From positions 1-57,525 of the forward strand of contig PETN01000025.1 of the NCBI GenBank assembly GCA_002781365.1: DNA of 57,525 nt, written 5' to 3'. The notes under the pieces were generated by a model. The model was not told where the DNA came from. It saw only the letters and a program-made list of their open reading frames with translations, and did no database searches. Of this stretch, positions 1 through 57,525 are shown piece by piece (the stretch's first letter is position 1; each line of letters starts with the position of its first letter). Both the position numbers and the translations under genes were made by a program. Source of the stretch: Sulfurimonas sp. CG01_land_8_20_14_3_00_36_23 (GTDB taxonomy: Bacteria > Campylobacterota > Campylobacteria > Campylobacterales > Sulfurimonadaceae).

Positions 1-6
1 CCTCAA

Positions 7-48
7 CTTTGTATATTTTTCAGTGAAATTATGTCAAAATATACGAAG
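7..48. repeat. Imperfect inverted repeat at window edge
   Basis: Arms at 7-19 and 36-48 (CTTTGTATATTTT against AAAATATACGAAG) pair at 12 of 13 positions around a 16-base loop. It lies downstream of the truncated reading frame that follows modC on the minus strand. It could be a terminator or an operator of a gene outside the window; the sequence does not decide which. Confidence 0.35.
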
Positions 49-80
49 TGATTGAAGGATAAGAGGTGGGTTTACACAGT

Positions 81-161
81 TTATTTTACGGTCTCACCAA
101 GCCCTATAAGCCCACCAAGAGAGCCTATTGAAGTTCCACCTATAAATGACTTTAGTTTCAT
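81..161 (-). pseudogene. Truncated N-terminus resembling a TSUP (TauE/SafE) permease
   Basis: A 26-codon frame starts inside the modC stop codon (TAATG overlap), so it would be translationally coupled to modC. Its glycine-rich stretch SIGSLGGLIGLGE resembles the first helix of TSUP-family sulfite/anion exporters, where similar glycine motifs begin the protein. A stop follows 26 codons in, and nothing downstream continues the family. It may be the remnant of a permease that once ended the mod operon. A real small peptide, or a frameshift with the rest lost or outside the window, cannot be excluded. The family assignment rests on one short motif. Confidence 0.35.
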
Positions 162-1015
162 TATAACCCTTGAATCATAGGACTAAATGCTTTTGTACTT
201 ACACTTACACTTTGTCCTATAATTAAACTGTTCACTTCATCATCACTTACTACAACTTCTACTAACTGCTGACCAATTGAAACTATTGCTATATTAATTA
301 CATCCACTTTTACAATATCAAGTAACTCCCCCTCAAAAGAAAATTTTTGACTCCCACTTGTTTTAAGCAAGACATCTTTTGGTGTCCCATCATTTATAAT
401 CTCCCCTAGATTTAAAACAACAACCCTTGAAGCTAATCTATATATCTCACTTGGATCATGACTTACCATAATTGTTGTAGTTCCAAACTCTTTATGCAGT
501 GTCAATATCTCATGTTGTAGTTTCGTTCTCATCTTTGGGTCAAGTGCTGAGAGTGGTTCATCCATAAGAAGTATTTTTGGCTTATTCATCATAGCACGAC
601 ATAAACTCACCCTTTGTTTTTGTCCACCACTTAGAGTATTTGGTAATCTATCTCTTAGTTCAGAAAGTTCAGTAAGAGCTAAAAGTTTGTCCGCTAACTC
701 TTTATCTTTTTGAACAAATAATAAATTTTCTTCAACACTCATATTAGGAAAAAGTGCATAATCTTGAAAAACAAAACCTATTTTTCTTTTTTGAGATGGT
801 AGAGCTTTTTTACCCTCTAACCAAACTTCATCACCAACTTTTATAGTTCCTGTAGCATCTTCTAATCCTGCTAGTATTCGCAAAAGTGTAGTTTTTCCAC
901 TACCACTTTGTCCTGCAAGTGCTACAAAATCACCTTGTGTTATATCAAGATTAACTACTAAATCCATCTCTCCATTTGCACCATGAAGTTTTTTATTTAT
1001 ATCTATTTTTATCAT
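161..1015 (-). CDS. modC: Molybdate ABC transporter ATP-binding protein ModC
   Basis: The ATPase that powers molybdate import through ModB. The 284 residues show a Walker A (GQSGSGKTT, near residue 36), the Q-loop FQD, the ABC signature LSGGQKQR, the Walker B ILLMDEP and the switch histidine in VSHD. About 70 residues follow the ATPase core and would form a short Mop/TOBE-like tail. It is shorter than the roughly 350 residues of E. coli ModC because the second Mop domain is missing; a separate di-Mop protein in the same operon may replace it. It directly follows modB with no spacer (modB ends at 1016) and is the last intact gene of the mod operon. Confidence 0.93.
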   Translation of the reverse strand: MIKIDINKKLHGANGEMDLVVNLDITQGDFVALAGQSGSGKTTLLRILAGLEDATGTIKVGDEVWLEGKKALPSQKRKIGFVFQDYALFPNMSVEENLLFVQKDKELADKLLALTELSELRDRLPNTLSGGQKQRVSLCRAMMNKPKILLMDEPLSALDPKMRTKLQHEILTLHKEFGTTTIMVSHDPSEIYRLASRVVVLNLGEIINDGTPKDVLLKTSGSQKFSFEGELLDIVKVDVINIAIVSIGQQLVEVVVSDDEVNSLIIGQSVSVSTKAFSPMIQGL

Positions 1016-1705
1016 CTAAAATCCAATCTTTTTTTGTTTACCATTAAAGATATATACACTCAATAACACTAGAAAACTAATAACCACCATAATAGCACTA
1101 TAGATATGTGCCTTTGTGTAGTCCATAACTTCAACAAATTCATAAATTGCAACTGAAGCCACTTTGGTTTCCCCTGGTATACTTCCACCCACCATTAAAA
1201 CAACTCCAAACTCTCCAACTGTATGAGCAAATGTAACTATAATAGCTGTCATCAAAGCTGGTTTTATATTTGGTAAGGCAACTTTTATAATAGTTTCAAA
1301 TTTAGTTTTTCCAGCAATATAGCTAGCCTCTAGCATATTTTTATTGATACTCTCAAATCCACCCTGAAGTGGTTGTACCATAAATGGAAGTGAGTAAAAA
1401 CAACTTGCCACCACAAGTCCAGTAAAATTAAACACCAACTTAACCCCAAAAATATCCTCAAAAAATACCCCAATAGGTGAATTATGAGAAAGTGCTACAA
1501 GTATATAAAATCCCAAGACAGAAGGTGGTAATACAATAGGTAATGCTGTTAAACTCTCCCAAAATGCTTTCATCTTTGACTTTGTTTGAGACAGATACCA
1601 AGCTAATGGTACACTTATTACAAAAAGTATAAAAGTGGTTAATCCTGCTAATTTAAATGAGAGTAAAAAAGGCTCAAATTCTAATTCATGAAATAGTTCA
1701 ATCAT
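1016..1705 (-). CDS. modB: Molybdate ABC transporter permease ModB
   Basis: Inner-membrane permease of the molybdate importer. The 229-residue protein has about five hydrophobic helices and the cytoplasmic EAA-type loop that docks on ModC (around EASYIAGKTKFETIIKVALP). The family sequence EFGVVLMVGGSIPGETKVAS is present near the C-terminus. Length is normal for ModB (about 225-230). The start overlaps the upstream di-Mop gene by 8 bases, which indicates translational coupling. The order modA, mop, modB, modC on one strand makes a single operon certain enough to treat as a unit. Confidence 0.93.
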   Translation of the reverse strand: MIELFHELEFEPFLLSFKLAGLTTFILFVISVPLAWYLSQTKSKMKAFWESLTALPIVLPPSVLGFYILVALSHNSPIGVFFEDIFGVKLVFNFTGLVVASCFYSLPFMVQPLQGGFESINKNMLEASYIAGKTKFETIIKVALPNIKPALMTAIIVTFAHTVGEFGVVLMVGGSIPGETKVASVAIYEFVEVMDYTKAHIYSAIMVVISFLVLLSVYIFNGKQKKIGF

Positions 1706-2099
1706 TTATCACCTCACCTATTGATATTTCACTGGCTTTAATGAAAGCTATTACTTTATCCCCTGCTTTCAAATTCATCCGTTTAGATGAATCTACTGTA
1801 ATGATTGACTCCAAAGTAGTATCAAAAAAATCAAGTTTTACACTACTTAAAAGTTGTCCATTTTCACAAGAAACAATTATTGTTTCTAATTTATTTGAAT
1901 AGCTCACTTCACCATTAAAATTTTTTGCAATTGCGATATGAGATGGTTTAATGACAAGTTTTACTTTAGCCCCTATCTTTATTTTATCTGTTAAATCTAA
2001 ACTCATCATAGATAAAGTTTGATTATGACAATCAAACTTTACTATATGCAAACTATCACAATTATCTATTTGTGTTACTGTTGCAATTAAACTACTCAT
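1698..2099 (-). CDS. Di-Mop (TOBE) molybdate-binding protein
   Basis: A 133-residue cytoplasmic protein made of two TOBE/Mop repeats of about 65 residues. Each ends with the same kind of strand (KLVIKPSHIAIAK in the first, KVIAFIKASEISIGE in the second). Molbindins of this type bind molybdate or tungstate as oligomers and are thought to buffer or sense the oxyanion. It sits between modA (4-base overlap) and modB (8-base overlap), an unusual position since free Mop proteins are often encoded apart. It may supply the oxyanion-binding part missing from the short ModC. A direct sensing role is inference. Confidence 0.8.
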   Translation of the reverse strand: MSSLIATVTQIDNCDSLHIVKFDCHNQTLSMMSLDLTDKIKIGAKVKLVIKPSHIAIAKNFNGEVSYSNKLETIIVSCENGQLLSSVKLDFFDTTLESIITVDSSKRMNLKAGDKVIAFIKASEISIGEVIND

Positions 2100-2845
2100 G
2101 GTACTAAATATCCAAAGTCAGTTAATATTTTTTTAGCTGTACTACTTAGCATAAATGTGTAAAATGCTGATACTTCACTGTTAGCTTCCCCACTTTTTAG
2201 TATTACAATACCTTGATTTATAGGGGTATAAAGTTTTGAGTCTACATTAGCCCAATTAATATTTTCTTTATATTGAGCCATTTTTGGACTATAGAGTGAT
2301 GATTTTGCGATAAATCCAATATCAGCAGCCGTAACAGCATAAGAAACTGTTTGAGAGATTGATTCTGCGTATACAAATTTTCCTTCTACTGTATCATAAA
2401 CATTTGCATTTTTCAAAGCTTGAACTGCAGCTTTTCCATAGGGTGCTGTTTTTGGGTTCGCTATAGCAATTTTTTTAATAACATCAGTAGTTACAAGCTC
2501 AATCCCTTTTGAGAAATCTTGGTTTGAACTACTTAACATGGCTAGTCCACCTTGTGCATATACAACTGGTTTTGTAATAGCAATCCCATCATTATAAAGA
2601 GCTTCTGGGTATTTCATATTAGCAGCCATAAAAAGAGTATATGGAGCACCATTTTTGATTTGAGCTGTTAATTTTCCACTACTTCCTAAAGTGACTTTCA
2701 CTTGAGTATTTGGATTTGTTTTATGGAACTCTTCCAAAAGTGTATCCATAGCATAACTCACATTTGCAGCAACTGCAATATTGATAGTTCCTGCATAAAG
2801 AGAACCAACAAATAATAAACTTCCGATTATCAATTTTTTAAACAT
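2096..2845 (-). CDS. modA: Periplasmic molybdate-binding protein ModA
   Basis: Substrate-binding component of the molybdate importer. The 249 residues begin with a Sec signal peptide (MFKKLIIGSLLFVGSLYAG), then the typical ModA start INIAVAANVSYAMDTLLEEF. The oxyanion-binding region LGSSGKLTAQI and the later segment NPKTAPYGKAA are both recognisable, as is ESISQTVSYAVTAADIGFIA. Length matches the family. It lies 11 bases downstream of the OprD-like porin gene and overlaps the di-Mop gene by 4 bases. The porin-modA spacing suggests one transcript, controlled from the ModE site upstream of the porin. Confidence 0.93.
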   Translation of the reverse strand: MFKKLIIGSLLFVGSLYAGTINIAVAANVSYAMDTLLEEFHKTNPNTQVKVTLGSSGKLTAQIKNGAPYTLFMAANMKYPEALYNDGIAITKPVVYAQGGLAMLSSSNQDFSKGIELVTTDVIKKIAIANPKTAPYGKAAVQALKNANVYDTVEGKFVYAESISQTVSYAVTAADIGFIAKSSLYSPKMAQYKENINWANVDSKLYTPINQGIVILKSGEANSEVSAFYTFMLSSTAKKILTDFGYLVP

Positions 2846-2856
2846 TTTTTATCCTT

Positions 2857-4314
2857 TTAAAATAAATAGTTCAGCTCGAAACGAGCATCTAAAGAATCAG
2901 CGTCAGCTTTTTTCGTATCCGTGTATCCGAGTCTAAGACGCCACTGTAGATCTACAAGTGAAGGAATGTTTTGAACAAAACCTAGATAGTAGTAGTTTTC
3001 GTCATACTGACCTTTGCTCTCATCCGAATCTGTATGTAAAAAAGAGATTTGCGTAAAAACATCTTTGTAAACACCTGTTTTATTTCCATTTATTGAGAGT
3101 TCTGCACGGTAGCTTTTTGTGTTTGCTATCCAGTTGTAACGAGCCATAGAACGTGTATATCCGCCTGTAGGAAAACCTCTCCATGGAGTTATAAGATCCG
3201 CTTCATCCATAATCTGAGAGTAACCAAGATTGAGTTTAAAGTTGTTATAGACTCCGACTAAGCGACCCATAACTGCTTGCGAGTCAAGGGAAGTCGGATC
3301 TTTGTAGCCTGTTGTCGTGCCATCATACGCCGCACCACCAACTGCACCTGCTCCATTGTCAAACTGTTTCATATATCGAACACCTGGCGTCAAAGAAAAA
3401 GAGCCCATTTTAACTTTATAGTTTAGCTCTCCCATTACTTCTGAGATAAGCGCAGGGACTGCGTAGTATGCGGCATCAAAAGAGAGATTTGGAATGGACT
3501 TGTTGTGAATATCAGCAACTATCAAAGGAGCATCTGTAGATTTTCCTGCCGCTTTTAACGCGGTATAAGTCAGCCCTTTATGCATTGCAGAGTCATCATT
3601 TTCACTCCATTGAGGCTTTGTGGATGAGGAGGATGCTGTATCTCCATACATTAAAATAGAGTGCGACTCCGTATGCGCGCGGAGTTTTTCTGCGCTTAGA
3701 TATGCAACATCAAAAGCAGTATCAGGAATAACTTTTGATTTGAGTACAACACCCTCAAATGTATTTGGAATCATTTTGGAGTCATTTGATTTCGTATAAA
3801 ATGTCTCAACAAGTTGACGACCGACACTCAGCTCTGTTTTTGCTAAACCTTTGTAACTTAGGTATGCTTGACCCAACACAGACATACTTTGAGAGCCTGT
3901 GTTTGAGTAATCAAAACGACTCAGTACTTCAGCCCCTGGTTTGAACTTTGATACATCACCACTCTTTACACTGAAAAATCCGCGGCTGTAGTACATACCT
4001 GCCGTAAAATCTATATCTGCGTATTTGGCACTTTTATAAACAAGAGAACCACCTAAACCACTTGTTGCATGGTTGTATTGTGTAGTGCTCTCCTTCTCCC
4101 ATCCCCAATAAAATGTGTTAGAGCGAAGACGACCGTAGAACAGACCCTCTTTAAACATGTCCGTAAAGTTATCGACAGATTTAGGCTTTTCATTGTAAAT
4201 CAGCTGATAATTTGTTTTTAGTGACTGCTTAGATGTTTCATCATTTGCGCAGGCAAAAGATGTTAAAAGTAGTGTGGCAGTAACTGCAACACTTAATTTG
4301 ATACCTTTATTCAT
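2857..4314 (-). CDS. OprD-like outer-membrane porin in the mod operon
   Basis: A 485-residue exported beta-barrel protein: signal peptide up to about residue 23 (ending SFACA), alternating amphipathic strands, and a C-terminal aromatic ending (FELNYLF) typical of barrels inserted by the BAM machinery. The N-terminal segment FKEGLFYGRLRSNTFYWGWE resembles OprD-family porins common in Campylobacterota. It is 11 bases upstream of modA on the same strand and the nearest upstream promoter region holds a ModE-type operator. I infer a role in passing molybdate or another small anion across the outer membrane; family membership alone does not give the substrate. Confidence 0.75.
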   Translation of the reverse strand: MNKGIKLSVAVTATLLLTSFACANDETSKQSLKTNYQLIYNEKPKSVDNFTDMFKEGLFYGRLRSNTFYWGWEKESTTQYNHATSGLGGSLVYKSAKYADIDFTAGMYYSRGFFSVKSGDVSKFKPGAEVLSRFDYSNTGSQSMSVLGQAYLSYKGLAKTELSVGRQLVETFYTKSNDSKMIPNTFEGVVLKSKVIPDTAFDVAYLSAEKLRAHTESHSILMYGDTASSSSTKPQWSENDDSAMHKGLTYTALKAAGKSTDAPLIVADIHNKSIPNLSFDAAYYAVPALISEVMGELNYKVKMGSFSLTPGVRYMKQFDNGAGAVGGAAYDGTTTGYKDPTSLDSQAVMGRLVGVYNNFKLNLGYSQIMDEADLITPWRGFPTGGYTRSMARYNWIANTKSYRAELSINGNKTGVYKDVFTQISFLHTDSDESKGQYDENYYYLGFVQNIPSLVDLQWRLRLGYTDTKKADADSLDARFELNYLF

Positions 4315-4451
4315 AAATCTTCCTTTATTGTAATTTTTATTTTGCTATACTTTTAGTTGCTTACACCAAAGCATTTTCCTTGCAGTTACCGCTGCAGGGT
4401 TATTTATTTAAACTATTAATCTTTCAATCCTCCTCTTAGGTATTTTATTTT

Positions 4452-4475
4452 CGATATATAAAAATATATATAACG
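4452..4475. promoter_or_regulatory. ModE operator upstream of porin-modA operon
   Basis: The two half sites CGATATATA and TATATAACG are separated by six bases. This fits the E. coli ModE recognition pattern (CGNTATATA, six bases, TATATAACG) without mismatch in the core. It lies about 140 bases upstream of the porin start and just downstream of modE. ModE with bound molybdate usually represses transport genes, so repression of porin-mod transcription is expected. Confidence 0.75.
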
Positions 4476-4501
4476 CTATAACAAAAAATGCATTTTTCAT
4501 T

Positions 4502-5293
4502 CTACCAAATACCTATAATTATGCTGCTAGGCTTACAAAATGCAACAACTTCCATCCCATTTTGTAGGTTTAACTCATCTAAGGTATCAATAGACATTGT
4601 TGAACAGATTGTATTTGAGCTTTTTAATGTCACAACAACTTCTGCATCAAAATTTCCACGGCTTATTCTTTCTATAGTCCCTGTAAAACGGTTTCTATCA
4701 CTCTTTTTTAATTTTACATCCGTGCTTACAACAACCGCATTTGCTTTAAAAATAGCATACACTTCACTGCCGACTTTTATGTCAAGTGTTTCAAGAGAGT
4801 CATTGGTTATTATTGCCATAAAACTCTCTTTATTATGAAGCTGTAAAAAAAGTTCGCTTTCTACAGCACCTCTTTGAATCTCTGTGACTTTTGCTTTGAG
4901 TTGATTTCTAGCACTAATGCGGACATTCATGCTCTCTAAAACTTTAAAATGACCATCTTTTTGATTAATGCGTTTTGAAAGATTTTCTAAGAAGTGTTGA
5001 TGCTCTTCGTTTAGGATATTGTAAGTAGTTATTAACTCTTTGGCGTAGTCGGTCAGGTGCGTACCGCCTCCACCTTTACCACCTTTAACACGCTGAACCA
5101 AGGGGTGTTCAGATAGATTGTTCATAGTGTCAACCGTGTCCCAAGCTGCTTTGTAGCTCATCTTCATCATCTTTGCAGCTTTGGTAATAGAGCCTGTTGC
5201 TTCAATATTGAGGAGAAGGTTTATACGACCTTTACCTAAGAAACTGTGTTCTGATTTACTAATCCAGAAACGACCTTCTAATGTGTTATCCAT
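4502..5293 (-). CDS. modE: Molybdate-responsive transcriptional regulator ModE
   Basis: The 263 residues match full-length ModE. The N-terminal winged helix-turn-helix includes GSITKAAKMMKMSYKAAWDT (about residues 50-70) and the glycine-rich wing VKGGKGGGGTHLT. Two Mop domains follow (about residues 125-190 and 195-263) that bind molybdate. Known role: molybdate-bound dimers repress molybdate transport and can activate molybdoenzyme genes. It is upstream of the porin-modABC genes on the same strand, with a 187-base gap that holds one ModE-type site, and a second site lies 34 bases before its own start, so autoregulation is likely. Confidence 0.93.
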   Translation of the reverse strand: MDNTLEGRFWISKSEHSFLGKGRINLLLNIEATGSITKAAKMMKMSYKAAWDTVDTMNNLSEHPLVQRVKGGKGGGGTHLTDYAKELITTYNILNEEHQHFLENLSKRINQKDGHFKVLESMNVRISARNQLKAKVTEIQRGAVESELFLQLHNKESFMAIITNDSLETLDIKVGSEVYAIFKANAVVVSTDVKLKKSDRNRFTGTIERISRGNFDAEVVVTLKSSNTICSTMSIDTLDELNLQNGMEVVAFCKPSSIIIGIW

Positions 5294-5326
5294 CTATAAT
5301 CCAAGTAATGTTAATTTTGTAGATTG

Positions 5327-5350
5327 CGAAATATACCAAATTATATATCG
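5327..5350. promoter_or_regulatory. Second ModE-type operator, upstream of modE
   Basis: Half sites CGAAATATA and TATATATCG are spaced by six bases, the same geometry as the site at 4452. Each half has one departure from the CGNTATATA/TATATAACG pattern. It lies 34-57 bases before the modE start, where a bound repressor would cover the promoter. Autoregulation is inference. Confidence 0.55.
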
Positions 5351-5406
5351 ATTGTCAAATTAAGGAGCCAAGGAGGACTTGGCATCTTAAATAAAGCGAG
5401 GGTTTA

Positions 5407-6381
5407 TTAAATAGGTAAAACGCGGATTTTAGAAGAGAGTTTCTCTTTGAGTGTTGCTTCTATAGCGTAAAGTGTTCCTGTTGAAGAGGAAGAACATCCA
5501 TTACAAGCACCTAAGTAGCGAATGTAAATATCAATATATTCATCCCCTTTTTTAATGTCAATAACTTCCATATCTCCGCCATCCATTACCAAGAATTGAC
5601 GTACATTCTCATCAACAATAGCATCTACAGCTTTGATTTGTTGTACAAGCGTCATGCTCTCAAAGTCACCTTTACTTCCAGCGTCCGCAGCAGCTTTCAT
5701 CTTCTCTTCGTCCATTTCACGGCGCGTATCAGCTAAGATGTCCACTAAATACCACTCTCTAGCCTCATGTCCACCAGGCTTGATACAAGATTTACAAAAA
5801 CCACCTGCTTTCGTATAGTCTGTAATCTGCTCTACTGTATGAAGATCATTGAGTCTAATAACCTCTTTAAGTGTGCCTAAACTTACACGTGCACATTCAC
5901 AAACGATTATTTCGCTCTCAAAGCTCTCTGCTTCAACACCAAGATAGAGTCCTGCAGCTTTTTTAATAACATCATACGCCATAACAGAACAGTGCATTTT
6001 TTGAGGTGGAACAGCTGGAACATCAGGAGTGTCACGAAGTGCAAACTCAACATCGATGTTTGTTATCTTCACAGCCTCTTGTACTGTTTTTCCAATACAA
6101 AGTTCCGTCATTACATCTGAAGAAGCTATGGCAGTACCACAACCAAAACTTTTAAATTTTGAGTTTACAATTCTGTCATCTTTAGGGTCAATTTCCCAGT
6201 AAAGACGCACAGCATCCCCGCAAGACTCAGCTCCAAAATCAGCAACAATCAACTTGTTGCCATGTGATGCCGCTTCCTCTTCTGTAATCTCCCCTTGATG
6301 TTGAGGATTATTCATCAATGTTGTCACTTTATTTGAGTAAGCATCCCAAAGAGACGCTCCTAACATGTCAGCCTTTGCCAT
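5407..6381 (-). CDS. nifU: NifU-type Fe-S cluster scaffold protein
   Basis: Scaffold on which Fe-S clusters are built from sulfur delivered by NifS. The 324 residues hold the three classic NifU modules: an N-terminal IscU-like domain with cysteines in SCGD, GCGTA and MHCSVM; a central BFD-like [2Fe-2S] domain with CEC and a later GFCKSCIKPG; and a C-terminal Nfu domain with GACNGCSSSS. In Campylobacterota NifU/NifS serve general Fe-S assembly, and no nitrogenase gene is present here. nifS lies upstream on the same strand with a 142-base gap that contains a small hairpin. Confidence 0.93.
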   Translation of the reverse strand: MAKADMLGASLWDAYSNKVTTLMNNPQHQGEITEEEAASHGNKLIVADFGAESCGDAVRLYWEIDPKDDRIVNSKFKSFGCGTAIASSDVMTELCIGKTVQEAVKITNIDVEFALRDTPDVPAVPPQKMHCSVMAYDVIKKAAGLYLGVEAESFESEIIVCECARVSLGTLKEVIRLNDLHTVEQITDYTKAGGFCKSCIKPGGHEAREWYLVDILADTRREMDEEKMKAAADAGSKGDFESMTLVQQIKAVDAIVDENVRQFLVMDGGDMEVIDIKKGDEYIDIYIRYLGACNGCSSSSTGTLYAIEATLKEKLSSKIRVLPI

Positions 6382-6409
6382 AATATATTCCTTAATTTTA
6401 TTTTATAAA

Positions 6410-6427
6410 ATGAAGGAAACCCTTCAT
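6410..6427. other. Small hairpin between nifS and nifU
   Basis: ATGAAGG (6410-6416) and CCTTCAT (6421-6427) form a perfect seven-base stem with loop AAAC in the nifS-nifU gap. On the minus transcript it lies shortly before nifU. It could be an attenuator, a processing site or an mRNA stabiliser; it lacks a clear U-tract. Confidence 0.4.
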
Positions 6428-6523
6428 CTATTTATCACGGTATCGGAACTGATTCCGCTACCTACGCTAACGCTTGGTTTCCTTCGGCAGGAAGCCCTCG
6501 CACCTTTGTGCTCTTTTAGTTTT

Positions 6524-7822
<1,299 letters not shown>

Positions 7823-7892
7823 TTATTTGATAATGCTTAAGCTTCACGAGCCTTCTATCTTCTTTAAGATTCGAAGAAGCATATAAAGAGGG

Positions 7893-7898
7893 TATAAT
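7893..7898 (+). promoter_or_regulatory. Putative -10 element for the gene at 7965
   Basis: TATAAT preceded by GGG, about 67 bases before the chosen ATG. Campylobacterota housekeeping promoters depend mainly on the -10 hexamer, and no good -35 is seen. Confidence 0.4.
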
Positions 7899-7964
7899 AA
7901 CATTTATATAACCATAAAGGTAGTTTAAGTGTGTAATTTTAACAAACAAAACGAAGATACGAAA

Positions 7965-8435
7965 ATGCTCATCCATCTTTTTATGACAAAAAGTGCAGGC
8001 ACTATTGGCGGTGTAAACTATCTGCTCGCGCTTATTGAGGCAATAAAAGAGAAAAGACCAAGTCCACTTATGCAAAAAGGGTGTCAAATAGCTTCAAACA
8101 ATACCATTATCAAATGGAACAAAGTAGTCTTTAAAGATAAACTCACCATCCTTGAGACTGTTTTAAATGCACATAAAAGTTCAGAAACACCAAACTTCAA
8201 TATTTTGAGAGAAAAAAATGAGAAAAAGAGAAAAGCTATCATCAACATGGTCAAGACTCTTGCGCCTATTGAATTTGTAGTCACTCCGCAAAATCATAAA
8301 GATGGTTTAGGCTTTAGCTTTAAAGTTTTTGATATTATGGAAGAAGAAAATGTAACCATTAACCCTATCTTTCTCGCGATGTTTTTTTGCTCAGCTGAGT
8401 TCACAAAAAAAGCTTTAAAATATGACTCCGTTTAA
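7965..8435 (+). CDS. Uncharacterised protein
   Basis: A 156-residue cytoplasmic protein that I do not recognise. It has no signal peptide or clear membrane helix, a lysine-rich middle (LREKNEKKRKAIINMVKTL) and a C-terminal part with LGFSFKVFDIMEEE. A GTG at 7929 would add 12 residues, but the ATG at 7965 follows ACGAAGATACGAAAATG and is more plausible. It stands alone between nifS and a convergent diguanylate cyclase gene that ends at the next base. An antisense frame over the same DNA is less convincing. Confidence 0.6.
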   Translation: MLIHLFMTKSAGTIGGVNYLLALIEAIKEKRPSPLMQKGCQIASNNTIIKWNKVVFKDKLTILETVLNAHKSSETPNFNILREKNEKKRKAIINMVKTLAPIEFVVTPQNHKDGLGFSFKVFDIMEEENVTINPIFLAMFFCSAEFTKKALKYDSV

Positions 8436-10064
8436 TTAAATTTTTACCTCAACTCTATTTCTGCCATTTTCTTTAGCAGAGTAGAGTGCTTCATCAGCTC
8501 TTAAAAAAGCACTTTTTTTATCCTCATCCTCTTTGATTAAAGTAATCCCAAAACTGCAAGTCACTTTTGAGACAACATCCATTTTATGGGATGCTATGAC
8601 AACTCTCATCTTTTGAGTTATTTCTACTGCAGATTCAAGACTATCAACTTCTAGGGCAATCATAAACTCTTCTCCTCCCCATCTAGCGCAGATATCATTT
8701 TTTCTAAGGTTCTCTTTTAAAAGCGTTGCTATTTTTTTAAGAGTAGCATCTCCAACAAGATGCCCAAAGGTATCATTAACCTTTTTAAAAAAATCTATAT
8801 CCAACATCACTAAAGCTATTTTTTTCTCGTTTCTAAATGAGTGAACTATCATATAATCTAAATGTTCTTCAAATTTTTCTCGATTAAACAAACCTGTCAA
8901 AAAATCCTTTGTTGCTTTGTCATAAAGTTTTTTTTCTCTATCTTTAAGTGCTAAATTTTCTTCTATTTTCTCTTCTAGTTCTAGTACATGGGAGACAATA
9001 CGTTCATCTTTTTCTTTTATAGATTGACTCATCACATTAAAATAGGTAGCTATTGTTTGAAGTTCATCCCTTGAATTAATCTCAATAGTTTCCCCATATT
9101 TTCCAGCAGAAATCAACTTTAATCCCTTAATGATTTTAGAGAAATTTTTTCTAAGCATCAAAGATATAATTAAAACTGCTAAAAATAAAGACCCGATTAA
9201 AATCAGCAAAAATGAAACTTGCATAAATCTGACTTGAGAGAGTTGATGGTTATAGTTATCTTTGTTCTGCATCATCATCAAAGAGGCATTTGTCGTATCT
9301 TTATCGACAAGTGACAACTCCTTCGCTTTTGTGTAGTACTCTTTTGAGCCCATTTTCGTTGATAATAAATCCACATTTCCATTTAAGAGCCAAAGATACT
9401 CAGTATAAGCTAAGGGCAAGAGCGTAATGCTTTGATTGTTTTCATCTACTAAAGATGTAGCCACAAGAGCCCTATCTCCAACAATCGAAATATCAATATT
9501 TGTACCTTTTTTAACCTCACTTAAGAGTCTGTTACTAAGTTGAAGACCAATCAGTATCTCTCCAATAACTTGATCTTCTTCCATAATAACAACAGCAGTA
9601 TAATAGACAAATATATCAGCCACTCTTTCTATCATACTTACAGCACTCTTATTTTTCATAGCTTCATTAACTAAGCTATAACTCTTTAAATTTTCTGCAT
9701 CTATATGAAAAAGCCCATGCTCGGCTATGATATTTGCATCTTTATCAAGGATTATTAAACTATCAACATTCATATCTCTAACTTTAATTTCCAAGTACTC
9801 ATATATTGCTTGAATATTTTTATTCACTAAGTAATTTTTTATTTTTTTATTTTCAAGCAAAGTATTGGCCATATAGATATTGCTCTGCTGCATAAAGGAA
9901 AAATTATTCTCTACAATCTTTATGGTTTGCTCAAAACTGTCATTAGCAAGATTTTCAAATGTTTCATCAAGCTTTGCATGCTCTACACGAAATATAAATA
10001 TAACTTCAAGTATGACGGGCATCATAACTGCGATTATAAGTTTAAGCCCTATTGTAAATTTCAT
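8436..10064 (-). CDS. Membrane diguanylate cyclase with periplasmic sensor domain
   Basis: The 542 residues have an N-terminal membrane helix (about 7-25), a periplasmic Cache-like sensor of about 240 residues, a second helix (about 280-305), a HAMP-like linker and a C-terminal GGDEF domain. The active-site loop reads CARWGGEEF, a GGEEF variant that normally keeps cyclic-di-GMP synthesis. DxLT is seen as TKDFLTGLFNREKF. The gene overlaps the decahaem cytochrome gene by 4 bases (ATGA), so the two are translated together. A link between cytochrome redox state and cyclic-di-GMP signalling is suggested by the context but not shown. Confidence 0.88.
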   Translation of the reverse strand: MKFTIGLKLIIAVMMPVILEVIFIFRVEHAKLDETFENLANDSFEQTIKIVENNFSFMQQSNIYMANTLLENKKIKNYLVNKNIQAIYEYLEIKVRDMNVDSLIILDKDANIIAEHGLFHIDAENLKSYSLVNEAMKNKSAVSMIERVADIFVYYTAVVIMEEDQVIGEILIGLQLSNRLLSEVKKGTNIDISIVGDRALVATSLVDENNQSITLLPLAYTEYLWLLNGNVDLLSTKMGSKEYYTKAKELSLVDKDTTNASLMMMQNKDNYNHQLSQVRFMQVSFLLILIGSLFLAVLIISLMLRKNFSKIIKGLKLISAGKYGETIEINSRDELQTIATYFNVMSQSIKEKDERIVSHVLELEEKIEENLALKDREKKLYDKATKDFLTGLFNREKFEEHLDYMIVHSFRNEKKIALVMLDIDFFKKVNDTFGHLVGDATLKKIATLLKENLRKNDICARWGGEEFMIALEVDSLESAVEITQKMRVVIASHKMDVVSKVTCSFGITLIKEDEDKKSAFLRADEALYSAKENGRNRVEVKI

Positions 10065-11395
10065 TTGTTTTTTAAGACGTCCGAGAGAGTTCTCTTCTTA
10101 TCTTTTTTGTAAAAGTTGTTATATTCTTTGATTGCCCAATCTACAGACTTATCAGCATGGCAAGCTCCATTTTGACAAGAACTTGGCATACTATATTTTT
10201 CAGTAGCTTCTGGTGGGATTATTTTAAATGCATGCGAGCGTATAGTGTAAGTTCCTCCCGTCTTTCCAATCAGGGGCATGTGACACTCAACACAACTTGC
10301 CTTAGTATCTGGGCAAGGGGAATGCTTTTGAGTAAAACTATCTATATGACACTCTGTACATCTAGTATCAATACTCTGTTTGCTTCTTATAGTATTATCT
10401 ATTCCATGAGGCTCATGACAAGTTACACAGCTAATACCCAATTTCGCCTCTTCTATGCTAGGTTTATTTCCCTCTTTTGCCGAACGATAATCCTCAGAGT
10501 GGCAACGCAAGCAGTTATCATCTGTTTTGCCTCCATGTGGATTTTTCTTTGTTTTTAAATTTTGAAGTGCCTTACTATGTCCAGAGAATGAGAAATCTGC
10601 AAACTCTTGATGTCTATTTTTAGACAATCCGTTTCCCCACCAATTTTTCTTATCATTATTGAGTGAGCTTTTTACAAAACTTGCATTCAAATCTTCTCCA
10701 GGAATATACTCTAAGGGAAAATTGAAAAGTGTTGTTTTACCATTTATACTCATAGCACTTGTCCCTCGGCTATGGCATTGTCCGCAAACTGCTGACTTTT
10801 GCGAAACAATAATATCATCCTTATAAGTTGTATGCTCTTTATGGCAGACCTTACACTCTATATTGTTGATTTTCTTTTGATGAACAACGTGTTCACTTGC
10901 AGGTCCATGACACGCTTCACACTTCACCCCAAACTCATTAAAGCTATTGTCTTTTTGGGAATAACCTGTTGTGTGACAGCCATTACACTTAGTAGAAGCA
11001 GGGGTTTGCTTCCAATCGTGAACCTTATAAGGAACCCACTTTTGTGTAGTCACCATCCATTTTGCTGTAAAAGGGTAGTACTCCCCATCTATCATGTGCA
11101 TATAAACTTGTTCCCATTTGGAGCCAACTACATAAGTAATATCTTCTTTTTTAAAGTTTACAAGAGGATTATTTGAGCTAAAATCACCTAAAATTTCTTT
11201 CATGGAGGTTACTGGTCTGAAAATTTTTGGATGTAATGTTTTAGATAAAGAGCTATATTGTACCTGATGGCAAGACGCACACTCATCCATGCCTACATAC
11301 GTTGGCATATTATGAACGTCTTTATGGGTATTTAGAAGAAAATAAACCACTAAAATTAATATTATACATAAGATTGAAACGATGCTTTTTTTCAA
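10061..11395 (-). CDS. Ten-haem c-type cytochrome, membrane-anchored or periplasmic
   Basis: The 444 residues begin with a hydrophobic signal or anchor (about residues 4-21). Nine CXXCH haem sites follow: CASCH, CNGCH, CEACH, CKVCH, CGQCH, CLRCH, CVTCH, CTECH and CVECH. A tenth site near the C-terminus, CQNGACH, is CX4CH. The spacing and motifs such as CEACHGPASEH and CVTCHEPHG resemble the multihaem cytochrome c554/octahaem reductase group. It could be a reductase or an electron conduit; the substrate is not evident. It is the first gene of a two-gene operon with the diguanylate cyclase. Confidence 0.88.
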   Translation of the reverse strand: MKKSIVSILCIILILVVYFLLNTHKDVHNMPTYVGMDECASCHQVQYSSLSKTLHPKIFRPVTSMKEILGDFSSNNPLVNFKKEDITYVVGSKWEQVYMHMIDGEYYPFTAKWMVTTQKWVPYKVHDWKQTPASTKCNGCHTTGYSQKDNSFNEFGVKCEACHGPASEHVVHQKKINNIECKVCHKEHTTYKDDIIVSQKSAVCGQCHSRGTSAMSINGKTTLFNFPLEYIPGEDLNASFVKSSLNNDKKNWWGNGLSKNRHQEFADFSFSGHSKALQNLKTKKNPHGGKTDDNCLRCHSEDYRSAKEGNKPSIEEAKLGISCVTCHEPHGIDNTIRSKQSIDTRCTECHIDSFTQKHSPCPDTKASCVECHMPLIGKTGGTYTIRSHAFKIIPPEATEKYSMPSSCQNGACHADKSVDWAIKEYNNFYKKDKKRTLSDVLKNK

Positions 11396-11464
11396 TGATT
11401 TCCCTAAATAGATATTGTTTAAAACAATAACATATTTACTCTTAATTCAGCAATTTTAGCTTAG

Positions 11465-11475
11465 TTCCACATGCC
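11465..11475 (+). repeat. TTCCACATGCC motif copy upstream of leuC
   Basis: Exact 11-base copy, extended to GTTCCACATGCCAA, in the gap between the divergent decahaem and leuC genes. It lies about 20 bases before the leuC -10 element, so it overlaps the -35 zone. Candidate DNA uptake sequence. Confidence 0.8.
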
Positions 11476-11494
11476 AATTTAAACCTTCTGATGG

Positions 11495-11500
11495 TATAAT
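11495..11500 (+). promoter_or_regulatory. Putative -10 element of leuC
   Basis: TATAAT in the context GGTATAATCGC, 32 bases before the leuC ATG. No clear -35 hexamer. Confidence 0.5.
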
Positions 11501-11531
11501 CGCACAATTATATATCCAAAGGTTTATTATT

Positions 11532-12794
11532 ATGGCTCAAACTATAACTGAAAAAATATTCTCAGAGCATGTGGGAAGAGAAGTTTTCGCGGGTGAGATT
11601 ATCCGCTCAAACATTGACATGGTTATCGGAAACGACATTACTACTCCTATCTCTATCAGTGCTTTCAACCTAAGTGGTGCGACTAAACTTGCAAATCCAG
11701 ATGGGTTTTCTATTGTTTTAGACCACTTCATCCCTGCAAAAGATATTGCTTCTGCAAACCAAGCTAGAATCAGCCGTGATTTTGCAAAAGTACATAATCT
11801 TAAAAACTTTTTTGATGAAAAAGATATGGGAATTGAGCATGCACTTTTACCTGAGAAGGGGCTTGTAGTTCCTGGTGATGTTATCATCGGTGCGGATTCT
11901 CATACTTGTACACATGGTGCTTTAGGTGCATTCTCAACAGGAATGGGTTCAACAGACTTAGCCTTCGCAATGATAAGTGGAGGAAACTGGTTTAAAGTGC
12001 CTGAATCTATCAAAGTAAATCTTAGCGGAAAACCTGCTAAATATACAACGGGTAAAGATATTATCTTAGAAATTATTCGTATGATTGGTGTGGACGGTGC
12101 GCTTTATAGAACCTTAGAATTTACGGGTAGTACGATTGAACATTTAACGATGGATGACAGATTTTCTATGTGTAACATGGCAATCGAAGCGGGTGCAAAA
12201 AGCGGAATCGTAGCGTATGACGATGTGACAAAAGAGTTCTTGGCAGACAAAACTTTGGCACGCGAGCCTAAAATTCATCACTCGGATGCAGACGCAACGT
12301 ATGTGATGACTTTAGAGATTGATGTAGCGGCACTTGACCCTGTTATCGCATACCCATTTTTACCATCCAATGGACACAGTGTAAATCAAGCTGTAAAAGA
12401 CCATATCAAAGTAGATCAAGCTTTTATCGGAAGTTGTACAAACGGTAGACTCAGCGATTTAAAAGTTGCAGCAGAGATACTTAAGGGTAAAAAAGTGCAT
12501 CCTGATGTGCGTTTGATTGTCACTCCTGGAACGCAGATGATTTTACGTGAAGCGAACAAACTTGGCTACATTGATATTATAGTCGATGCAGGTGGTGTTG
12601 TTTCAAACCCTACATGTGGTGCTTGTCTTGGCGGTTATATGGGAATTTTGGGCGATAACGAAGTAGCCGTCTCTACGACAAACCGTAACTTTGTCGGTCG
12701 TATGGGAAGCAGAAGCTCGAAAGTCTATTTGGCAAACTCTGCTGTTGCTGCCATATCTGCAATCACTGGCTATATCAGTGATCCAAGAAGCTAA
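11532..12794 (+). CDS. leuC: 3-isopropylmalate dehydratase large subunit LeuC
   Basis: Aconitase-family enzyme of leucine synthesis that isomerises 2- to 3-isopropylmalate, with LeuD as partner. Cluster ligands are visible in ADSHTCTHG, GSCTNGR and NPTCGACLGG, and the 420-residue length fits the shorter LeuC type. No leuD is beside it in the window. A stem-loop overlaps the stop and may end the transcript or reduce read-through to the OmpA gene 32 bases on. Confidence 0.9.
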   Translation: MAQTITEKIFSEHVGREVFAGEIIRSNIDMVIGNDITTPISISAFNLSGATKLANPDGFSIVLDHFIPAKDIASANQARISRDFAKVHNLKNFFDEKDMGIEHALLPEKGLVVPGDVIIGADSHTCTHGALGAFSTGMGSTDLAFAMISGGNWFKVPESIKVNLSGKPAKYTTGKDIILEIIRMIGVDGALYRTLEFTGSTIEHLTMDDRFSMCNMAIEAGAKSGIVAYDDVTKEFLADKTLAREPKIHHSDADATYVMTLEIDVAALDPVIAYPFLPSNGHSVNQAVKDHIKVDQAFIGSCTNGRLSDLKVAAEILKGKKVHPDVRLIVTPGTQMILREANKLGYIDIIVDAGGVVSNPTCGACLGGYMGILGDNEVAVSTTNRNFVGRMGSRSSKVYLANSAVAAISAITGYISDPRS

Positions 12795-12810
12795 ATCAAC
12801 TAGCTTCTTC
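12786..12810 (+). terminator. Stem-loop at end of leuC
   Basis: AAGAAGCTA (12786-12794) pairs perfectly with TAGCTTCTT (12802-12810) around a seven-base loop and covers the leuC stop codon. There is no strong U-run after it, so it may be an attenuator or mRNA end-protection structure. Confidence 0.5.
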
Positions 12811-12826
12811 TCCTAAAGGTAAAGAA

Positions 12827-14008
12827 ATGAAAACAAAGCTTCTTCCTCTCATTTTACTCAGCACAACACTCATGGCAATCCCCTCAGATTTTGAAGCTAC
12901 TCCCGTTATTGGTTATAGCTACAGTGAAGCAAATCTCGACATGAAAAGCTCTGCTCTTTATGGTGGGGAGATTCAATACAACAACAAAAATTCAATTTTA
13001 AGTCCTGAGATTTCAGTGCTTTATTCCGATAAGGTTCAGAGCCAAAATGTCATTCCTGAGATTTTAGACAACACGCTTTATCGCTTTGCTTTAAATGGTG
13101 TTTTTCAATATGAGAATGCCACCTTCATAACTCCTCTGAGTAAGATTGGTCTAGGATATGAAACCATAGAGCAAAAGTATTCACAGAATGTAGATAGTGT
13201 TTTTGTAACTATTGGCGTTGGGGCAAAGCTCGCACTCACAGAGAACATTGCTTTAAAAGTAGAAGCAATCCACATGGCAAAGTTTAACAGTAACCGCTGG
13301 GATAACAATACCGCTCTTTTAGGCGGTGTCACCCTTTCATTTGGTACTTCCATGAAAGATGAAGAGGCGCGAAGATTAGCTCAAATCGAAGCGGAAAATC
13401 AAGCGAAAATCGATGCACGCATTGCAGCAGAAGCACTCAAAGCAGAGCAAGATGCACAAGCAAGAGAAGCAGCATTAGCCGCGGCTATAGCAAAAAAAGA
13501 GGCACTTGAGAAAGCAAAAAGAGAAGCAGAAGAAAAAGCAGCCGCACTTCTAGCCGCAGAAGCTATCGCAAATGCAGATGATGATAAAGATGGCGTTAAA
13601 AATGGGCTTGATGCATGTCCAAACACTCCGCTTTATTTACCTGAAGTAAATGGTGTTGGCTGTTTAACGGAAGTAAATCTACAAATCAACTTTATCCCAT
13701 CCTCATTTGAGCTAACAGAAAAATCTAAAGAGAATATCCAAGCATTTGCACTTTACCTCCGCTCATCTCCACAATACAGCGTCAAGATACTAAGTCATAC
13801 GGACAGTATCGGTGAAGCACGTCCAAATCTAAGAGTAACCCAGAAAAGAGCGAATATTGTGAGAGATATGCTGATAAGCCAAGGTGTAGAGCCAAAAAGA
13901 GTTATTGCGAAAGGGATGGGTGAAGCACATCCTATCACTTCAAACATGCTCAAAGCTGGTCGTGCTCAAAACAGACGCATCCTAGCAGAGCTGACAAAAA
14001 TTCAATAA
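12827..14008 (+). CDS. OmpA-family outer-membrane protein
   Basis: The 393 residues show a signal peptide, an N-terminal beta-barrel of about 150 residues ending near [10 protein letters not shown], an alanine/glutamate-rich helical segment (about 180-245), one thrombospondin-3-like calcium motif ([18 protein letters not shown]) and a C-terminal OmpA peptidoglycan-binding domain (SHTDSIG, later [10 protein letters not shown] and NRRILAEL). It links the outer membrane to peptidoglycan. The long helix between barrel and anchor could span the periplasm. Its stop overlaps the mobA start (TAATG). Confidence 0.88.
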
Positions 14009-14586
14009 TGATTGAGACTCCTTGTGTCATCTTCGCTGGTGGTAGAAGTAGCCGAATGGGAAAGGACAAAGCACTTCTCCCCTTCGCAGGTTTTTCCACT
14101 CTAACACAATTTCAATACTCTCGTCTCAGTAAAATATTCAAAAATGTATATATTTCATGTAAAGACAAAAGCAAGTTTGCCTTTGAAGCCTCTTTTATTG
14201 AAGATATTCAAAGCGATACGCTCTTTGCACCCACTGCTGGATTTGTAGCTATTTTTGAGAGTTTAAAAGATGAAAGTTTTTTTGCACTAAGCGTGGACTC
14301 CCCTTTTGTGGGAAGAAAAGAGATAGAGAAGCTATTTAAGCATGACTTTCCACATGCCGATGCTACGATTGCAAAAACAGCTTTTGGGATAGAGCCGATG
14401 TGTGGAATTTATCACGCTTCACTCAAGGGCGAGTTTGAAAAAATGTTCAAAGAAGATAACCATAAACTCGGATTTTTACTCAAAAATGCAAAAACGACTT
14501 TTGTAGATTTTGAAGATGAAAAGCCCTTTTTAAACCTCAATCATCCGCATGAATATGAAGAGGCTTTGAAGCTTATTGAGCTTTAA
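14008..14586 (+). CDS. mobA: Molybdenum cofactor guanylyltransferase MobA
   Basis: Attaches GMP to molybdopterin to give the guanine dinucleotide form needed by DMSO-reductase-family enzymes. The 192 residues start with the nucleotide-binding motif [19 protein letters not shown], and SVDSPFVG is the metal-binding segment. The length is normal. Its start overlaps the ompA-like stop (TAATG). The product would be the cofactor for the molybdoenzyme encoded about 8 kb downstream. An exact TTCCACATGCC copy lies in the gene at 14348, read as F-P-H-A-D. Confidence 0.9.
14348..14358 (+). repeat. TTCCACATGCC motif copy inside mobA
   Basis: Exact copy, with an extra 5' T, read TTT-CCA-CAT-GCC (F-P-H-A). 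The same P-H-A reading recurs in metH, comM and dapF. Candidate DNA uptake sequence. Confidence 0.8.
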
Positions 14587-14611
14587 TTTCATGAAGGGAT
14601 AAGCCTGCGTC

Positions 14612-15298
14612 TTATTTCAAAACTACTCTATAACTTTTATGTGAATCTTTAAAAACTATCCCTTTTAAAGTAAGTTTTTTATCTTCAAACACAAAGGAAA
14701 CCTCTGTCTTTAGAGATTTTATATTTTTCTCAAACGCTTCTGCTTCACTTATAGGTACACTTATGATTACTTTTTGGGAGAATCCCTCTTTTGTGGAGCG
14801 TATAGTTCCCTCAAACTTTTCGCTGTCTGCATCATAAGAGAGTGGGCTTTGTAGGTAAGGAGTTCCATAAACAATCGTGTAGGCTTTTTGTGTAGCCTCG
14901 ACTGAAGTGCTACTTTGTGTTAAACGTTTTACCTCTTCGTCATACGCGTTCAACTTTGCCGCGTAAGCTTTCTCAAGTGCTTGAACCACTTGGGCCTCTT
15001 CAGCTCTTAGTGCTTCCTCTCTTGCCTCAAAAGCTACACTTTTCTCATACTTCCCTTTTGTCAATTTCTTTGGCTCTGGCAAAAGTGGCTTCAAAGGTTT
15101 TGTAGGGAAAGTCATCTCCTTTTCGAGTGCACTCTGTTTAATAAGGTACTCGCGTAAAGCTGTAAATTTTTCTGAAGGTTTAAGATTTATTGTCTCATAA
15201 AACTCTGGGTTGCTTTGTGTATCACTCTTTGGAGTAGCGCCTCCACATCCTGTAAAAACAAAAAATGCAACACTCAAACCTATAACTTTTTTAACCAT
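14612..15298 (-). CDS. Predicted lipoprotein, function unknown
   Basis: A 228-residue protein with a lipoprotein signal peptide whose lipobox is FTGC (cysteine about residue 18). A charged, alanine- and glutamate-rich helical segment (about 80-130) is followed by a more globular C-terminal half. I do not recognise a family. It is 40 bases downstream of the DUF1566 gene on the same strand and both are exported, so they may act together. It is convergent with mobA. Confidence 0.65.
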   Translation of the reverse strand: MVKKVIGLSVAFFVFTGCGGATPKSDTQSNPEFYETINLKPSEKFTALREYLIKQSALEKEMTFPTKPLKPLLPEPKKLTKGKYEKSVAFEAREEALRAEEAQVVQALEKAYAAKLNAYDEEVKRLTQSSTSVEATQKAYTIVYGTPYLQSPLSYDADSEKFEGTIRSTKEGFSQKVIISVPISEAEAFEKNIKSLKTEVSFVFEDKKLTLKGIVFKDSHKSYRVVLK

Positions 15299-15338
15299 GA
15301 CACACTCCTAAAAAATATAAAAATTTAATAACTTACTC

Positions 15339-15872
15339 TTACTTTAGAGTTCTCACACAACGTACATAATTTTTGTCACTCTTGTAAGAGATACCTCTTT
15401 TATCACTAGAAAAGTTGATATAGCTCGCTGTTTTTGCATTTTTCAAAAGAGGAGCGACAGCCCAGTAAGGCTTTTCATTGAAGTTTTTAAACTCCTCTTT
15501 TGCTCGTGGACTTTTTCTGGCATCTACTGTGCTAAAAAGCTCCTCTTCTGTTGGAAGTCTCCAGTTATCAAAGCCAAGAACTCTAAACGCTTTACAATAT
15601 GCACTAGCCTCTTCCCAGTCCAAATAAGTCGTTTTTACACGCTCATCATCTTGCCACATTAAGTTATCAGCGCTTACTGTTCGGTTGGGTGTTTTAGAAT
15701 CTTCTTGTAGTTGATAGGTGTGAAGCTCTTTTGTGTACTCTTTATCTATGTACTCTCGCATAGCCTTTGAGTACTCTTGCTCACTTATCTCTCCCTTAGA
15801 GTCACTTGTCCAAATAACTTCGCTAGCCACTAAAGCCAGAGGGAGCAAGAGTAGTAAAATTTTTGCAAACAT
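15339..15872 (-). CDS. DUF1566 (Lcl-type) secreted protein
   Basis: The 177 residues carry a signal peptide (about 1-17) and a C-terminal DUF1566 domain: NLMWQDDE, WEEASAYCKAF, FDNWRLPTEEEL and the closing NYVRCVRTLK. This domain has a C-type-lectin-like fold and occurs in many exported Campylobacterota proteins; its ligand is generally unknown. It precedes the lipoprotein gene at 15298 on the same strand and is divergent from moaC. Confidence 0.8.
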   Translation of the reverse strand: MFAKILLLLLPLALVASEVIWTSDSKGEISEQEYSKAMREYIDKEYTKELHTYQLQEDSKTPNRTVSADNLMWQDDERVKTTYLDWEEASAYCKAFRVLGFDNWRLPTEEELFSTVDARKSPRAKEEFKNFNEKPYWAVAPLLKNAKTASYINFSSDKRGISYKSDKNYVRCVRTLK

Positions 15873-15931
15873 AGTGAAATTTCCTTTAAGCGTATCATTT
15901 TTTTATTGCTTGTATTCTAGCATAAAAATAT

Positions 15932-15942
15932 TTCCACATGCC
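15932..15942 (+). repeat. TTCCACATGCC motif copy upstream of moaC
   Basis: Exact copy preceded by TATT, in the gap between the DUF1566 gene and moaC, about 40 bases before the moaC -10 element. Candidate DNA uptake sequence. Confidence 0.8.
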
Positions 15943-15981
15943 ATAATCTACTTTTATATCTTTTATTTGTTTATATTTTTG

Positions 15982-15987
15982 TATAAT
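15982..15987 (+). promoter_or_regulatory. Putative -10 element of moaC
   Basis: TATAAT in GTATAATG, 23 bases before the moaC ATG. Confidence 0.5.
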
Positions 15988-16009
15988 GTAAAAAAAATAG
16001 AGACATGCT

Positions 16010-16480
16010 ATGAAACTAACGCACTTAGATGAAAAAGATAGACCTAAAATGGTAGATGTATCGGATAAAACGCAGACGACAAGAGTGGCTGTGGCAAGTG
16101 GAATCATCGAGATGAGCCAAGATGCCTATGATGCGATTATCAATGAAAAAACAAAAAAAGGTCCTGTACTTCAAACTGCTGTTATCGCGGCGATTATGGG
16201 AGCTAAACAGACGAGTAGCATTATCCCTATGTGCCATCCTTTAAACCTTAGCGGTATCAACTGTGAGGTCGAAGAACTTCCACAACTTCCTGGTTTTAAA
16301 CTCAGTGTTACTGCAAAACTTACAGGTCAAACTGGAGTAGAGATGGAAGCTTTAACAGGAACAAGTGTCGGGCTTTTAACTATCTATGACATGGTCAAAG
16401 CGATAGATAAAGGAATGGTTATCAGAAATGTTCAACTAGAAACAAAATCAGGAGGCAAAAGTGGAGATTATAAACGATAG
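16010..16480 (+). CDS. moaC: Cyclic pyranopterin monophosphate synthase MoaC
   Basis: Second step of molybdenum cofactor synthesis: converts the MoaA product to cyclic pyranopterin monophosphate. The 156 residues include [29 protein letters not shown] and the C-terminal [11 protein letters not shown] with the conserved lysines and aspartate. Length is normal. The following DUF493 gene overlaps its last 20 bases. With mobA and modABC it is part of the molybdenum theme of the first 26 kb. Confidence 0.93.
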
Positions 16481-16730
16481 TACGCATAAGCTTGAACTGA
16501 ACTATCCTTGTTCTTGGTCTTATAAACTTATAGGATATGAGAAAGAGACTATTCAAAGAGCGATTCATGAAGTTATTTTAGAGCGCGAGCATAATTTGGA
16601 ACATTCCAATGTAAGTAAGGGTGGAAAATATGTCAGTATGAATCTTGATTTAGTGATACAAAATGAAGATGAAAGAAATTTTATATATGAAGCTCTCAAG
16701 GCACATCAACACATAAAAATGGTATTATAA
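16461..16730 (+). CDS. DUF493 (YbeD/HP0495-like) protein
   Basis: A small 89-residue cytoplasmic protein with a ferredoxin-like ACT-type fold in known family members (E. coli YbeD, H. pylori HP0495). It starts with GTG at 16461, five bases after a perfect GGAGG ribosome site at 16451, which decides the start. The overlap with moaC points to coupled translation. The function of the family is not established; a regulatory role is often proposed. Confidence 0.8.
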
Positions 16731-16750
16731 CCCCAAATAAAGGATTTGAA

Positions 16751-17818
16751 ATGGATTTAGAAAAGCTGCAAATAGATTTAACTAGTTCTTATAGTCACAG
16801 ATTTAAAAGTGTAGAGAAGAGAGTTTCTCAAGCACTTACAGAGATGGTCGAGCAACACAGTGTTGCTATCGATAAACTCTCTTTGCAAGAGATGAAAACA
16901 GTTGCAACCACTATTTTAAATATCGAAACAAAATCATTACACGATGAAGTAGAAGCACTTTTAGCACAAAAGGAGCAGATACAAAGAACGTTAGAGAAAA
17001 AAGCGGAAGCACTTCAAAATGCAAAATATACTATCTTTAATGCCATCGAAGCGAAACTCAATACGATGGATGAGTTGCAAGCTGTTTCTAAACTCCACCA
17101 AGTAAAACTTCAGTCGATTGATTTGTATGATGTTCTCAGCGAACTTGTTGAGTCTGCGATTATCACAGCACTTGAAAAAGAGCAAGATGGAGAGATGCAA
17201 GAGACCATGGAAGAGGTCATCAAAGAGCTTACCTTTGAAGCCATCAAAGAGGGTTCATTAAATACCATCAGAATTAGAAAGATTTTATCGACTATTTTAC
17301 AATCGGCTATAGAAGTAGCAGAGGCAACACCAGTCAATGCAGATGTTATACTTGAAGCTACACTCAAAGGGATGAGAACAGGGCTTATCCGCTCTATCGA
17401 CAGATTTAAAAAGAGACTTGCTTTTATGCCTGTTGAAGCAAAGCATATTCTTATCGAAGATTATGACACGATTATGGAAGATTTAAATCAAACAGATGTT
17501 CTCTTTTCACAAGTCGTTCAAACACAAGCGAGTGAGAGTTCTCAAACGATAAGAAAACTTTTACTTGATATAAACAAAGAGATGCATTACGACTTAGAAG
17601 AGCTTGTGCATATCTCCAAAGAGACAGCCGAAGTAATGAGAGAAAAATTCTCTGCCTTAGCAAAATCTGCAGTTAAAAAAGGCGAGGAAGTTTTACAATC
17701 CCAAAAAGCACAAGAGGCTAAGAGAATGGGCATCCAAGCTTGGGGCGTAGCAAAAAGTGCCCTCGGCTCTGCTATCAAATCAGCAAAAGATGCTATGGAT
17801 AAAAAAGATTTTAAATAA
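16751..17818 (+). CDS. Uncharacterised helical protein
   Basis: A 355-residue protein with almost entirely helical character and no signal peptide or membrane helix. Residues about 60-95 (ALLAQKEQIQRTLEKKAEAL) look like a coiled coil. The C-terminal 60 residues are rich in lysine and alanine and end in SAIKSAKDAMDKKDFK. I do not recognise a characterised family. It is 20 bases downstream of the DUF493 gene, so it is likely in the moaC transcript, and it is convergent with the ferredoxin gene (one-base gap). Confidence 0.6.
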   Translation: MDLEKLQIDLTSSYSHRFKSVEKRVSQALTEMVEQHSVAIDKLSLQEMKTVATTILNIETKSLHDEVEALLAQKEQIQRTLEKKAEALQNAKYTIFNAIEAKLNTMDELQAVSKLHQVKLQSIDLYDVLSELVESAIITALEKEQDGEMQETMEEVIKELTFEAIKEGSLNTIRIRKILSTILQSAIEVAEATPVNADVILEATLKGMRTGLIRSIDRFKKRLAFMPVEAKHILIEDYDTIMEDLNQTDVLFSQVVQTQASESSQTIRKLLLDINKEMHYDLEELVHISKETAEVMREKFSALAKSAVKKGEEVLQSQKAQEAKRMGIQAWGVAKSALGSAIKSAKDAMDKKDFK

Positions 17819-17819
17819 G

Positions 17820-18911
17820 CTACATATCTTTAGCTAATGTAAAAACATGGCTAAAGTCTACTCTATAGTCCGCACATCTATCACATATCGGGTCTCCACC
17901 TCGGTATGGGTAGGGGCATCTACACTCATGGCACATAACCATCTCATAATGCACTAACTCTTGCCCTCTATCGTAAGCAAACTCAACTAAATCAATTCCA
18001 TCGGTCGTTTTAATGGCATCTGTTTTACATATATGTTCACAAATCCCACAACCGATGCAGTTGCCGACATTAAAGTTGATTCCTTGTTTGTCGAGTGTAT
18101 TTAAGAGTGCCTCTGTTGGGCAAAATCTTATGCAGTCCCCACAGTTTGTACACGCTTCAAAAGAGATCTCTTTTTTTGAAAAGAGCTCAAAGTTTGTCGC
18201 ATGTTTTGTGACATTTATCTTTGGAAGATTCTCTTTGAGCGCGTTCTTTAATTGCATAAACTTTAGAGGAGTACCACTTTTGTTGGGGTTTTTTTGATAC
18301 TCTAAAGTCATTGAGAGTTGCTTAGCGTTCTCTTCTTGTGATGCCTCTTTTATGTTTTTAACGGCTGCTTTGAATATCATTCTTTTGGCATTCTCTTCTT
18401 GGGCTTTTTCCTCTAAAGTCAAGACAGAGCTCTCAGTTCCACATGCCAATAAAAACTCATTTGCTTTGTTGATTTCACCACGGATGAAACCCTCTATTTT
18501 TTGCTCTTTATTTAAAGTACACTCTTGACAATGTGTCATGTCGCACTGTGGCATCTCTTCGCTAGTTAGTGCCATGGTAATATAATGCTGCGCATCAAAA
18601 GAGCCTAAGCAAGAGGTGCTTTTTTTACAAGAGAGTAGTTTCTCTTCACGCTCTTTAAAGCTACTCACAAAAGCATTCGCATCAAAAGAGAGAAGTGTTA
18701 ATGCCTCTGTTGGACAAGAACCCATACATGCTCCACAACTTATACACTCATTTGAAAAGAGTGTAAGTTTGTTACGGACAATATGAAAAGCATCCTCAGG
18801 ACAGATGTCCAAACATTTTTGGCAAGCATTGTAATAGTAATCGTTTCTTATACAATTCGTACCACTATACGAGAAGAGTTCAGTTTTTTGAATGAATATA
18901 GAATCACTCAT
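17820..18911 (-). CDS. Multi-cluster ferredoxin of the molybdoenzyme operon
   Basis: A 363-residue cytoplasmic iron-sulfur protein. Full CX2CX2CX3C sites are seen in CISCGACMGSC, CTNCGDCIRFC and CIGCGICEHIC; a further set near the N-terminus is CQKCLDIC. A C-terminal CHECRC...CDRC segment looks like another metal site. No Tat or Sec signal is present, so it is not a partner of the periplasmic enzyme in situ. Similar ferredoxins occur beside molybdoenzyme genes in Campylobacterota, and a maturation role is possible. It overlaps the TorD gene by 8 bases. An exact TTCCACATGCC copy lies at 18437, read as L-A-C-G-T on the coding strand. Confidence 0.8.
   Translation of the reverse strand: MSDSIFIQKTELFSYSGTNCIRNDYYYNACQKCLDICPEDAFHIVRNKLTLFSNECISCGACMGSCPTEALTLLSFDANAFVSSFKEREEKLLSCKKSTSCLGSFDAQHYITMALTSEEMPQCDMTHCQECTLNKEQKIEGFIRGEINKANEFLLACGTESSVLTLEEKAQEENAKRMIFKAAVKNIKEASQEENAKQLSMTLEYQKNPNKSGTPLKFMQLKNALKENLPKINVTKHATNFELFSKKEISFEACTNCGDCIRFCPTEALLNTLDKQGINFNVGNCIGCGICEHICKTDAIKTTDGIDLVEFAYDRGQELVHYEMVMCHECRCPYPYRGGDPICDRCADYRVDFSHVFTLAKDM
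18437..18447 (+). repeat. TTCCACATGCC motif copy inside the ferredoxin gene
   Basis: Exact copy, extended to GTTCCACATGCCAA. On the coding strand it reads TTG-GCA-TGT-GGA-ACT (L-A-C-G-T), the same reading as one of the dapF copies. Candidate DNA uptake sequence. Confidence 0.8.
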
Positions 18912-19479
18912 CTCTACTCTTTTCTAATGTGGTGCAATACTCATAATCTGCGACTAAAAACTCTACTATAAAGTCACATATATCACTGTAAAATGGAGTG
19001 AGAGCCATACTTTTCATACCCATCATATAAGGAACAACCCAATTAAAAAGATGCTCTTTTAAGAAATCAGCCTGCGCTTGTGGTTCATTTCTAAAGATAA
19101 GTGTCTGCATAAAAGCAAACTCTATGGAGAGATGATCGGGAGCCATAAGTTCTGTTTGATCCATATTGAGTTCAAAGCCATGTTTGTAGTAGAAGTTCAT
19201 TACAGGGTTCTGAAGTCCAACGAGCGTCTCATTTTTAGCATCAAGGACAAAGGATTCGACTGCCTGCGTGTTTATAACAAACATAGAAGAGAAATCCTCA
19301 TTTAACTCATCAAGAATAACTTCATCACTCTTTTCATCAAAGTACGCAACTGTACTCTCTCCAAGCAATTCTAGAAAATCTCTGTTGTTTCTTAAATCAC
19401 TTACATATCTTTTATCAGCACTATCTGCCATCGTTCGAGAAAGAAATGCATAAATGTAGAGTCTGTACTCTTTATCCAT
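18904..19479 (-). CDS. TorD/DmsD-family molybdoenzyme chaperone
   Basis: A 191-residue helical cytoplasmic protein of the TorD type. It has the N-terminal YRLYIYAFLSRTM helix and the motif MAPDHLSIEFAFMQ, close to the family's E-P-D-H signature. Such chaperones bind the Tat signal of the catalytic subunit and protect it until the molybdenum cofactor is inserted. It lies in the same direction as the catalytic subunit and overlaps the ferredoxin gene by 8 bases. The obvious client is the 966-residue alpha subunit, whose signal carries RRNFLK. Confidence 0.85.
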   Translation of the reverse strand: MDKEYRLYIYAFLSRTMADSADKRYVSDLRNNRDFLELLGESTVAYFDEKSDEVILDELNEDFSSMFVINTQAVESFVLDAKNETLVGLQNPVMNFYYKHGFELNMDQTELMAPDHLSIEFAFMQTLIFRNEPQAQADFLKEHLFNWVVPYMMGMKSMALTPFYSDICDFIVEFLVADYEYCTTLEKSRDE

Positions 19480-19596
19480 CTGGTGTCCTTATTTGTTTAC
19501 ATCTATGTAGGGATTTTTATCATAATTTCGCTTGTAACCAAGCATAATAATCTAATTTACTTGAGAGAGAAGGGAAGGTATAAGAAAAATACCACC

Positions 19597-19615
19597 TAAA
19601 GCCATAAAGGCTTTA
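19597..19615 (-). terminator. Stem-loop after the small exported protein gene
   Basis: TAAAGCC and GGCTTTA form a perfect seven-base stem with a five-base loop, four bases after the stop of the 142-residue gene. On the minus transcript it is followed by a T-rich stretch. It may lower transcription into torD, so that the chaperone is made in smaller amounts than the enzyme. Confidence 0.5.
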
Positions 19616-19618
19616 AGC

Positions 19619-20047
19619 TTATAAGCAGCCCTTGAAAAAAGACTTTTTAGGGGGAGGTGGAGCTCTAAATTCAGTTGCCATGATAGTGTTTGTTTCTTTA
19701 TCATATTCACCGATAATCGTTACTTCATTACGGTTAATTCCTTCATCAATGTCGGAAGGATTTAATTTAGAAACATCAACAATATAAGTATGTCCCTCTT
19801 TATGTGAGTATAAAACTATAGTTACAGGAAGAGATGTTCCTGGCTCAACATTTTTAAAACAATCGTCACTTCCACATGCATAATTTTCAAGATAACAATC
19901 TTTAAACTCACCTGCAGCAGCACACTTCTCTGTACTTAAGAATCCCTCTTTTTCAACAGGTTCCAATACAACAGAACCAGCCAACGCTCCAGGAACGAGA
20001 GCAAATAGTAGTAGAAAAACAGAAGAGTATAAAGTAAATTTTTTCAT
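19619..20047 (-). CDS. Small exported protein of the molybdoenzyme operon
   Basis: A 142-residue protein with a Sec signal peptide (about 1-23, ending GALAG) and no family that I recognise. The mature part has five cysteines, four of them within about 35 residues (EKCAAAGEFKDCY then ACGSDDC) and one in the C-terminal GCL, plus a proline run APPPPKK near the end. The cysteine spacing does not form CXXCH, so no haem c is expected; disulfides or a metal site are possible. It overlaps the gamma subunit gene by one base. It may be an extra subunit or assembly factor. A near match to the repeated motif is at 19870. Confidence 0.6.
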   Translation of the reverse strand: MKKFTLYSSVFLLLFALVPGALAGSVVLEPVEKEGFLSTEKCAAAGEFKDCYLENYACGSDDCFKNVEPGTSLPVTIVLYSHKEGHTYIVDVSKLNPSDIDEGINRNEVTIIGEYDKETNTIMATEFRAPPPPKKSFFKGCL

Positions 20048-21246
20048 TATTCATTTCCTCCTTTTAAGGTTTTTAGATATGCAACCATATTTTCAAGTTC
20101 TTGTGGATCTAGCCAGCTATAATCAGGCATCGTAGAAACTCTTTTATTGTTTTCACGTAGTGTGTACCACTTATATTTGCTATGTGCATTTCTATTATAC
20201 CCTGGAACTACTACAGCAGATGGGTTCACTAAAGACTCTCTTAAGTAATCAGCCGTAGAGTAACCTCCAATACTTTTTAGAGCTGGAGCCATAAAATTTT
20301 CTCTATCATTAGCAGTTACCTGATGACACCCTTTACAACCATATGTAGTCATAGATTTTATTCCTGCAACTGGGTCACCAGTAGGTACTTCTGTAAGTGA
20401 TTTTACAAGTTCACTTTCCCCTTTTTTCAATCGAATTGCAAGCCATGGAGTGAGATATTTTAGACCATTACGCCCAAGTTTACCACCATTCCAAACAGCA
20501 AATGAAACAGGGATGGCTACGGCATCAAGATCTAGATAAGAGTCTTTGAGTGAACGAGAAACGGTTCCCAACCAACCGATACCGCTATATCCTATAGTAC
20601 TATGCGAATGACTCGTACCATCTTTGATTTGAGTCATCGAACGAAAGCCTTCACTAATAAAGCTTCTCTCATAGTCTGCTACACCTATATTAATAACTTG
20701 CTTCTCAAAAGCCTCCAAATCTTTGTTAAAAAGATTTGTTTGATTTGGGTTTATCTGATGTTCGATATCCCCATTTCCATTTGGCTCATAGATTCTTACG
20801 CTATCTTTTTGTAGATGAATAATAACTGGGCGGTCCACTGACCCCATCCCAATATATGGTAACTCTTTTGGAATAGAAAAGTTTCTAGCAAACTGAACAG
20901 CAAAAGCATCCGCATAAGCATCTGTACTGTCACTTTTTTGATAGTCTTGATGCACATCAGGCCATTTAATCATAAACGCAATTTTATCCTTATTGTAAAT
21001 TGCAGCTATTGCAGCAATAATAGGAGTATTGTTTTGATTGAGTTCATTCGCTTTTGCATCATTAAATCTAATTGTAGTTTGCGGGTACAAAGTAACTGGC
21101 GTAAACTTTGTATTTGTCCAAATTCTAGACTTATGACTTATAACATCTAAATTTTCATTCACTTTTTCAGCAATGATTTCAACTTCAGCAAGTGCAGAAG
21201 TTGCCATAATAGCGAGTGCTACTACAGCAGTTGCAAATTTTTTCAT
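20047..21246 (-). CDS. Molybdoenzyme gamma subunit: haem b domain fused to cytochrome c
   Basis: The 399 residues start with a Sec signal peptide (cleavage near ALA at 20). Residues about 25-280 form an ethylbenzene-dehydrogenase-type (EB_dh) domain, which in EbdC/DdhC/SerC binds haem b through Met and Lys; Met134 in YIGMGS is a candidate ligand. Residues about 295-399 are a monohaem cytochrome c with CKGCH (304-308) and a likely Met ligand in STMPDY. Most characterised type II enzymes have the haem b domain alone. This fusion would pass electrons between the periplasmic enzyme and a soluble carrier. The gene shares one base with both neighbours. Confidence 0.85.
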   Translation of the reverse strand: MKKFATAVVALAIMATSALAEVEIIAEKVNENLDVISHKSRIWTNTKFTPVTLYPQTTIRFNDAKANELNQNNTPIIAAIAAIYNKDKIAFMIKWPDVHQDYQKSDSTDAYADAFAVQFARNFSIPKELPYIGMGSVDRPVIIHLQKDSVRIYEPNGNGDIEHQINPNQTNLFNKDLEAFEKQVINIGVADYERSFISEGFRSMTQIKDGTSHSHSTIGYSGIGWLGTVSRSLKDSYLDLDAVAIPVSFAVWNGGKLGRNGLKYLTPWLAIRLKKGESELVKSLTEVPTGDPVAGIKSMTTYGCKGCHQVTANDRENFMAPALKSIGGYSTADYLRESLVNPSAVVVPGYNRNAHSKYKWYTLRENNKRVSTMPDYSWLDPQELENMVAYLKTLKGGNE

Positions 21247-22373
21247 TAGTGCTTTCCTCCCACATTTAAATCTCCACCATGAAAGAAATTCATTTGATGT
21301 CCAGATTTTGTATATTTACCTGCTATATATCTATTGTCAACAGGGGCCAGTGGATGTTGTCCTTTGTCCTTAGCTACTTGTTTGTAGTAGTTATTGTCAA
21401 GACGGAACATATCTGAATGCTGGTATGCGATAAGTATATCCATAAGTTCACTTTCACCTGTCTCTTTACGCTTCTTCATTTCAGCTTTTAATGTTTCTAT
21501 AGCTCCATGAACTTCTTGACCAAATAGTTTTTCTAACTCTTCGATTGGTAGACGACCTGAACCTTCTATAATTTTTCCATTTGCATCAAATTTCACTGGA
21601 GACTCGGTCGGTGGAACATAATAAACGTTTGGTACAGTGCCATAGTCAGTTCTTAGACCAATAGCTACTTTATACTTTTTAACTAGTTTATATACTTGAC
21701 CCTCTTCATCATCTAAGAATCCAACAAAACGAATACGCCCAACACACTGCTGTGCACATGCTGGTGGAAGACCTTGCTCAATTCTTGGAAAACATAAAAT
21801 ACACTTCTCAGACTTTGAAATCTTAGGATTGAAGTAGATTTTTTTGTAAGGACAGCCTGCTATACAATAGCGGTACCCTTGACATCTGTCTAAGTCAACT
21901 AAAACAACACCATCTTGCTCTCGCTTAAATATTGCATCACGAGGACATGCACTTAAACAGCCTGGATTTGTACAGTGGTTACAAATACGAGGTAAATAGA
22001 AGAAGTAGTTGTCTTGTGGAAAAAGACCAGCACCCTCATCTTCATCCCAGTTTGGTCCCCATGTAGGCTCTACATTTGGTTCAAAAGATGCACCACTCGC
22101 AATAGCATCATAATTATAATCCCAAGGCACACCATAATCTGCTTCAAGGTTTGGAATGATACCTGGCTTCAAATCACCACCTTTATCAAAACCACCGCCT
22201 AACTCCATCCAATTTTTTGGATAACCTGTCCCTGGATACGTTTCAACGTTATTCCAATACATATACTCACGGCCATTTCTGTTTGTCCATTGAGTTTTAC
22301 ATGCTACAGTACATGTTTGGCACCCGATACATTTGTTCAGGTCCATTACCATTGCTAATTGTCTTTTTGACAT
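21246..22373 (-). CDS. Molybdoenzyme beta subunit, four Fe-S clusters
   Basis: Electron-transfer subunit of a type II DMSO-reductase-family enzyme (NarH/EbdB/DdhB/SerB/PcrB group). The 375 residues carry CIGCQTCTVAC at 15-25, CNHCTNPGCLSAC, CQGYRYCIAGC and CILCF, then PPACAQQC. The tyrosine in CQGYRYC replaces a cysteine, which in this group gives a [3Fe-4S] cluster. It has no own export signal and is expected to travel with alpha through Tat. Its C-terminal part (YGTVPNVYYVPP) is typical of periplasmic type II enzymes. It is 9 bases after alpha and overlaps gamma by one base. Confidence 0.92.
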   Translation of the reverse strand: MSKRQLAMVMDLNKCIGCQTCTVACKTQWTNRNGREYMYWNNVETYPGTGYPKNWMELGGGFDKGGDLKPGIIPNLEADYGVPWDYNYDAIASGASFEPNVEPTWGPNWDEDEGAGLFPQDNYFFYLPRICNHCTNPGCLSACPRDAIFKREQDGVVLVDLDRCQGYRYCIAGCPYKKIYFNPKISKSEKCILCFPRIEQGLPPACAQQCVGRIRFVGFLDDEEGQVYKLVKKYKVAIGLRTDYGTVPNVYYVPPTESPVKFDANGKIIEGSGRLPIEELEKLFGQEVHGAIETLKAEMKKRKETGESELMDILIAYQHSDMFRLDNNYYKQVAKDKGQHPLAPVDNRYIAGKYTKSGHQMNFFHGGDLNVGGKH

Positions 22374-22382
22374 CTATGCTCC

Positions 22383-25283
22383 TTAAACTTTTGCTTTTTC
22401 GTAGTTAACGGCGCCATCATAAGCGTACTGATTGCCATCCCAAAGACCACCGAATTTTAAATGACCCCAGCCATCTGCCATCTCTAATAAATTAAGAGAA
22501 GTAGGTACAAGCTCATTATGACCTTTATTAAATTTATACATGTACGGTTCCCATCCATGTTCCATAACAAGACCATCTGCAGGAGAAGAAGAACTTAGTT
22601 TTGCCATTGCGAAGAACTCACCAAGAGTATTAAAGACACGGATAGTATCTCCATCTTTAATCCCTTTAGCCTCTGCTACTACACGGTTTAGTGCAATTGC
22701 TGGCACACCACGTTGTAAACGAAGAAGTGTACGTGAAGTTTTATAGTTAGAGTGAATCGACCATCTAGCATGTGGAGTCATAAGTACATATGGGAACTTT
22801 TTACGCTGTGGACGGATTCCTTCCATCCCTGTATTTGTATTCGCACCCATTTTTATATACATTTCATGGTCAACATAAAATGTTTGACGACCAGTTACAG
22901 TATCAAGTCTCTCAAATTTATAGATATGATTCTCCATAGAAGAGTATGGCTTATCAGAGTAGAGAGGTGAAGATTTCGCTGCTTTTTCATTAATCAACAA
23001 GAAGCCACCCATCTTATACATTTTCTCTATTGTCCAAGGGCTGTATTGCTCACATTTTTCAAGTGCAGCTTCAAGAGCCATCTTATCAGTACCAAGATAA
23101 ACCTCTCCATTTCCTTCAGACTCTTCATCTGTGTTTGTGTACTCTTTGTGAAAGATAGTCAAGTCATGAAAACCTGGTTTTGCATAACGAACGTCATCTT
23201 TTACTTTTGCCTTAGATTTGTTTTTAGGACGATTAGCTATCTCTTCTAATTTTTTAGCAAGAAGTGTAAACATACTCCACTCATCCATAGACTCACCAAT
23301 ATTTTTAATATTAGCAACAGGTTGTGCTAAATTTGTAAAACGGTGGTAGCCTGGAGATGTGCGTAAATCATAAACCTCATAGTGAGATTTTGCAGGGAGA
23401 AGAACATCTGCATATTGTGCAGCTTCACTCATTCTATAATCTACATACGCATAAAAGTCCATTCTTTCTAAGAACGCTTTACGATATTCACTTCCCTTAT
23501 TTCTTCTAAAAGTTGAATCGGCAACAATTAATGCAGTTGTTGGTAACCACCATGGTTTAACCACATTCCCTGTGTGACTTGTCAGATTTGCTCCACCATT
23601 CTTTCCAGCATCAAGCATCTCTTTAAGTACAGTCATATACTCATTTTTACTCATACCATTTTGTGCACGTCTTACATCTTCATCTTCAAAATATTTATCA
23701 AATGTTTTCATGCCATTACCGTTCATGAACTCGCCAACAAATCCTGAACCAAACCTAGGAGCGTATTTCCCAGAAAACCCAGAGAGCGCACCAAGACCAG
23801 CTAATGAAAACTCATTTTCAGTATTGAGTCCGCCATAAGGTCCCATTCTTCCCGTTAAACCACAGATTGAAGAGATATTCCAAATTGTCATCATTCCGTT
23901 AAAATATTTATTTAACGAGAAACCTGTAGTAATTTCTACAACTTTTGGAAGTGCGATATCTTTTGCTAATTGAACAACAGTATCAGGATGAACACCAGTA
24001 ATATCTTTTGTTGCTTCAGGAGCAAATTTTGCAGCTGACTTTTTAAGCATTTCAAAAACAGTTGTTACCTCACGCTCTTCACCATGAACATCTGTAATTG
24101 TAAAAGTACCCTCAAGTGCAGGAACCACATTCTCAGGAAGACGAAGAGACTTATTATCATGTGTCTCAGTTCCTGGCATCAAAAATGGCTTTCCATCTGT
24201 TGTATTCATACAATAAAATTGTTCACCCCATTTGTGGTGTTCTTCTTTATCGTTTGTATGTTCCATATCATTACGACGAATCATTTTCTGAGTTCTTGTA
24301 TCTACTAACATAGGAAGGTCAGTATAAAGTTTCATAAACTCAGGTTTATAAAGTTTTTGCTCAAGGATTACATTTATAACACTCATTGCTAAGATATTAT
24401 CAGAACCTGCTTTGATTGGAATCCATAAGTCAGCTGATTTTGCTGTAGCATTAAACTCTGGAGTAATAACAATGATTTTAGCACCATTGTATTTACCTTC
24501 CCAAACAAAGTGAGCATCAGGAATACGTGAAACAGATGGATTTCCACCCCACATAACTGCTGTATCAACAGTGTACATAAAGTCCCAAGTACAACCAACA
24601 TTCCCTTCACCATAAGCTATAGCAGCACCAGAGAACATATCTCCAAGATAAGAAGAGGGATAGATGCGGTTTGCACCAAGTTGTGTAGAAAAACGTAATA
24701 CGGAACCACGACGACCTTCTGTTAAAAGACCAGTTCCAGCGTGAACCATCAACTTATCTGGACCACGTTTTGGATCTGTTAAAGTATCAAAAATGTTTTG
24801 ACAGATTTTTTCAGCTGCTTGGTCCCAACTTACACGTTTCCACTTCCCTTCACCACGCTCACCTGTACGAACCATTGGATAAAGGATTCTATCTTTTTGA
24901 TACATGACTTGTGAATGCTGAACACCTTTGTTACAACCACGAGGGTTAAAGTCAGGAATTTTAGCATTGATAACTGGGTAGCGTGCAGATTGGTTTTCTC
25001 GTGTAATAACACCATTGTGAGACCAAACTTCCCATGCACAATTCCCTTGACAGTTTACACAGTGATATGCGAAACCATGTTCCTCTTTTTTACCATAAGT
25101 AAATGAAAACTCATTTCTATACATCTCTTCCGTATAGTTTGTATTTGGATAGTCATTATTTCCGTTTTCAATACTCATCGTATTTGTTTTAGCAAAAAGA
25201 CTACCTTGCGAAGCAACCAGTGCAGCGGTCATTCCCGATACTTTAAGGAAATTTCTACGCTTATTATTCATAACTTTAGTCAT
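22383..25283 (-). CDS. Type II DMSO-reductase-family molybdoenzyme catalytic subunit
   Basis: The 966 residues begin with a Tat signal (NKRRNFLKVSG, then a hydrophobic run to about 31). The first Fe-S cluster has His74, Cys78, Cys82 and Cys117, the same His/Cys spacing as NarG, which defines type II enzymes. The predicted Mo ligand is Asp215 in SYLGDMFSGA, the place of the aspartate in NarG/EbdA. The cofactor is bis-MGD, supplied by the MobA pathway. Members reduce nitrate, chlorate or selenate, or oxidise dimethyl sulfide, ethylbenzene or nitrite, so the substrate cannot be named. A Tat signal, a periplasmic haem subunit and no NarI-like gene argue against a Nar-type nitrate reductase. The start follows an AGGAAAGGG ribosome site. 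Confidence 0.92.
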   Translation of the reverse strand: MTKVMNNKRRNFLKVSGMTAALVASQGSLFAKTNTMSIENGNNDYPNTNYTEEMYRNEFSFTYGKKEEHGFAYHCVNCQGNCAWEVWSHNGVITRENQSARYPVINAKIPDFNPRGCNKGVQHSQVMYQKDRILYPMVRTGERGEGKWKRVSWDQAAEKICQNIFDTLTDPKRGPDKLMVHAGTGLLTEGRRGSVLRFSTQLGANRIYPSSYLGDMFSGAAIAYGEGNVGCTWDFMYTVDTAVMWGGNPSVSRIPDAHFVWEGKYNGAKIIVITPEFNATAKSADLWIPIKAGSDNILAMSVINVILEQKLYKPEFMKLYTDLPMLVDTRTQKMIRRNDMEHTNDKEEHHKWGEQFYCMNTTDGKPFLMPGTETHDNKSLRLPENVVPALEGTFTITDVHGEEREVTTVFEMLKKSAAKFAPEATKDITGVHPDTVVQLAKDIALPKVVEITTGFSLNKYFNGMMTIWNISSICGLTGRMGPYGGLNTENEFSLAGLGALSGFSGKYAPRFGSGFVGEFMNGNGMKTFDKYFEDEDVRRAQNGMSKNEYMTVLKEMLDAGKNGGANLTSHTGNVVKPWWLPTTALIVADSTFRRNKGSEYRKAFLERMDFYAYVDYRMSEAAQYADVLLPAKSHYEVYDLRTSPGYHRFTNLAQPVANIKNIGESMDEWSMFTLLAKKLEEIANRPKNKSKAKVKDDVRYAKPGFHDLTIFHKEYTNTDEESEGNGEVYLGTDKMALEAALEKCEQYSPWTIEKMYKMGGFLLINEKAAKSSPLYSDKPYSSMENHIYKFERLDTVTGRQTFYVDHEMYIKMGANTNTGMEGIRPQRKKFPYVLMTPHARWSIHSNYKTSRTLLRLQRGVPAIALNRVVAEAKGIKDGDTIRVFNTLGEFFAMAKLSSSSPADGLVMEHGWEPYMYKFNKGHNELVPTSLNLLEMADGWGHLKFGGLWDGNQYAYDGAVNYEKAKV

Positions 25284-25299
25284 ATTTTAAACCCTTTCC

Positions 25300-26442
25300 T
25301 TATTTCTTAATTGGTAAATTCATATCATTACCCCAAACATCCCAGCTACCTGTAAATACTTTAATATTTTCGTAACCTAAGAGTTTAAGAGCGGTAATAT
25401 GCTCAGAGCCACGACCTGCACCAACCATACAATATGCATAGATAGTTTTATCTTTTGTAATGCCGTATTTAGCATAAACCTCTTTGAGTGCTGTTGCTGA
25501 TTTGAATGATTTCTTATTTTCCATGTCAGAAATTTTATTCCACTCCATAAATGTGGAACCAGGAACATGCCCACCACGAGCTACATTATCCATTTTTCTC
25601 TCACCAATTATTTCAGCCATACCTCTTGCGTCAATTATAACGAACTTGGAATCTTTCCCATTTTTAAGGATATCTTCCATCGCATGCTTAACCTCTTCTT
25701 TTGCCGCTATAAAAGATAAGTCTATATTTTTCTGATCTATTTTATACTTTTTAGGTGTTACATGTTCTTCACCTTTAACAACTATAAGATCTTTCTCCGC
25801 TGCTTTCAACTTAGCTTCTAAAGCTTTTTGAGCCTTTTCACTTACACTTATGATTTTGTCAAGCTCCGCTTTTTTCTTAGCACTTAACTTTGTCTTTTCT
25901 TGAGCCGCATTCTTAAGTTCTTTTTTCGCTGCTTTGGAGTTACTCTTTTCAGCTTTAAGTTCATCTTTTATGGCATCATATTTTGCCTGAGCTGGATCGA
26001 CTTGCATCATTGCATTACGTCCACCATTAAGTATTTTCAGATTTTTATGTCCGTAACTTTGAAAAAAGGAGTAAACACCTGTAGCATTTGGTCCTTTAAA
26101 ATCATCATATGCGATTACAAGAGTATCGTTATCAATCCCTTTTGAACCAATATATTGTTCTGCATCATCTATACAGCGATAAAGTGGTGCACAATGCATT
26201 TCTCCTGTTATATCTGAGTGATGCAAATGGTGTGCATACATTTCAACTGAACCTTTTATATGTCCTAGCTTATATACATCATCACTATCTCCTGAAACAA
26301 ACATTACATTCTTTTTCCCCACTAATCCCATAGCATCTTCTGCAGAGATAAGAATATCATTGTTTACATACTCTCCTGCTGCCATTAGAGGTGTCAATGT
26401 CAATGTTGCTACAACAGCGAATGTCTTTAGCAAGTTTTTCAT
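25300..26442 (-). CDS. Exported tandem rhodanese with helical insert
   Basis: The 380 residues have a Sec signal peptide (about 1-22) and two rhodanese domains. The first (about 25-150) has AYDDFKG at the place of the active-site loop, so it lacks the catalytic cysteine. The second (about 240-380) has Cys338 in CMVGAGRGS and should be active. Between them lies a lysine/alanine/glutamate-rich helix (about 151-222), probably a coiled coil or spacer. Rhodaneses move sulfane sulfur between thiosulfate, polysulfide or protein thiols. It is the first gene of the molybdoenzyme operon, 16 bases before alpha, which points to a sulfur-related substrate or to sulfur delivery. Cys84 and Cys90 form a possible extra pair. 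Confidence 0.85.
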   Translation of the reverse strand: MKNLLKTFAVVATLTLTPLMAAGEYVNNDILISAEDAMGLVGKKNVMFVSGDSDDVYKLGHIKGSVEMYAHHLHHSDITGEMHCAPLYRCIDDAEQYIGSKGIDNDTLVIAYDDFKGPNATGVYSFFQSYGHKNLKILNGGRNAMMQVDPAQAKYDAIKDELKAEKSNSKAAKKELKNAAQEKTKLSAKKKAELDKIISVSEKAQKALEAKLKAAEKDLIVVKGEEHVTPKKYKIDQKNIDLSFIAAKEEVKHAMEDILKNGKDSKFVIIDARGMAEIIGERKMDNVARGGHVPGSTFMEWNKISDMENKKSFKSATALKEVYAKYGITKDKTIYAYCMVGAGRGSEHITALKLLGYENIKVFTGSWDVWGNDMNLPIKK

Positions 26443-26550
26443 CCATGCTCCTTTTTTGTTGTTAAATTTCTACTTACTCGTAAAGTATAAAATAGATTCT
26501 TATTAAGTCACCACTAATTATATTCATCGATTTCTTATGATAGTATTAAA

Positions 26551-26569
26551 ATCACAAATTTATCACAAA
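26551..26569. promoter_or_regulatory. 11-base-spaced direct repeat upstream of the rhodanese operon
   Basis: ATCACAAA occurs at 26551 and again at 26562, a period of 11 bases (one helical turn). It is about 110 bases before the rhodanese start. Tandem sites of this spacing are typical of OmpR/PhoB-type response regulators. The same pair recurs at 26706 and 55706. Confidence 0.5.
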
Positions 26570-26705
26570 ATATAGATTACGAAAAGAAACATATCACTAT
26601 TCTATCATGTAAATATTCTTTTAAAGTCTCTAAATAAGGCATAATCATTAAATTTAAGAATTAAAATTTATTTTTAGAGTACAAAAAGCTATATTCTGAT
26701 ATATT

Positions 26706-26724
26706 CTCACAAAATAATCACAAA
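26706..26724. promoter_or_regulatory. 11-base-spaced direct repeat upstream of the LRV gene
   Basis: CTCACAAA at 26706 and ATCACAAA at 26717 repeat with an 11-base period, 25 bases before the LRV start. It matches the pairs at 26551 and 55706 and could be a response-regulator site between the divergent operons. The 306-base gap 26443-26748 holds these sites and otherwise AT-rich DNA with no gene seen. Confidence 0.5.
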
Positions 26725-26748
26725 TTTGCATCATAAAAAGTAGGTAGC

Positions 26749-27357
26749 ATGTTAGATATGAATATACAAAATGCAATAGATTCTAAGAATGAAGCGTTTA
26801 TAATTGAAGCACTAGAAGATAAAGCTCTAAATATCGAATTGGTAAAAAAAATATACTTCTCATTTAGAGAACATAAAGAGATGGTTGGGCAGGTTGCAAT
26901 GAACCTCAGCTTACGAACATCTGTCTATGATAGAGAGAAAGAGTATAGTGAAACAATGGTTGAGCTCTTGAGAGATTTGGCGGTCAATAATGTAGATATG
27001 GGAGCTAGATGGGCAGTTGCAAAAAACCCTCACACTCCAGAAGATGTCCTTAGTAACTTAGCCATGGATACGATTAATCTTGTTCGGGCATTGGTTGCTA
27101 CGAACCCATCTACCCCACCCTCTATTTTAGAAAAGTTTTTTAGTGATGAGAAGATTGTAAGAGATGGACTCTCAGGAAACCCTTCTACCCCAATCAAAAT
27201 TTTAAAAATTCTCGCTAATGATGCAGACAAGATGGTACGTATGCGTTTAGCTGAGAACCCTGCTGCAACGAAAGAAATTTTAGAGGAGTTAGCAGATGAT
27301 TCTGATTTAAATGTTTCCAAAGCGGCACAAACAAATATACAAAGGTTTACTGCATGA
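26749..27357 (+). CDS. Leucine-rich-repeat-variant (LRV) protein
   Basis: A 202-residue helical repeat protein. At least four LRV-type units are visible in the second half: AKNPHTPEDVLSNLAMD, ATNPSTPPSILEKFFSD, SGNPSTPIKILKILAND and AENPAATKEILEELADD. The N-P-x-T/A-x-x-x-(I/V)-L pattern is the hallmark. LRV proteins are mostly protein-binding and one type carries an Fe-S cluster, but no cysteine is found here, so no cluster is expected. The gene starts a plus-strand operon, divergent from the molybdoenzyme operon, and overlaps the next gene by 4 bases. A chaperone or adaptor role is inference. Confidence 0.75.
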   Translation: MLDMNIQNAIDSKNEAFIIEALEDKALNIELVKKIYFSFREHKEMVGQVAMNLSLRTSVYDREKEYSETMVELLRDLAVNNVDMGARWAVAKNPHTPEDVLSNLAMDTINLVRALVATNPSTPPSILEKFFSDEKIVRDGLSGNPSTPIKILKILANDADKMVRMRLAENPAATKEILEELADDSDLNVSKAAQTNIQRFTA

Positions 27358-27725
27358 GAAAACATTCAACAAGCATGAAGAGTAAATTTACATCTATAGA
27401 AAACCAATTTTTAAACACATTTTTCTCAGGACTCTACATAAGTGCAAATGAGTTTATAAGCGTTGGAGCTAAAGTTGGGCTAAAACTCACTATGAACTCA
27501 AGAGAACTGCTTATAAAAGAGCTTCTCAATAAAAGTGATGAAAATGGAACTTTAAGTCAGACTACGGCACTCTTAAACACTCTCATTCAAGAGAGAGTTG
27601 CAAGATACCATGCGCTGAGTCTCGATTATCCAAGTTCAGCGGGAGCACTCTCTCGACTTGCACAAAAAGCATCGAGTACAAAATCTCTCTTAAGTAGAGA
27701 GTCTCAAGGAAATCCCTATGAATAG
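27354..27725 (+). CDS. Uncharacterised protein between LRV and mrp
   Basis: A 123-residue protein that I do not recognise. It has no signal peptide; sequence such as LNTFFSGLYISANEFISVGAKVGLKL suggests an amphipathic helical region. It overlaps LRV by 4 bases and mrp by 8 bases, so all three genes are translated together. Small proteins with similar architecture could be adaptors; no function is assigned. Confidence 0.6.
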   Translation: MRKHSTSMKSKFTSIENQFLNTFFSGLYISANEFISVGAKVGLKLTMNSRELLIKELLNKSDENGTLSQTTALLNTLIQERVARYHALSLDYPSSAGALSRLAQKASSTKSLLSRESQGNPYE

Positions 27726-28761
27726 CAGTGAATTAAAAAAAGCTTTGCAGGGGCTCAACTATCCTGGTATTGATAGAACCATAGGGGAGCTTAAACTCTT
27801 AGGGGAGATAAAAGTAACAGAAGATAGAGCTAACATCGAGCTTTTAACCATTAGCGATGAATCCTACTTGAATGTAAAAAGAATCATAGAAGAGAACTTT
27901 TCCGACACATTTGGGAGCTTAAATATAACTAAGAAAAATTTAGGCACCAAAAAAGATATGAACTATGGAAATAGTGCGGATCCAAATAACCGTGCACCTT
28001 ATGCGAAAAACATTATTGCAGTGACAAGTGGAAAAGGTGGCGTTGGGAAAAGTACAGTCAGCGTAAATATTGCCATAGCTTTAGCACAGAGAGGCTACAA
28101 GGTAGGACTTTTGGATGCGGATGTCTATGGTCCAAATGTTCCAAGATTAACAAATACAGACCTCCAAAGAATACAATGGGATGATAATGACAAAATCATT
28201 CCAGCAGAGAACTATGGTATCAAAATAATGAGTGTTGCACTCACAACACCTGCGATGGATACGCCCCTTGTATGGAGAAGTTCCGTTGCCGTCAATGCAC
28301 TTATCCAGTTTTTAGAGGATGTTGCTTGGGGAGAACTAGATTTTATGGTGATTGATATGCCTCCAGGAACTGGAGATGTTCAGCTCACAGTAGCACAAGA
28401 GCTTCCTATCTCGGCGGCAGTACTTGTTACAACACCACAAATAGTTGCAACAGATGATGTAAGTCGTGCTGTTATGATGTTTAAAGATATTGGCGTGAAA
28501 ATGGCAGGGATTGTTGAAAACATGAGTTTTTTTATAGCACCAGATACAAAAAATCGCTATGACATTTTTGGAACTGGAGGGGGAGAGAAAATCGCTAAAA
28601 AGTATGAGATTCCCTTTTTAGGTGCGATACCACTCGATATGCAAGTAAGAGAGTCCTCTGACAGAGGGGAGCCTCCTGTGGTACTAGGAGATGCACATAT
28701 TAAAAAATATTATCAAGACATCATTGATAATATCTTCAAGAACTCTGACTTTACCTTATAG
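27718..28761 (+). CDS. mrp: Mrp/ApbC-family P-loop ATPase
   Basis: A 347-residue MinD/Mrp-type ATPase involved in Fe-S cluster delivery in other bacteria. The N-terminal MIP18/DUF59-like domain (about 1-80) precedes the deviant Walker A GKGGVGKSTVSVNIA, and DADVYGPNVPR and DMPPGTGDVQLT follow. The usual CXXC Fe-S site of Mrp after GIVENMSFFI reads APDT here, so the two cysteines are missing. It ends a three-gene operon, and a strong inverted repeat follows, shared with the convergent aroC. Confidence 0.88.
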   Translation: MNSSELKKALQGLNYPGIDRTIGELKLLGEIKVTEDRANIELLTISDESYLNVKRIIEENFSDTFGSLNITKKNLGTKKDMNYGNSADPNNRAPYAKNIIAVTSGKGGVGKSTVSVNIAIALAQRGYKVGLLDADVYGPNVPRLTNTDLQRIQWDDNDKIIPAENYGIKIMSVALTTPAMDTPLVWRSSVAVNALIQFLEDVAWGELDFMVIDMPPGTGDVQLTVAQELPISAAVLVTTPQIVATDDVSRAVMMFKDIGVKMAGIVENMSFFIAPDTKNRYDIFGTGGGEKIAKKYEIPFLGAIPLDMQVRESSDRGEPPVVLGDAHIKKYYQDIIDNIFKNSDFTL

Positions 28762-28764
28762 AGA

Positions 28765-28804
28765 ATTTCCACATGCCAAACATACTCCATTGGCATGTGG
28801 AAAT
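28765..28804. terminator. Inverted pair of TTCCACATGCC motifs between mrp and aroC
   Basis: Two exact copies face each other. The 15-base perfect stem ATTTCCACATGCCAA (28765-28779) pairs with 28790-28804 around a 10-base loop. It sits four bases after the mrp stop and next to the aroC stop, so it could end both convergent transcripts. Uptake sequences of Neisseria and Haemophilus often double as terminators in this way. Confidence 0.85.
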
Positions 28805-28805
28805 G

Positions 28806-29879
28806 TTAACGATAGTAGTTCGTAAACCCCTTCATATTTGAGCCCATATTTAAGAGTAACATATCTGCTATAACAAGTGCTGCCATTGCTTCACAAACAA
28901 TTGTCCCACGAATCGCCACACAAGGATCATGTCTCCCTTTAAGTGAAAAATCCACCTCTTCATTTGTTGTTGTAACTGTATGTTGTTCTTGAAAGATAGA
29001 AGGCGTTGGTTTAAAATATACATTTAAGACAATGTCATCCCCATTACTTATTCCACCAAGTATTCCGCCTGAGTGGTTACTCTCAAAACCTGTTGCGCGT
29101 ATCGCATCATTATTCTCTGAGCCTAAAAGGGATGCACTTAAAATTCCATCCCCAATCTCTACAGCCTTTACTGCATTGATTCCCATCATTGCATCTGCCA
29201 AAACGGAATCTAGTTTGTAATAGAGGGGTTGACCAAGTCCTACTGGTGCACCTTTTATAAGTACACGAGAGACTCCACCAACAGAGTCATGGCTCTTTTT
29301 CGCTTCTAAAATCGCCTCTTTTTGAGCCTCTTCTTTATTGGCATCTAGAGTATAAATAATGCTATCTTTTGCATGTGGATAATCAAACTTTTCTGCTTTG
29401 ATGCCGTGAATTTCACTGATACCGCTTAAAACTTCAATATCTAAACTTTTTAACATCAACTTTGCAATCGCACCAGCCGCTACTCTTGAGGCAGTTTCTC
29501 TTGCAGAACTTCTGCCTCCACCGCGATAATCTCGTATGCCATATTTATGAAAGTATGTAAAATCAGCATGCCCTGGACGAAAGACATCTTTTATATTTGT
29601 ATAATCTTTTGACTTTTGATTTGTGTTATAGATTATCATAGCGATTGGAGTTCCTGTACTTTTACCTTCAAAAATACCGCTTAATATCTCTACTTTATCA
29701 TCCTCTTGTCTCGCTGTTTCAAACTCACTTTTACCTGGTTTTCTGCGGTCAAGTTCACTTTGAATAAACGCTTCATCTATCTCTAAACCTGCTGGAACTC
29801 CGTCAAGGAGGCATCCAATAGCCGTTCCATGGGATTCACCAAAAGTACTAAATTTTAATTTTTGTCCGAAACAATTCAT
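28806..29879 (-). CDS. aroC: Chorismate synthase AroC
   Basis: Last step of the shikimate pathway, converting EPSP to chorismate with reduced FMN. The 357-residue protein has the family start FSTFGESHGTAIGCLLDGVPAG, the arginine-rich GRSSARETASRVAAGA and the late RHDPCVAIRGTIV. Length is normal. Its start shares one base with the rnc stop, so rnc and aroC are co-translated. Confidence 0.95.
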   Translation of the reverse strand: MNCFGQKLKFSTFGESHGTAIGCLLDGVPAGLEIDEAFIQSELDRRKPGKSEFETARQEDDKVEILSGIFEGKSTGTPIAMIIYNTNQKSKDYTNIKDVFRPGHADFTYFHKYGIRDYRGGGRSSARETASRVAAGAIAKLMLKSLDIEVLSGISEIHGIKAEKFDYPHAKDSIIYTLDANKEEAQKEAILEAKKSHDSVGGVSRVLIKGAPVGLGQPLYYKLDSVLADAMMGINAVKAVEIGDGILSASLLGSENNDAIRATGFESNHSGGILGGISNGDDIVLNVYFKPTPSIFQEQHTVTTTNEEVDFSLKGRHDPCVAIRGTIVCEAMAALVIADMLLLNMGSNMKGFTNYYR

Positions 29880-30559
29880 TATTTTTCCTGTTTTAACAAC
29901 TCAACTGCCAACTCTGCGGACTCTTGTTGCGCTATTTTTTTACTTTTTCCAACGGCTCTAGCATACTCTTTATCTTCGATAAAAACAGCAACCTCAAACT
30001 CTTTGAGATGATCTGGTCCGCGACTAGCGATAACTTTATACTCAGGGGTCACACCAAATCTTGCCTGCGTCAACTCTTGGAGTGTTGTTTTATAATCTCT
30101 GAATAGGTAGTCCAAAGATATCTCTTTATGATTTTTTTCTATTAAATCTATTGCAATATCATTCGCAACTTTGAGCCCTGCTTCAAGGTAGATTGCACCC
30201 ATGACAGCTTCAAAGGCATTTGAGAGAAGAGAGGCTTTCTCACGTCCACCATTGTTCTCTTCAGCATTTGACAATAAGATATAATCCCCAATATTTATAG
30301 AGCGAGCAAGCTTGTCAAAGCCCGTTTCATTCACAAGAGAAGCTCTAATTTTAGAGAGCTTTCCCTCTGCTGATTTAGAAAATTTCTTGTACAAATACTC
30401 ACCAACAATCAAATCTAAAACTGCATCCCCTAAAAATTCCAATCGCTCATTATCGTAGGGCTGTTTATAACTTTTATGTGTCAGCGCTTCGATAATAAGC
30501 TTTTTATCCGTAAACTCGTATCCCAGAGTTTTTTCTAAAAGCTCTATTTTTTTACTCAT
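29879..30559 (-). CDS. rnc: Ribonuclease III
   Basis: Double-strand RNA endonuclease that processes rRNA and mRNA. The 226 residues include the signature NERLEFLGDAVLDLIVGEYL, the second acidic site FEAVMGAIYLEAG and a C-terminal double-strand RNA-binding domain (about residues 155-224) ending AQQESAELAVELLKQ. Length is normal. It lies 7 bases downstream of rnhA in an rnhA-rnc-aroC set. Confidence 0.95.
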   Translation of the reverse strand: MSKKIELLEKTLGYEFTDKKLIIEALTHKSYKQPYDNERLEFLGDAVLDLIVGEYLYKKFSKSAEGKLSKIRASLVNETGFDKLARSINIGDYILLSNAEENNGGREKASLLSNAFEAVMGAIYLEAGLKVANDIAIDLIEKNHKEISLDYLFRDYKTTLQELTQARFGVTPEYKVIASRGPDHLKEFEVAVFIEDKEYARAVGKSKKIAQQESAELAVELLKQEK

Positions 30560-30566
30560 TTTATCC

Positions 30567-30998
30567 TCATCCTAATGAATCTTTCACTTGTTGTGCCGCA
30601 TCACGTGCCAACTTGTCACATCGCTCATTCTCAGCGTGTCCATCATGTCCCCTGACCCAAATTGCATTAATTTTATGCGGCTGGGACACAGCGATATACT
30701 CTCTCCACAAATCTGGATTTTTCACTTTTTTAAAATCTCTCTTAATCCAGCCATTGAGCCATTCATTTATACCTTTGACGACATAAGAGGAGTCTGAAAT
30801 AACATCGACATCGCAAGGCTCACTCAGAGCTCTTAGTCCTTCAATGACCCCTAGAAGCTCCATTCTGTTGTTTGTTGTATGGAGCTCTGAACCGAAAAGC
30901 TCTTTCTCTTTTTTCCCATACCTGAGTATCACGCCATAACCACCAGGTCCTGGGTTTCCAAGTGCACTTCCATCACTGAAAAGAGTTATTTTCTTCAC
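30567..30998 (-). CDS. rnhA: Ribonuclease HI
   Basis: Degrades RNA in RNA-DNA hybrids. The 143 residues show the catalytic acidic residues in FSDGSALGNPGPGG, NNRMELLGVIEGL and VISDSSYVVKGI, and the conserved WVRGHDGHAENERCDKLA. Length matches bacterial RNase HI. It overlaps the upstream LapB-like gene by 26 bases. Confidence 0.94.
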   Translation of the reverse strand: MKKITLFSDGSALGNPGPGGYGVILRYGKKEKELFGSELHTTNNRMELLGVIEGLRALSEPCDVDVISDSSYVVKGINEWLNGWIKRDFKKVKNPDLWREYIAVSQPHKINAIWVRGHDGHAENERCDKLARDAAQQVKDSLG

Positions 30999-32037
30999 TT
31001 AAATCCCTATGATAATCTTTAATTAAACTAAATTCAACTCTTGAACTGTCAATTGCATGGCAATGCGTGCATCGGTTAAATGCAAATGGAAACACATGTT
31101 TACACCCATCACAAATATGTTCAAATGAGAGTGTAGTATTGACTCTGTTTTTCAAATGAATCATAACATCAAACTCAAAAACAGAACTCTTTGATGCAAG
31201 TTCTATATCTCCACGGGCAGTGTATAACTCCCTGAGATAGCCATTTTTTGCAATTATATCCAAATCCAAATCTTTTGTATCCACATGCCATAAAATGTCT
31301 ATGAGAAGTTCACTCTTTGAATTATCAAAGTTCTCCCATGCAAGTTTAGGATTGACTCGAAAAAGATACTCAAAAATCATATAGGTAAGATAGTTTGTTT
31401 TTCTATAAATAGATAACAACTCCTGTGTTTTAACTTCAGGAGGTATCGTGACATCGTTTAAGAGTGACAATACTTGTAAATACACACGATCGCACTCTAT
31501 ATCTTTATGTAACTCGTCAAGTGGTTCAAGTACCTCAAGTGCCAAAGTGTACTCTCTCATGTATTCATACACCAAAAGTAAATATTTTAACGCCTGCGGA
31601 GTTCGTGGGTTATTCTTTAATATCTCTAAAAAAACCTGTTTAGCTCGCTCTAAAAAACCTGCTTTAAAATAGGTACGCCCAAGTAAAAACATGGTGTCTC
31701 TGTAAGAGGATTTATCTCCAACATTTAAAAGTTCGTTATAAATCTCTATACTCTTCTCATAATCGCCATTTTTTGCATAGGAGTGCGCTAGATGAAGCCA
31801 TGATTTTTCCGACAATTCACCCTTTGTGATTAAAACTTTTAGTTCGTTTTGAGAAGGAAGTGTGCGGAACTGTCTTAGAAATTTATCAAGATGTCTATAA
31901 TCCTCCTGCTTTTTATATCTACCCAGCCAATAAGAGAAGAAAGCAATTACAAAAACTAAAACAAAAAAGACAATGATTCCAAAAAGTGGGTCTCGAAACT
32001 CTATAAAAAAACTATTCACCGCACTACTCGTAAACAA
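30973..32037 (-). CDS. LapB/YciM-like TPR membrane protein
   Basis: The 354 residues have an N-terminal membrane helix (about 17-38), then TPR repeats (NGDYEKSIEIYNELLNVG and YFKAGFLERAKQVFLEILKN are clear) and a C-terminal rubredoxin-like metal site CDGCKHVFPFAFNRCTHCHA. This order is that of LapB, which controls LPS synthesis through LpxC turnover in enterobacteria. Whether the role is the same in Campylobacterota is not known. It overlaps the upstream gene by 14 bases. Confidence 0.75.
   Translation of the reverse strand: MFTSSAVNSFFIEFRDPLFGIIVFFVLVFVIAFFSYWLGRYKKQEDYRHLDKFLRQFRTLPSQNELKVLITKGELSEKSWLHLAHSYAKNGDYEKSIEIYNELLNVGDKSSYRDTMFLLGRTYFKAGFLERAKQVFLEILKNNPRTPQALKYLLLVYEYMREYTLALEVLEPLDELHKDIECDRVYLQVLSLLNDVTIPPEVKTQELLSIYRKTNYLTYMIFEYLFRVNPKLAWENFDNSKSELLIDILWHVDTKDLDLDIIAKNGYLRELYTARGDIELASKSSVFEFDVMIHLKNRVNTTLSFEHICDGCKHVFPFAFNRCTHCHAIDSSRVEFSLIKDYHRDLSEENNSFQ
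31280..31289 (+). repeat. Near copy of the repeated motif in the LapB-like gene
   Basis: TCCACATGCC, ten bases of the 11-mer; the base before it is A instead of T. On the coding strand it reads TGG-CAT-GTG-GAT (W-H-V-D), a third reading frame for the motif. Confidence 0.5.
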
Positions 32038-32497
32038 CTATTCCATAATCATTTTTCAGATTATAAAAAGTACAGTTTGCAGTTAAGTCCAGCTCTTTTA
32101 TTTTTCCAAGTTGGACTATGGAGTTTTTTTGAACTTGAATGCCATTCTCTCGAAAAAATTTCTTTATGTTTACAAACTTTACATCTTCTACATACTTATA
32201 CTCAAACTCTTTATAAAGTCTCATCTTATCGTATGAAAAAACATGTTCGTTTACATGCAGTCTATCAGAGGCAAATTTTATAGGGAGATGACCGCTCAGG
32301 TCTGTGAGAATGGGTTCAACATATTTATACTTCTCAGGCAATCTCTCTTTTTGAATAAATATGTACTTGTTGTTTAATTTTAAAGTGGGTGTCTCTTTCC
32401 AATATTTGTAAGCTGGATTAGATACGCCTAGCCTTGAAGATACTTCTCTCCAGAGCCAAAAAGAGTTGAGTGTATTTGGAAGAGAGGACATCAGCAT
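32024..32497 (-). CDS. Uncharacterised protein
   Basis: A 157-residue cytoplasmic protein that I do not recognise, with a tyrosine- and lysine-rich composition and no signal peptide. The start ATG at 32497 follows AAGGAG closely; the third codon ATG at 32491 has better spacing and could be the true start. It overlaps the LapB-like gene by 14 bases and so belongs to the rnc-rnhA operon. Confidence 0.6.
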   Translation of the reverse strand: MLMSSLPNTLNSFWLWREVSSRLGVSNPAYKYWKETPTLKLNNKYIFIQKERLPEKYKYVEPILTDLSGHLPIKFASDRLHVNEHVFSYDKMRLYKEFEYKYVEDVKFVNIKKFFRENGIQVQKNSIVQLGKIKELDLTANCTFYNLKNDYGIVVYE

Positions 32498-32554
32498 TGG
32501 CTCCTTGAGAAGTTTTTAGAGCTCCATTATATAGTTTTTTATTAAATAGTTCTA

Positions 32555-33619
32555 TTAAAAGGTAGCTACTACAAACTTTGTAACTATGAAGCCACCAATA
32601 ACAAGCCATACAAACATCGCACCAGCTGTGTAGAGTGGAGCAAGCCCTAAACCTTTAAACTTTGCAAAAATTGTCCCCATTCCAAGTGCTGTCATAGCCA
32701 TTGTAAGTAAAAAAGTATCAATATCATTAATAATTGCCACTATATTATGAGGCACCAGACCAAAGGAGTTAAACCCGACAACACCAATAAAGTCAACTGC
32801 GAACCAAGGGATTACAATCATAACAGCCGCAGCTTGACTTCCACTTTTTTTCGCACTGTATGAGAGATAAATTCCAAGTAGAATGAGCATTGGAGCAATC
32901 ATTATAACTCTTGTCATCTTTACAATGACAGCAGAGTTTGCCATATCTGCAGGTGCGCCAGGAATAGAAGCTGGAACGGCAATAACTTGAGCAACCTCAT
33001 GGATTGTTCCACCTACGTATATACCAAATTCAGAGGGTGTCATATGTAAATATCCAGTTGCGTGTTCAATGAACCCTGTATATAAAACTGGATATAAAAA
33101 CATAGATATTGTTCCAAACAAAACAACCATAGAGACAGCGACAGCTGTTTTATACCCTTCTGATTTAAGTACAGGTTCTGTAGCCAAAACTGCTGCTGCT
33201 CCACACACGGAAGCTCCTGAAGCTGTAAGGATTGAAGTATCTCTATCCATTTTAAAAATTTTCATACCTAAGTAGGTGCCAAGCAAGAAGGTTGAACTCA
33301 GCATAATAAGAGAGACCATAAACCCCTCTATCCCTACTTCTGAAATTTCTTGAAACGTGATACGAAAACCATAAAATATAATCGCAAATCTAAGTACCTT
33401 TTTAGCAGAAAAGGTAATTCCACTCTCCCAAGCAGTTGGTAGTTTGTTATGAAGTGTATTGGCATAAAAGATTCCCAAAACAATCCCTATAACTAAGGGT
33501 GAGATGCCCAGTGATTTAAAGAAGCTCATCTCTGAGAACATGGTTGCTGCTGCGGCAAAAATAGATACAAAAATGATACCGCGAATGGTTCCTTGACGAT
33601 TTTTCGCTGAGAATGCCAT
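32555..33619 (-). CDS. YeiH-family putative sulfate exporter
   Basis: A 354-residue membrane protein of the UPF0324/YeiH family with about ten hydrophobic helices. The conserved segment LTASGASVCGAAAVLATEPV and the GGTIHEVAQVIA motif identify it. Family members are annotated as sulfate or taurine-linked exporters but few are characterised. The gene stands between the hypothetical gene (57-base gap) and ccoG. Confidence 0.85.
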   Translation of the reverse strand: MAFSAKNRQGTIRGIIFVSIFAAAATMFSEMSFFKSLGISPLVIGIVLGIFYANTLHNKLPTAWESGITFSAKKVLRFAIIFYGFRITFQEISEVGIEGFMVSLIMLSSTFLLGTYLGMKIFKMDRDTSILTASGASVCGAAAVLATEPVLKSEGYKTAVAVSMVVLFGTISMFLYPVLYTGFIEHATGYLHMTPSEFGIYVGGTIHEVAQVIAVPASIPGAPADMANSAVIVKMTRVIMIAPMLILLGIYLSYSAKKSGSQAAAVMIVIPWFAVDFIGVVGFNSFGLVPHNIVAIINDIDTFLLTMAMTALGMGTIFAKFKGLGLAPLYTAGAMFVWLVIGGFIVTKFVVATF

Positions 33620-33719
33620 ATATTATCCTCGTTTTTAATTGCTGTAATTATATCAATAGATTATTAAACTTATAAGTAAAATGTAGAAAAGTATAAAATT
33701 TTGATTTTGATTTAATACT

Positions 33720-33752
33720 ATAAACTCCAAGCAAATAAATACTGGAGTTTAT
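33720..33752 (-). terminator. Stem-loop downstream of ccoG
   Basis: ATAAACTCCA (33720-33729) pairs perfectly with TGGAGTTTAT (33743-33752) around a 13-base loop, 28 bases after the ccoG stop. A-rich DNA upstream on the plus strand gives a T-rich tail on the minus transcript. Confidence 0.6.
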
Positions 33753-33780
33753 GGCAGATTAGATAAAGAGCGCTATTTCT

Positions 33781-35208
33781 TTAGTGGTTTTTTAAAACAT
33801 CTGACTTTGGAAAAATAAATGTAGAGTCTCTATACACGACGATTTTATCTTCATGTCCAACAGCATACGCTCGAATCACAATAGGGATAATCGTATCTTT
33901 TCTATGGTCATCCGCTAGGATATCTGTTGTTCTAAGAACAACTATCTTCTGTTTCTTCACTCCTGGCACAACCATTAACGGCTTGGCAGGTTTATGAATA
34001 AATATCTTGCCTTCCATCCCTTTTGGAGGAATCACTTCAAAGAAAAATTTCATCTTATTCTGCTCAGTGTTTTGAATTAAAAAGACATATGCATTATCTA
34101 CAGCAACTTTCCCATCTTCTAACTTCTCAATAGAGTAAAGACGCGTCTCTTTGTTGATATTTAATAGCATATGTTCTTTCGTACTGCCCATCATTCCAAG
34201 AATAATACTAATGATAACCAGGAGTCCCATATAAGCCAAAATCTTTGGACGAAAGTATTGTGTCTTACCTTTTTGGTCAATAATTTCATAATCACTTGAC
34301 CAAGTAATGAGAGATGGTTTTCCAAGTTTTCCCATAACAGCTGTACAAGCATCTACACATTCCAGACAGTTAATACACTCTAGCTGAAGACCCTTACGGA
34401 TATCTATATGTGTAGGGCAAACAGATACACAACTCTCACAAGTGGTACACTCTGCAGATGGCTCAAAAGCTTGCAACTCTTTTTGCTGTGTAAATACTTT
34501 TTCTTGATGTTCATTGTAAATATCTCCACCACGATGCGGATTATAAAGTGCCATGACTGTGTGCTCATCATAAAGTACTGATTGAATACGAGAGTATGGG
34601 CAAACATATATACAAAAATTCTCTTTTAAGAAAACAATATCATAAACTAAGAAAGCTGCTATTGTTATAACTCCACCAAAGAGGGTCCAGTGTTCTGTCG
34701 GATTTTGTAGATACAAGAAGAAATCTTCAGGAGGAACAAAGTACCATAAAAAGTCAGCTGCTACAATAAAAGCGATTCCTGTCCAAATAATAATAGCTAG
34801 AGTTTTTTTGACCTTGTTTTCCATCTTGCTCATATCTGGTTCTTCTTGCTTATTTCTAATACGCTTACGCATTCTTAAAAGCTTCGTTTCTATCAGGTCA
34901 CGATAAAGAACTCTAAAAATAGTTTGAGGACAGAGCCAACCACAAAAAACACGACCACCCATTACGGTCATACCGAAGATTCCTAAGAACATAATCATTA
35001 GTAAAAATGGCATCAGATATAACTCTTGCATATCAAACTTTACAAAAGCAAGGTGTAGTTGTAATTTATCAAAACTTAGTAAAAATAGATGGTTGCCATT
35101 TATTTCTACAAAAGGAATAAATAATAGCATTGTAATCAAAGCATATACAAAATACCTTTTAAATCTCCATGGTGTTGCTACTTTAAAATCTTTAGTTTTT
35201 TCGTTCAT
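33781..35208 (-). CDS. ccoG: Cytochrome c oxidase accessory protein CcoG (FixG/RdxA)
   Basis: A membrane iron-sulfur protein that helps supply copper to cbb3-type oxidase by reducing Cu(II) in other bacteria. The 475 residues contain about five membrane helices, a CGWLCPQT segment, two 4Fe-4S motifs (CTTCESCVSVC and CINCLECVDAC) and a periplasmic C-terminal domain. I chose ATG 35208 (MNEKTKDF), which overlaps the upstream stop as ATGA, rather than the longer frame to 35244. No ccoNOPQ gene is in the window. Confidence 0.88.
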   Translation of the reverse strand: MNEKTKDFKVATPWRFKRYFVYALITMLLFIPFVEINGNHLFLLSFDKLQLHLAFVKFDMQELYLMPFLLMIMFLGIFGMTVMGGRVFCGWLCPQTIFRVLYRDLIETKLLRMRKRIRNKQEEPDMSKMENKVKKTLAIIIWTGIAFIVAADFLWYFVPPEDFFLYLQNPTEHWTLFGGVITIAAFLVYDIVFLKENFCIYVCPYSRIQSVLYDEHTVMALYNPHRGGDIYNEHQEKVFTQQKELQAFEPSAECTTCESCVSVCPTHIDIRKGLQLECINCLECVDACTAVMGKLGKPSLITWSSDYEIIDQKGKTQYFRPKILAYMGLLVIISIILGMMGSTKEHMLLNINKETRLYSIEKLEDGKVAVDNAYVFLIQNTEQNKMKFFFEVIPPKGMEGKIFIHKPAKPLMVVPGVKKQKIVVLRTTDILADDHRKDTIIPIVIRAYAVGHEDKIVVYRDSTFIFPKSDVLKNH

Positions 35209-35867
35209 TCTGTTGTATCCCCTTTGTTTAATTCTTTTGGACATCTAATTGTGCGTATTACCTGCTCTTCCGTATGTGCAGATACTTCTTGAAATAGTGT
35301 TCCAACTGTAATCTCTTTTAACTCTCTTGATTCAATATAGTCTTTGAGAGAACTTCTACTTACATCTAAAAGTCGAGCCATCTCACTAACACTTTTGTTC
35401 TCTTTTATAAACGCAAGTATTTCATTTATATATTGATCAAATTTCGAGCTTGACTTACTCCCCTTTGGTCTTCCAATCAATTTTGTTGATTCGTTTTGCA
35501 TAGTTTGTCTTAACTGATCCATAAAACCAAGGACAAGCATTGGACTACTCTGCTGCGTCATTATAACAGACTGTTTTATAAAGTGCACCTTAAAGTCATG
35601 TTTAAGTAAACAACTAAACATCTGAATTATATCCTCCATATTTGTGCTTAAAACCCATGTATCAGATATTAAGAGTGTGCTGCCTTCATATTTTAAGAAA
35701 TAATCACTCACCTCAGTTCGTTCTTTAACTCTTTTATTTTGAGAAGTGTAATCTATAAATGTATCGTCAATCAGAAGATTATTAGAGACAGCGTACGAAT
35801 TTATAAGTTGTAATTGTTCGTGTGCTGCATCAAAGTTTTTATCAGGACGAATGTAAGCAATAAGCAT
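35205..35867 (-). CDS. Regulator derived from a DNA invertase (serine recombinase), catalytically dead
   Basis: The 220 residues align with the Gin/Hin invertases: MLIAYIRPD at the place of MLIGYVRVS, and a C-terminal IGRPKGSKSS linker with the helix-turn-helix SEMARLLDVSRSSLKDYI. The nucleophile serine is Asp9. The conserved D-R-L-G-R segment reads D-T-W-V-L at 69-73, so both arginines are lost. It cannot be a working recombinase. The fold and the HTH remain, and the 4-base overlap with ccoG suggests that it controls ccoG or respiratory genes. Function is inference. Confidence 0.7.
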   Translation of the reverse strand: MLIAYIRPDKNFDAAHEQLQLINSYAVSNNLLIDDTFIDYTSQNKRVKERTEVSDYFLKYEGSTLLISDTWVLSTNMEDIIQMFSCLLKHDFKVHFIKQSVIMTQQSSPMLVLGFMDQLRQTMQNESTKLIGRPKGSKSSSKFDQYINEILAFIKENKSVSEMARLLDVSRSSLKDYIESRELKEITVGTLFQEVSAHTEEQVIRTIRCPKELNKGDTTE

Positions 35868-35929
35868 AATGGTAATAAAACCTCTTTATAAGTACAATTT
35901 GCTGCCCATTATAATAATATTGACGTATT

Positions 35930-35946
35930 AAGTCAAGAGCTGTCGT
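35930..35946. promoter_or_regulatory. Inverted repeat upstream of the recombinase-like regulator
   Basis: TTGAC and GTCAA at 35930 and 35942 form a symmetric site with a seven-base centre, 63 bases upstream of the regulator start. A second related stretch (TCGTCAGATTGTCAATG) follows at about 35958. It may be the regulator's own operator. An FNR box would need four bases in the centre. Confidence 0.35.
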
Positions 35947-36011
35947 ATTTATTTCGTCAGATTGTCAATGATTGTATCAAAAAGGAGGATGGAAAGAAAA
36001 AATGAAAGGTT

Positions 36012-36042
36012 ATTTCCACATGCTAAACCAGCATGTGGAAAT
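36012..36042. terminator. Inverted pair of near-copy motifs before the TraF-like gene stop
   Basis: A 13-base perfect stem ATTTCCACATGCT/AGCATGTGGAAAT (36012-36024 and 36030-36042) with a five-base loop. Both arms carry the same C-to-T variant, so the pairing is kept. It lies 16 bases after the TraF-like gene stop and should end that transcript. Confidence 0.8.
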
Positions 36043-36057
36043 TGGATAAAGTAAAGC

Positions 36058-37245
36058 TTACCAGCTAATGCCTATCTGTGCCATATATCTTCTATCTGAG
36101 ATATCAACACTACCAACACCTATCTGCTCTGCATAAGTTGCGAAGTTTAGTTTTAAGATTGCCAACTGCATATCAATACCTGCAGTATATGCACTCTGAT
36201 AAAGACCAACATTTAAAGTCGTTGCAAAGAAGCTATTGTTGATAAGACCAAAACTAGCACCTAAACGGAGTCTTTTCATAAAATCTGCATCGGTGTAGTC
36301 ATCATAACTGATAGGGTCTCCATTTGCGTCATATGTATAGATGCGAAGTTTATTTGCATTGAGTGCATCCGTATAGTCGATAGCAAGAACTAATTTATTC
36401 ATAAAATCAACATCAGGTGTGATTGAAGCACCAAGATTTACTGTCATTGGTTGGTGTCCGTAGTTCTTATCCATCCCCATTGAACCAATGTTTAAAATAC
36501 TTAATCCAAATGCTGGATGCCAAATAGTATCTTCGAATGGACGGAATGTGGCGCCTATATCTAGCCCAAATCCTGAAGCTTTTTTCTCATATTTGTCTTG
36601 AAGTGTTTTGGCTATATCACTATTATCACCCACTAAATCACTAATAGTCAATCCCCCCTCATAAGAGGTTTGTGAAATATATTTTAGGTTTAAACCAACA
36701 TCTAAACCACCGTATGGTGTCTCATATGGTCTCGCAACACCAAGATTTAAGCCTTGATAAATTCTTGAACTTGTTTCAATAAACGAAGCTCCACCATTTG
36801 CATGGACTTGAAGATTTGTATCCACTGCGCCAAGGATACCTATACTCCATGCGAATAAATCAGAATTTTTAGCAATTGCTGTATAGTTATCCGCTCCTAA
36901 GTGGAGATGTTTTCCTGAATATTTTTGAAGTATATTTACCATATCTGATGTTGCGTTAGTGTTACTAGAACTTGTATCAACAGAGGAAACATCATCTAAG
37001 AGTTTTGTATATTCACTACTTAAAGAGACACCAATACCTAGTAAATCTACAATAAATCCATCATCTTTTTTAAGTTGCGTCAAGCCTGCAGGATTAGAAA
37101 AAACAGAAGTCGAATAGCCACCTGCTGCAACATTCGCTCCACCCATACCCATAACGCGAGGATCCTTATAAATATAAGCGTGTTCAGCACCAAGCGCCAT
37201 CAAAGATGTTGCACCTAATAGTGCTAATGATATTATTTTTTTCAT
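36058..37245 (-). CDS. TraF-type outer-membrane beta-barrel protein
   Basis: The 395 residues start with a signal peptide (about 1-19) and continue with MGMGGANVAAGGYSTSVFSNPAGL, a segment shared by TraF_2/PF13729 and related FadL-like barrels. The C-terminal strand ends in IGISW, as in barrels. Many members are annotated as conjugal transfer proteins because of one reference, but no conjugation gene is nearby. It is 14 bases after a lipoprotein gene in the same operon. Transported substrate unknown. Confidence 0.7.
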   Translation of the reverse strand: MKKIISLALLGATSLMALGAEHAYIYKDPRVMGMGGANVAAGGYSTSVFSNPAGLTQLKKDDGFIVDLLGIGVSLSSEYTKLLDDVSSVDTSSSNTNATSDMVNILQKYSGKHLHLGADNYTAIAKNSDLFAWSIGILGAVDTNLQVHANGGASFIETSSRIYQGLNLGVARPYETPYGGLDVGLNLKYISQTSYEGGLTISDLVGDNSDIAKTLQDKYEKKASGFGLDIGATFRPFEDTIWHPAFGLSILNIGSMGMDKNYGHQPMTVNLGASITPDVDFMNKLVLAIDYTDALNANKLRIYTYDANGDPISYDDYTDADFMKRLRLGASFGLINNSFFATTLNVGLYQSAYTAGIDMQLAILKLNFATYAEQIGVGSVDISDRRYMAQIGISW

Positions 37246-37259
37246 TTTGTTTTACCCTT

Positions 37260-38183
37260 TTAGTTTTGTTTAGCTATATATGCTGCTATTGTTGCTGCTG
37301 TTACTTGACCATTAACAACGCCAATCTCATTTTTGAATTTAGTGATATCATCTTGTGTATCTGTAGGAGCGAAACGAGTGATAGCAGTAAATGCGTTATT
37401 GATTGCCGTGACTAAAATAGACTCGATAGTAACTGCATTACCATTCACAAGTATTGGCTCAAGAGGATTTAGGTTATAGTTTGTTAAGTAAACTTGTGTC
37501 GCATTTGCATTTGTCAGTCTATTATATGAGTTACCGTTAACTGTTAAAGTAACTGTTGTACCTGTAACAGTTGCATTCGTACAACCTGTAACTAAAGTAC
37601 TTGCATATACATGTGTGATTGCACATGCGGATGCAACAAACTCTTCACTTAGTGTACCATTTTGCAGTGTTGTAATATCACCAAGATAAGAGAGAGCCGC
37701 TGTCGCTTGTGTTAAGTAAGCCATCCCTAAGAAAAGGTCTTTATCTCCAATAGTGTTGTTTTGTGCAGGTACAAATGATGCTGCTTGATATGATGGTGCT
37801 GCATTAATACCACCTGCATTAGTATAATTATCTATAGCTTTTTGAAGATTCGTTAAAGCATCTGGATTACTTTGCAAAGTCGTGTTAACAGATGTAGAGA
37901 AAGCTTTAAAAGAGTTGCTACTGCTTGTAGCTGTAGCATCTCCTAAAAGAGACATTGTATCTGTAAAACTAAAACCTGCTTTACCCATATAAGCGGATGC
38001 CAATATCATATAATCTTCATTAGATTTATTGGTTTTTGACTCAAGTGCTGCTATAGATGCCGCATAATCACCCTTGTCAAGTGCTTGCTGTGCTGCCAAT
38101 CTATCACTACCTGTACTCTCTCCACAGCCACTAAAAATCAGTGTTGCTGCAACTAACGAACTTGCTAATAACTTTGTTTTCAT
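37260..38183 (-). CDS. Predicted lipoprotein
   Basis: A 307-residue lipoprotein with lipobox FSGC (cysteine about 20). The part after it has TPR-like helices (LAAQQALDKGDYAASIAALE) followed by an alanine/threonine-rich region. I do not recognise a function. It is 14 bases upstream of the TraF-type barrel gene, an arrangement that suggests a lipoprotein partner of the barrel. Confidence 0.65.
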   Translation of the reverse strand: MKTKLLASSLVAATLIFSGCGESTGSDRLAAQQALDKGDYAASIAALESKTNKSNEDYMILASAYMGKAGFSFTDTMSLLGDATATSSSNSFKAFSTSVNTTLQSNPDALTNLQKAIDNYTNAGGINAAPSYQAASFVPAQNNTIGDKDLFLGMAYLTQATAALSYLGDITTLQNGTLSEEFVASACAITHVYASTLVTGCTNATVTGTTVTLTVNGNSYNRLTNANATQVYLTNYNLNPLEPILVNGNAVTIESILVTAINNAFTAITRFAPTDTQDDITKFKNEIGVVNGQVTAATIAAYIAKQN

Positions 38184-38364
38184 GTAATACTCCTTTTGTA
38201 TTTGCCATATCCTATCTCTATTTAATGAGGAAAAAATGAAGATAGAAACTATTTATTTGCATTGATTGTAGCATAATATTTATTTTGCCCTTCTAAACAA
38301 AAGCCTTTTTTATGCTCAACTTAGCTAAAATCACTCTTAATTAACACAAAGATGAAAAGATATT

Positions 38365-41300
38365 ATGACTACAAAACAATATATTTTAAATACAATCAAA
38401 AACCGTCCACTTATCATAGATGGAGCGATGGGAACGCAACTTCAACAGCGTGACGATAAAATTCCACATGCCGCATGGGAAGGGAATGAAGGGTGCAACG
38501 AACTCTTGAATGTCACCTGCCCTAAAATTTTAAGTGAAATTTTTCATGCTTATCTCACTGCTGGTGCAGACTTCATCACAACAAACACTTTTGGCTCATT
38601 TTCCTGGGTTTTGGACGAGTACCAAATCGGTCATCGTGCTTATGAACTTACAAAAGCTGGAGCAGAGCTTGTAAAAAAAGAGTGTGAAAAATTCTCTACC
38701 CCTGAGCATCCCCGTTTTGTTTTAGGCTCTGTTGGACCAGGAACAAAACTCCCATCTTTAGGACATATTCACTATGATGTAATGTTTAAAGGTTATACAG
38801 AGTTTTGTTTAGCTCTTATAGATGGTGGCGTTGATATTTTCTTGCTTGAGACCTGCCAAGACCCTCTTCAGATTAAAGCAGCACTTCATGCCTGCCAAGA
38901 AGCGAACAGACAAAGAGGCACAGAGATTCCAATAATGGTTTCCGTCACAATCGAGCTTAGCGGAACCATGCTTATTGGAACCGATGCAGGAACGATTGCC
39001 ACAATTTTAGAGCCTTTTGATATTTTAAGTCTTGGCTTTAACTGTGGAACAGGACCTGAACAGGTACAAAAGCATGTCAAAACATTAAGTGAGCTCTGGG
39101 GCAGACCTATCAGTGTTCATGCCAACGCAGGGCTTCCACAAAATCGTGGAGGCTACACCTACTACCCAATGGGACCAGATGAGTTTGCAGAGCAACAAGA
39201 AAAATTTCTTGAATTAGATGGAGTAAGTTTTCTTGGCGGCTGTTGCGGAACGACACCTCAACATATAAGAGCGCTAGTAAACAGAGTTGCAAATATACAA
39301 CCTAAGTCAGCATGTGGAAAACAAGCCAACTCTCTCGCTTCGCTCTTCTCAACTGTCCCTTTAATGCAAGAACCTGCACCACTTCTTATAGGTGAACGCT
39401 CAAATGCAACTGGTTCAAAAGCCTTTCGTGAGCTTTTACTTGCGGAAGATTATGAGGGAACACTCAGCGTAGGACAACAACAAGTTCGTGCTGGTGCACA
39501 TGTGCTTGATGTGAGTGTCGGTTTTGCAGGTCGTGATGAGACGAAAGATATGAACTCGGTAATGTCTCTCTACGCTCAAAAACTCTCCCTCCCTCTCATG
39601 CCAGATTCAACACAGACTCCAGCACTTGAAGAGGCACTCAAACTCATCGGTGGGAAACCTATCATCAACTCTGTAAATCTTGAAGATGGTATAGAGAAGT
39701 TTGACGCAGTTTGTCAGCTGGCCAAAAAATATGGAGCCGCTTTAGTTTGTCTTACTATTGATGAAGTTGGCATGGCAAAAACTGTTGAGAGAAAAGTAGA
39801 GATAGCCGAACGCATCTATGAACTTGCAACCAAAAAGCATGGTATCAATCCTGAAGATTTAGTGTTTGACCTTTTAACTTTCACCCTCGGTTCGGGAGAT
39901 GAAGAGTATTTTGATGCAGGAATCAATACTATAGAGGCAATAAGAGAACTTCGTCTCCGTCACCCTGAAGTGGGTGCAGTTCTTGGTCTCTCAAACATCT
40001 CCTTCGGACTCGATAAAGATGCACGCCCTTATCTCAACTCGATGTTTTTACACCACTGTATAGAAGCGGGACTCACCTCTGTCATCATCAATGTAAAGCA
40101 CATTATTCCGCTTAATAAAATCACTCAAGAAGAGCAGGATATTTGTAATAACCTTATCTTCAACAAAAAAGCAAAAGGCGCTTCCCTCTTTGAGTTTATA
40201 GAGCACTTTAGTACGAAAGAGGCTGTAGATAATGATGTGGAAGATGCTGCTTATCTTGCCATGAGTGACGAAGAAAAAATTGCTAAACTTCTCATGGATG
40301 GCGACAAAGATAGAATGATTCCTCTCATCGAGGAAGCCCGTCACAAAATCGCTCCTGAGAAAATTGTTAATGAGATTCTTATCGATGCCATGAAAGTAGT
40401 CGGTGAACTTTTTGGTTCAGGACAGATGCAGTTACCATTCGTCCTTCAAAGTGCGGAGACTATGAAAAAGACGGTCGATTATCTCAATCCTTATCTTCCA
40501 AAAGTAGAGAAGCCAGTCGATACGACACTTATTTTAGGAACTGTAAAAGGGGATGTTCACGATGTAGGTAAAAATCTTGTCGATATTATTCTCTCCAACA
40601 ATGGCTTTAAAGTGATTAACCTTGGAATTAAAGTAGATTTAGACTCCTTTGTCAAAACCCTCAAAGAGTCCAATGCAAGTGCATTAGGAATGAGTGGTCT
40701 TTTAGTAAAATCGACACAGGTAATGAAAGAGAATCTTGAAGCACTCAAAGCGATGGATATCAAGATTCCAATTCTCTTAGGTGGAGCGGCTCTCACGCGA
40801 GCTTTTATCGATGACTTCTGCCGTCCTTTTTATGATGGACCTATCTTTTACTGCAAAGATGCCTTTGATGGTGTAACAGCTATGAGCCGTATAGAAGCTG
40901 GAAATTTTGATACCGACCTGCACGGAAAAGAGAGTGAAGAAAAAATCGTTATAGAGAAAAAAGAGGTTATTATTCCTCCATTTGCGGAACTAAAGATGCC
41001 TTCTCGTGATGTGAAAGTTCCAACTCCTCCATTTTGGGGAAGAAGGGAGTTAAAACTAACGCAACAACAGATAGAGATGGCTTTTGAGTGGGTGAACCAT
41101 AAAATTCTTTTCAAATCCCGTTGGGGTTATAGTTCAAAAGGGATGAGCAAAGAGGCTTATAAAAAACAGATGGATGAAGTTATTCTACCAGCCTATGAGC
41201 GTCTTAAAGCACAGTTTCTTGATGAAAAACTATTTGAACCGACCATTATTTATGGATACTGGCCATGTCGAAGCGATGACAATAAACTTCTTATCTTTGA

Positions 41301-41856
41301 TGAACAAAGAGGCTACAATAACGAGAGTCAGATTAACAGAGAACCTCTTGAAGAAGTGAGGAAAGATGCGATAAAAGAGTTCTATTTTCCAAGACAGAGA
41401 AAAGCTCCTCATCGTGCGTTAAGTGACTTTTTTCATAGTGAGAGAGATGATGTCATCGCGCTTACATGTGTGAGTGCGGGAGCAAAACTGAGTGAAGTTG
41501 AAAGAGAGATTTATGCGAGGGGCGATTATACTGAGTATTATATGTTTCATGGTCTTGGCGTAGAGTTAGCCGAAGCACTTGCAGAAATTGCACACAAGCA
41601 GATACGACTTGATTTAAATATTTCAGAGGGAGAGGGGAGCAAGCTAAGTGATGTTCAAATGAACAAATACCAAGGAAGCAGATACTCTTTTGGTTATGCC
41701 GCTTGTCCAGACTTAGAACTAAGCCGTCCTCTTTTTGACCTACTCAAACCAGAAGAGTTTGGGATAGAGTTAAGTGAAACTTTTCAAATTCATCCAGAGC
41801 AATCTACAAGTGCCTTGGTTGTCTACCATCCAAACGCTACTTATTACAACATTTAA
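38365..41856 (+). CDS. metH: Cobalamin-dependent methionine synthase MetH
   Basis: Methylates homocysteine with methyltetrahydrofolate through cobalamin. The 1163 residues comprise the homocysteine domain (about 1-310; zinc cysteines in GFNCGTGPE and GGCCGTTP), the folate domain (about 340-600), the cobalamin cap and binding domains with DVHDVGKN, and the C-terminal activation domain. E. coli MetH is about 1227 residues. No riboswitch was recognised in the 181 bases upstream. One exact motif copy (38462) and one near copy (39309) lie in the gene, and an inverted pair follows the stop. Confidence 0.95.
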   Translation: MTTKQYILNTIKNRPLIIDGAMGTQLQQRDDKIPHAAWEGNEGCNELLNVTCPKILSEIFHAYLTAGADFITTNTFGSFSWVLDEYQIGHRAYELTKAGAELVKKECEKFSTPEHPRFVLGSVGPGTKLPSLGHIHYDVMFKGYTEFCLALIDGGVDIFLLETCQDPLQIKAALHACQEANRQRGTEIPIMVSVTIELSGTMLIGTDAGTIATILEPFDILSLGFNCGTGPEQVQKHVKTLSELWGRPISVHANAGLPQNRGGYTYYPMGPDEFAEQQEKFLELDGVSFLGGCCGTTPQHIRALVNRVANIQPKSACGKQANSLASLFSTVPLMQEPAPLLIGERSNATGSKAFRELLLAEDYEGTLSVGQQQVRAGAHVLDVSVGFAGRDETKDMNSVMSLYAQKLSLPLMPDSTQTPALEEALKLIGGKPIINSVNLEDGIEKFDAVCQLAKKYGAALVCLTIDEVGMAKTVERKVEIAERIYELATKKHGINPEDLVFDLLTFTLGSGDEEYFDAGINTIEAIRELRLRHPEVGAVLGLSNISFGLDKDARPYLNSMFLHHCIEAGLTSVIINVKHIIPLNKITQEEQDICNNLIFNKKAKGASLFEFIEHFSTKEAVDNDVEDAAYLAMSDEEKIAKLLMDGDKDRMIPLIEEARHKIAPEKIVNEILIDAMKVVGELFGSGQMQLPFVLQSAETMKKTVDYLNPYLPKVEKPVDTTLILGTVKGDVHDVGKNLVDIILSNNGFKVINLGIKVDLDSFVKTLKESNASALGMSGLLVKSTQVMKENLEALKAMDIKIPILLGGAALTRAFIDDFCRPFYDGPIFYCKDAFDGVTAMSRIEAGNFDTDLHGKESEEKIVIEKKEVIIPPFAELKMPSRDVKVPTPPFWGRRELKLTQQQIEMAFEWVNHKILFKSRWGYSSKGMSKEAYKKQMDEVILPAYERLKAQFLDEKLFEPTIIYGYWPCRSDDNKLLIFDEQRGYNNESQINREPLEEVRKDAIKEFYFPRQRKAPHRALSDFFHSERDDVIALTCVSAGAKLSEVEREIYARGDYTEYYMFHGLGVELAEALAEIAHKQIRLDLNISEGEGSKLSDVQMNKYQGSRYSFGYAACPDLELSRPLFDLLKPEEFGIELSETFQIHPEQSTSALVVYHPNATYYNI
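38462..38472 (+). repeat. TTCCACATGCC motif copy inside metH
   Basis: Exact copy, read ATT-CCA-CAT-GCC-GCA (I-P-H-A-A). Candidate DNA uptake sequence. Confidence 0.8.
39309..39319 (-). repeat. Near copy of the repeated motif in metH
   Basis: AGCATGTGGAA, one base from the reverse complement of the 11-mer. Read TCA-GCA-TGT-GGA (S-A-C-G) in a stretch between the homocysteine and folate domains. Confidence 0.5.
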
Positions 41857-41860
41857 ATAT

Positions 41861-41894
41861 TTTCCACATGCTAAAAAATATCGGCATGTGGAAA
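41861..41894. terminator. Inverted motif pair between metH and comM
   Basis: TTTCCACATGCT (41861, one mismatch) and GGCATGTGGAAA (41883, exact) pair over 11 bases. The convergent stops of metH and comM are only 41 bases apart, so this hairpin fills the gap and can serve both strands. Confidence 0.8.
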
Positions 41895-41896
41895 TC

Positions 41897-43405
41897 CTAT
41901 CTTCTTCTATAGCTTAAAGCTTCTAATATGTGTCGCTTCTCTATCCTCTCGCATGCATCTAAATCTGCAATAGTTCTACTCACTTTTTGAATCTTTTTAA
42001 TACTTCTAAATGAGAGTGCGAACCTCTCTATCGCCATATCTAAAGTGACTTTCGCTTCTTCATCTAAGATACAAAACTGCTCAATCTCTAAATCACTCAG
42101 CTTTGCATTAAAACTATTTTGCCCTCTATTTTTTGTAAAGATGTGTGCTTCTACTACTTTTTTATGTAACTCTTTTGAAGAGTAACTTGGCTTATCCTTA
42201 CTGCTGACACTCTGCATTACTACACTAATATCGATGCGGTCCAAAAAAGGTTCGGAGAGTCTATTTTTGTACCTTTGAATTTCAACATCACTGCACCTAC
42301 ACTCTGCCCTTTCGTTTAAGAGATTTCCGCATGGGCAAGGGTTCATTGCTCCGACAAATAGGAAATCACTTGGATACTCTATTTTTGAGTTTACCCTTGA
42401 AATACGTATTTTATTATCTTGCATCGGCTCACGTAAAGCCTCTAACACACTCTTTGAAAAATAGGGTAACTCATCTAAAAAAAGCAGACTTTTATGTGCA
42501 AGCCCAACTTCCCCTATCATTGCTTTATGTGAGCCACCACCAAAGACACTTGCTAATGTCGAAGTATGGTGAGGTGAACGAATGTTCCTATGAGGCTTGA
42601 AGAGAGGCTCTTTCAAATCAAGAGCATCAAGCTTTGCAATATCTAATATCTCATCCGCACTCATAGGAGGGAGAATATATCGAAGTCGCTTTGCAATCAT
42701 GCTTTTCCCACAACCGGGACTTCCAGTAAGAAGTATATTGTGAAAGCCAGCTGCAGCAATCAATGCTGCACGCTTAGCGACTTCTTGCCCTTTTACATCT
42801 GAGAAATCATCCTCATACTCTTTTGTATAATAATATTTCTCACCTCCAATCTCATAGAAGGGGTACTCAATTGCACCCTGTTCTATACTTGGGGCAATGG
42901 TTTCTTGATTTTTAAGCATATCGATGGCTTCGCTGAGAGTGTTTACTCCATAGAACTCTATATCTGGTATTTTGGAAAGTTTCAATAGTGCGGCATGTGG
43001 AACGATGGCTTTTTTTATGAGTTTTTGATTTGCAAGGGAGAGAACAAGCGGATAGAGCTGAAGGTTCTCTTTTACCTTGCCATCAAGTCCAAGTTCCCCA
43101 AAAACAAACCAATCGCTAAAATCATCTTCCATCGTATCCAGAAGAATCATCATGGCAATGCTAAGATCAAATTGAGAACCTTCCTTGCGTACATCACTTG
43201 GAGAGAGCCCTATGGTTATACGTTTTGGAGGAAAGGAGAAGTCGTTGCTAAGGAGTGCAGATTTCACACGCTCTTTTGCTTCTGTTATGGATGCGGATGC
43301 CATTCCAACAATAAAGAAAGAGGGAAGTCCTTTTGTCAGAGTTGATTCAACTTCGACAACTTTTGCATCTAAACCCTCATATGTAGCACATTTAACAGTT
43401 TTCAT
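41897..43405 (-). CDS. comM: ComM/YifB-family Mg-chelatase-like helicase
   Basis: The 502 residues are a full-length ComM/YifB: N-terminal ChlI-type domain, a AAA+ core with Walker A TGSPGCGKS and FLDELPYFSKSVLEALREPM, a zinc-like MNPCPCGN...CRC segment, and a C-terminal lid. ComM in Haemophilus, Vibrio and Helicobacter promotes branch migration of incoming DNA in natural transformation. Its presence fits, but does not prove, competence. An exact motif copy (42992) lies in the gene, read V-P-H-A-A. Confidence 0.9.
   Translation of the reverse strand: MKTVKCATYEGLDAKVVEVESTLTKGLPSFFIVGMASASITEAKERVKSALLSNDFSFPPKRITIGLSPSDVRKEGSQFDLSIAMMILLDTMEDDFSDWFVFGELGLDGKVKENLQLYPLVLSLANQKLIKKAIVPHAALLKLSKIPDIEFYGVNTLSEAIDMLKNQETIAPSIEQGAIEYPFYEIGGEKYYYTKEYEDDFSDVKGQEVAKRAALIAAAGFHNILLTGSPGCGKSMIAKRLRYILPPMSADEILDIAKLDALDLKEPLFKPHRNIRSPHHTSTLASVFGGGSHKAMIGEVGLAHKSLLFLDELPYFSKSVLEALREPMQDNKIRISRVNSKIEYPSDFLFVGAMNPCPCGNLLNERAECRCSDVEIQRYKNRLSEPFLDRIDISVVMQSVSSKDKPSYSSKELHKKVVEAHIFTKNRGQNSFNAKLSDLEIEQFCILDEEAKVTLDMAIERFALSFRSIKKIQKVSRTIADLDACERIEKRHILEALSYRRR
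42992..43002 (-). repeat. TTCCACATGCC motif copy inside comM
   Basis: Exact copy, read GTT-CCA-CAT-GCC-GCA (V-P-H-A-A) on the coding strand. Candidate DNA uptake sequence. Confidence 0.8.
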
Positions 43406-43484
43406 TTTCCAACCTCTATCATGTTGAAAGAGAGTCTATCAAATTCTATTCTTATTGGAGATAAATATGACAATTTGTCATATA

Positions 43485-44006
43485 TTAAGAGCTTTTTTTC
43501 TCTTTGAGCATTTTTTTGTACTCTTTCTCAAATTTTTTTCTACGTGCATAGGATAGTTTATCTATAAAGAGGATACCCAACAAGTGATCGATTTCATGTT
43601 GAATAGCTATACTTAAGAGTCCATCCGCTTCTATGGTTTTTGTATTCCCATCTCTATCTTGATAGTTGACGTATACTGTCTCAAAGCGTGTGACATCCTC
43701 ATAAAAGCTAGGCACGCTTAAACAACCCTCTTGATAAACTGTCTCTCCGCTTTTATGTGTTATGACTGGGTTAACCATCTCAATAAGATTATCACTTACC
43801 TGTTCACCATCTTCAAGAGGAATATTTAAAATTAATATCTGTTGTGCAATTCCTACTTGAATTGCTGCTAGACCAATACCGTTGGATGCTGTCATGACTG
43901 GGTACATCGCATCCAAAATTTCATGCAGGTTTTTATCAAAAGATTCAACTTTAAGAGATTTTTCTTTTAACCTTTTATCTGGGTACTCGACGATACTTAA
44001 ATTCAT
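43485..44006 (-). CDS. def: Peptide deformylase
   Basis: Removes the formyl group from nascent proteins. The 173 residues have the three deformylase motifs GIGLAAIQVG, EGCLSVP and QHEIDHLLG, with metal ligands Cys and two His. I chose ATG 44006 (MNLSIVEYPDKRL), which fits the family start and lies directly after the upstream stop, over ATG 44021, which would need a ribosome site one base away. It follows the degenerate GGDEF gene in the operon. Confidence 0.93.
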   Translation of the reverse strand: MNLSIVEYPDKRLKEKSLKVESFDKNLHEILDAMYPVMTASNGIGLAAIQVGIAQQILILNIPLEDGEQVSDNLIEMVNPVITHKSGETVYQEGCLSVPSFYEDVTRFETVYVNYQDRDGNTKTIEADGLLSIAIQHEIDHLLGILFIDKLSYARRKKFEKEYKKMLKEKKSS

Positions 44007-44007
44007 T

Positions 44008-45075
44008 CTAGTTTGCTTCATCTCTTAAGGAAACGGCGAAATCCAGATCTGGGTTTAAATATGCTTTTTCTATTCCATCCATAGAGCTCACCAGGATTTC
44101 TTCGACTGTATGCCCACTACTATCAATGTCAGTAACGCCTATAGAAATTTGTATTTTTATTTCACGGTCACCTAAAAAGAAATTACTGTTAGAGACAAGG
44201 TCCGAAAGTCTCTCTGCAGTTTTTTTAGCGTTGGTTATATCTGTATGTTTCAAGAGCATTGCAAAAACTCCATTGCCATAATGTGCAACAGTATCACTTC
44301 TTCTTGAAGTTTTCAGTAAAAGTCTTGCAATCGTTCTTGTCATAAGCATAATTGCTTTTTCGTTTTTCACACTCTCTTTTAAGGTGCGAGATAACTCAAT
44401 CATAATCAAAGAACTTTTGTGCTTAAATTCAGCAACTTGTTTTACTTCTTGCAATATTTTTGTCATCAAATAGCGCTTATTATAAACCCCATACTGGTTA
44501 TCAAAGATAGTCTCATTCTCTACATTTTTCACTATCTCTGCTGTCTCATCATAGATAGTTTTCATTTGTGAGTTCTGTTTTTTCAAAATTGTATTTAACT
44601 TTGATATGTCTCCATCTAACGAGCCAACTAAAGTAGAGATAGTATCTGTACTCGTGAGTTCACCCAATTCTGATTTTCTTTTATCTAGAATTTTGACCAT
44701 TAGACTCATGTTTTTATAGAGATTCGCAGTAACAACTAAAATATTTTTAATAGATGAGAACCCTTTTTTAAGATTCTGCTCCAATACAATAGTACTCTCA
44801 GCATCATTACTCTCTTCGAGTTCGAGCATAGAGATGATCTGCTTACGAAGCGTTTCGCTTTTCTCTTCTAAAAGTCGATCAAAGTAAAGAGAAAAATTGC
44901 TTGGGGTGGGAGGTAAATTATCAGTTATAAGTGCACTTAAAACCTCTTTGGAATAAATCTCTAAGTCACTTGATGGAGAGTCGACCCCAAATGTTTTATC
45001 ACTAAAGGGGTCAGCAGCAGGTGTCTCTACAGCATTTAAATTTCTACGACTTCTACTTCTTAATGTTCCTGCCAT
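44008..45075 (-). CDS. Degenerate GGDEF-domain protein
   Basis: The 355 residues end in a GGDEF-type fold: NQYGVYNKRYLMTKIL is the early domain motif and IQISIGVTDID the late one. The signature loop is HYGNGVFAML instead of GG(D/E)EF, so the acidic metal ligands are gone and diguanylate cyclase activity is unlikely. The N-terminal 190 residues are mostly helical. It may bind GTP or cyclic-di-GMP as a regulator. It lies between clpP and def in a tight operon of housekeeping genes. Confidence 0.75.
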   Translation of the reverse strand: MAGTLRSRSRRNLNAVETPAADPFSDKTFGVDSPSSDLEIYSKEVLSALITDNLPPTPSNFSLYFDRLLEEKSETLRKQIISMLELEESNDAESTIVLEQNLKKGFSSIKNILVVTANLYKNMSLMVKILDKRKSELGELTSTDTISTLVGSLDGDISKLNTILKKQNSQMKTIYDETAEIVKNVENETIFDNQYGVYNKRYLMTKILQEVKQVAEFKHKSSLIMIELSRTLKESVKNEKAIMLMTRTIARLLLKTSRRSDTVAHYGNGVFAMLLKHTDITNAKKTAERLSDLVSNSNFFLGDREIKIQISIGVTDIDSSGHTVEEILVSSMDGIEKAYLNPDLDFAVSLRDEAN

Positions 45076-45084
45076 TTTATCCCC

Positions 45085-45675
45085 TTATTCTTTGTCGCTT
45101 TTGACTAGAACCTCATCAATCATTCCATATTCAACTGCTTCTTTTGCACTCATAAAATTATCACGATCGGTGTCTTCTTCTACTTTTTTAACGCTTTGAC
45201 CTGTATTTTTAGAAAGGATTTCATTAAGTTCAGCTTTCATGCGAAGAATCTCTTTCGCTTGAATTGCTATATCTGTTGCTTGACCTTGTGCACCGCCTAA
45301 TGGCTGATGAATCATAATTCTAGCATGTGGAAGCGCATATCTTTTGCCCTTCTCACCAGAAGACAATAAAAATGCACCCATAGATGCTGCTTGTCCGATA
45401 CAGATAGTTGCCACATGTGGACGAATGTAGTTCATAGTATCAAAGATTGCCATTCCTGCTGTTACAACTCCACCTGGAGAGTTGATGTAGAAATAGATAT
45501 CTTTTTCAGGGTCTTCAGCTTCAAGGAAAAGAAACTGCGCAACTATCGTTGAAGCAACTTGATCATTTACTTCTCCGCTAAGCATTACAATTCTATCTTT
45601 TAAAAGGCGTGAGTAAATATCATAAGAACGCTCACCACGTCCTGTTTTTTCTACTACATAAGGAATATAGCTCAT
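45085..45675 (-). CDS. clpP: ATP-dependent Clp protease proteolytic subunit
   Basis: Serine protease core of the ClpXP/ClpAP machines. The 196 residues show the nucleophile in [11 protein letters not shown], the histidine in [12 protein letters not shown] and the later aspartate in [12 protein letters not shown]. It follows tig by 4 bases, the common tig-clpP order in many bacteria. A near copy of the repeated motif lies at 45322, read L-P-H-A-R. Confidence 0.95.
45322..45332 (-). repeat. Near copy of the repeated motif in clpP
   Basis: AGCATGTGGAA, one base off. It falls on the conserved L-P-H-A-R next to the catalytic histidine region; the C-to-T change is at the third codon position and keeps the alanine. 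Confidence 0.5.
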
Positions 45676-45679
45676 CTGC

Positions 45680-46981
45680 TTACGCTTCTTTTATCTTTGA
45701 GTTAAGAAGTCCTGAAAGAACTTTATCTTCAACCATTGACATTTGAATGGCAGGAAGGTAGCCTGCATTTTTATACTGCTCGTACGATTTTTGAGGATCT
45801 TGACCCATTTGCATTGCCTCATAGTAGATAGTTTGCATTACTTCTTGCTCTTCAACTTTCACGTTTTCAGCAGTTGCCAAAGCATCAATAATAAATGTTG
45901 CTTTTACACTTTTTGATGCATCTTCACGGAAAGTTTCACGAAGTTCTTTTAATTTATCTTCACTTTCGCGAAGTTCATTAATCTCTTCTTCACTCATTTG
46001 TTGCGCTTTCTTGTTAAGTGCCATATCTATCTCTTGTTCTACCACAAACTCTGGTAAGTCAAATTTTAAACCTGCAACAAAAGACTCTAAAAGTGCTGGT
46101 TTTAACTCGTCATTGTAAAGTTTAGACAACTCTTCATTCTCAATCTGAGTTTTTACTAATGCTTTTAGTGTCTCTAAAGTTGCATCCTCTTCACCTGGAA
46201 GCATTTTTTTAGCAAGTTCATCATCTATAGCTACTTCCTCTTTCACTTGGATGTTATTTACTTTTACTTTAAACTCTGCATCTTTGCCAGCGAGCTCTTT
46301 GCCGCCATAACTTTCAGGGAAAGTCACTTTAATAACCGCTTCATCATCTCTTTTCATACCAATCACTTGATCTTCAAAGCCAGGAATAAATTGACCAGAA
46401 CCTAAACGAAGTGCAAAATTTTCAGCAGTTCCACCTGCAAAAGGAACACCATCTATTGAACCTTCAAAATCAATTACAGCAGTATCGCCCTCTTTCATTT
46501 TACGATTTTTCTTTATATCTACAAGTGGAGCTTGTGCTTCTGCTAACTCTTTGATTCTTGTATCTATGTCTGCATCCGAAATCGCAGGTTTGTTAAACTC
46601 TTTTACCATTGCATTGTAGTCACCCAACTCTATTTCAGGACGCATTGCGATTTTAACAGTTACTTCTATTTTATCATCGCTTTTATCAAATCTAGAGATA
46701 TTTGGTTCACCAATTAAAGCATCATTCGCAATATTAAGTTCTGCTAAACCTTGTGTTAAAACATCACGAAGAGCTTCTGCCTCAGCATCTTGAACTAGAC
46801 GTTCACCATACTGCTTCTTTACAGCAGAAGCAGGAACTTTACCCTTACGGAAACCGTCAATTTTTGCAGTTTTTGTAAGCTCTTTAGCGATTTTTTCAAC
46901 TTTCGCGTTCACTTCTTCCATTAAGATTGTAGCTTCAACCTCAGCATTTGCACCATCAATTTTCTTTGATTTGATTTCCAT
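45680..46981 (-). CDS. tig: Trigger factor
   Basis: Ribosome-associated chaperone and prolyl isomerase. The 433 residues have the ribosome-binding N-terminal signature GFRKGKVP, the FKBP-type domain ([20 protein letters not shown]) and the helical C-terminal arms. I chose ATG 46981 (MEIKSKKI), which follows AAAGGAAATTG; the longer frame begins with TTG one codon earlier. It precedes clpP by 4 bases. Confidence 0.94.
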
Positions 46982-47066
46982 CAATTTCCTTTAATCTTTT
47001 TTCTTTTGTATAGTTTTAACTATTATTTTCGGCAATAATATCTAAAAAGTGCTTTTATCTATCTTT

Positions 47067-47093
47067 AAAATTTAAGCTTCATGCTTAATTTTT
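47067..47093 (-). terminator. Stem-loop at end of lspA
   Basis: AAAATTTAAGC and GCTTAATTTTT pair at ten of eleven positions around TTCAT, covering the lspA stop. T-rich DNA flanks it on the minus transcript. It separates lspA from tig. Confidence 0.55.
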
Positions 47094-47540
47094 ACACCAC
47101 TCTTTTTTAAAGTTAAGTACTAAAATCCAAACTACTGCTACATCTATCATTACATCTGCGAAGTTAAAAACAGCAAAGTTAAATCCACAATGCCAATAAA
47201 CCATATCCACAACGCCACCATGGATAAATCTATCATAGACATTTGAAAATGCACCACCCAGAAGAAGACCTGCTGGAAAAGCGTAACATACTTTTTTAAG
47301 ATAAAAAACATAACCAAGAATGCCTACAACTAAAACCAACTGTATATACTTTAAATACTCCGCTAAAAAGGAGAACATAGAGAAAGCGACTCCTTTATTG
47401 TAAACTAGAATCAAATCTATGCAATCTGTGTAGTATCTAAATCCATCAACAAACAACATTTTAATGTTTTGGTCAATAATAAAGACTCCAAGCATACTTA
47501 GAGAGAGAATGAGACTCAGACGTAAGTTATGCTTAGGCAT
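47085..47540 (-). CDS. lspA: Lipoprotein signal peptidase
   Basis: Removes the signal peptide from lipoproteins in the inner membrane. The 151 residues have four hydrophobic helices and the two catalytic aspartates in [15 protein letters not shown] and FNFADVMID. It overlaps glmM by 8 bases. Confidence 0.93.
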
Positions 47541-48873
47541 TTAAATCTTTTTGAAAGAACGCTACAAGTTCATCCATTCTTGCACTCATTTTTTTGCCAT
47601 CTTTGCATTCAAGCAATATTCTTAACTTATTTTCTGTTCCTGAATAGCGGATAAGGTGGCGAATGTGTTCCTCATCTAAAACTTTGAGTTTTGCACTTAA
47701 ACCCTCTATGCTAGCAAGCTCTTTTTTAACTTTAATATTGATATTGACAAGTTTTTGCGGATAGAGGTTGAATGGACGAAGCGCTTTGGAAGCTTTTTGC
47801 TTCGTGGTAATCATCATTGCTAGTACCTGAAGGGCAGAGACAAGCCCATCTCCAGTTTTCGCATAATCATTCACAATCACATGTCCGCTCTGTTCTCCTC
47901 CAAAATTGATGCCCTCTTTTTTCATAATCTCTAAAACATTTTTATCCCCGACATCTGAACGAAAGAGTTTTAATCCTTTTAGCACCATAAAATCTTCAAG
48001 CCCTTGATTACTCATAACAGTAGCGACTATTCCTCCCCCTTTTAAAACACCGTTATCATTCATACAAGAGGCTAAAGCTCCTAAAAGCTGGTCTCCATCT
48101 ACAACCTCGCCTTTCTCGTCGACAACAACAAGCCTATCCGCATCGCCATCAAGGGCAATTCCTAAATCTGCCCTAAACTTCACAACACTCTCACATAAAT
48201 CTTTTGTATGGAGTGCGCCACATCCTTCATTGATGTTAAAACCATCTGGTTTATCATGTAAAACGATAACATCTGCACCAAGCTCTTCTAATACAGTTGG
48301 TCCAACTTTATAAGCTGCTCCATTTGCCGTATCTAAAACAATTCGCATTCCTCGGAGTGAAATTTCTCTTGGAAAGGAGTTTTTTAACTGCACAATGTAT
48401 CTTCCAATAACATCATCAATTCTTTTTGCCTTACCAATTTTTTTTGCGGTTACTTGTGCATCCAAGAGTAATGCTTGATTTTTATAAATCAACTCTATCT
48501 CTTTTTCTGCTTCGCTTGAGAGTTTGTCTCCATGCCCGTCAAAAAACTTTATCCCATTATCTTCAAAGGAGTTATGCGAAGCACTTATCATGATACCAGC
48601 GTCACAACGCATATTTTCTGTAATAAAAGCAATGGCAGGTGTTGGCATAGGCCCTATCTCAACAACATCGTAACCAATCGCTGTCAAGCCACTTACAATA
48701 GCACTCTCTATCATATAACCGCTTCTACGGGTATCTTTACCAATCAATATTTTATTATTTGTCGAGTGTTTTTTAAAATAGATTCCAGCTGCCATAGCAA
48801 CTTTCATTGCAAGTTCAGCAGTTAAAAATGAGCCTGCTTCTCCTCTCACTCCATCAGTTCCGAATAATTTCAT
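47533..48873 (-). CDS. glmM: Phosphoglucosamine mutase GlmM
   Basis: Converts glucosamine-6-phosphate to glucosamine-1-phosphate for peptidoglycan and LPS. The 446 residues carry the phosphoserine loop [17 protein letters not shown], the metal site DGDADR and the sugar-binding GGEQSGHV. It starts the glmM-lspA pair, divergent from rpsT. Confidence 0.95.
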
Positions 48874-49020
48874 ATTTTTTTCCAGTATTTAAAGTGCTGT
48901 ATTTTAACATAAATATACATACAAAGCTGAAATATTACAATTCTCCTTATCTTTAACTTAATTTTAATTATCTTTAAGCTACTATTGCGCACTTAAAATT
49001 TCATGAGAAGGACTCATTAC

Positions 49021-49281
49021 ATGGCAAATCACAAGTCATCTATTAAGAGAATTCGTCAAACAATCGTTCGTGCTGAACGTAATCGTTTCTACAGAACTCG
49101 TCTTAAAAATATCGTTAAAACTGTTAACACTGCTGTTGACGCAGGTAATAAAGAAGAAGCTACTGCAGCATTTAAAACTGCTAACCAACAAATTCACAAG
49201 TTTGTAAGCAAAGGTGTTTTGAAAAAAGCTACTGCTGCAAGAAAAGTAAGTCGTCTACACAGAGCTGTAAACGCTATATAA
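49021..49281 (+). CDS. rpsT: 30S ribosomal protein S20
   Basis: The 86-residue protein begins [14 protein letters not shown], typical of S20, and is rich in lysine and alanine. A strong AGAAGGA ribosome site lies 9 bases upstream of the ATG at 49021, so this start is chosen over the longer frame that begins at 49003. It binds 16S rRNA early in assembly. It is 12 bases before prfA, a common Campylobacterota pairing. Confidence 0.95.
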
Positions 49282-49293
49282 GGTTAACACTTA

Positions 49294-50361
49294 ATGTTAG
49301 CCGATAAACTTACCCCGTTTATCATCCGCTATAATGAACTTAGCGACCTGCTAAGTTCACCTGACATCACTTCTGATATTAAAAGAATGACAAATCTTTC
49401 AAAAGAACAATCTTCACTTTCACCAATCGTAGAAAAAGCGAAAGAGTATCAAGCACTTATAAAAGATATCTCAGAAGCTAAAGCGATGCTCAATGATTCT
49501 GAGATGTTTGAGATGGCAAAAGAGGAACTTAAAGAGTTAGAGCCTCAAAAACCTCAGCTAGAAGAGGAGATAAAACTTCTTCTCTTACCAAAAGATCCCA
49601 ATGATGATAGAAATATCATCGTTGAGCTTCGAGCTGGTGCAGGGGGAGATGAGGCTGCTATCTTTGTTGGAGACCTTTTTGATGCTTACACGCGCTATGC
49701 TGACCTTCAAGGTTGGAAGATAGAGCTTATAAGTACATCTCCGTCGGACGCGGGTGGATATAAAGAAGTTATTGCACTTATCAAAGGCGATCAGGTTTAT
49801 AGTCGTTTGAAATATGAGGGTGGAATTCACCGTGTTCAAAGGGTTCCAGCAACAGAGTCTCAGGGGCGTGTTCACACCTCAGCAATCACTGTTGCCGTAA
49901 TGCCTGAAGTGGATGATGTTGAGATACAGATTAATGCATCCGACCTAAAAATTGATGTAATGCGTTCATCAGGTAATGGTGGGCAGTCAGTAAATACGAC
50001 CGATTCAGCTGTTCGTATTACGCATTTACCATCTGGTTTGGTTGTAACGAATCAAGATGGTAAATCTCAACACAAAAATAAAGATGCTGCGATGAAAGTT
50101 CTCAAAGCTAGGCTTTATGACCTTGAGATGCAAGAAGCGCAAGCTAAAGATAGCCAAGCACGTTCAGCGCAAGTTGGAAGTGGAGATAGAAGCGGAAGAA
50201 TTAGAACTTATAACTATCCGCAAAATCGCATAAGTGATCATAGAATCACTTTAACACTCTACAGACTTGCCGAGATTATGCATGGTGGTCTTTTAGATGA
50301 GATTATTGAACCTCTGATAGCGGACCATCAAGCTAAAATTGTTGAGGCTGCAGGGCTTTAA
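49294..50361 (+). CDS. prfA: Peptide chain release factor 1
   Basis: Recognises UAA and UAG stop codons. The 355 residues have the peptidyl-hydrolysis motif [18 protein letters not shown] and the codon-recognition tripeptide PAT in [14 protein letters not shown]. Length is normal. It is followed by a motif copy and an imperfect inverted repeat. Confidence 0.95.
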
Positions 50362-50370
50362 CGCTTTTTA

Positions 50371-50394
50371 TTTCCACATGCCAAAGCGTGTGGA
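50371..50394. terminator. Motif copy with decayed inverted partner between prfA and dapF
   Basis: TTTCCACATGCC (exact 11-mer at 50372) is followed by GCGTGTGGA (50386-50394), a partner with mismatches. The arrangement is that of the perfect motif hairpins elsewhere, apparently in decay. It separates convergent prfA and dapF. Confidence 0.7.
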
Positions 50395-50395
50395 T

Positions 50396-51139
50396 TTAAA
50401 GATTGAACTCACTTACAAAAACTTTTTTCACTCTGCCTTTAAAAGTAATCGTTTTATTGTTTGTACCTAAATAGAGCGTATCTCCACTTCTAGGATAAAC
50501 CTCTATAGAATCTGAAACTCTCTTCTCTAGTAAAGCAACATAAAAACAAGCCGCCATTCCAGTTCCACATGCCAAAGTCTCATCTTCCACACCTCGCTCA
50601 TAAGTTCGAACACGCAGGTTTCCTCCATCGACAAAAGCTATATTTACATTTGCATTGTATTTAAATCGCAACTCTTTTGCCTCTTGCAAATCAAAACTCT
50701 CAATATCATCCGTAAAACTTACAAGATGAGGAACACCCGTATCAACCTTTATCCATGTTTTCCCATTGTAGTGTATGTTTTTTTCTAAAATAGAAGGTGG
50801 TGTTAGCTCGCTTAGAACCATATCCCCATCTACTTCCGCAGAGATAATCCCTGCACCTGTTAAAAAACTCATCTTACGCTCTGCAAGGTTATTGACAAAA
50901 GCATAATGGGCACAGGCGCGAGAGCCATTTCCACACATCTCAGCTTCGCTCCCATCTGAGTTATAAAACTGCCATTCAAAATCATATCTGGCATGTGGAA
51001 TTAAGACAATCAGACCATCTGCACCGATTCCATTTTGTCGATGACAAAGCTCTTTTGCCAATTCACTTCTATCACTTTTGACAAACGTGTGAAATAACAC
51101 AAAATCATTTCCGTTCGCACTGTATTTTGATACTGTCAT
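50396..51139 (-). CDS. dapF: Diaminopimelate epimerase
   Basis: Makes meso-diaminopimelate for peptidoglycan and lysine. The 247 residues have the two catalytic cysteines in AEMCGNGSRACAHY and LACGTGMAA. Two exact copies of the repeated motif lie in the gene; one (50563) encodes the conserved L-A-C-G-T at the catalytic cysteine, the other (50990) reads I-P-H-A-R. It overlaps coaE by 4 bases. Confidence 0.95.
   Translation of the reverse strand: MTVSKYSANGNDFVLFHTFVKSDRSELAKELCHRQNGIGADGLIVLIPHARYDFEWQFYNSDGSEAEMCGNGSRACAHYAFVNNLAERKMSFLTGAGIISAEVDGDMVLSELTPPSILEKNIHYNGKTWIKVDTGVPHLVSFTDDIESFDLQEAKELRFKYNANVNIAFVDGGNLRVRTYERGVEDETLACGTGMAACFYVALLEKRVSDSIEVYPRSGDTLYLGTNNKTITFKGRVKKVFVSEFNL
50563..50573 (+). 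repeat. TTCCACATGCC motif copy over the dapF active site
   Basis: Exact copy. On the coding strand it reads TTG-GCA-TGT-GGA-ACT, L-A-C-G-T, including a catalytic cysteine. Candidate DNA uptake sequence placed where the protein sequence permits it. Confidence 0.8.
50990..51000 (-). repeat. Second TTCCACATGCC motif copy inside dapF
   Basis: Exact copy, read ATT-CCA-CAT-GCC-AGA (I-P-H-A-R) on the coding strand. Candidate DNA uptake sequence. Confidence 0.8.
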
Positions 51140-51741
51140 TTTTTCTCCTGCAAATACTTACGCTTTATTTTTTCAACAAACTCTTCGCACTCTCTCTGAA
51201 GATGCTTAAGGTCTTTGGAGTTATCAATAACCCACGTCGCTCTCTTTTTCTTCTCTTCTACTGGCATTTGTGAATGGATTCTTTTTATGGAATCCTCTTT
51301 TGAATAACCATTTCTTTTTATAAAGCGTTCTAATTGTATCTCACTTGGAGTATAGACAACAACGCTCTCTTTTATATCATACGCATTTTTCTCAAAAAAG
51401 AGTGGGATATCTATAAGATATGGAAACTTAAAGCTATCCTGTTTTACAGAACGCTTCTCAATCTCTTCTCTTATTTTAGGATGTAAAAAATCTTCTAAAA
51501 CTTTTTTTACTTTATCGTCTGAGAAGACTAGAACACCGAGTTTTGCTCGATTTACTTTGTTGTTTTCAACATATTCATCCCCAAAAGTCTCTTGCACCCA
51601 GCCAGAGGAAGCATCGAGAATTTCATGGGAGATGGTATCGGCATCTATAACACGCATACCGTTTAAAGACAGAAGAGATGCTACAGTACTCTTTCCTGTG
51701 GCGATTCCTCCTGTGAGCGCTATAGCATATTCAAAAGCCAT
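51136..51741 (-). CDS. coaE: Dephospho-CoA kinase
   Basis: Last step of coenzyme A synthesis. The 201 residues have the P-loop LTGGIATGKSTVAS and the CoaE sequence RVIDADTISHEIL; R-rich lid RFIKRNGYS follows. It overlaps dapF by 4 bases and the spermidine-synthase-like gene by one base. Confidence 0.93.
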   Translation of the reverse strand: MAFEYAIALTGGIATGKSTVASLLSLNGMRVIDADTISHEILDASSGWVQETFGDEYVENNKVNRAKLGVLVFSDDKVKKVLEDFLHPKIREEIEKRSVKQDSFKFPYLIDIPLFFEKNAYDIKESVVVYTPSEIQLERFIKRNGYSKEDSIKRIHSQMPVEEKKKRATWVIDNSKDLKHLQRECEEFVEKIKRKYLQEKK

Positions 51742-52286
51742 TAGTTTTTAATGATTCCTAAATACTCTTTACGAATATAATTTGGCATAGCAAAAGATGC
51801 GATGTGAATATCACAGTTATAGTAGTGTAAATCATCTAGCATATCTGATCTTTGTAAAATAATATCTGCAGTTGGGTGATACTCTTTAGAGGCTAAAATA
51901 GCCGTCGCACCTGTACCTAAATTGTAAGGCATAATCACCTTAAAGTAGTTCGCTAAAACCTGCATGAGAATTCTGTTATTCTGTATTTCATCAAGAGAGT
52001 CATGCGTTATACTCAACTGTCCATCCTCTTTAAGAACACGGTTTATGTGCGCTATTACAGCAGCATCTCCACTCATTTCACAAATAACTACATCATAACT
52101 GCTATCGCTTAAATCACGCAAAGCATCCAAGCTACATGGAACTATGTTTGAACTCATCTCATCATGTTTTTTTATCTCATTACTTAACTGATTTGCATCG
52201 TTACTGATGATTAAAATATTTTTCGGTGTCTTACTTGTACAAAGAGGTACGTGGACCATCATTTCTGGATAGATAAAAGATTTCAT
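51741..52286 (-). CDS. Spermidine-synthase-like protein
   Basis: A 181-residue protein with the Rossmann-type pattern of spermidine synthases (ILIISNDANQLSNEIKK, then SYDVVICEMSG and VLKEDGQLSI). It is shorter than the classical enzymes (about 260-300) and the DD(S/A)E-type active-site acid motif is not clear, so activity is unsure. Campylobacterota have a short SpeE-like family. It starts the set with coaE and dapF. Confidence 0.65.
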   Translation of the reverse strand: MKSFIYPEMMVHVPLCTSKTPKNILIISNDANQLSNEIKKHDEMSSNIVPCSLDALRDLSDSSYDVVICEMSGDAAVIAHINRVLKEDGQLSITHDSLDEIQNNRILMQVLANYFKVIMPYNLGTGATAILASKEYHPTADIILQRSDMLDDLHYYNCDIHIASFAMPNYIRKEYLGIIKN

Positions 52287-52417
52287 TTAAAAAGTTCCTC
52301 AGTTTTATATTAAAAGCGATTTTAGCATATTTGCCTTTATATGTTTTAAAAAGCTTAAAACTTGCATATATTTAAGCTACACTTGATAATTGATTTCTTA
52401 GTTTTATAAATTGTAGA

Positions 52418-52423
52418 TATAAT
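52418..52423 (+). promoter_or_regulatory. Putative -10 element for the DUF2892 gene
   Basis: TATAAT in GATATAATTATG, 28 bases before the ATG at 52451, which has an AAAGGA ribosome site. Confidence 0.45.
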
Positions 52424-52450
52424 TATGATAAATTATTTAAAGGAATAAAA

Positions 52451-52645
52451 ATGAACTTTAACAAGATAAGATCATTTTGTAGAGTGTTTCGTATCATTTT
52501 AGGTGTAGCACTTATCGTCACAGGTATCATACAATGGGGAGCTTCAGAGTATGCTCCATGGTTTTTTCTAGGAATCATCCCTCTTGCTGCAGGACTTCTA
52601 AACTTTTGTCCACTCTGTATTATCTCTAAGAAGTGCGATTTATAA
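52451..52645 (+). CDS. DUF2892 (YgaP-type) small membrane protein
   Basis: A 64-residue protein with two hydrophobic helices (about 12-28 and 36-52) and the tail NFCPLCIISKKCDL, typical of the DUF2892/YgaP transmembrane family. The two cysteines of CPLC are conserved there. In YgaP this part follows a rhodanese domain; here it is alone. The ribosome site AAAGGA lies eight bases upstream. Function unknown. Confidence 0.8.
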   Translation: MNFNKIRSFCRVFRIILGVALIVTGIIQWGASEYAPWFFLGIIPLAAGLLNFCPLCIISKKCDL

Positions 52646-52672
52646 AAAGTGCTCTGCCACACAACCCTCTCT

Positions 52673-52699
52673 TTGGCATGTGGAATTTCCACATGCCAA
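52673..52699. terminator. Inverted motif pair between the DUF2892 gene and purM
   Basis: TTGGCATGTGGAA and TTCCACATGCCAA (52673-52685 and 52687-52699) are perfect inverted copies one base apart, so the two exact 11-mers almost touch. In RNA the stem would be about 12 bases with a three-base loop. It ends the DUF2892 transcript and overlaps the region upstream of the purM promoter. Confidence 0.8.
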
Positions 52700-52728
52700 G
52701 ATTAACTCTTCTCTCAACTCGCATAAGA

Positions 52729-52734
52729 TATAAT
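52729..52734 (+). promoter_or_regulatory. Putative -10 element of purM
   Basis: TATAAT in AGATATAATTTC, 27 bases before the purM ATG at 52761. Confidence 0.5.
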
Positions 52735-52760
52735 TTCACACTTTTTAAATGGAGCCAAAT

Positions 52761-53756
52761 ATGAGCCAAATTAGCTACAAAGATGCTGGTGTTGATATAG
52801 ACGCTGGAAATAGTTTTGTTGAGAACATTAAACCCTTAGTAAAATCTACAAGAATCCCAGGTGTACTAGGTGGAATAGGTTCTTTTGCTGGAGCATTTGA
52901 ACTACCAAAAGGCTTTCGTGAGCCTGTTATGCTTGCCGCAACTGATGGAGTTGGAACAAAACTAAAACTTGCTATTGATTCAGGTATTCACCATACTGTT
53001 GGAATCGATTTGGTTGCAATGTGCGTTAATGATTTGTTATGCAACTTTGGAACACCCTCTTTCTTCCTTGACTACTATGCTACAGGAAAACTTGATGTTA
53101 AAACTGCGACAAGTGTTGTAGCTGGAATCGCTGAGGGATGTATCAGAAGCGAATGCGCACTTATTGGTGGTGAGACTGCAGAGATGCCAGGAATGTACTC
53201 TAGCGATGATTATGATTTAGCTGGATTTGCAGTTGGTGTTGCTGAGAAGAGTGAAATGGATAGAGTCTCTCTTGTAAAAGCAGGGCATAAACTTATCGCA
53301 CTTCCAAGTTCAGGTCTTCACTCCAATGGTTTCTCTTTAGCAAGAAAAGTACTGTTTGAAAAAATGGGTATGCACTTTGAGGATGAGTTCAACGGAAAAC
53401 CACTTATCGAGACGCTCCTTGAGCCAACAAATATCTATGTTAAAACTTTTAAAGCTTTAAAAAATGAGATTGTAGCAATGGCGCATATTACAGGGGGTGG
53501 AATTGTTGAAAACTTACCTCGTGTACTACCAGAAAACCTTATGGCTGAAGTTAAAAAAGAGAGTATAAAGGTTTTACCTATTTTCAAACTTATGAGTGAA
53601 CATGTCGCAGAAGAGGAGATGTACAGAGCATTCAATATGGGTGTTGGTATGATTTTAGTTGTAGATGATGCAGATGTTGAAACAGTATTAAGTAAAACAG
53701 ATGGTTATCTTATCGGTGAAATAAAAGAGGGTGCAAGAAAAGCTGTAATGATTTAA
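52761..53756 (+). CDS. purM: Phosphoribosylformylglycinamidine cyclo-ligase PurM
   Basis: Purine synthesis step that makes AIR from FGAM. The 331 residues start MSQISYKDAGVDIDAGN and contain ATDGVGTKLKLA, IGGETAEMPGMY and HITGGGIVENLPR. I chose ATG 52761, because GGAG at 52751 is its ribosome site; the in-frame ATG at 52749 lacks one. A motif hairpin follows the stop. Confidence 0.95.
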   Translation: MSQISYKDAGVDIDAGNSFVENIKPLVKSTRIPGVLGGIGSFAGAFELPKGFREPVMLAATDGVGTKLKLAIDSGIHHTVGIDLVAMCVNDLLCNFGTPSFFLDYYATGKLDVKTATSVVAGIAEGCIRSECALIGGETAEMPGMYSSDDYDLAGFAVGVAEKSEMDRVSLVKAGHKLIALPSSGLHSNGFSLARKVLFEKMGMHFEDEFNGKPLIETLLEPTNIYVKTFKALKNEIVAMAHITGGGIVENLPRVLPENLMAEVKKESIKVLPIFKLMSEHVAEEEMYRAFNMGVGMILVVDDADVETVLSKTDGYLIGEIKEGARKAVMI

Positions 53757-53775
53757 TCACTATAGCTTTTAAATG

Positions 53776-53810
53776 TTTGGCATGTGGAAAGTTTATTTCC
53801 ACATGCCAAA
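53776..53810. terminator. Inverted motif pair between purM and the lipoprotein gene
   Basis: TTTGGCATGTGGAAA (53776-53790) and TTTCCACATGCCAAA (53796-53810) form a perfect 15-base stem with loop GTTTA. Both hold exact 11-mers. It is in the 69-base gap between convergent genes and can terminate both. Confidence 0.85.
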
Positions 53811-53825
53811 GAGAAGAGAGTCTCT

Positions 53826-54674
53826 CTACTTAAATACTTTTTCTAAATCCGCTATAACCGCACCTGGAACAGTCATAATCCCCATAAATCCACCCATATC
53901 CAACAATGGATAACTCATAGCTATATAATACTTTGCACTCAGTGCTGTCGCTTTAGAATCTTCAACTGCTATACACCATGGAAGTATTGCTGCGTTAGCT
54001 CTACCAATTTTCTTGACAAACTTAGATGTTCTTGTAGCCAATTTATACCCAAAAAGCGTACTGCTATCAGATAGTTTAAGTTCAAAAATTTTGAGTTTTC
54101 CATCTTTATAACTATTTGCTTTTGCAATCAGTTCGCTATTCCTTCCAGTTGCAAGAATATCTGGCTCATTGTAATAAGGCATGCCAAGCATAAAATGGTA
54201 TGTTGGGAGTCCATCAAAGCTCCATTTATCAACAGAAGGTTTTAAACCAGTAAATGCACTGTTTAGCTTCTCAAACTGCGCATTAAAGACTGCATGGTCA
54301 TAATCATCTTGCATAAATGCCTTGCCAAAATAGACAGGGTTTGTAAAACTAATCATTTGCTCTTGTTCATCAACAAAAAGACGTAAAACTGCAGCGTGTG
54401 CTCTTGTTGGCTTCGCCGCTTGAGCTTTTAATTCAGCGTTTGTAAAAACAATTGTAGTCCCTTTTTTTACAGATTTGTAACTCGCAAGAATCTCAAATCC
54501 AGCTGCTTCAAGCTTACTAGAAGCACTCGGAACATCCATATATTCCCCAATCAAATAAGTGCTTACATCGGTTCCAGACAAACTACCAGCAACAGCTGGT
54601 GAGGTGGTTTTTCCCGCACAGCCAGAGAGTATTAGAGTAATGGCTACGCTTATTACTAAGAATGTTTTTTTCAT
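53826..54674 (-). CDS. Predicted lipoprotein, DUF302-operon partner
   Basis: A 282-residue lipoprotein: signal MKKTFLVISVAITLILSGC with the lipobox cysteine at residue 19. I do not recognise the mature domain. It overlaps the DUF302 gene by 4 bases, so the two are made together. The middle part has HAAVLRLFVDEQEQMISFTNP and the end MGIMTVPGAVIADLEKVF. Periplasmic role only by location. Confidence 0.65.
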   Translation of the reverse strand: MKKTFLVISVAITLILSGCAGKTTSPAVAGSLSGTDVSTYLIGEYMDVPSASSKLEAAGFEILASYKSVKKGTTIVFTNAELKAQAAKPTRAHAAVLRLFVDEQEQMISFTNPVYFGKAFMQDDYDHAVFNAQFEKLNSAFTGLKPSVDKWSFDGLPTYHFMLGMPYYNEPDILATGRNSELIAKANSYKDGKLKIFELKLSDSSTLFGYKLATRTSKFVKKIGRANAAILPWCIAVEDSKATALSAKYYIAMSYPLLDMGGFMGIMTVPGAVIADLEKVFK

Positions 54675-55672
54675 ATCTCTTTCGCACCTAAATCTTTCAT
54701 AATATTTACAATTTCAACATCTAAATCATGAATAGATTTTTTCATTGTTTCATCTTTCATATTTAAGACAGATGCCCAATTCGCTAAACGAGGCATACCG
54801 ATAATAAGTTTGTTTGTCCCTTTTTCAATATACATATACATTGAACATGGAGCAAATGCACCAGCTTCTGGAACACCTTTGTTAAAGATATTGTACGAAA
54901 ATGTAAAATGGCATAAAGAGTAAGTAAAATAGGCATCATATTTATCAAATTCTAAACCTAAATCATCGTATGAAGCTTTATAGTTCTTATAGCCTGCAAT
55001 GATATACTTGTTCTCTTCAAATGCAGCTTCAAACTCCTCTTGAAATTCATCAATATATTCTGAAAGATCTTCTGGTCTTTCAAACTCTAGCTCAAATTTC
55101 ATCATTGTTTTTGCTGGAAGTGCTTTAAACTCACTTATCTCAATTTTACCACCAATCTCTTTTTGAACTAATGCATCTAGTTCAGGAAAACTTGCGATAA
55201 AAGCCTCACGAATAGCTTTGTCTTTAATACCAACTATATCTAGCATAGTCTGAGGGACAACATGCCCAACATAAGTTTTATCTTCTGCAGCTTTTTTGTA
55301 AATGTGAAGATTAAAAGGTGAAAAACCTCCTAATTCTGGAGCTTTTAAAAGTAACTCACGAATCTTTTCATCATTTGAAATTGAAAAGAAACCAAGATTA
55401 TCTAAACTTTTTTTCCACTCTGGATCATAACCAGGATTTGGCTTCCCATCTTCTAGAGTTTTAGTTCCATATTTTGTAGAATAAGCATCATTAATTCTTT
55501 CATGTGGGTCAGATAGAACAAAGCCGATATCCTCTATCTTTTCATTTATCATAGTGTTATATTGCTTTTCAGCATTCCCACCGACAACATTAAACATAAC
55601 ACCTTGTGCACCAAAAGCAACTGAAGCAACTAAAGAGAGAGCCGCTGTAGTTTTAATTAATTTATTAATCAT
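54671..55672 (-). CDS. Exported DUF302 protein
   Basis: A 333-residue exported protein (signal peptide about 1-21) whose C-terminal half is a DUF302 domain: AFAPCSMYMYIEKGTNKLIIGMP is characteristic. DUF302 proteins are common in sulfur- and metal-cycling bacteria but lack a proven function. The 4-base overlap with the lipoprotein gene suggests a two-protein periplasmic unit. The 11-base tandem repeat 34 bases before the start suggests shared regulation with the molybdoenzyme region. Confidence 0.75.
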   Translation of the reverse strand: MINKLIKTTAALSLVASVAFGAQGVMFNVVGGNAEKQYNTMINEKIEDIGFVLSDPHERINDAYSTKYGTKTLEDGKPNPGYDPEWKKSLDNLGFFSISNDEKIRELLLKAPELGGFSPFNLHIYKKAAEDKTYVGHVVPQTMLDIVGIKDKAIREAFIASFPELDALVQKEIGGKIEISEFKALPAKTMMKFELEFERPEDLSEYIDEFQEEFEAAFEENKYIIAGYKNYKASYDDLGLEFDKYDAYFTYSLCHFTFSYNIFNKGVPEAGAFAPCSMYMYIEKGTNKLIIGMPRLANWASVLNMKDETMKKSIHDLDVEIVNIMKDLGAKEI

Positions 55673-55705
55673 GATTTTTCCTTAATTGTGTAATCTGCAT
55701 TATTT

Positions 55706-55724
55706 ATCACAAAACAATCACAAA
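55706..55724. promoter_or_regulatory. 11-base-spaced direct repeat upstream of the DUF302 operon
   Basis: ATCACAAA at 55706 and 55717, an exact tandem with an 11-base period, 34-52 bases before the DUF302 start. Same pair as at 26551 and 26706. Likely binding site of a response regulator; the regulator is not identified. Confidence 0.5.
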
Positions 55725-55863
55725 TTTTATGGGATATTGTAACATAAAAATTTGCTAATTCTATATATTCACAAATACTTGAGAGATATAGTTTTTATGA
55801 AGTGTAGAAATAGAATGCCGCCATAAAGGCGACATTTAAATATAGATTGAGATTGGTTTGTGA

Positions 55864-57126
55864 TTAGAAGATATAGTTAAGTTGAAAACTAACACTTGAT
55901 TGAGAATGCTCAACTTTAACAGATGCTGGATTTGTTGCTCCAAAACCAGCAAATCCAGCAGTTGTATAAGTATCTGATACTTTAGGAGCATACACATAAG
56001 CTAAATCAACACTTGTTGCATCAGAAAGATTATATGAAGCACCTACACTCATATGTGATTTGATTGTTGCTGGAAAACCTAGAGCATTTAACATATTAAT
56101 TGCTGAACCTGTTGCATCCGTTCCAGAAGTTGCCGCTTGATTAGCAACTGGATTATTTGCATAGTTATAACCTACACGCGCAGCCCAATTTTTAGCCAAA
56201 TATTCATAACCAATAGCTATTACACTTTGATTTTCCCATTTGAAATCTTTATATCCTTCTGCAGAAGACCAATTCACTTGTTTATAGTCAATTGCAATTG
56301 TACTGCCAGACATCTCATAACTCACACCAAACCCTAATGTAGCAGGAGTTGATAATTTATCAGACAAAGCTTGCCCTCCAAATAAACCAAAATTAGCAAA
56401 CACTTGACTGGCTCCTGAAATTTGACCTGTGTATTGCATGTCAATTTGAGATTTATAAGATGCACCCACTGTAAAACCAGCAGCTTCATATGCTAAACCT
56501 AAGTTATATCCAAATTTTAAATCTTGAGAGACACCAGCACCAAAATTAGCATTTGCAGTACTTCCTGGTGTACTAGTCATAGTTGATGAATCAAGGACAC
56601 CAGCAAAGTTCATGTCTAACGAGCCATATTGTAATACTGGAGTCACTGCGGCACTAAAGCCATTTGACTTGTAAGCTAAAGGCACACCAAACTGCATAAG
56701 CTGTAAATTGGTAACCATTTTAAAGTTAGATGTATATCCACTCTCTTTACGGTAATCTACACCCATTCCAGCTGTGCCCCACATACCAATACCCATGTAG
56801 AAATTATCATTTACTTTCGTAGCAATAGAAACTTCTGGTATAACACTAAGATTAGCAACACTGTCTTTTGCACCAGCACCCATGTCCGCAGATACATTTG
56901 GCATAAATATAGTACCACCAAAAGAGATCTCAGTTCCCTTAACAGATGTAATTAAAGCGGCATTAGCCAATGTTGATTCCGCACCATGACTTATACCAAT
57001 GCCAACACCACCCATACCACGAGTTTTCGCTCCAGTACCTATTAATTCAGAACCGTTTGTAGCAAATGCAGACGTTGCACCTAAAGCTAATACAGCTACC
57101 ATTGCTAATTTAATTGTTTTTTTCAT
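55864..57126 (-). CDS. FadL/OmpP1-family outer-membrane transporter
   Basis: A 420-residue barrel: signal peptide (about 1-22), then the typical N-terminal plug GTGAKTRGMGGVGIGISHGAESTLANAALI, and a C-terminal strand FQLNYIF. FadL-type proteins bring hydrophobic compounds across the outer membrane; long-chain fatty acids, aromatics or alkanes are known substrates, but this cannot be read from the sequence. It stands alone between the DUF302 operon and a 399-base AT-rich gap. Confidence 0.85.
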   Translation of the reverse strand: MKKTIKLAMVAVLALGATSAFATNGSELIGTGAKTRGMGGVGIGISHGAESTLANAALITSVKGTEISFGGTIFMPNVSADMGAGAKDSVANLSVIPEVSIATKVNDNFYMGIGMWGTAGMGVDYRKESGYTSNFKMVTNLQLMQFGVPLAYKSNGFSAAVTPVLQYGSLDMNFAGVLDSSTMTSTPGSTANANFGAGVSQDLKFGYNLGLAYEAAGFTVGASYKSQIDMQYTGQISGASQVFANFGLFGGQALSDKLSTPATLGFGVSYEMSGSTIAIDYKQVNWSSAEGYKDFKWENQSVIAIGYEYLAKNWAARVGYNYANNPVANQAATSGTDATGSAINMLNALGFPATIKSHMSVGASYNLSDATSVDLAYVYAPKVSDTYTTAGFAGFGATNPASVKVEHSQSSVSFQLNYIF

Positions 57127-57525
57127 TCTTTTTCCTTGGTAATTATTTTATATAAAATAGATAAACTATCTCAATTGCAAGCATTATATGTAAGTACAAT
57201 GAAAAGTAATCTTAAGATAAATAGTATATGTTGTATGAAAATAGGTTAATTTATAATTAATAAATATATTTATTATAAATAATCTGGCTAAATATAGAAA
57301 AAAGAAGCATAAAATAATAATACATTATTATTATTATTAATATTTAGAAATAAATGAAAGTGATATATTTGTGATAATTCTATAACGATGTATAGTTTTG
57401 TAACATTTTTATCACATTCTTGCAAAAATAAAATATAAGTTAGATGTAAAGTAAAGCTAGAGATAAATAAAAAAAGTAGGATTGAAAAAATATGAGAGTG
57501 AATAGTAAACGATATAACTAGGCAG
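57127..57525. other. AT-rich non-coding region upstream of the FadL gene
   Basis: No gene is convincing in these 399 bases. There is an 18-base perfect palindrome TAATAAATATATTTATTA at 57258-57275, an A/T inverted repeat around 57312-57345 and a TTTGTGAT element at 57368 that matches one half of the 11-base tandem repeats elsewhere. A nine-codon frame with an AGGA site begins at 57492 but ends at once; it may be a leader or chance. Confidence 0.6.

Follow-up and report, generated by a model that had tools for sequence, protein, structure and literature searches.

A seven-gene set that is widespread and uncharacterised in sulfur-dwelling Campylobacterota tends to occur in genomes where SoxCD is missing and may represent an unrecognised second sulfur-oxidation route. 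We found this set on the minus strand at positions 26442–17820 of a 57,525-nucleotide contig from Sulfurimonas sp. (hereafter the window, meaning the whole stretch of DNA that was analysed), with both the gene order and the location as originally predicted:

25300..26442, minus strand: exported two-domain rhodanese, 380 aa (PF00581 in two stretches; Sec-like signal peptide read by eye)
22383..25283, minus strand: alpha, 966 aa, the type II catalytic subunit with Mo-bisMGD, predicted to be exported by Tat (TIGR03479, below its cut-off, and conserved ligands; Tat-like motif read by eye)
21246..22373, minus strand: beta, Fe–S electron-transfer subunit, 375 aa (TIGR03478; 15 invariant Cys)
20047..21246, minus strand: gamma, 399 aa, with an EB_dh domain of the haem b type (PF09459) joined to a cytochrome c domain (PF00034)
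19619..20047, minus strand: small exported protein, 142 aa, a probable OB-fold with a Pro-rich C-terminal arm ending in FFKGCL (proposed sulfur carrier)
18904..19479, minus strand: TorD/NarJ-type chaperone, 191 aa (PF02613)
17820..18911, minus strand: polyferredoxin, 363 aa (conserved Cys)
26749..28761, plus strand: divergent trio of an LRV-repeat protein, a 123-aa protein and an Mrp/ApbC Fe–S NTPase, a conserved neighbour outside the operon proper

Successive genes of the operon are separated by 16, 9, −1, −1, 139 and −8 bases, i.e. by short gaps or overlaps. The order of the five-gene core was intact in all 59 fetched loci with enough flanking sequence and the complete seven-gene set was present in 45 of 51, so that the operon is not a chance arrangement. 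The TorD–ferredoxin pair, set off by the 139-base gap, was absent next to the core in 4 of the 51 loci and the ferredoxin alone was undetected in 2 others. Mrp lies divergently upstream in 43 of the 49 loci with enough flank and possibly has a role in Fe–S supply. By their titles, 77 of the 80 named loci are from Campylobacterota, and 12 of the 80 are titled Sulfuricurvum and have this type of alpha (some of them on contigs too short for the other genes); the named loci and the genome set overlap (the same contigs recur, e.g. L030 and L017) and their counts are not independent. No published description of the operon was found among the matches listed in open-access literature other than preprints.

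The alpha subunit has the Molybdopterin and Molydop_binding domains (Pfam) and carries a Tat-like motif, RRxFLK (read by eye). The type II ligands named in the original prediction, H74, C78, C82 and C117 (the His/Cys3 ligands of FS0) and the Mo-ligand D215, proved invariant in all 78 sequences. Against TIGR03479 alpha scores 736.7 bits, under the curated cut-off of 984.75, and is therefore a divergent relative rather than a member of that family; ClrA, a Haloferax enzyme and a PcrA-like relative score 1347.5, 1418.2 and 1206.3 bits, respectively. None of 100 genomes (a total that includes the window's own genome) reached this cut-off and all 36 listed matches in the order fell below it. The best solved relative of alpha is the alpha subunit of perchlorate reductase. 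In a tree drawn without SerA, DdhA, CmdA, C25dh and NxrA, the operon alphas formed a separate clade (100/100; stem length 1.68 changes per column) that adjoined, with a long-branch warning, two near-identical ClrA rows; PcrA grouped with a relative from genome G004 (100/100) and the operon alphas were placed elsewhere. EbdA shared its side of the tree with the operon alphas and ClrA; EbdA and NarG were represented by one long-branched row each, and alpha scored under the equivalog cut-offs of both. Alpha is a type II clade of its own, distinct from the rows tested for chlorate and perchlorate reductase; a phylogeny against characterised enzymes had been proposed as a check, and among those in the tree alpha stood outside the ClrA and PcrA rows.

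The operon shares with the heterotrimers of the type II DMSO reductase family (ClrABC, PcrAB and EbdABC; SerABC and DdhABC are further members) the His/Cys3 and Asp motifs of alpha, the beta family, an EB_dh gamma and a TorD-type chaperone. It differs from them in its separate, below-cut-off alpha, in the fusion of gamma to cytochrome c and in having a rhodanese as the first gene, and it adds the Cys-tailed small protein and the polyferredoxin. The beta subunit scores 507.1 bits against TIGR03478, over the cut-off of 480.7, keeps its 15 Cys in 72 of 72 sequences and has no Tat motif (read by eye). The fusion predicted for gamma is borne out by an EB_dh domain (PF09459) over its cut-off, a Cytochrom_C domain (PF00034) and a single CxxCH in 66 of 66 sequences. 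Gamma residues M134, K147, K263, C304, C307, H308 and M373 are invariant in all 67 sequences; the first three are candidate Met/Lys ligands of haem b, and the candidate ligands of haem c are His and Met. According to the cited passage of PMC8840923, the Met/Lys-ligated haem b of EbDH has a potential of +256 mV and probably passes its electrons to cytochrome c. Gamma, the rhodanese and the small protein start with Sec-like signal peptides (read by eye), and the original view of the enzyme as a periplasmic type II molybdoenzyme with a c-type cytochrome as its electron partner is supported. The TorD and type II chaperone models match the chaperone, each under its cut-off, and the polyferredoxin has 24 Cys conserved in at least 90% of 54 sequences.

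The rhodanese carries a catalytic-type Cys338 (invariant in 71 of 71 sequences) in a YCxVGxGR motif and a His-rich motif, AHHLHH, in its N-terminal domain, and its profile matches solved thiosulfate sulfurtransferases. With ExtH of the selenite/tellurite operon and other exported rhodaneses it shares tandem rhodanese domains; the match of its N-terminal domain to ExtH is weak (39.7 bits, far under the cut-off of 200) and the operon context is different. A role as a maturation factor for Mo sulfuration (FdhD-like) is unlikely, because the protein looks exported and Tat substrates fold in the cytoplasm.

The small protein matches no family in Pfam or NCBIfam, and no homology to a known sulfur carrier was found. 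Its mean column identity is 51% (12 sequences) and its penultimate Cys (Cys141) is kept in 66 of 66. The AlphaFold2 model places strands between residues 29 and 128, with low confidence for the tail (131–142). Foldseek returned no confident match (best E 0.038); the VIA-align neighbours are OB-folds, with scores near the tool's stated background (best Z 8.5, others under 8), and no carrier fold is listed among them. We regard the protein as a probable OB-fold on the strength of these VIA-align neighbours. In DsrC and SoxY the Cys likewise sits on a C-terminal arm, and the floppy Pro-rich tail of the small protein, with its near-terminal Cys, suggests such a sulfur-carrier arm by analogy; unlike these carriers, it has no family match and only OB-fold neighbours. 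The Cys-ended tail and the avoidance of SoxCD are the two most telling features of the operon, and the original prediction mentioned neither.

Analysis of the distribution in 298 genomes of the order revealed the operon in 82 (the window's own genome excluded), SoxC (TIGR04555) in 92 and both in only 4. Among the 97 soxB genomes, 67 have SoxC only, 23 the operon only, 4 both and 3 neither (Fisher p 3e-15, genomes treated as independent); the corresponding figures for the 127 SoxY genomes are 87, 32, 4 and 4 (p 3e-21, likewise). The thresholds were E 1e-8 for SoxY (99 of 127 pass the curated cut-off), 1e-60 for SoxB (96 of 97) and 1e-80 for SoxC (91 of 92), and the operon was counted through the small-protein alignment (A3), so that copies cut by a contig end, such as that of G057, escape the count. 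The window's own genome (G000) is included in the totals of 298, 283, 100 and 60 genomes and left out of the operon counts, so that the 'neither' cell of the SoxC and NapA tables is one too large. The exclusion persisted when labels were shuffled within families (p 5e-5 or less) and within genera (p 0.037), statistics that use no species tree and are not tree-corrected. Permutation of the NapA-bearing genomes within seven mixed genera, chosen by eye (an eighth, g49, was dropped since its operon genome lacks NapA), gave p 0.07; five of the seven show no overlap of the two systems (p 0.0013). In the other two, g20 and g18, both systems occur together in G088, G228 and G255; a fourth such genome is G327 and a fifth, 62% complete, is G008. 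Among the 27 genomes of the window's genus that are at least 90% complete (its own included), the three without SoxC (its own, G016 and G030) are exactly the three operon carriers; its own genome gave no SoxC match at E 1e-30 and no SoxY match at E 1e-8.

The link to Sox is not universal, as soxB is absent from 55 of the 82 operon genomes and in 46 of these soxY is absent as well. Where the operon and soxB co-occur (27 genomes), they lie within 20 kb of each other in 7, all of them among the 11 such genomes of a single family, f18; in the other 20 they are on separate contigs or far apart. As a control, NapA is unrelated to the operon (61 of 81 operon genomes versus 158 of 202 others, p 0.64), whereas SoxC is positively associated with NapA (71 of 82 versus 148 of 201, p 0.019); in these tables the 283 genomes were taken as handles up to G314 and cells may be off by about one.

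On balance, we consider it probable that the operon encodes a periplasmic dehydrogenase of sulfane sulfur, complete in itself, that takes over the function of SoxCD (and of SoxYZ where that is absent) and delivers electrons to cytochrome c. In the scheme that we infer, the exported rhodanese would take sulfane sulfur (from polysulfide, thiosulfate or the SQR product) onto Cys338 and hand it to the small protein, whose flexible arm would receive it on the penultimate Cys. The arm would then offer the persulfide to the Mo site of alpha for oxidation, with oxygen from water, to the level of sulfonate or sulfite. Electrons would flow through the Fe–S clusters of alpha and beta to the two haems of gamma, b with Met/Lys and c with His/Met ligation, and a soluble cytochrome c would carry them on to a terminal oxidase or reductase. 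Pfam detected no SoxB-like hydrolase among the seven operon products; sulfite or sulfate would be freed hydrolytically, by SoxB where present and otherwise by another, unspecified enzyme. TorD and the polyferredoxin would serve in assembly or redox supply. More tentatively, we propose that this is a second, non-homologous form of periplasmic sulfane oxidation, in which a DMSO reductase-family dehydrogenase and a new OB-fold carrier with a penultimate Cys, loaded by its own rhodanese, replace SoxCD–SoxYZ in many Campylobacterota. To our knowledge, neither a Cys-tailed carrier of this kind nor a sulfane-oxidising type II enzyme has been known before. The proposed likeness to SoxCD–SoxYZ (soxCDY2Z2) lies in a stand-alone periplasmic molybdoenzyme with c-haem and in the complementary distribution, whereas the operon alpha belongs to the DMSO reductase family and not to SoxC (TIGR04555 is absent from the 25 families listed for alpha) and the small protein has no SoxY match. 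A stand-alone substitute for SoxCD is plausible because PMC10045233 and PMC12403661, in the parts cited here, report or propose that soxCDY2Z2 by itself serves Campylobacterota as a module for S0 oxidation.

The exclusion of the operon and SoxC could also mirror lifestyle rather than equivalence: the two would mark different ways of life (e.g. oxygen regimes), with an ecological or phylogenetic cause, a reading that overlaps with those discussed below. The within-genus p of 0.07, the 46 operon genomes without soxB and soxY and the association of NapA with SoxC but not with the operon are consistent with it. Against it, only 4 of the 127 SoxY genomes lack both systems, which asks for a functional explanation, and in five genera that contain both systems no genome has the two together; we consider it rather unlikely.

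The original prediction listed both oxidation of a reduced sulfur compound and reduction of an oxyanion as candidate activities; a sulfur substrate remains likely, with the oxidation of reduced sulfur favoured because of the SoxC complementarity, the soxB linkage and the carrier-like tail, and oxyanion reduction is disfavoured. A respiratory reductase of chlorate, selenate, nitrate or the like would draw electrons from cytochrome c through gamma to alpha, with the rhodanese handling reactive products, and would fit the perchlorate reductase relative, the tree position nearest ClrA (long-branch warning) and the weak ExtH match. The separation of alpha from the ClrA and PcrA rows, the indifference to NapA and the lack of any tblastn match to chlorite dismutase at 1e-3 in 103 fetched sequences (a few of them without the operon) make it quite unlikely, and it leaves the Cys-tailed exported protein and the SoxC avoidance unexplained. 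For chlorate the fetched loci without chlorite dismutase and the grouping of alpha outside ClrA, and for nitrate the absence of a trade-off with NapA, led us to set these substrates aside as unlikely. The Sulfurovum-like genome of Zeitz is annotated with narGH and a putative narI downstream, with no narK in the description cited (PMC4674564); its contig L070 carries the operon, and we suspect that the narGH annotation refers to operon genes.

The operon occurs in Sulfurospirillum, including S. arcachonense, which we take to be a sulfur reducer, and a reductive enzyme (one that reduces polysulfide, tetrathionate or thiosulfate, or that forms the reductive branch of disproportionation) might be fed sulfur by the rhodanese. 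Such a polysulfide-sulfur transferase role is cited for the rhodanese of Wolinella in the relevant part of PMC7952632. This is very unlikely here: the invariant candidate Met/Lys ligands of haem b and Met ligand of haem c suggest a high potential (as in EbDH), ill suited to low-potential sulfur couples, and would suit sulfane oxidation better than sulfur reduction, and no membrane quinone subunit was matched among the seven proteins. Oxidation of organosulfur (as by DMS dehydrogenase) or of a hydrocarbon (as by ethylbenzene dehydrogenase), with the rhodanese for detoxification, agrees with the kind of beta and gamma and with the side of the tree shared with EbdA, and is highly doubtful given the long stem of the operon alphas and given that the SoxC avoidance and one-family soxB linkage point to inorganic sulfur. 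The MOLY cluster of sulfur disproportionators, reported in full only from Desulfobacterota in the cited section of PMC12998232, is set apart by its description.

A dehydrogenase that replaces SoxCD would bear on how genomes of this group are read. The absence of soxCD has been interpreted as S0 production or incomplete oxidation in the passages cited from PMC12403661 and PMC4288042; the latter describes Sulfuricurvum kujiense and Ca. Sulfuricurvum RIFRC-1 as lacking soxCD, and a complete set is reported for some mine-water Sulfuricurvum genomes in the parts cited of PMC10086054 and PMC11294248. If our reading is true, the lack of soxCD would not mean that oxidation stops at S0. Should the operon stand in for SoxCD, predictions of whether S0 or sulfate is formed in caves, aquifers and sediments would need revision.

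Seven ORFs lie on the minus strand where the original prediction placed the operon. Family searches agree with its calls of a rhodanese, a molybdopterin oxidoreductase (alpha), a 4Fe-4S dicluster beta, a TorD/NarJ chaperone and a polyferredoxin, and with its gamma joining EB_dh and cytochrome c; the fifth product (142 aa) was assigned no family. The genes are tightly spaced except for 139 bases ahead of torD. The predicted His/Cys and Asp ligands of alpha are invariant in all 78 complete alphas. Export of the proteins was judged by eye. The host genome (G000; 2.43 Mb, 102 contigs) has the following features in the window:

26442-17820, minus strand, the operon
161-5293 and 5407-7783, ABC-transporter genes like those that import molybdate, plus an HTH regulator with a TOBE domain, followed by NifU and a NifS-like gene (family names partly by eye)
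8436-10064, GGDEF protein, adjoining the next gene
10061-11395, minus strand, multihaem cytochrome with nine CxxCH and c554/c7-like domains
14008-14586 (MobA-like) and 16010-16480 (MoaC-like), genes adjoining the operon (names partly by eye)

Scored by its small fifth protein, the operon occurs in 83 of 298 genomes of the order Campylobacterales, own included. At E 1e-100 the type II model TIGR03479 detects alpha in 34 of 100 genomes from the order (own included), and its curated cut-off was reached by alpha in none of the 100. A scan of 84,980 species, one genome each, gave 146 relatives. Among the best 80, 77 titles name a Campylobacterota group (Sulfurimonas, Sulfuricurvum, Sulfurovum, Sulfurospirillum, Hydrogenimonas, Nitratiruptor, Thiovulum, Aliarcobacter and others), the other three reading 'bacterium' (L034, L038) and 'Proteobacteria bacterium' (L101); judged by alpha, the closest named relatives are Sulfurimonas MAGs. 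The core order rhodanese-alpha-beta-gamma-small protein is kept in all 59 loci whose flank is long enough, the full set of seven stands together in 45/51, and Mrp lies divergently upstream in 43/49. One genome (G059) has two copies on separate contigs (L023, L029; alphas 70–71% identical to the window's), one without torD-ferredoxin alongside.

In the alpha phylogeny proposed originally (19 rows; SerA, DdhA, CmdA and NXR left out), the 12 operon alphas all come together in a single clade (100/100; stem 1.68). Its neighbour is the chlorate reductase ClrA (96/94; 34% identity), with possible long-branch attraction flagged by the program. EbdA (ethylbenzene dehydrogenase, EbDH) falls on the same side, and PcrA, NarG and a haloarchaeal enzyme on the opposite side, EbdA and NarG each being a single long row. 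The same-genus genome G004, which has SoxC, carries instead an alpha like PcrA, the perchlorate reductase subunit (L028, contig C44, 2048-6642; TIGR03479 1206 bits; with PcrA 100/100), accompanied by beta and a TorD-type chaperone. The operon also lies on a contig (L070) of the Zeitz Sulfurovum-like genome, for which the available text describes annotated narGH and no Sox genes found (PMC4674564); narGH may be a misannotation.

The small protein ends in F-F-K-G-C-L in 66/66 sequences despite a mean column identity of 51% (12 sequences). A Pro-rich stretch precedes this end (P130-P132 in 66/66); C42 and C51 are likewise invariant, and C58 and C63 occur in 64. An AlphaFold2 model (12 sequences; mean pLDDT 75) has its strands within residues 29–128; the block means are 81–96 for the barrel, 52–74 for the Cys-bearing insertion 41–70 and 53–67 for the tail. 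VIA-align ranked OB-folds first (PriB Z 8.5, SSBs, YgiW 7.1, SilF 6.5), at scores near the tool's usual background; Foldseek alone gave no match under E 0.001, and sequence-family searches gave no family. In SoxY and DsrC, a C-terminal arm displays a Cys. We read the small protein as a putative carrier, with a folded base and an arm bearing the penultimate Cys.

Across the 298 genomes, 4 have both SoxC and the operon (G088, G228, G255, G327), 78 have just the operon, 88 have just SoxC and 128 lack both, G000 being counted with the last (p 7e-11; association p values are from genome counts without a species tree). The split (SoxC only/operon only/both/neither) is 67/23/4/3 in soxB genomes and 87/32/4/4 in SoxY genomes. 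The operon is not associated with soxB (p 1.0), soxY (p 0.79) or the control NapA (p 0.64), and NapA is positively associated with SoxC (p 0.019). The strongest rival explanation is that the two systems are no more than markers of differing lifestyles. In SoxY genomes, exactly one system is present in 119/127 against a mean of 106 on family-wise shuffling (p <= 5e-5), and genus-wise shuffling gives p 0.037, the genome labels used being coarse. A second genus-wise test, confined to NapA-bearing genomes to avoid selection on the tested genes, counted 3 overlaps where 5.25 would be expected (p 0.07), with zero overlap in five genera (p 0.0013) and the opposite direction in two. The window's genus was sampled with 37 genomes, its own included. 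Among the 27 that are at least 90% complete, SoxC is absent only from G000, G016 and G030, the only three operon carriers; in the remaining ten, both systems occur in G008 (62% complete), whose alpha lies on a 3.7 kb contig and is only 70% identical, and neither occurs in G035 (68% complete).

The operon lies within 20 kb of soxB on the same contig in 7 of the 27 genomes with both, and in 7 of the 11 of these in family f18 (G053, G072, G099, G138, G150, G172, G255); here soxB and mostly soxY come from family searches and other sox genes were named by eye from gene order. Of the 80 named loci, three have soxB in the fetched flank (L087, L093 and L098, apparently duplicates of the G255, G172 and G150 records, respectively), and L058 and L087 have a weak SoxY match. 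In G255, which has both systems, SoxC and soxB genes directly adjoin the operon (L125, contig C24, 1076-16442).

The simplest reading, because of the rhodanese, the carrier-like tail and the c-haem exit, is that the enzyme is a sulfane dehydrogenase, whose direction and product we infer. EbDH has a Met/Lys haem b at +256 mV thought, in the text available, to hand electrons to cytochrome c (PMC8840923); the operon gamma retains M134 and two Lys and has an additional haem c with M373. In the available parts of the sources, S0 oxidation is reported or proposed for Campylobacterota with soxCDY2Z2 and without soxAB (PMC10045233, PMC12403661), the module is present in 11/11 Sulfurimonas strains compared (PMC7952632), and the soxCD-less isolate Sulfonitrofixus HSL3-7 is reported to grow with H2 and sulfate in the absence of known genes. 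The soxCDY2Z2 module seems to have a counterpart in the operon. Searches of G000 gave no match to SoxB or SoxC (1e-30), SoxY (1e-8) or NapA (1e-150); lacking SoxB, SoxC and SoxY matches, this organism would have the operon as its sole periplasmic sulfane-oxidation system found among those sought.
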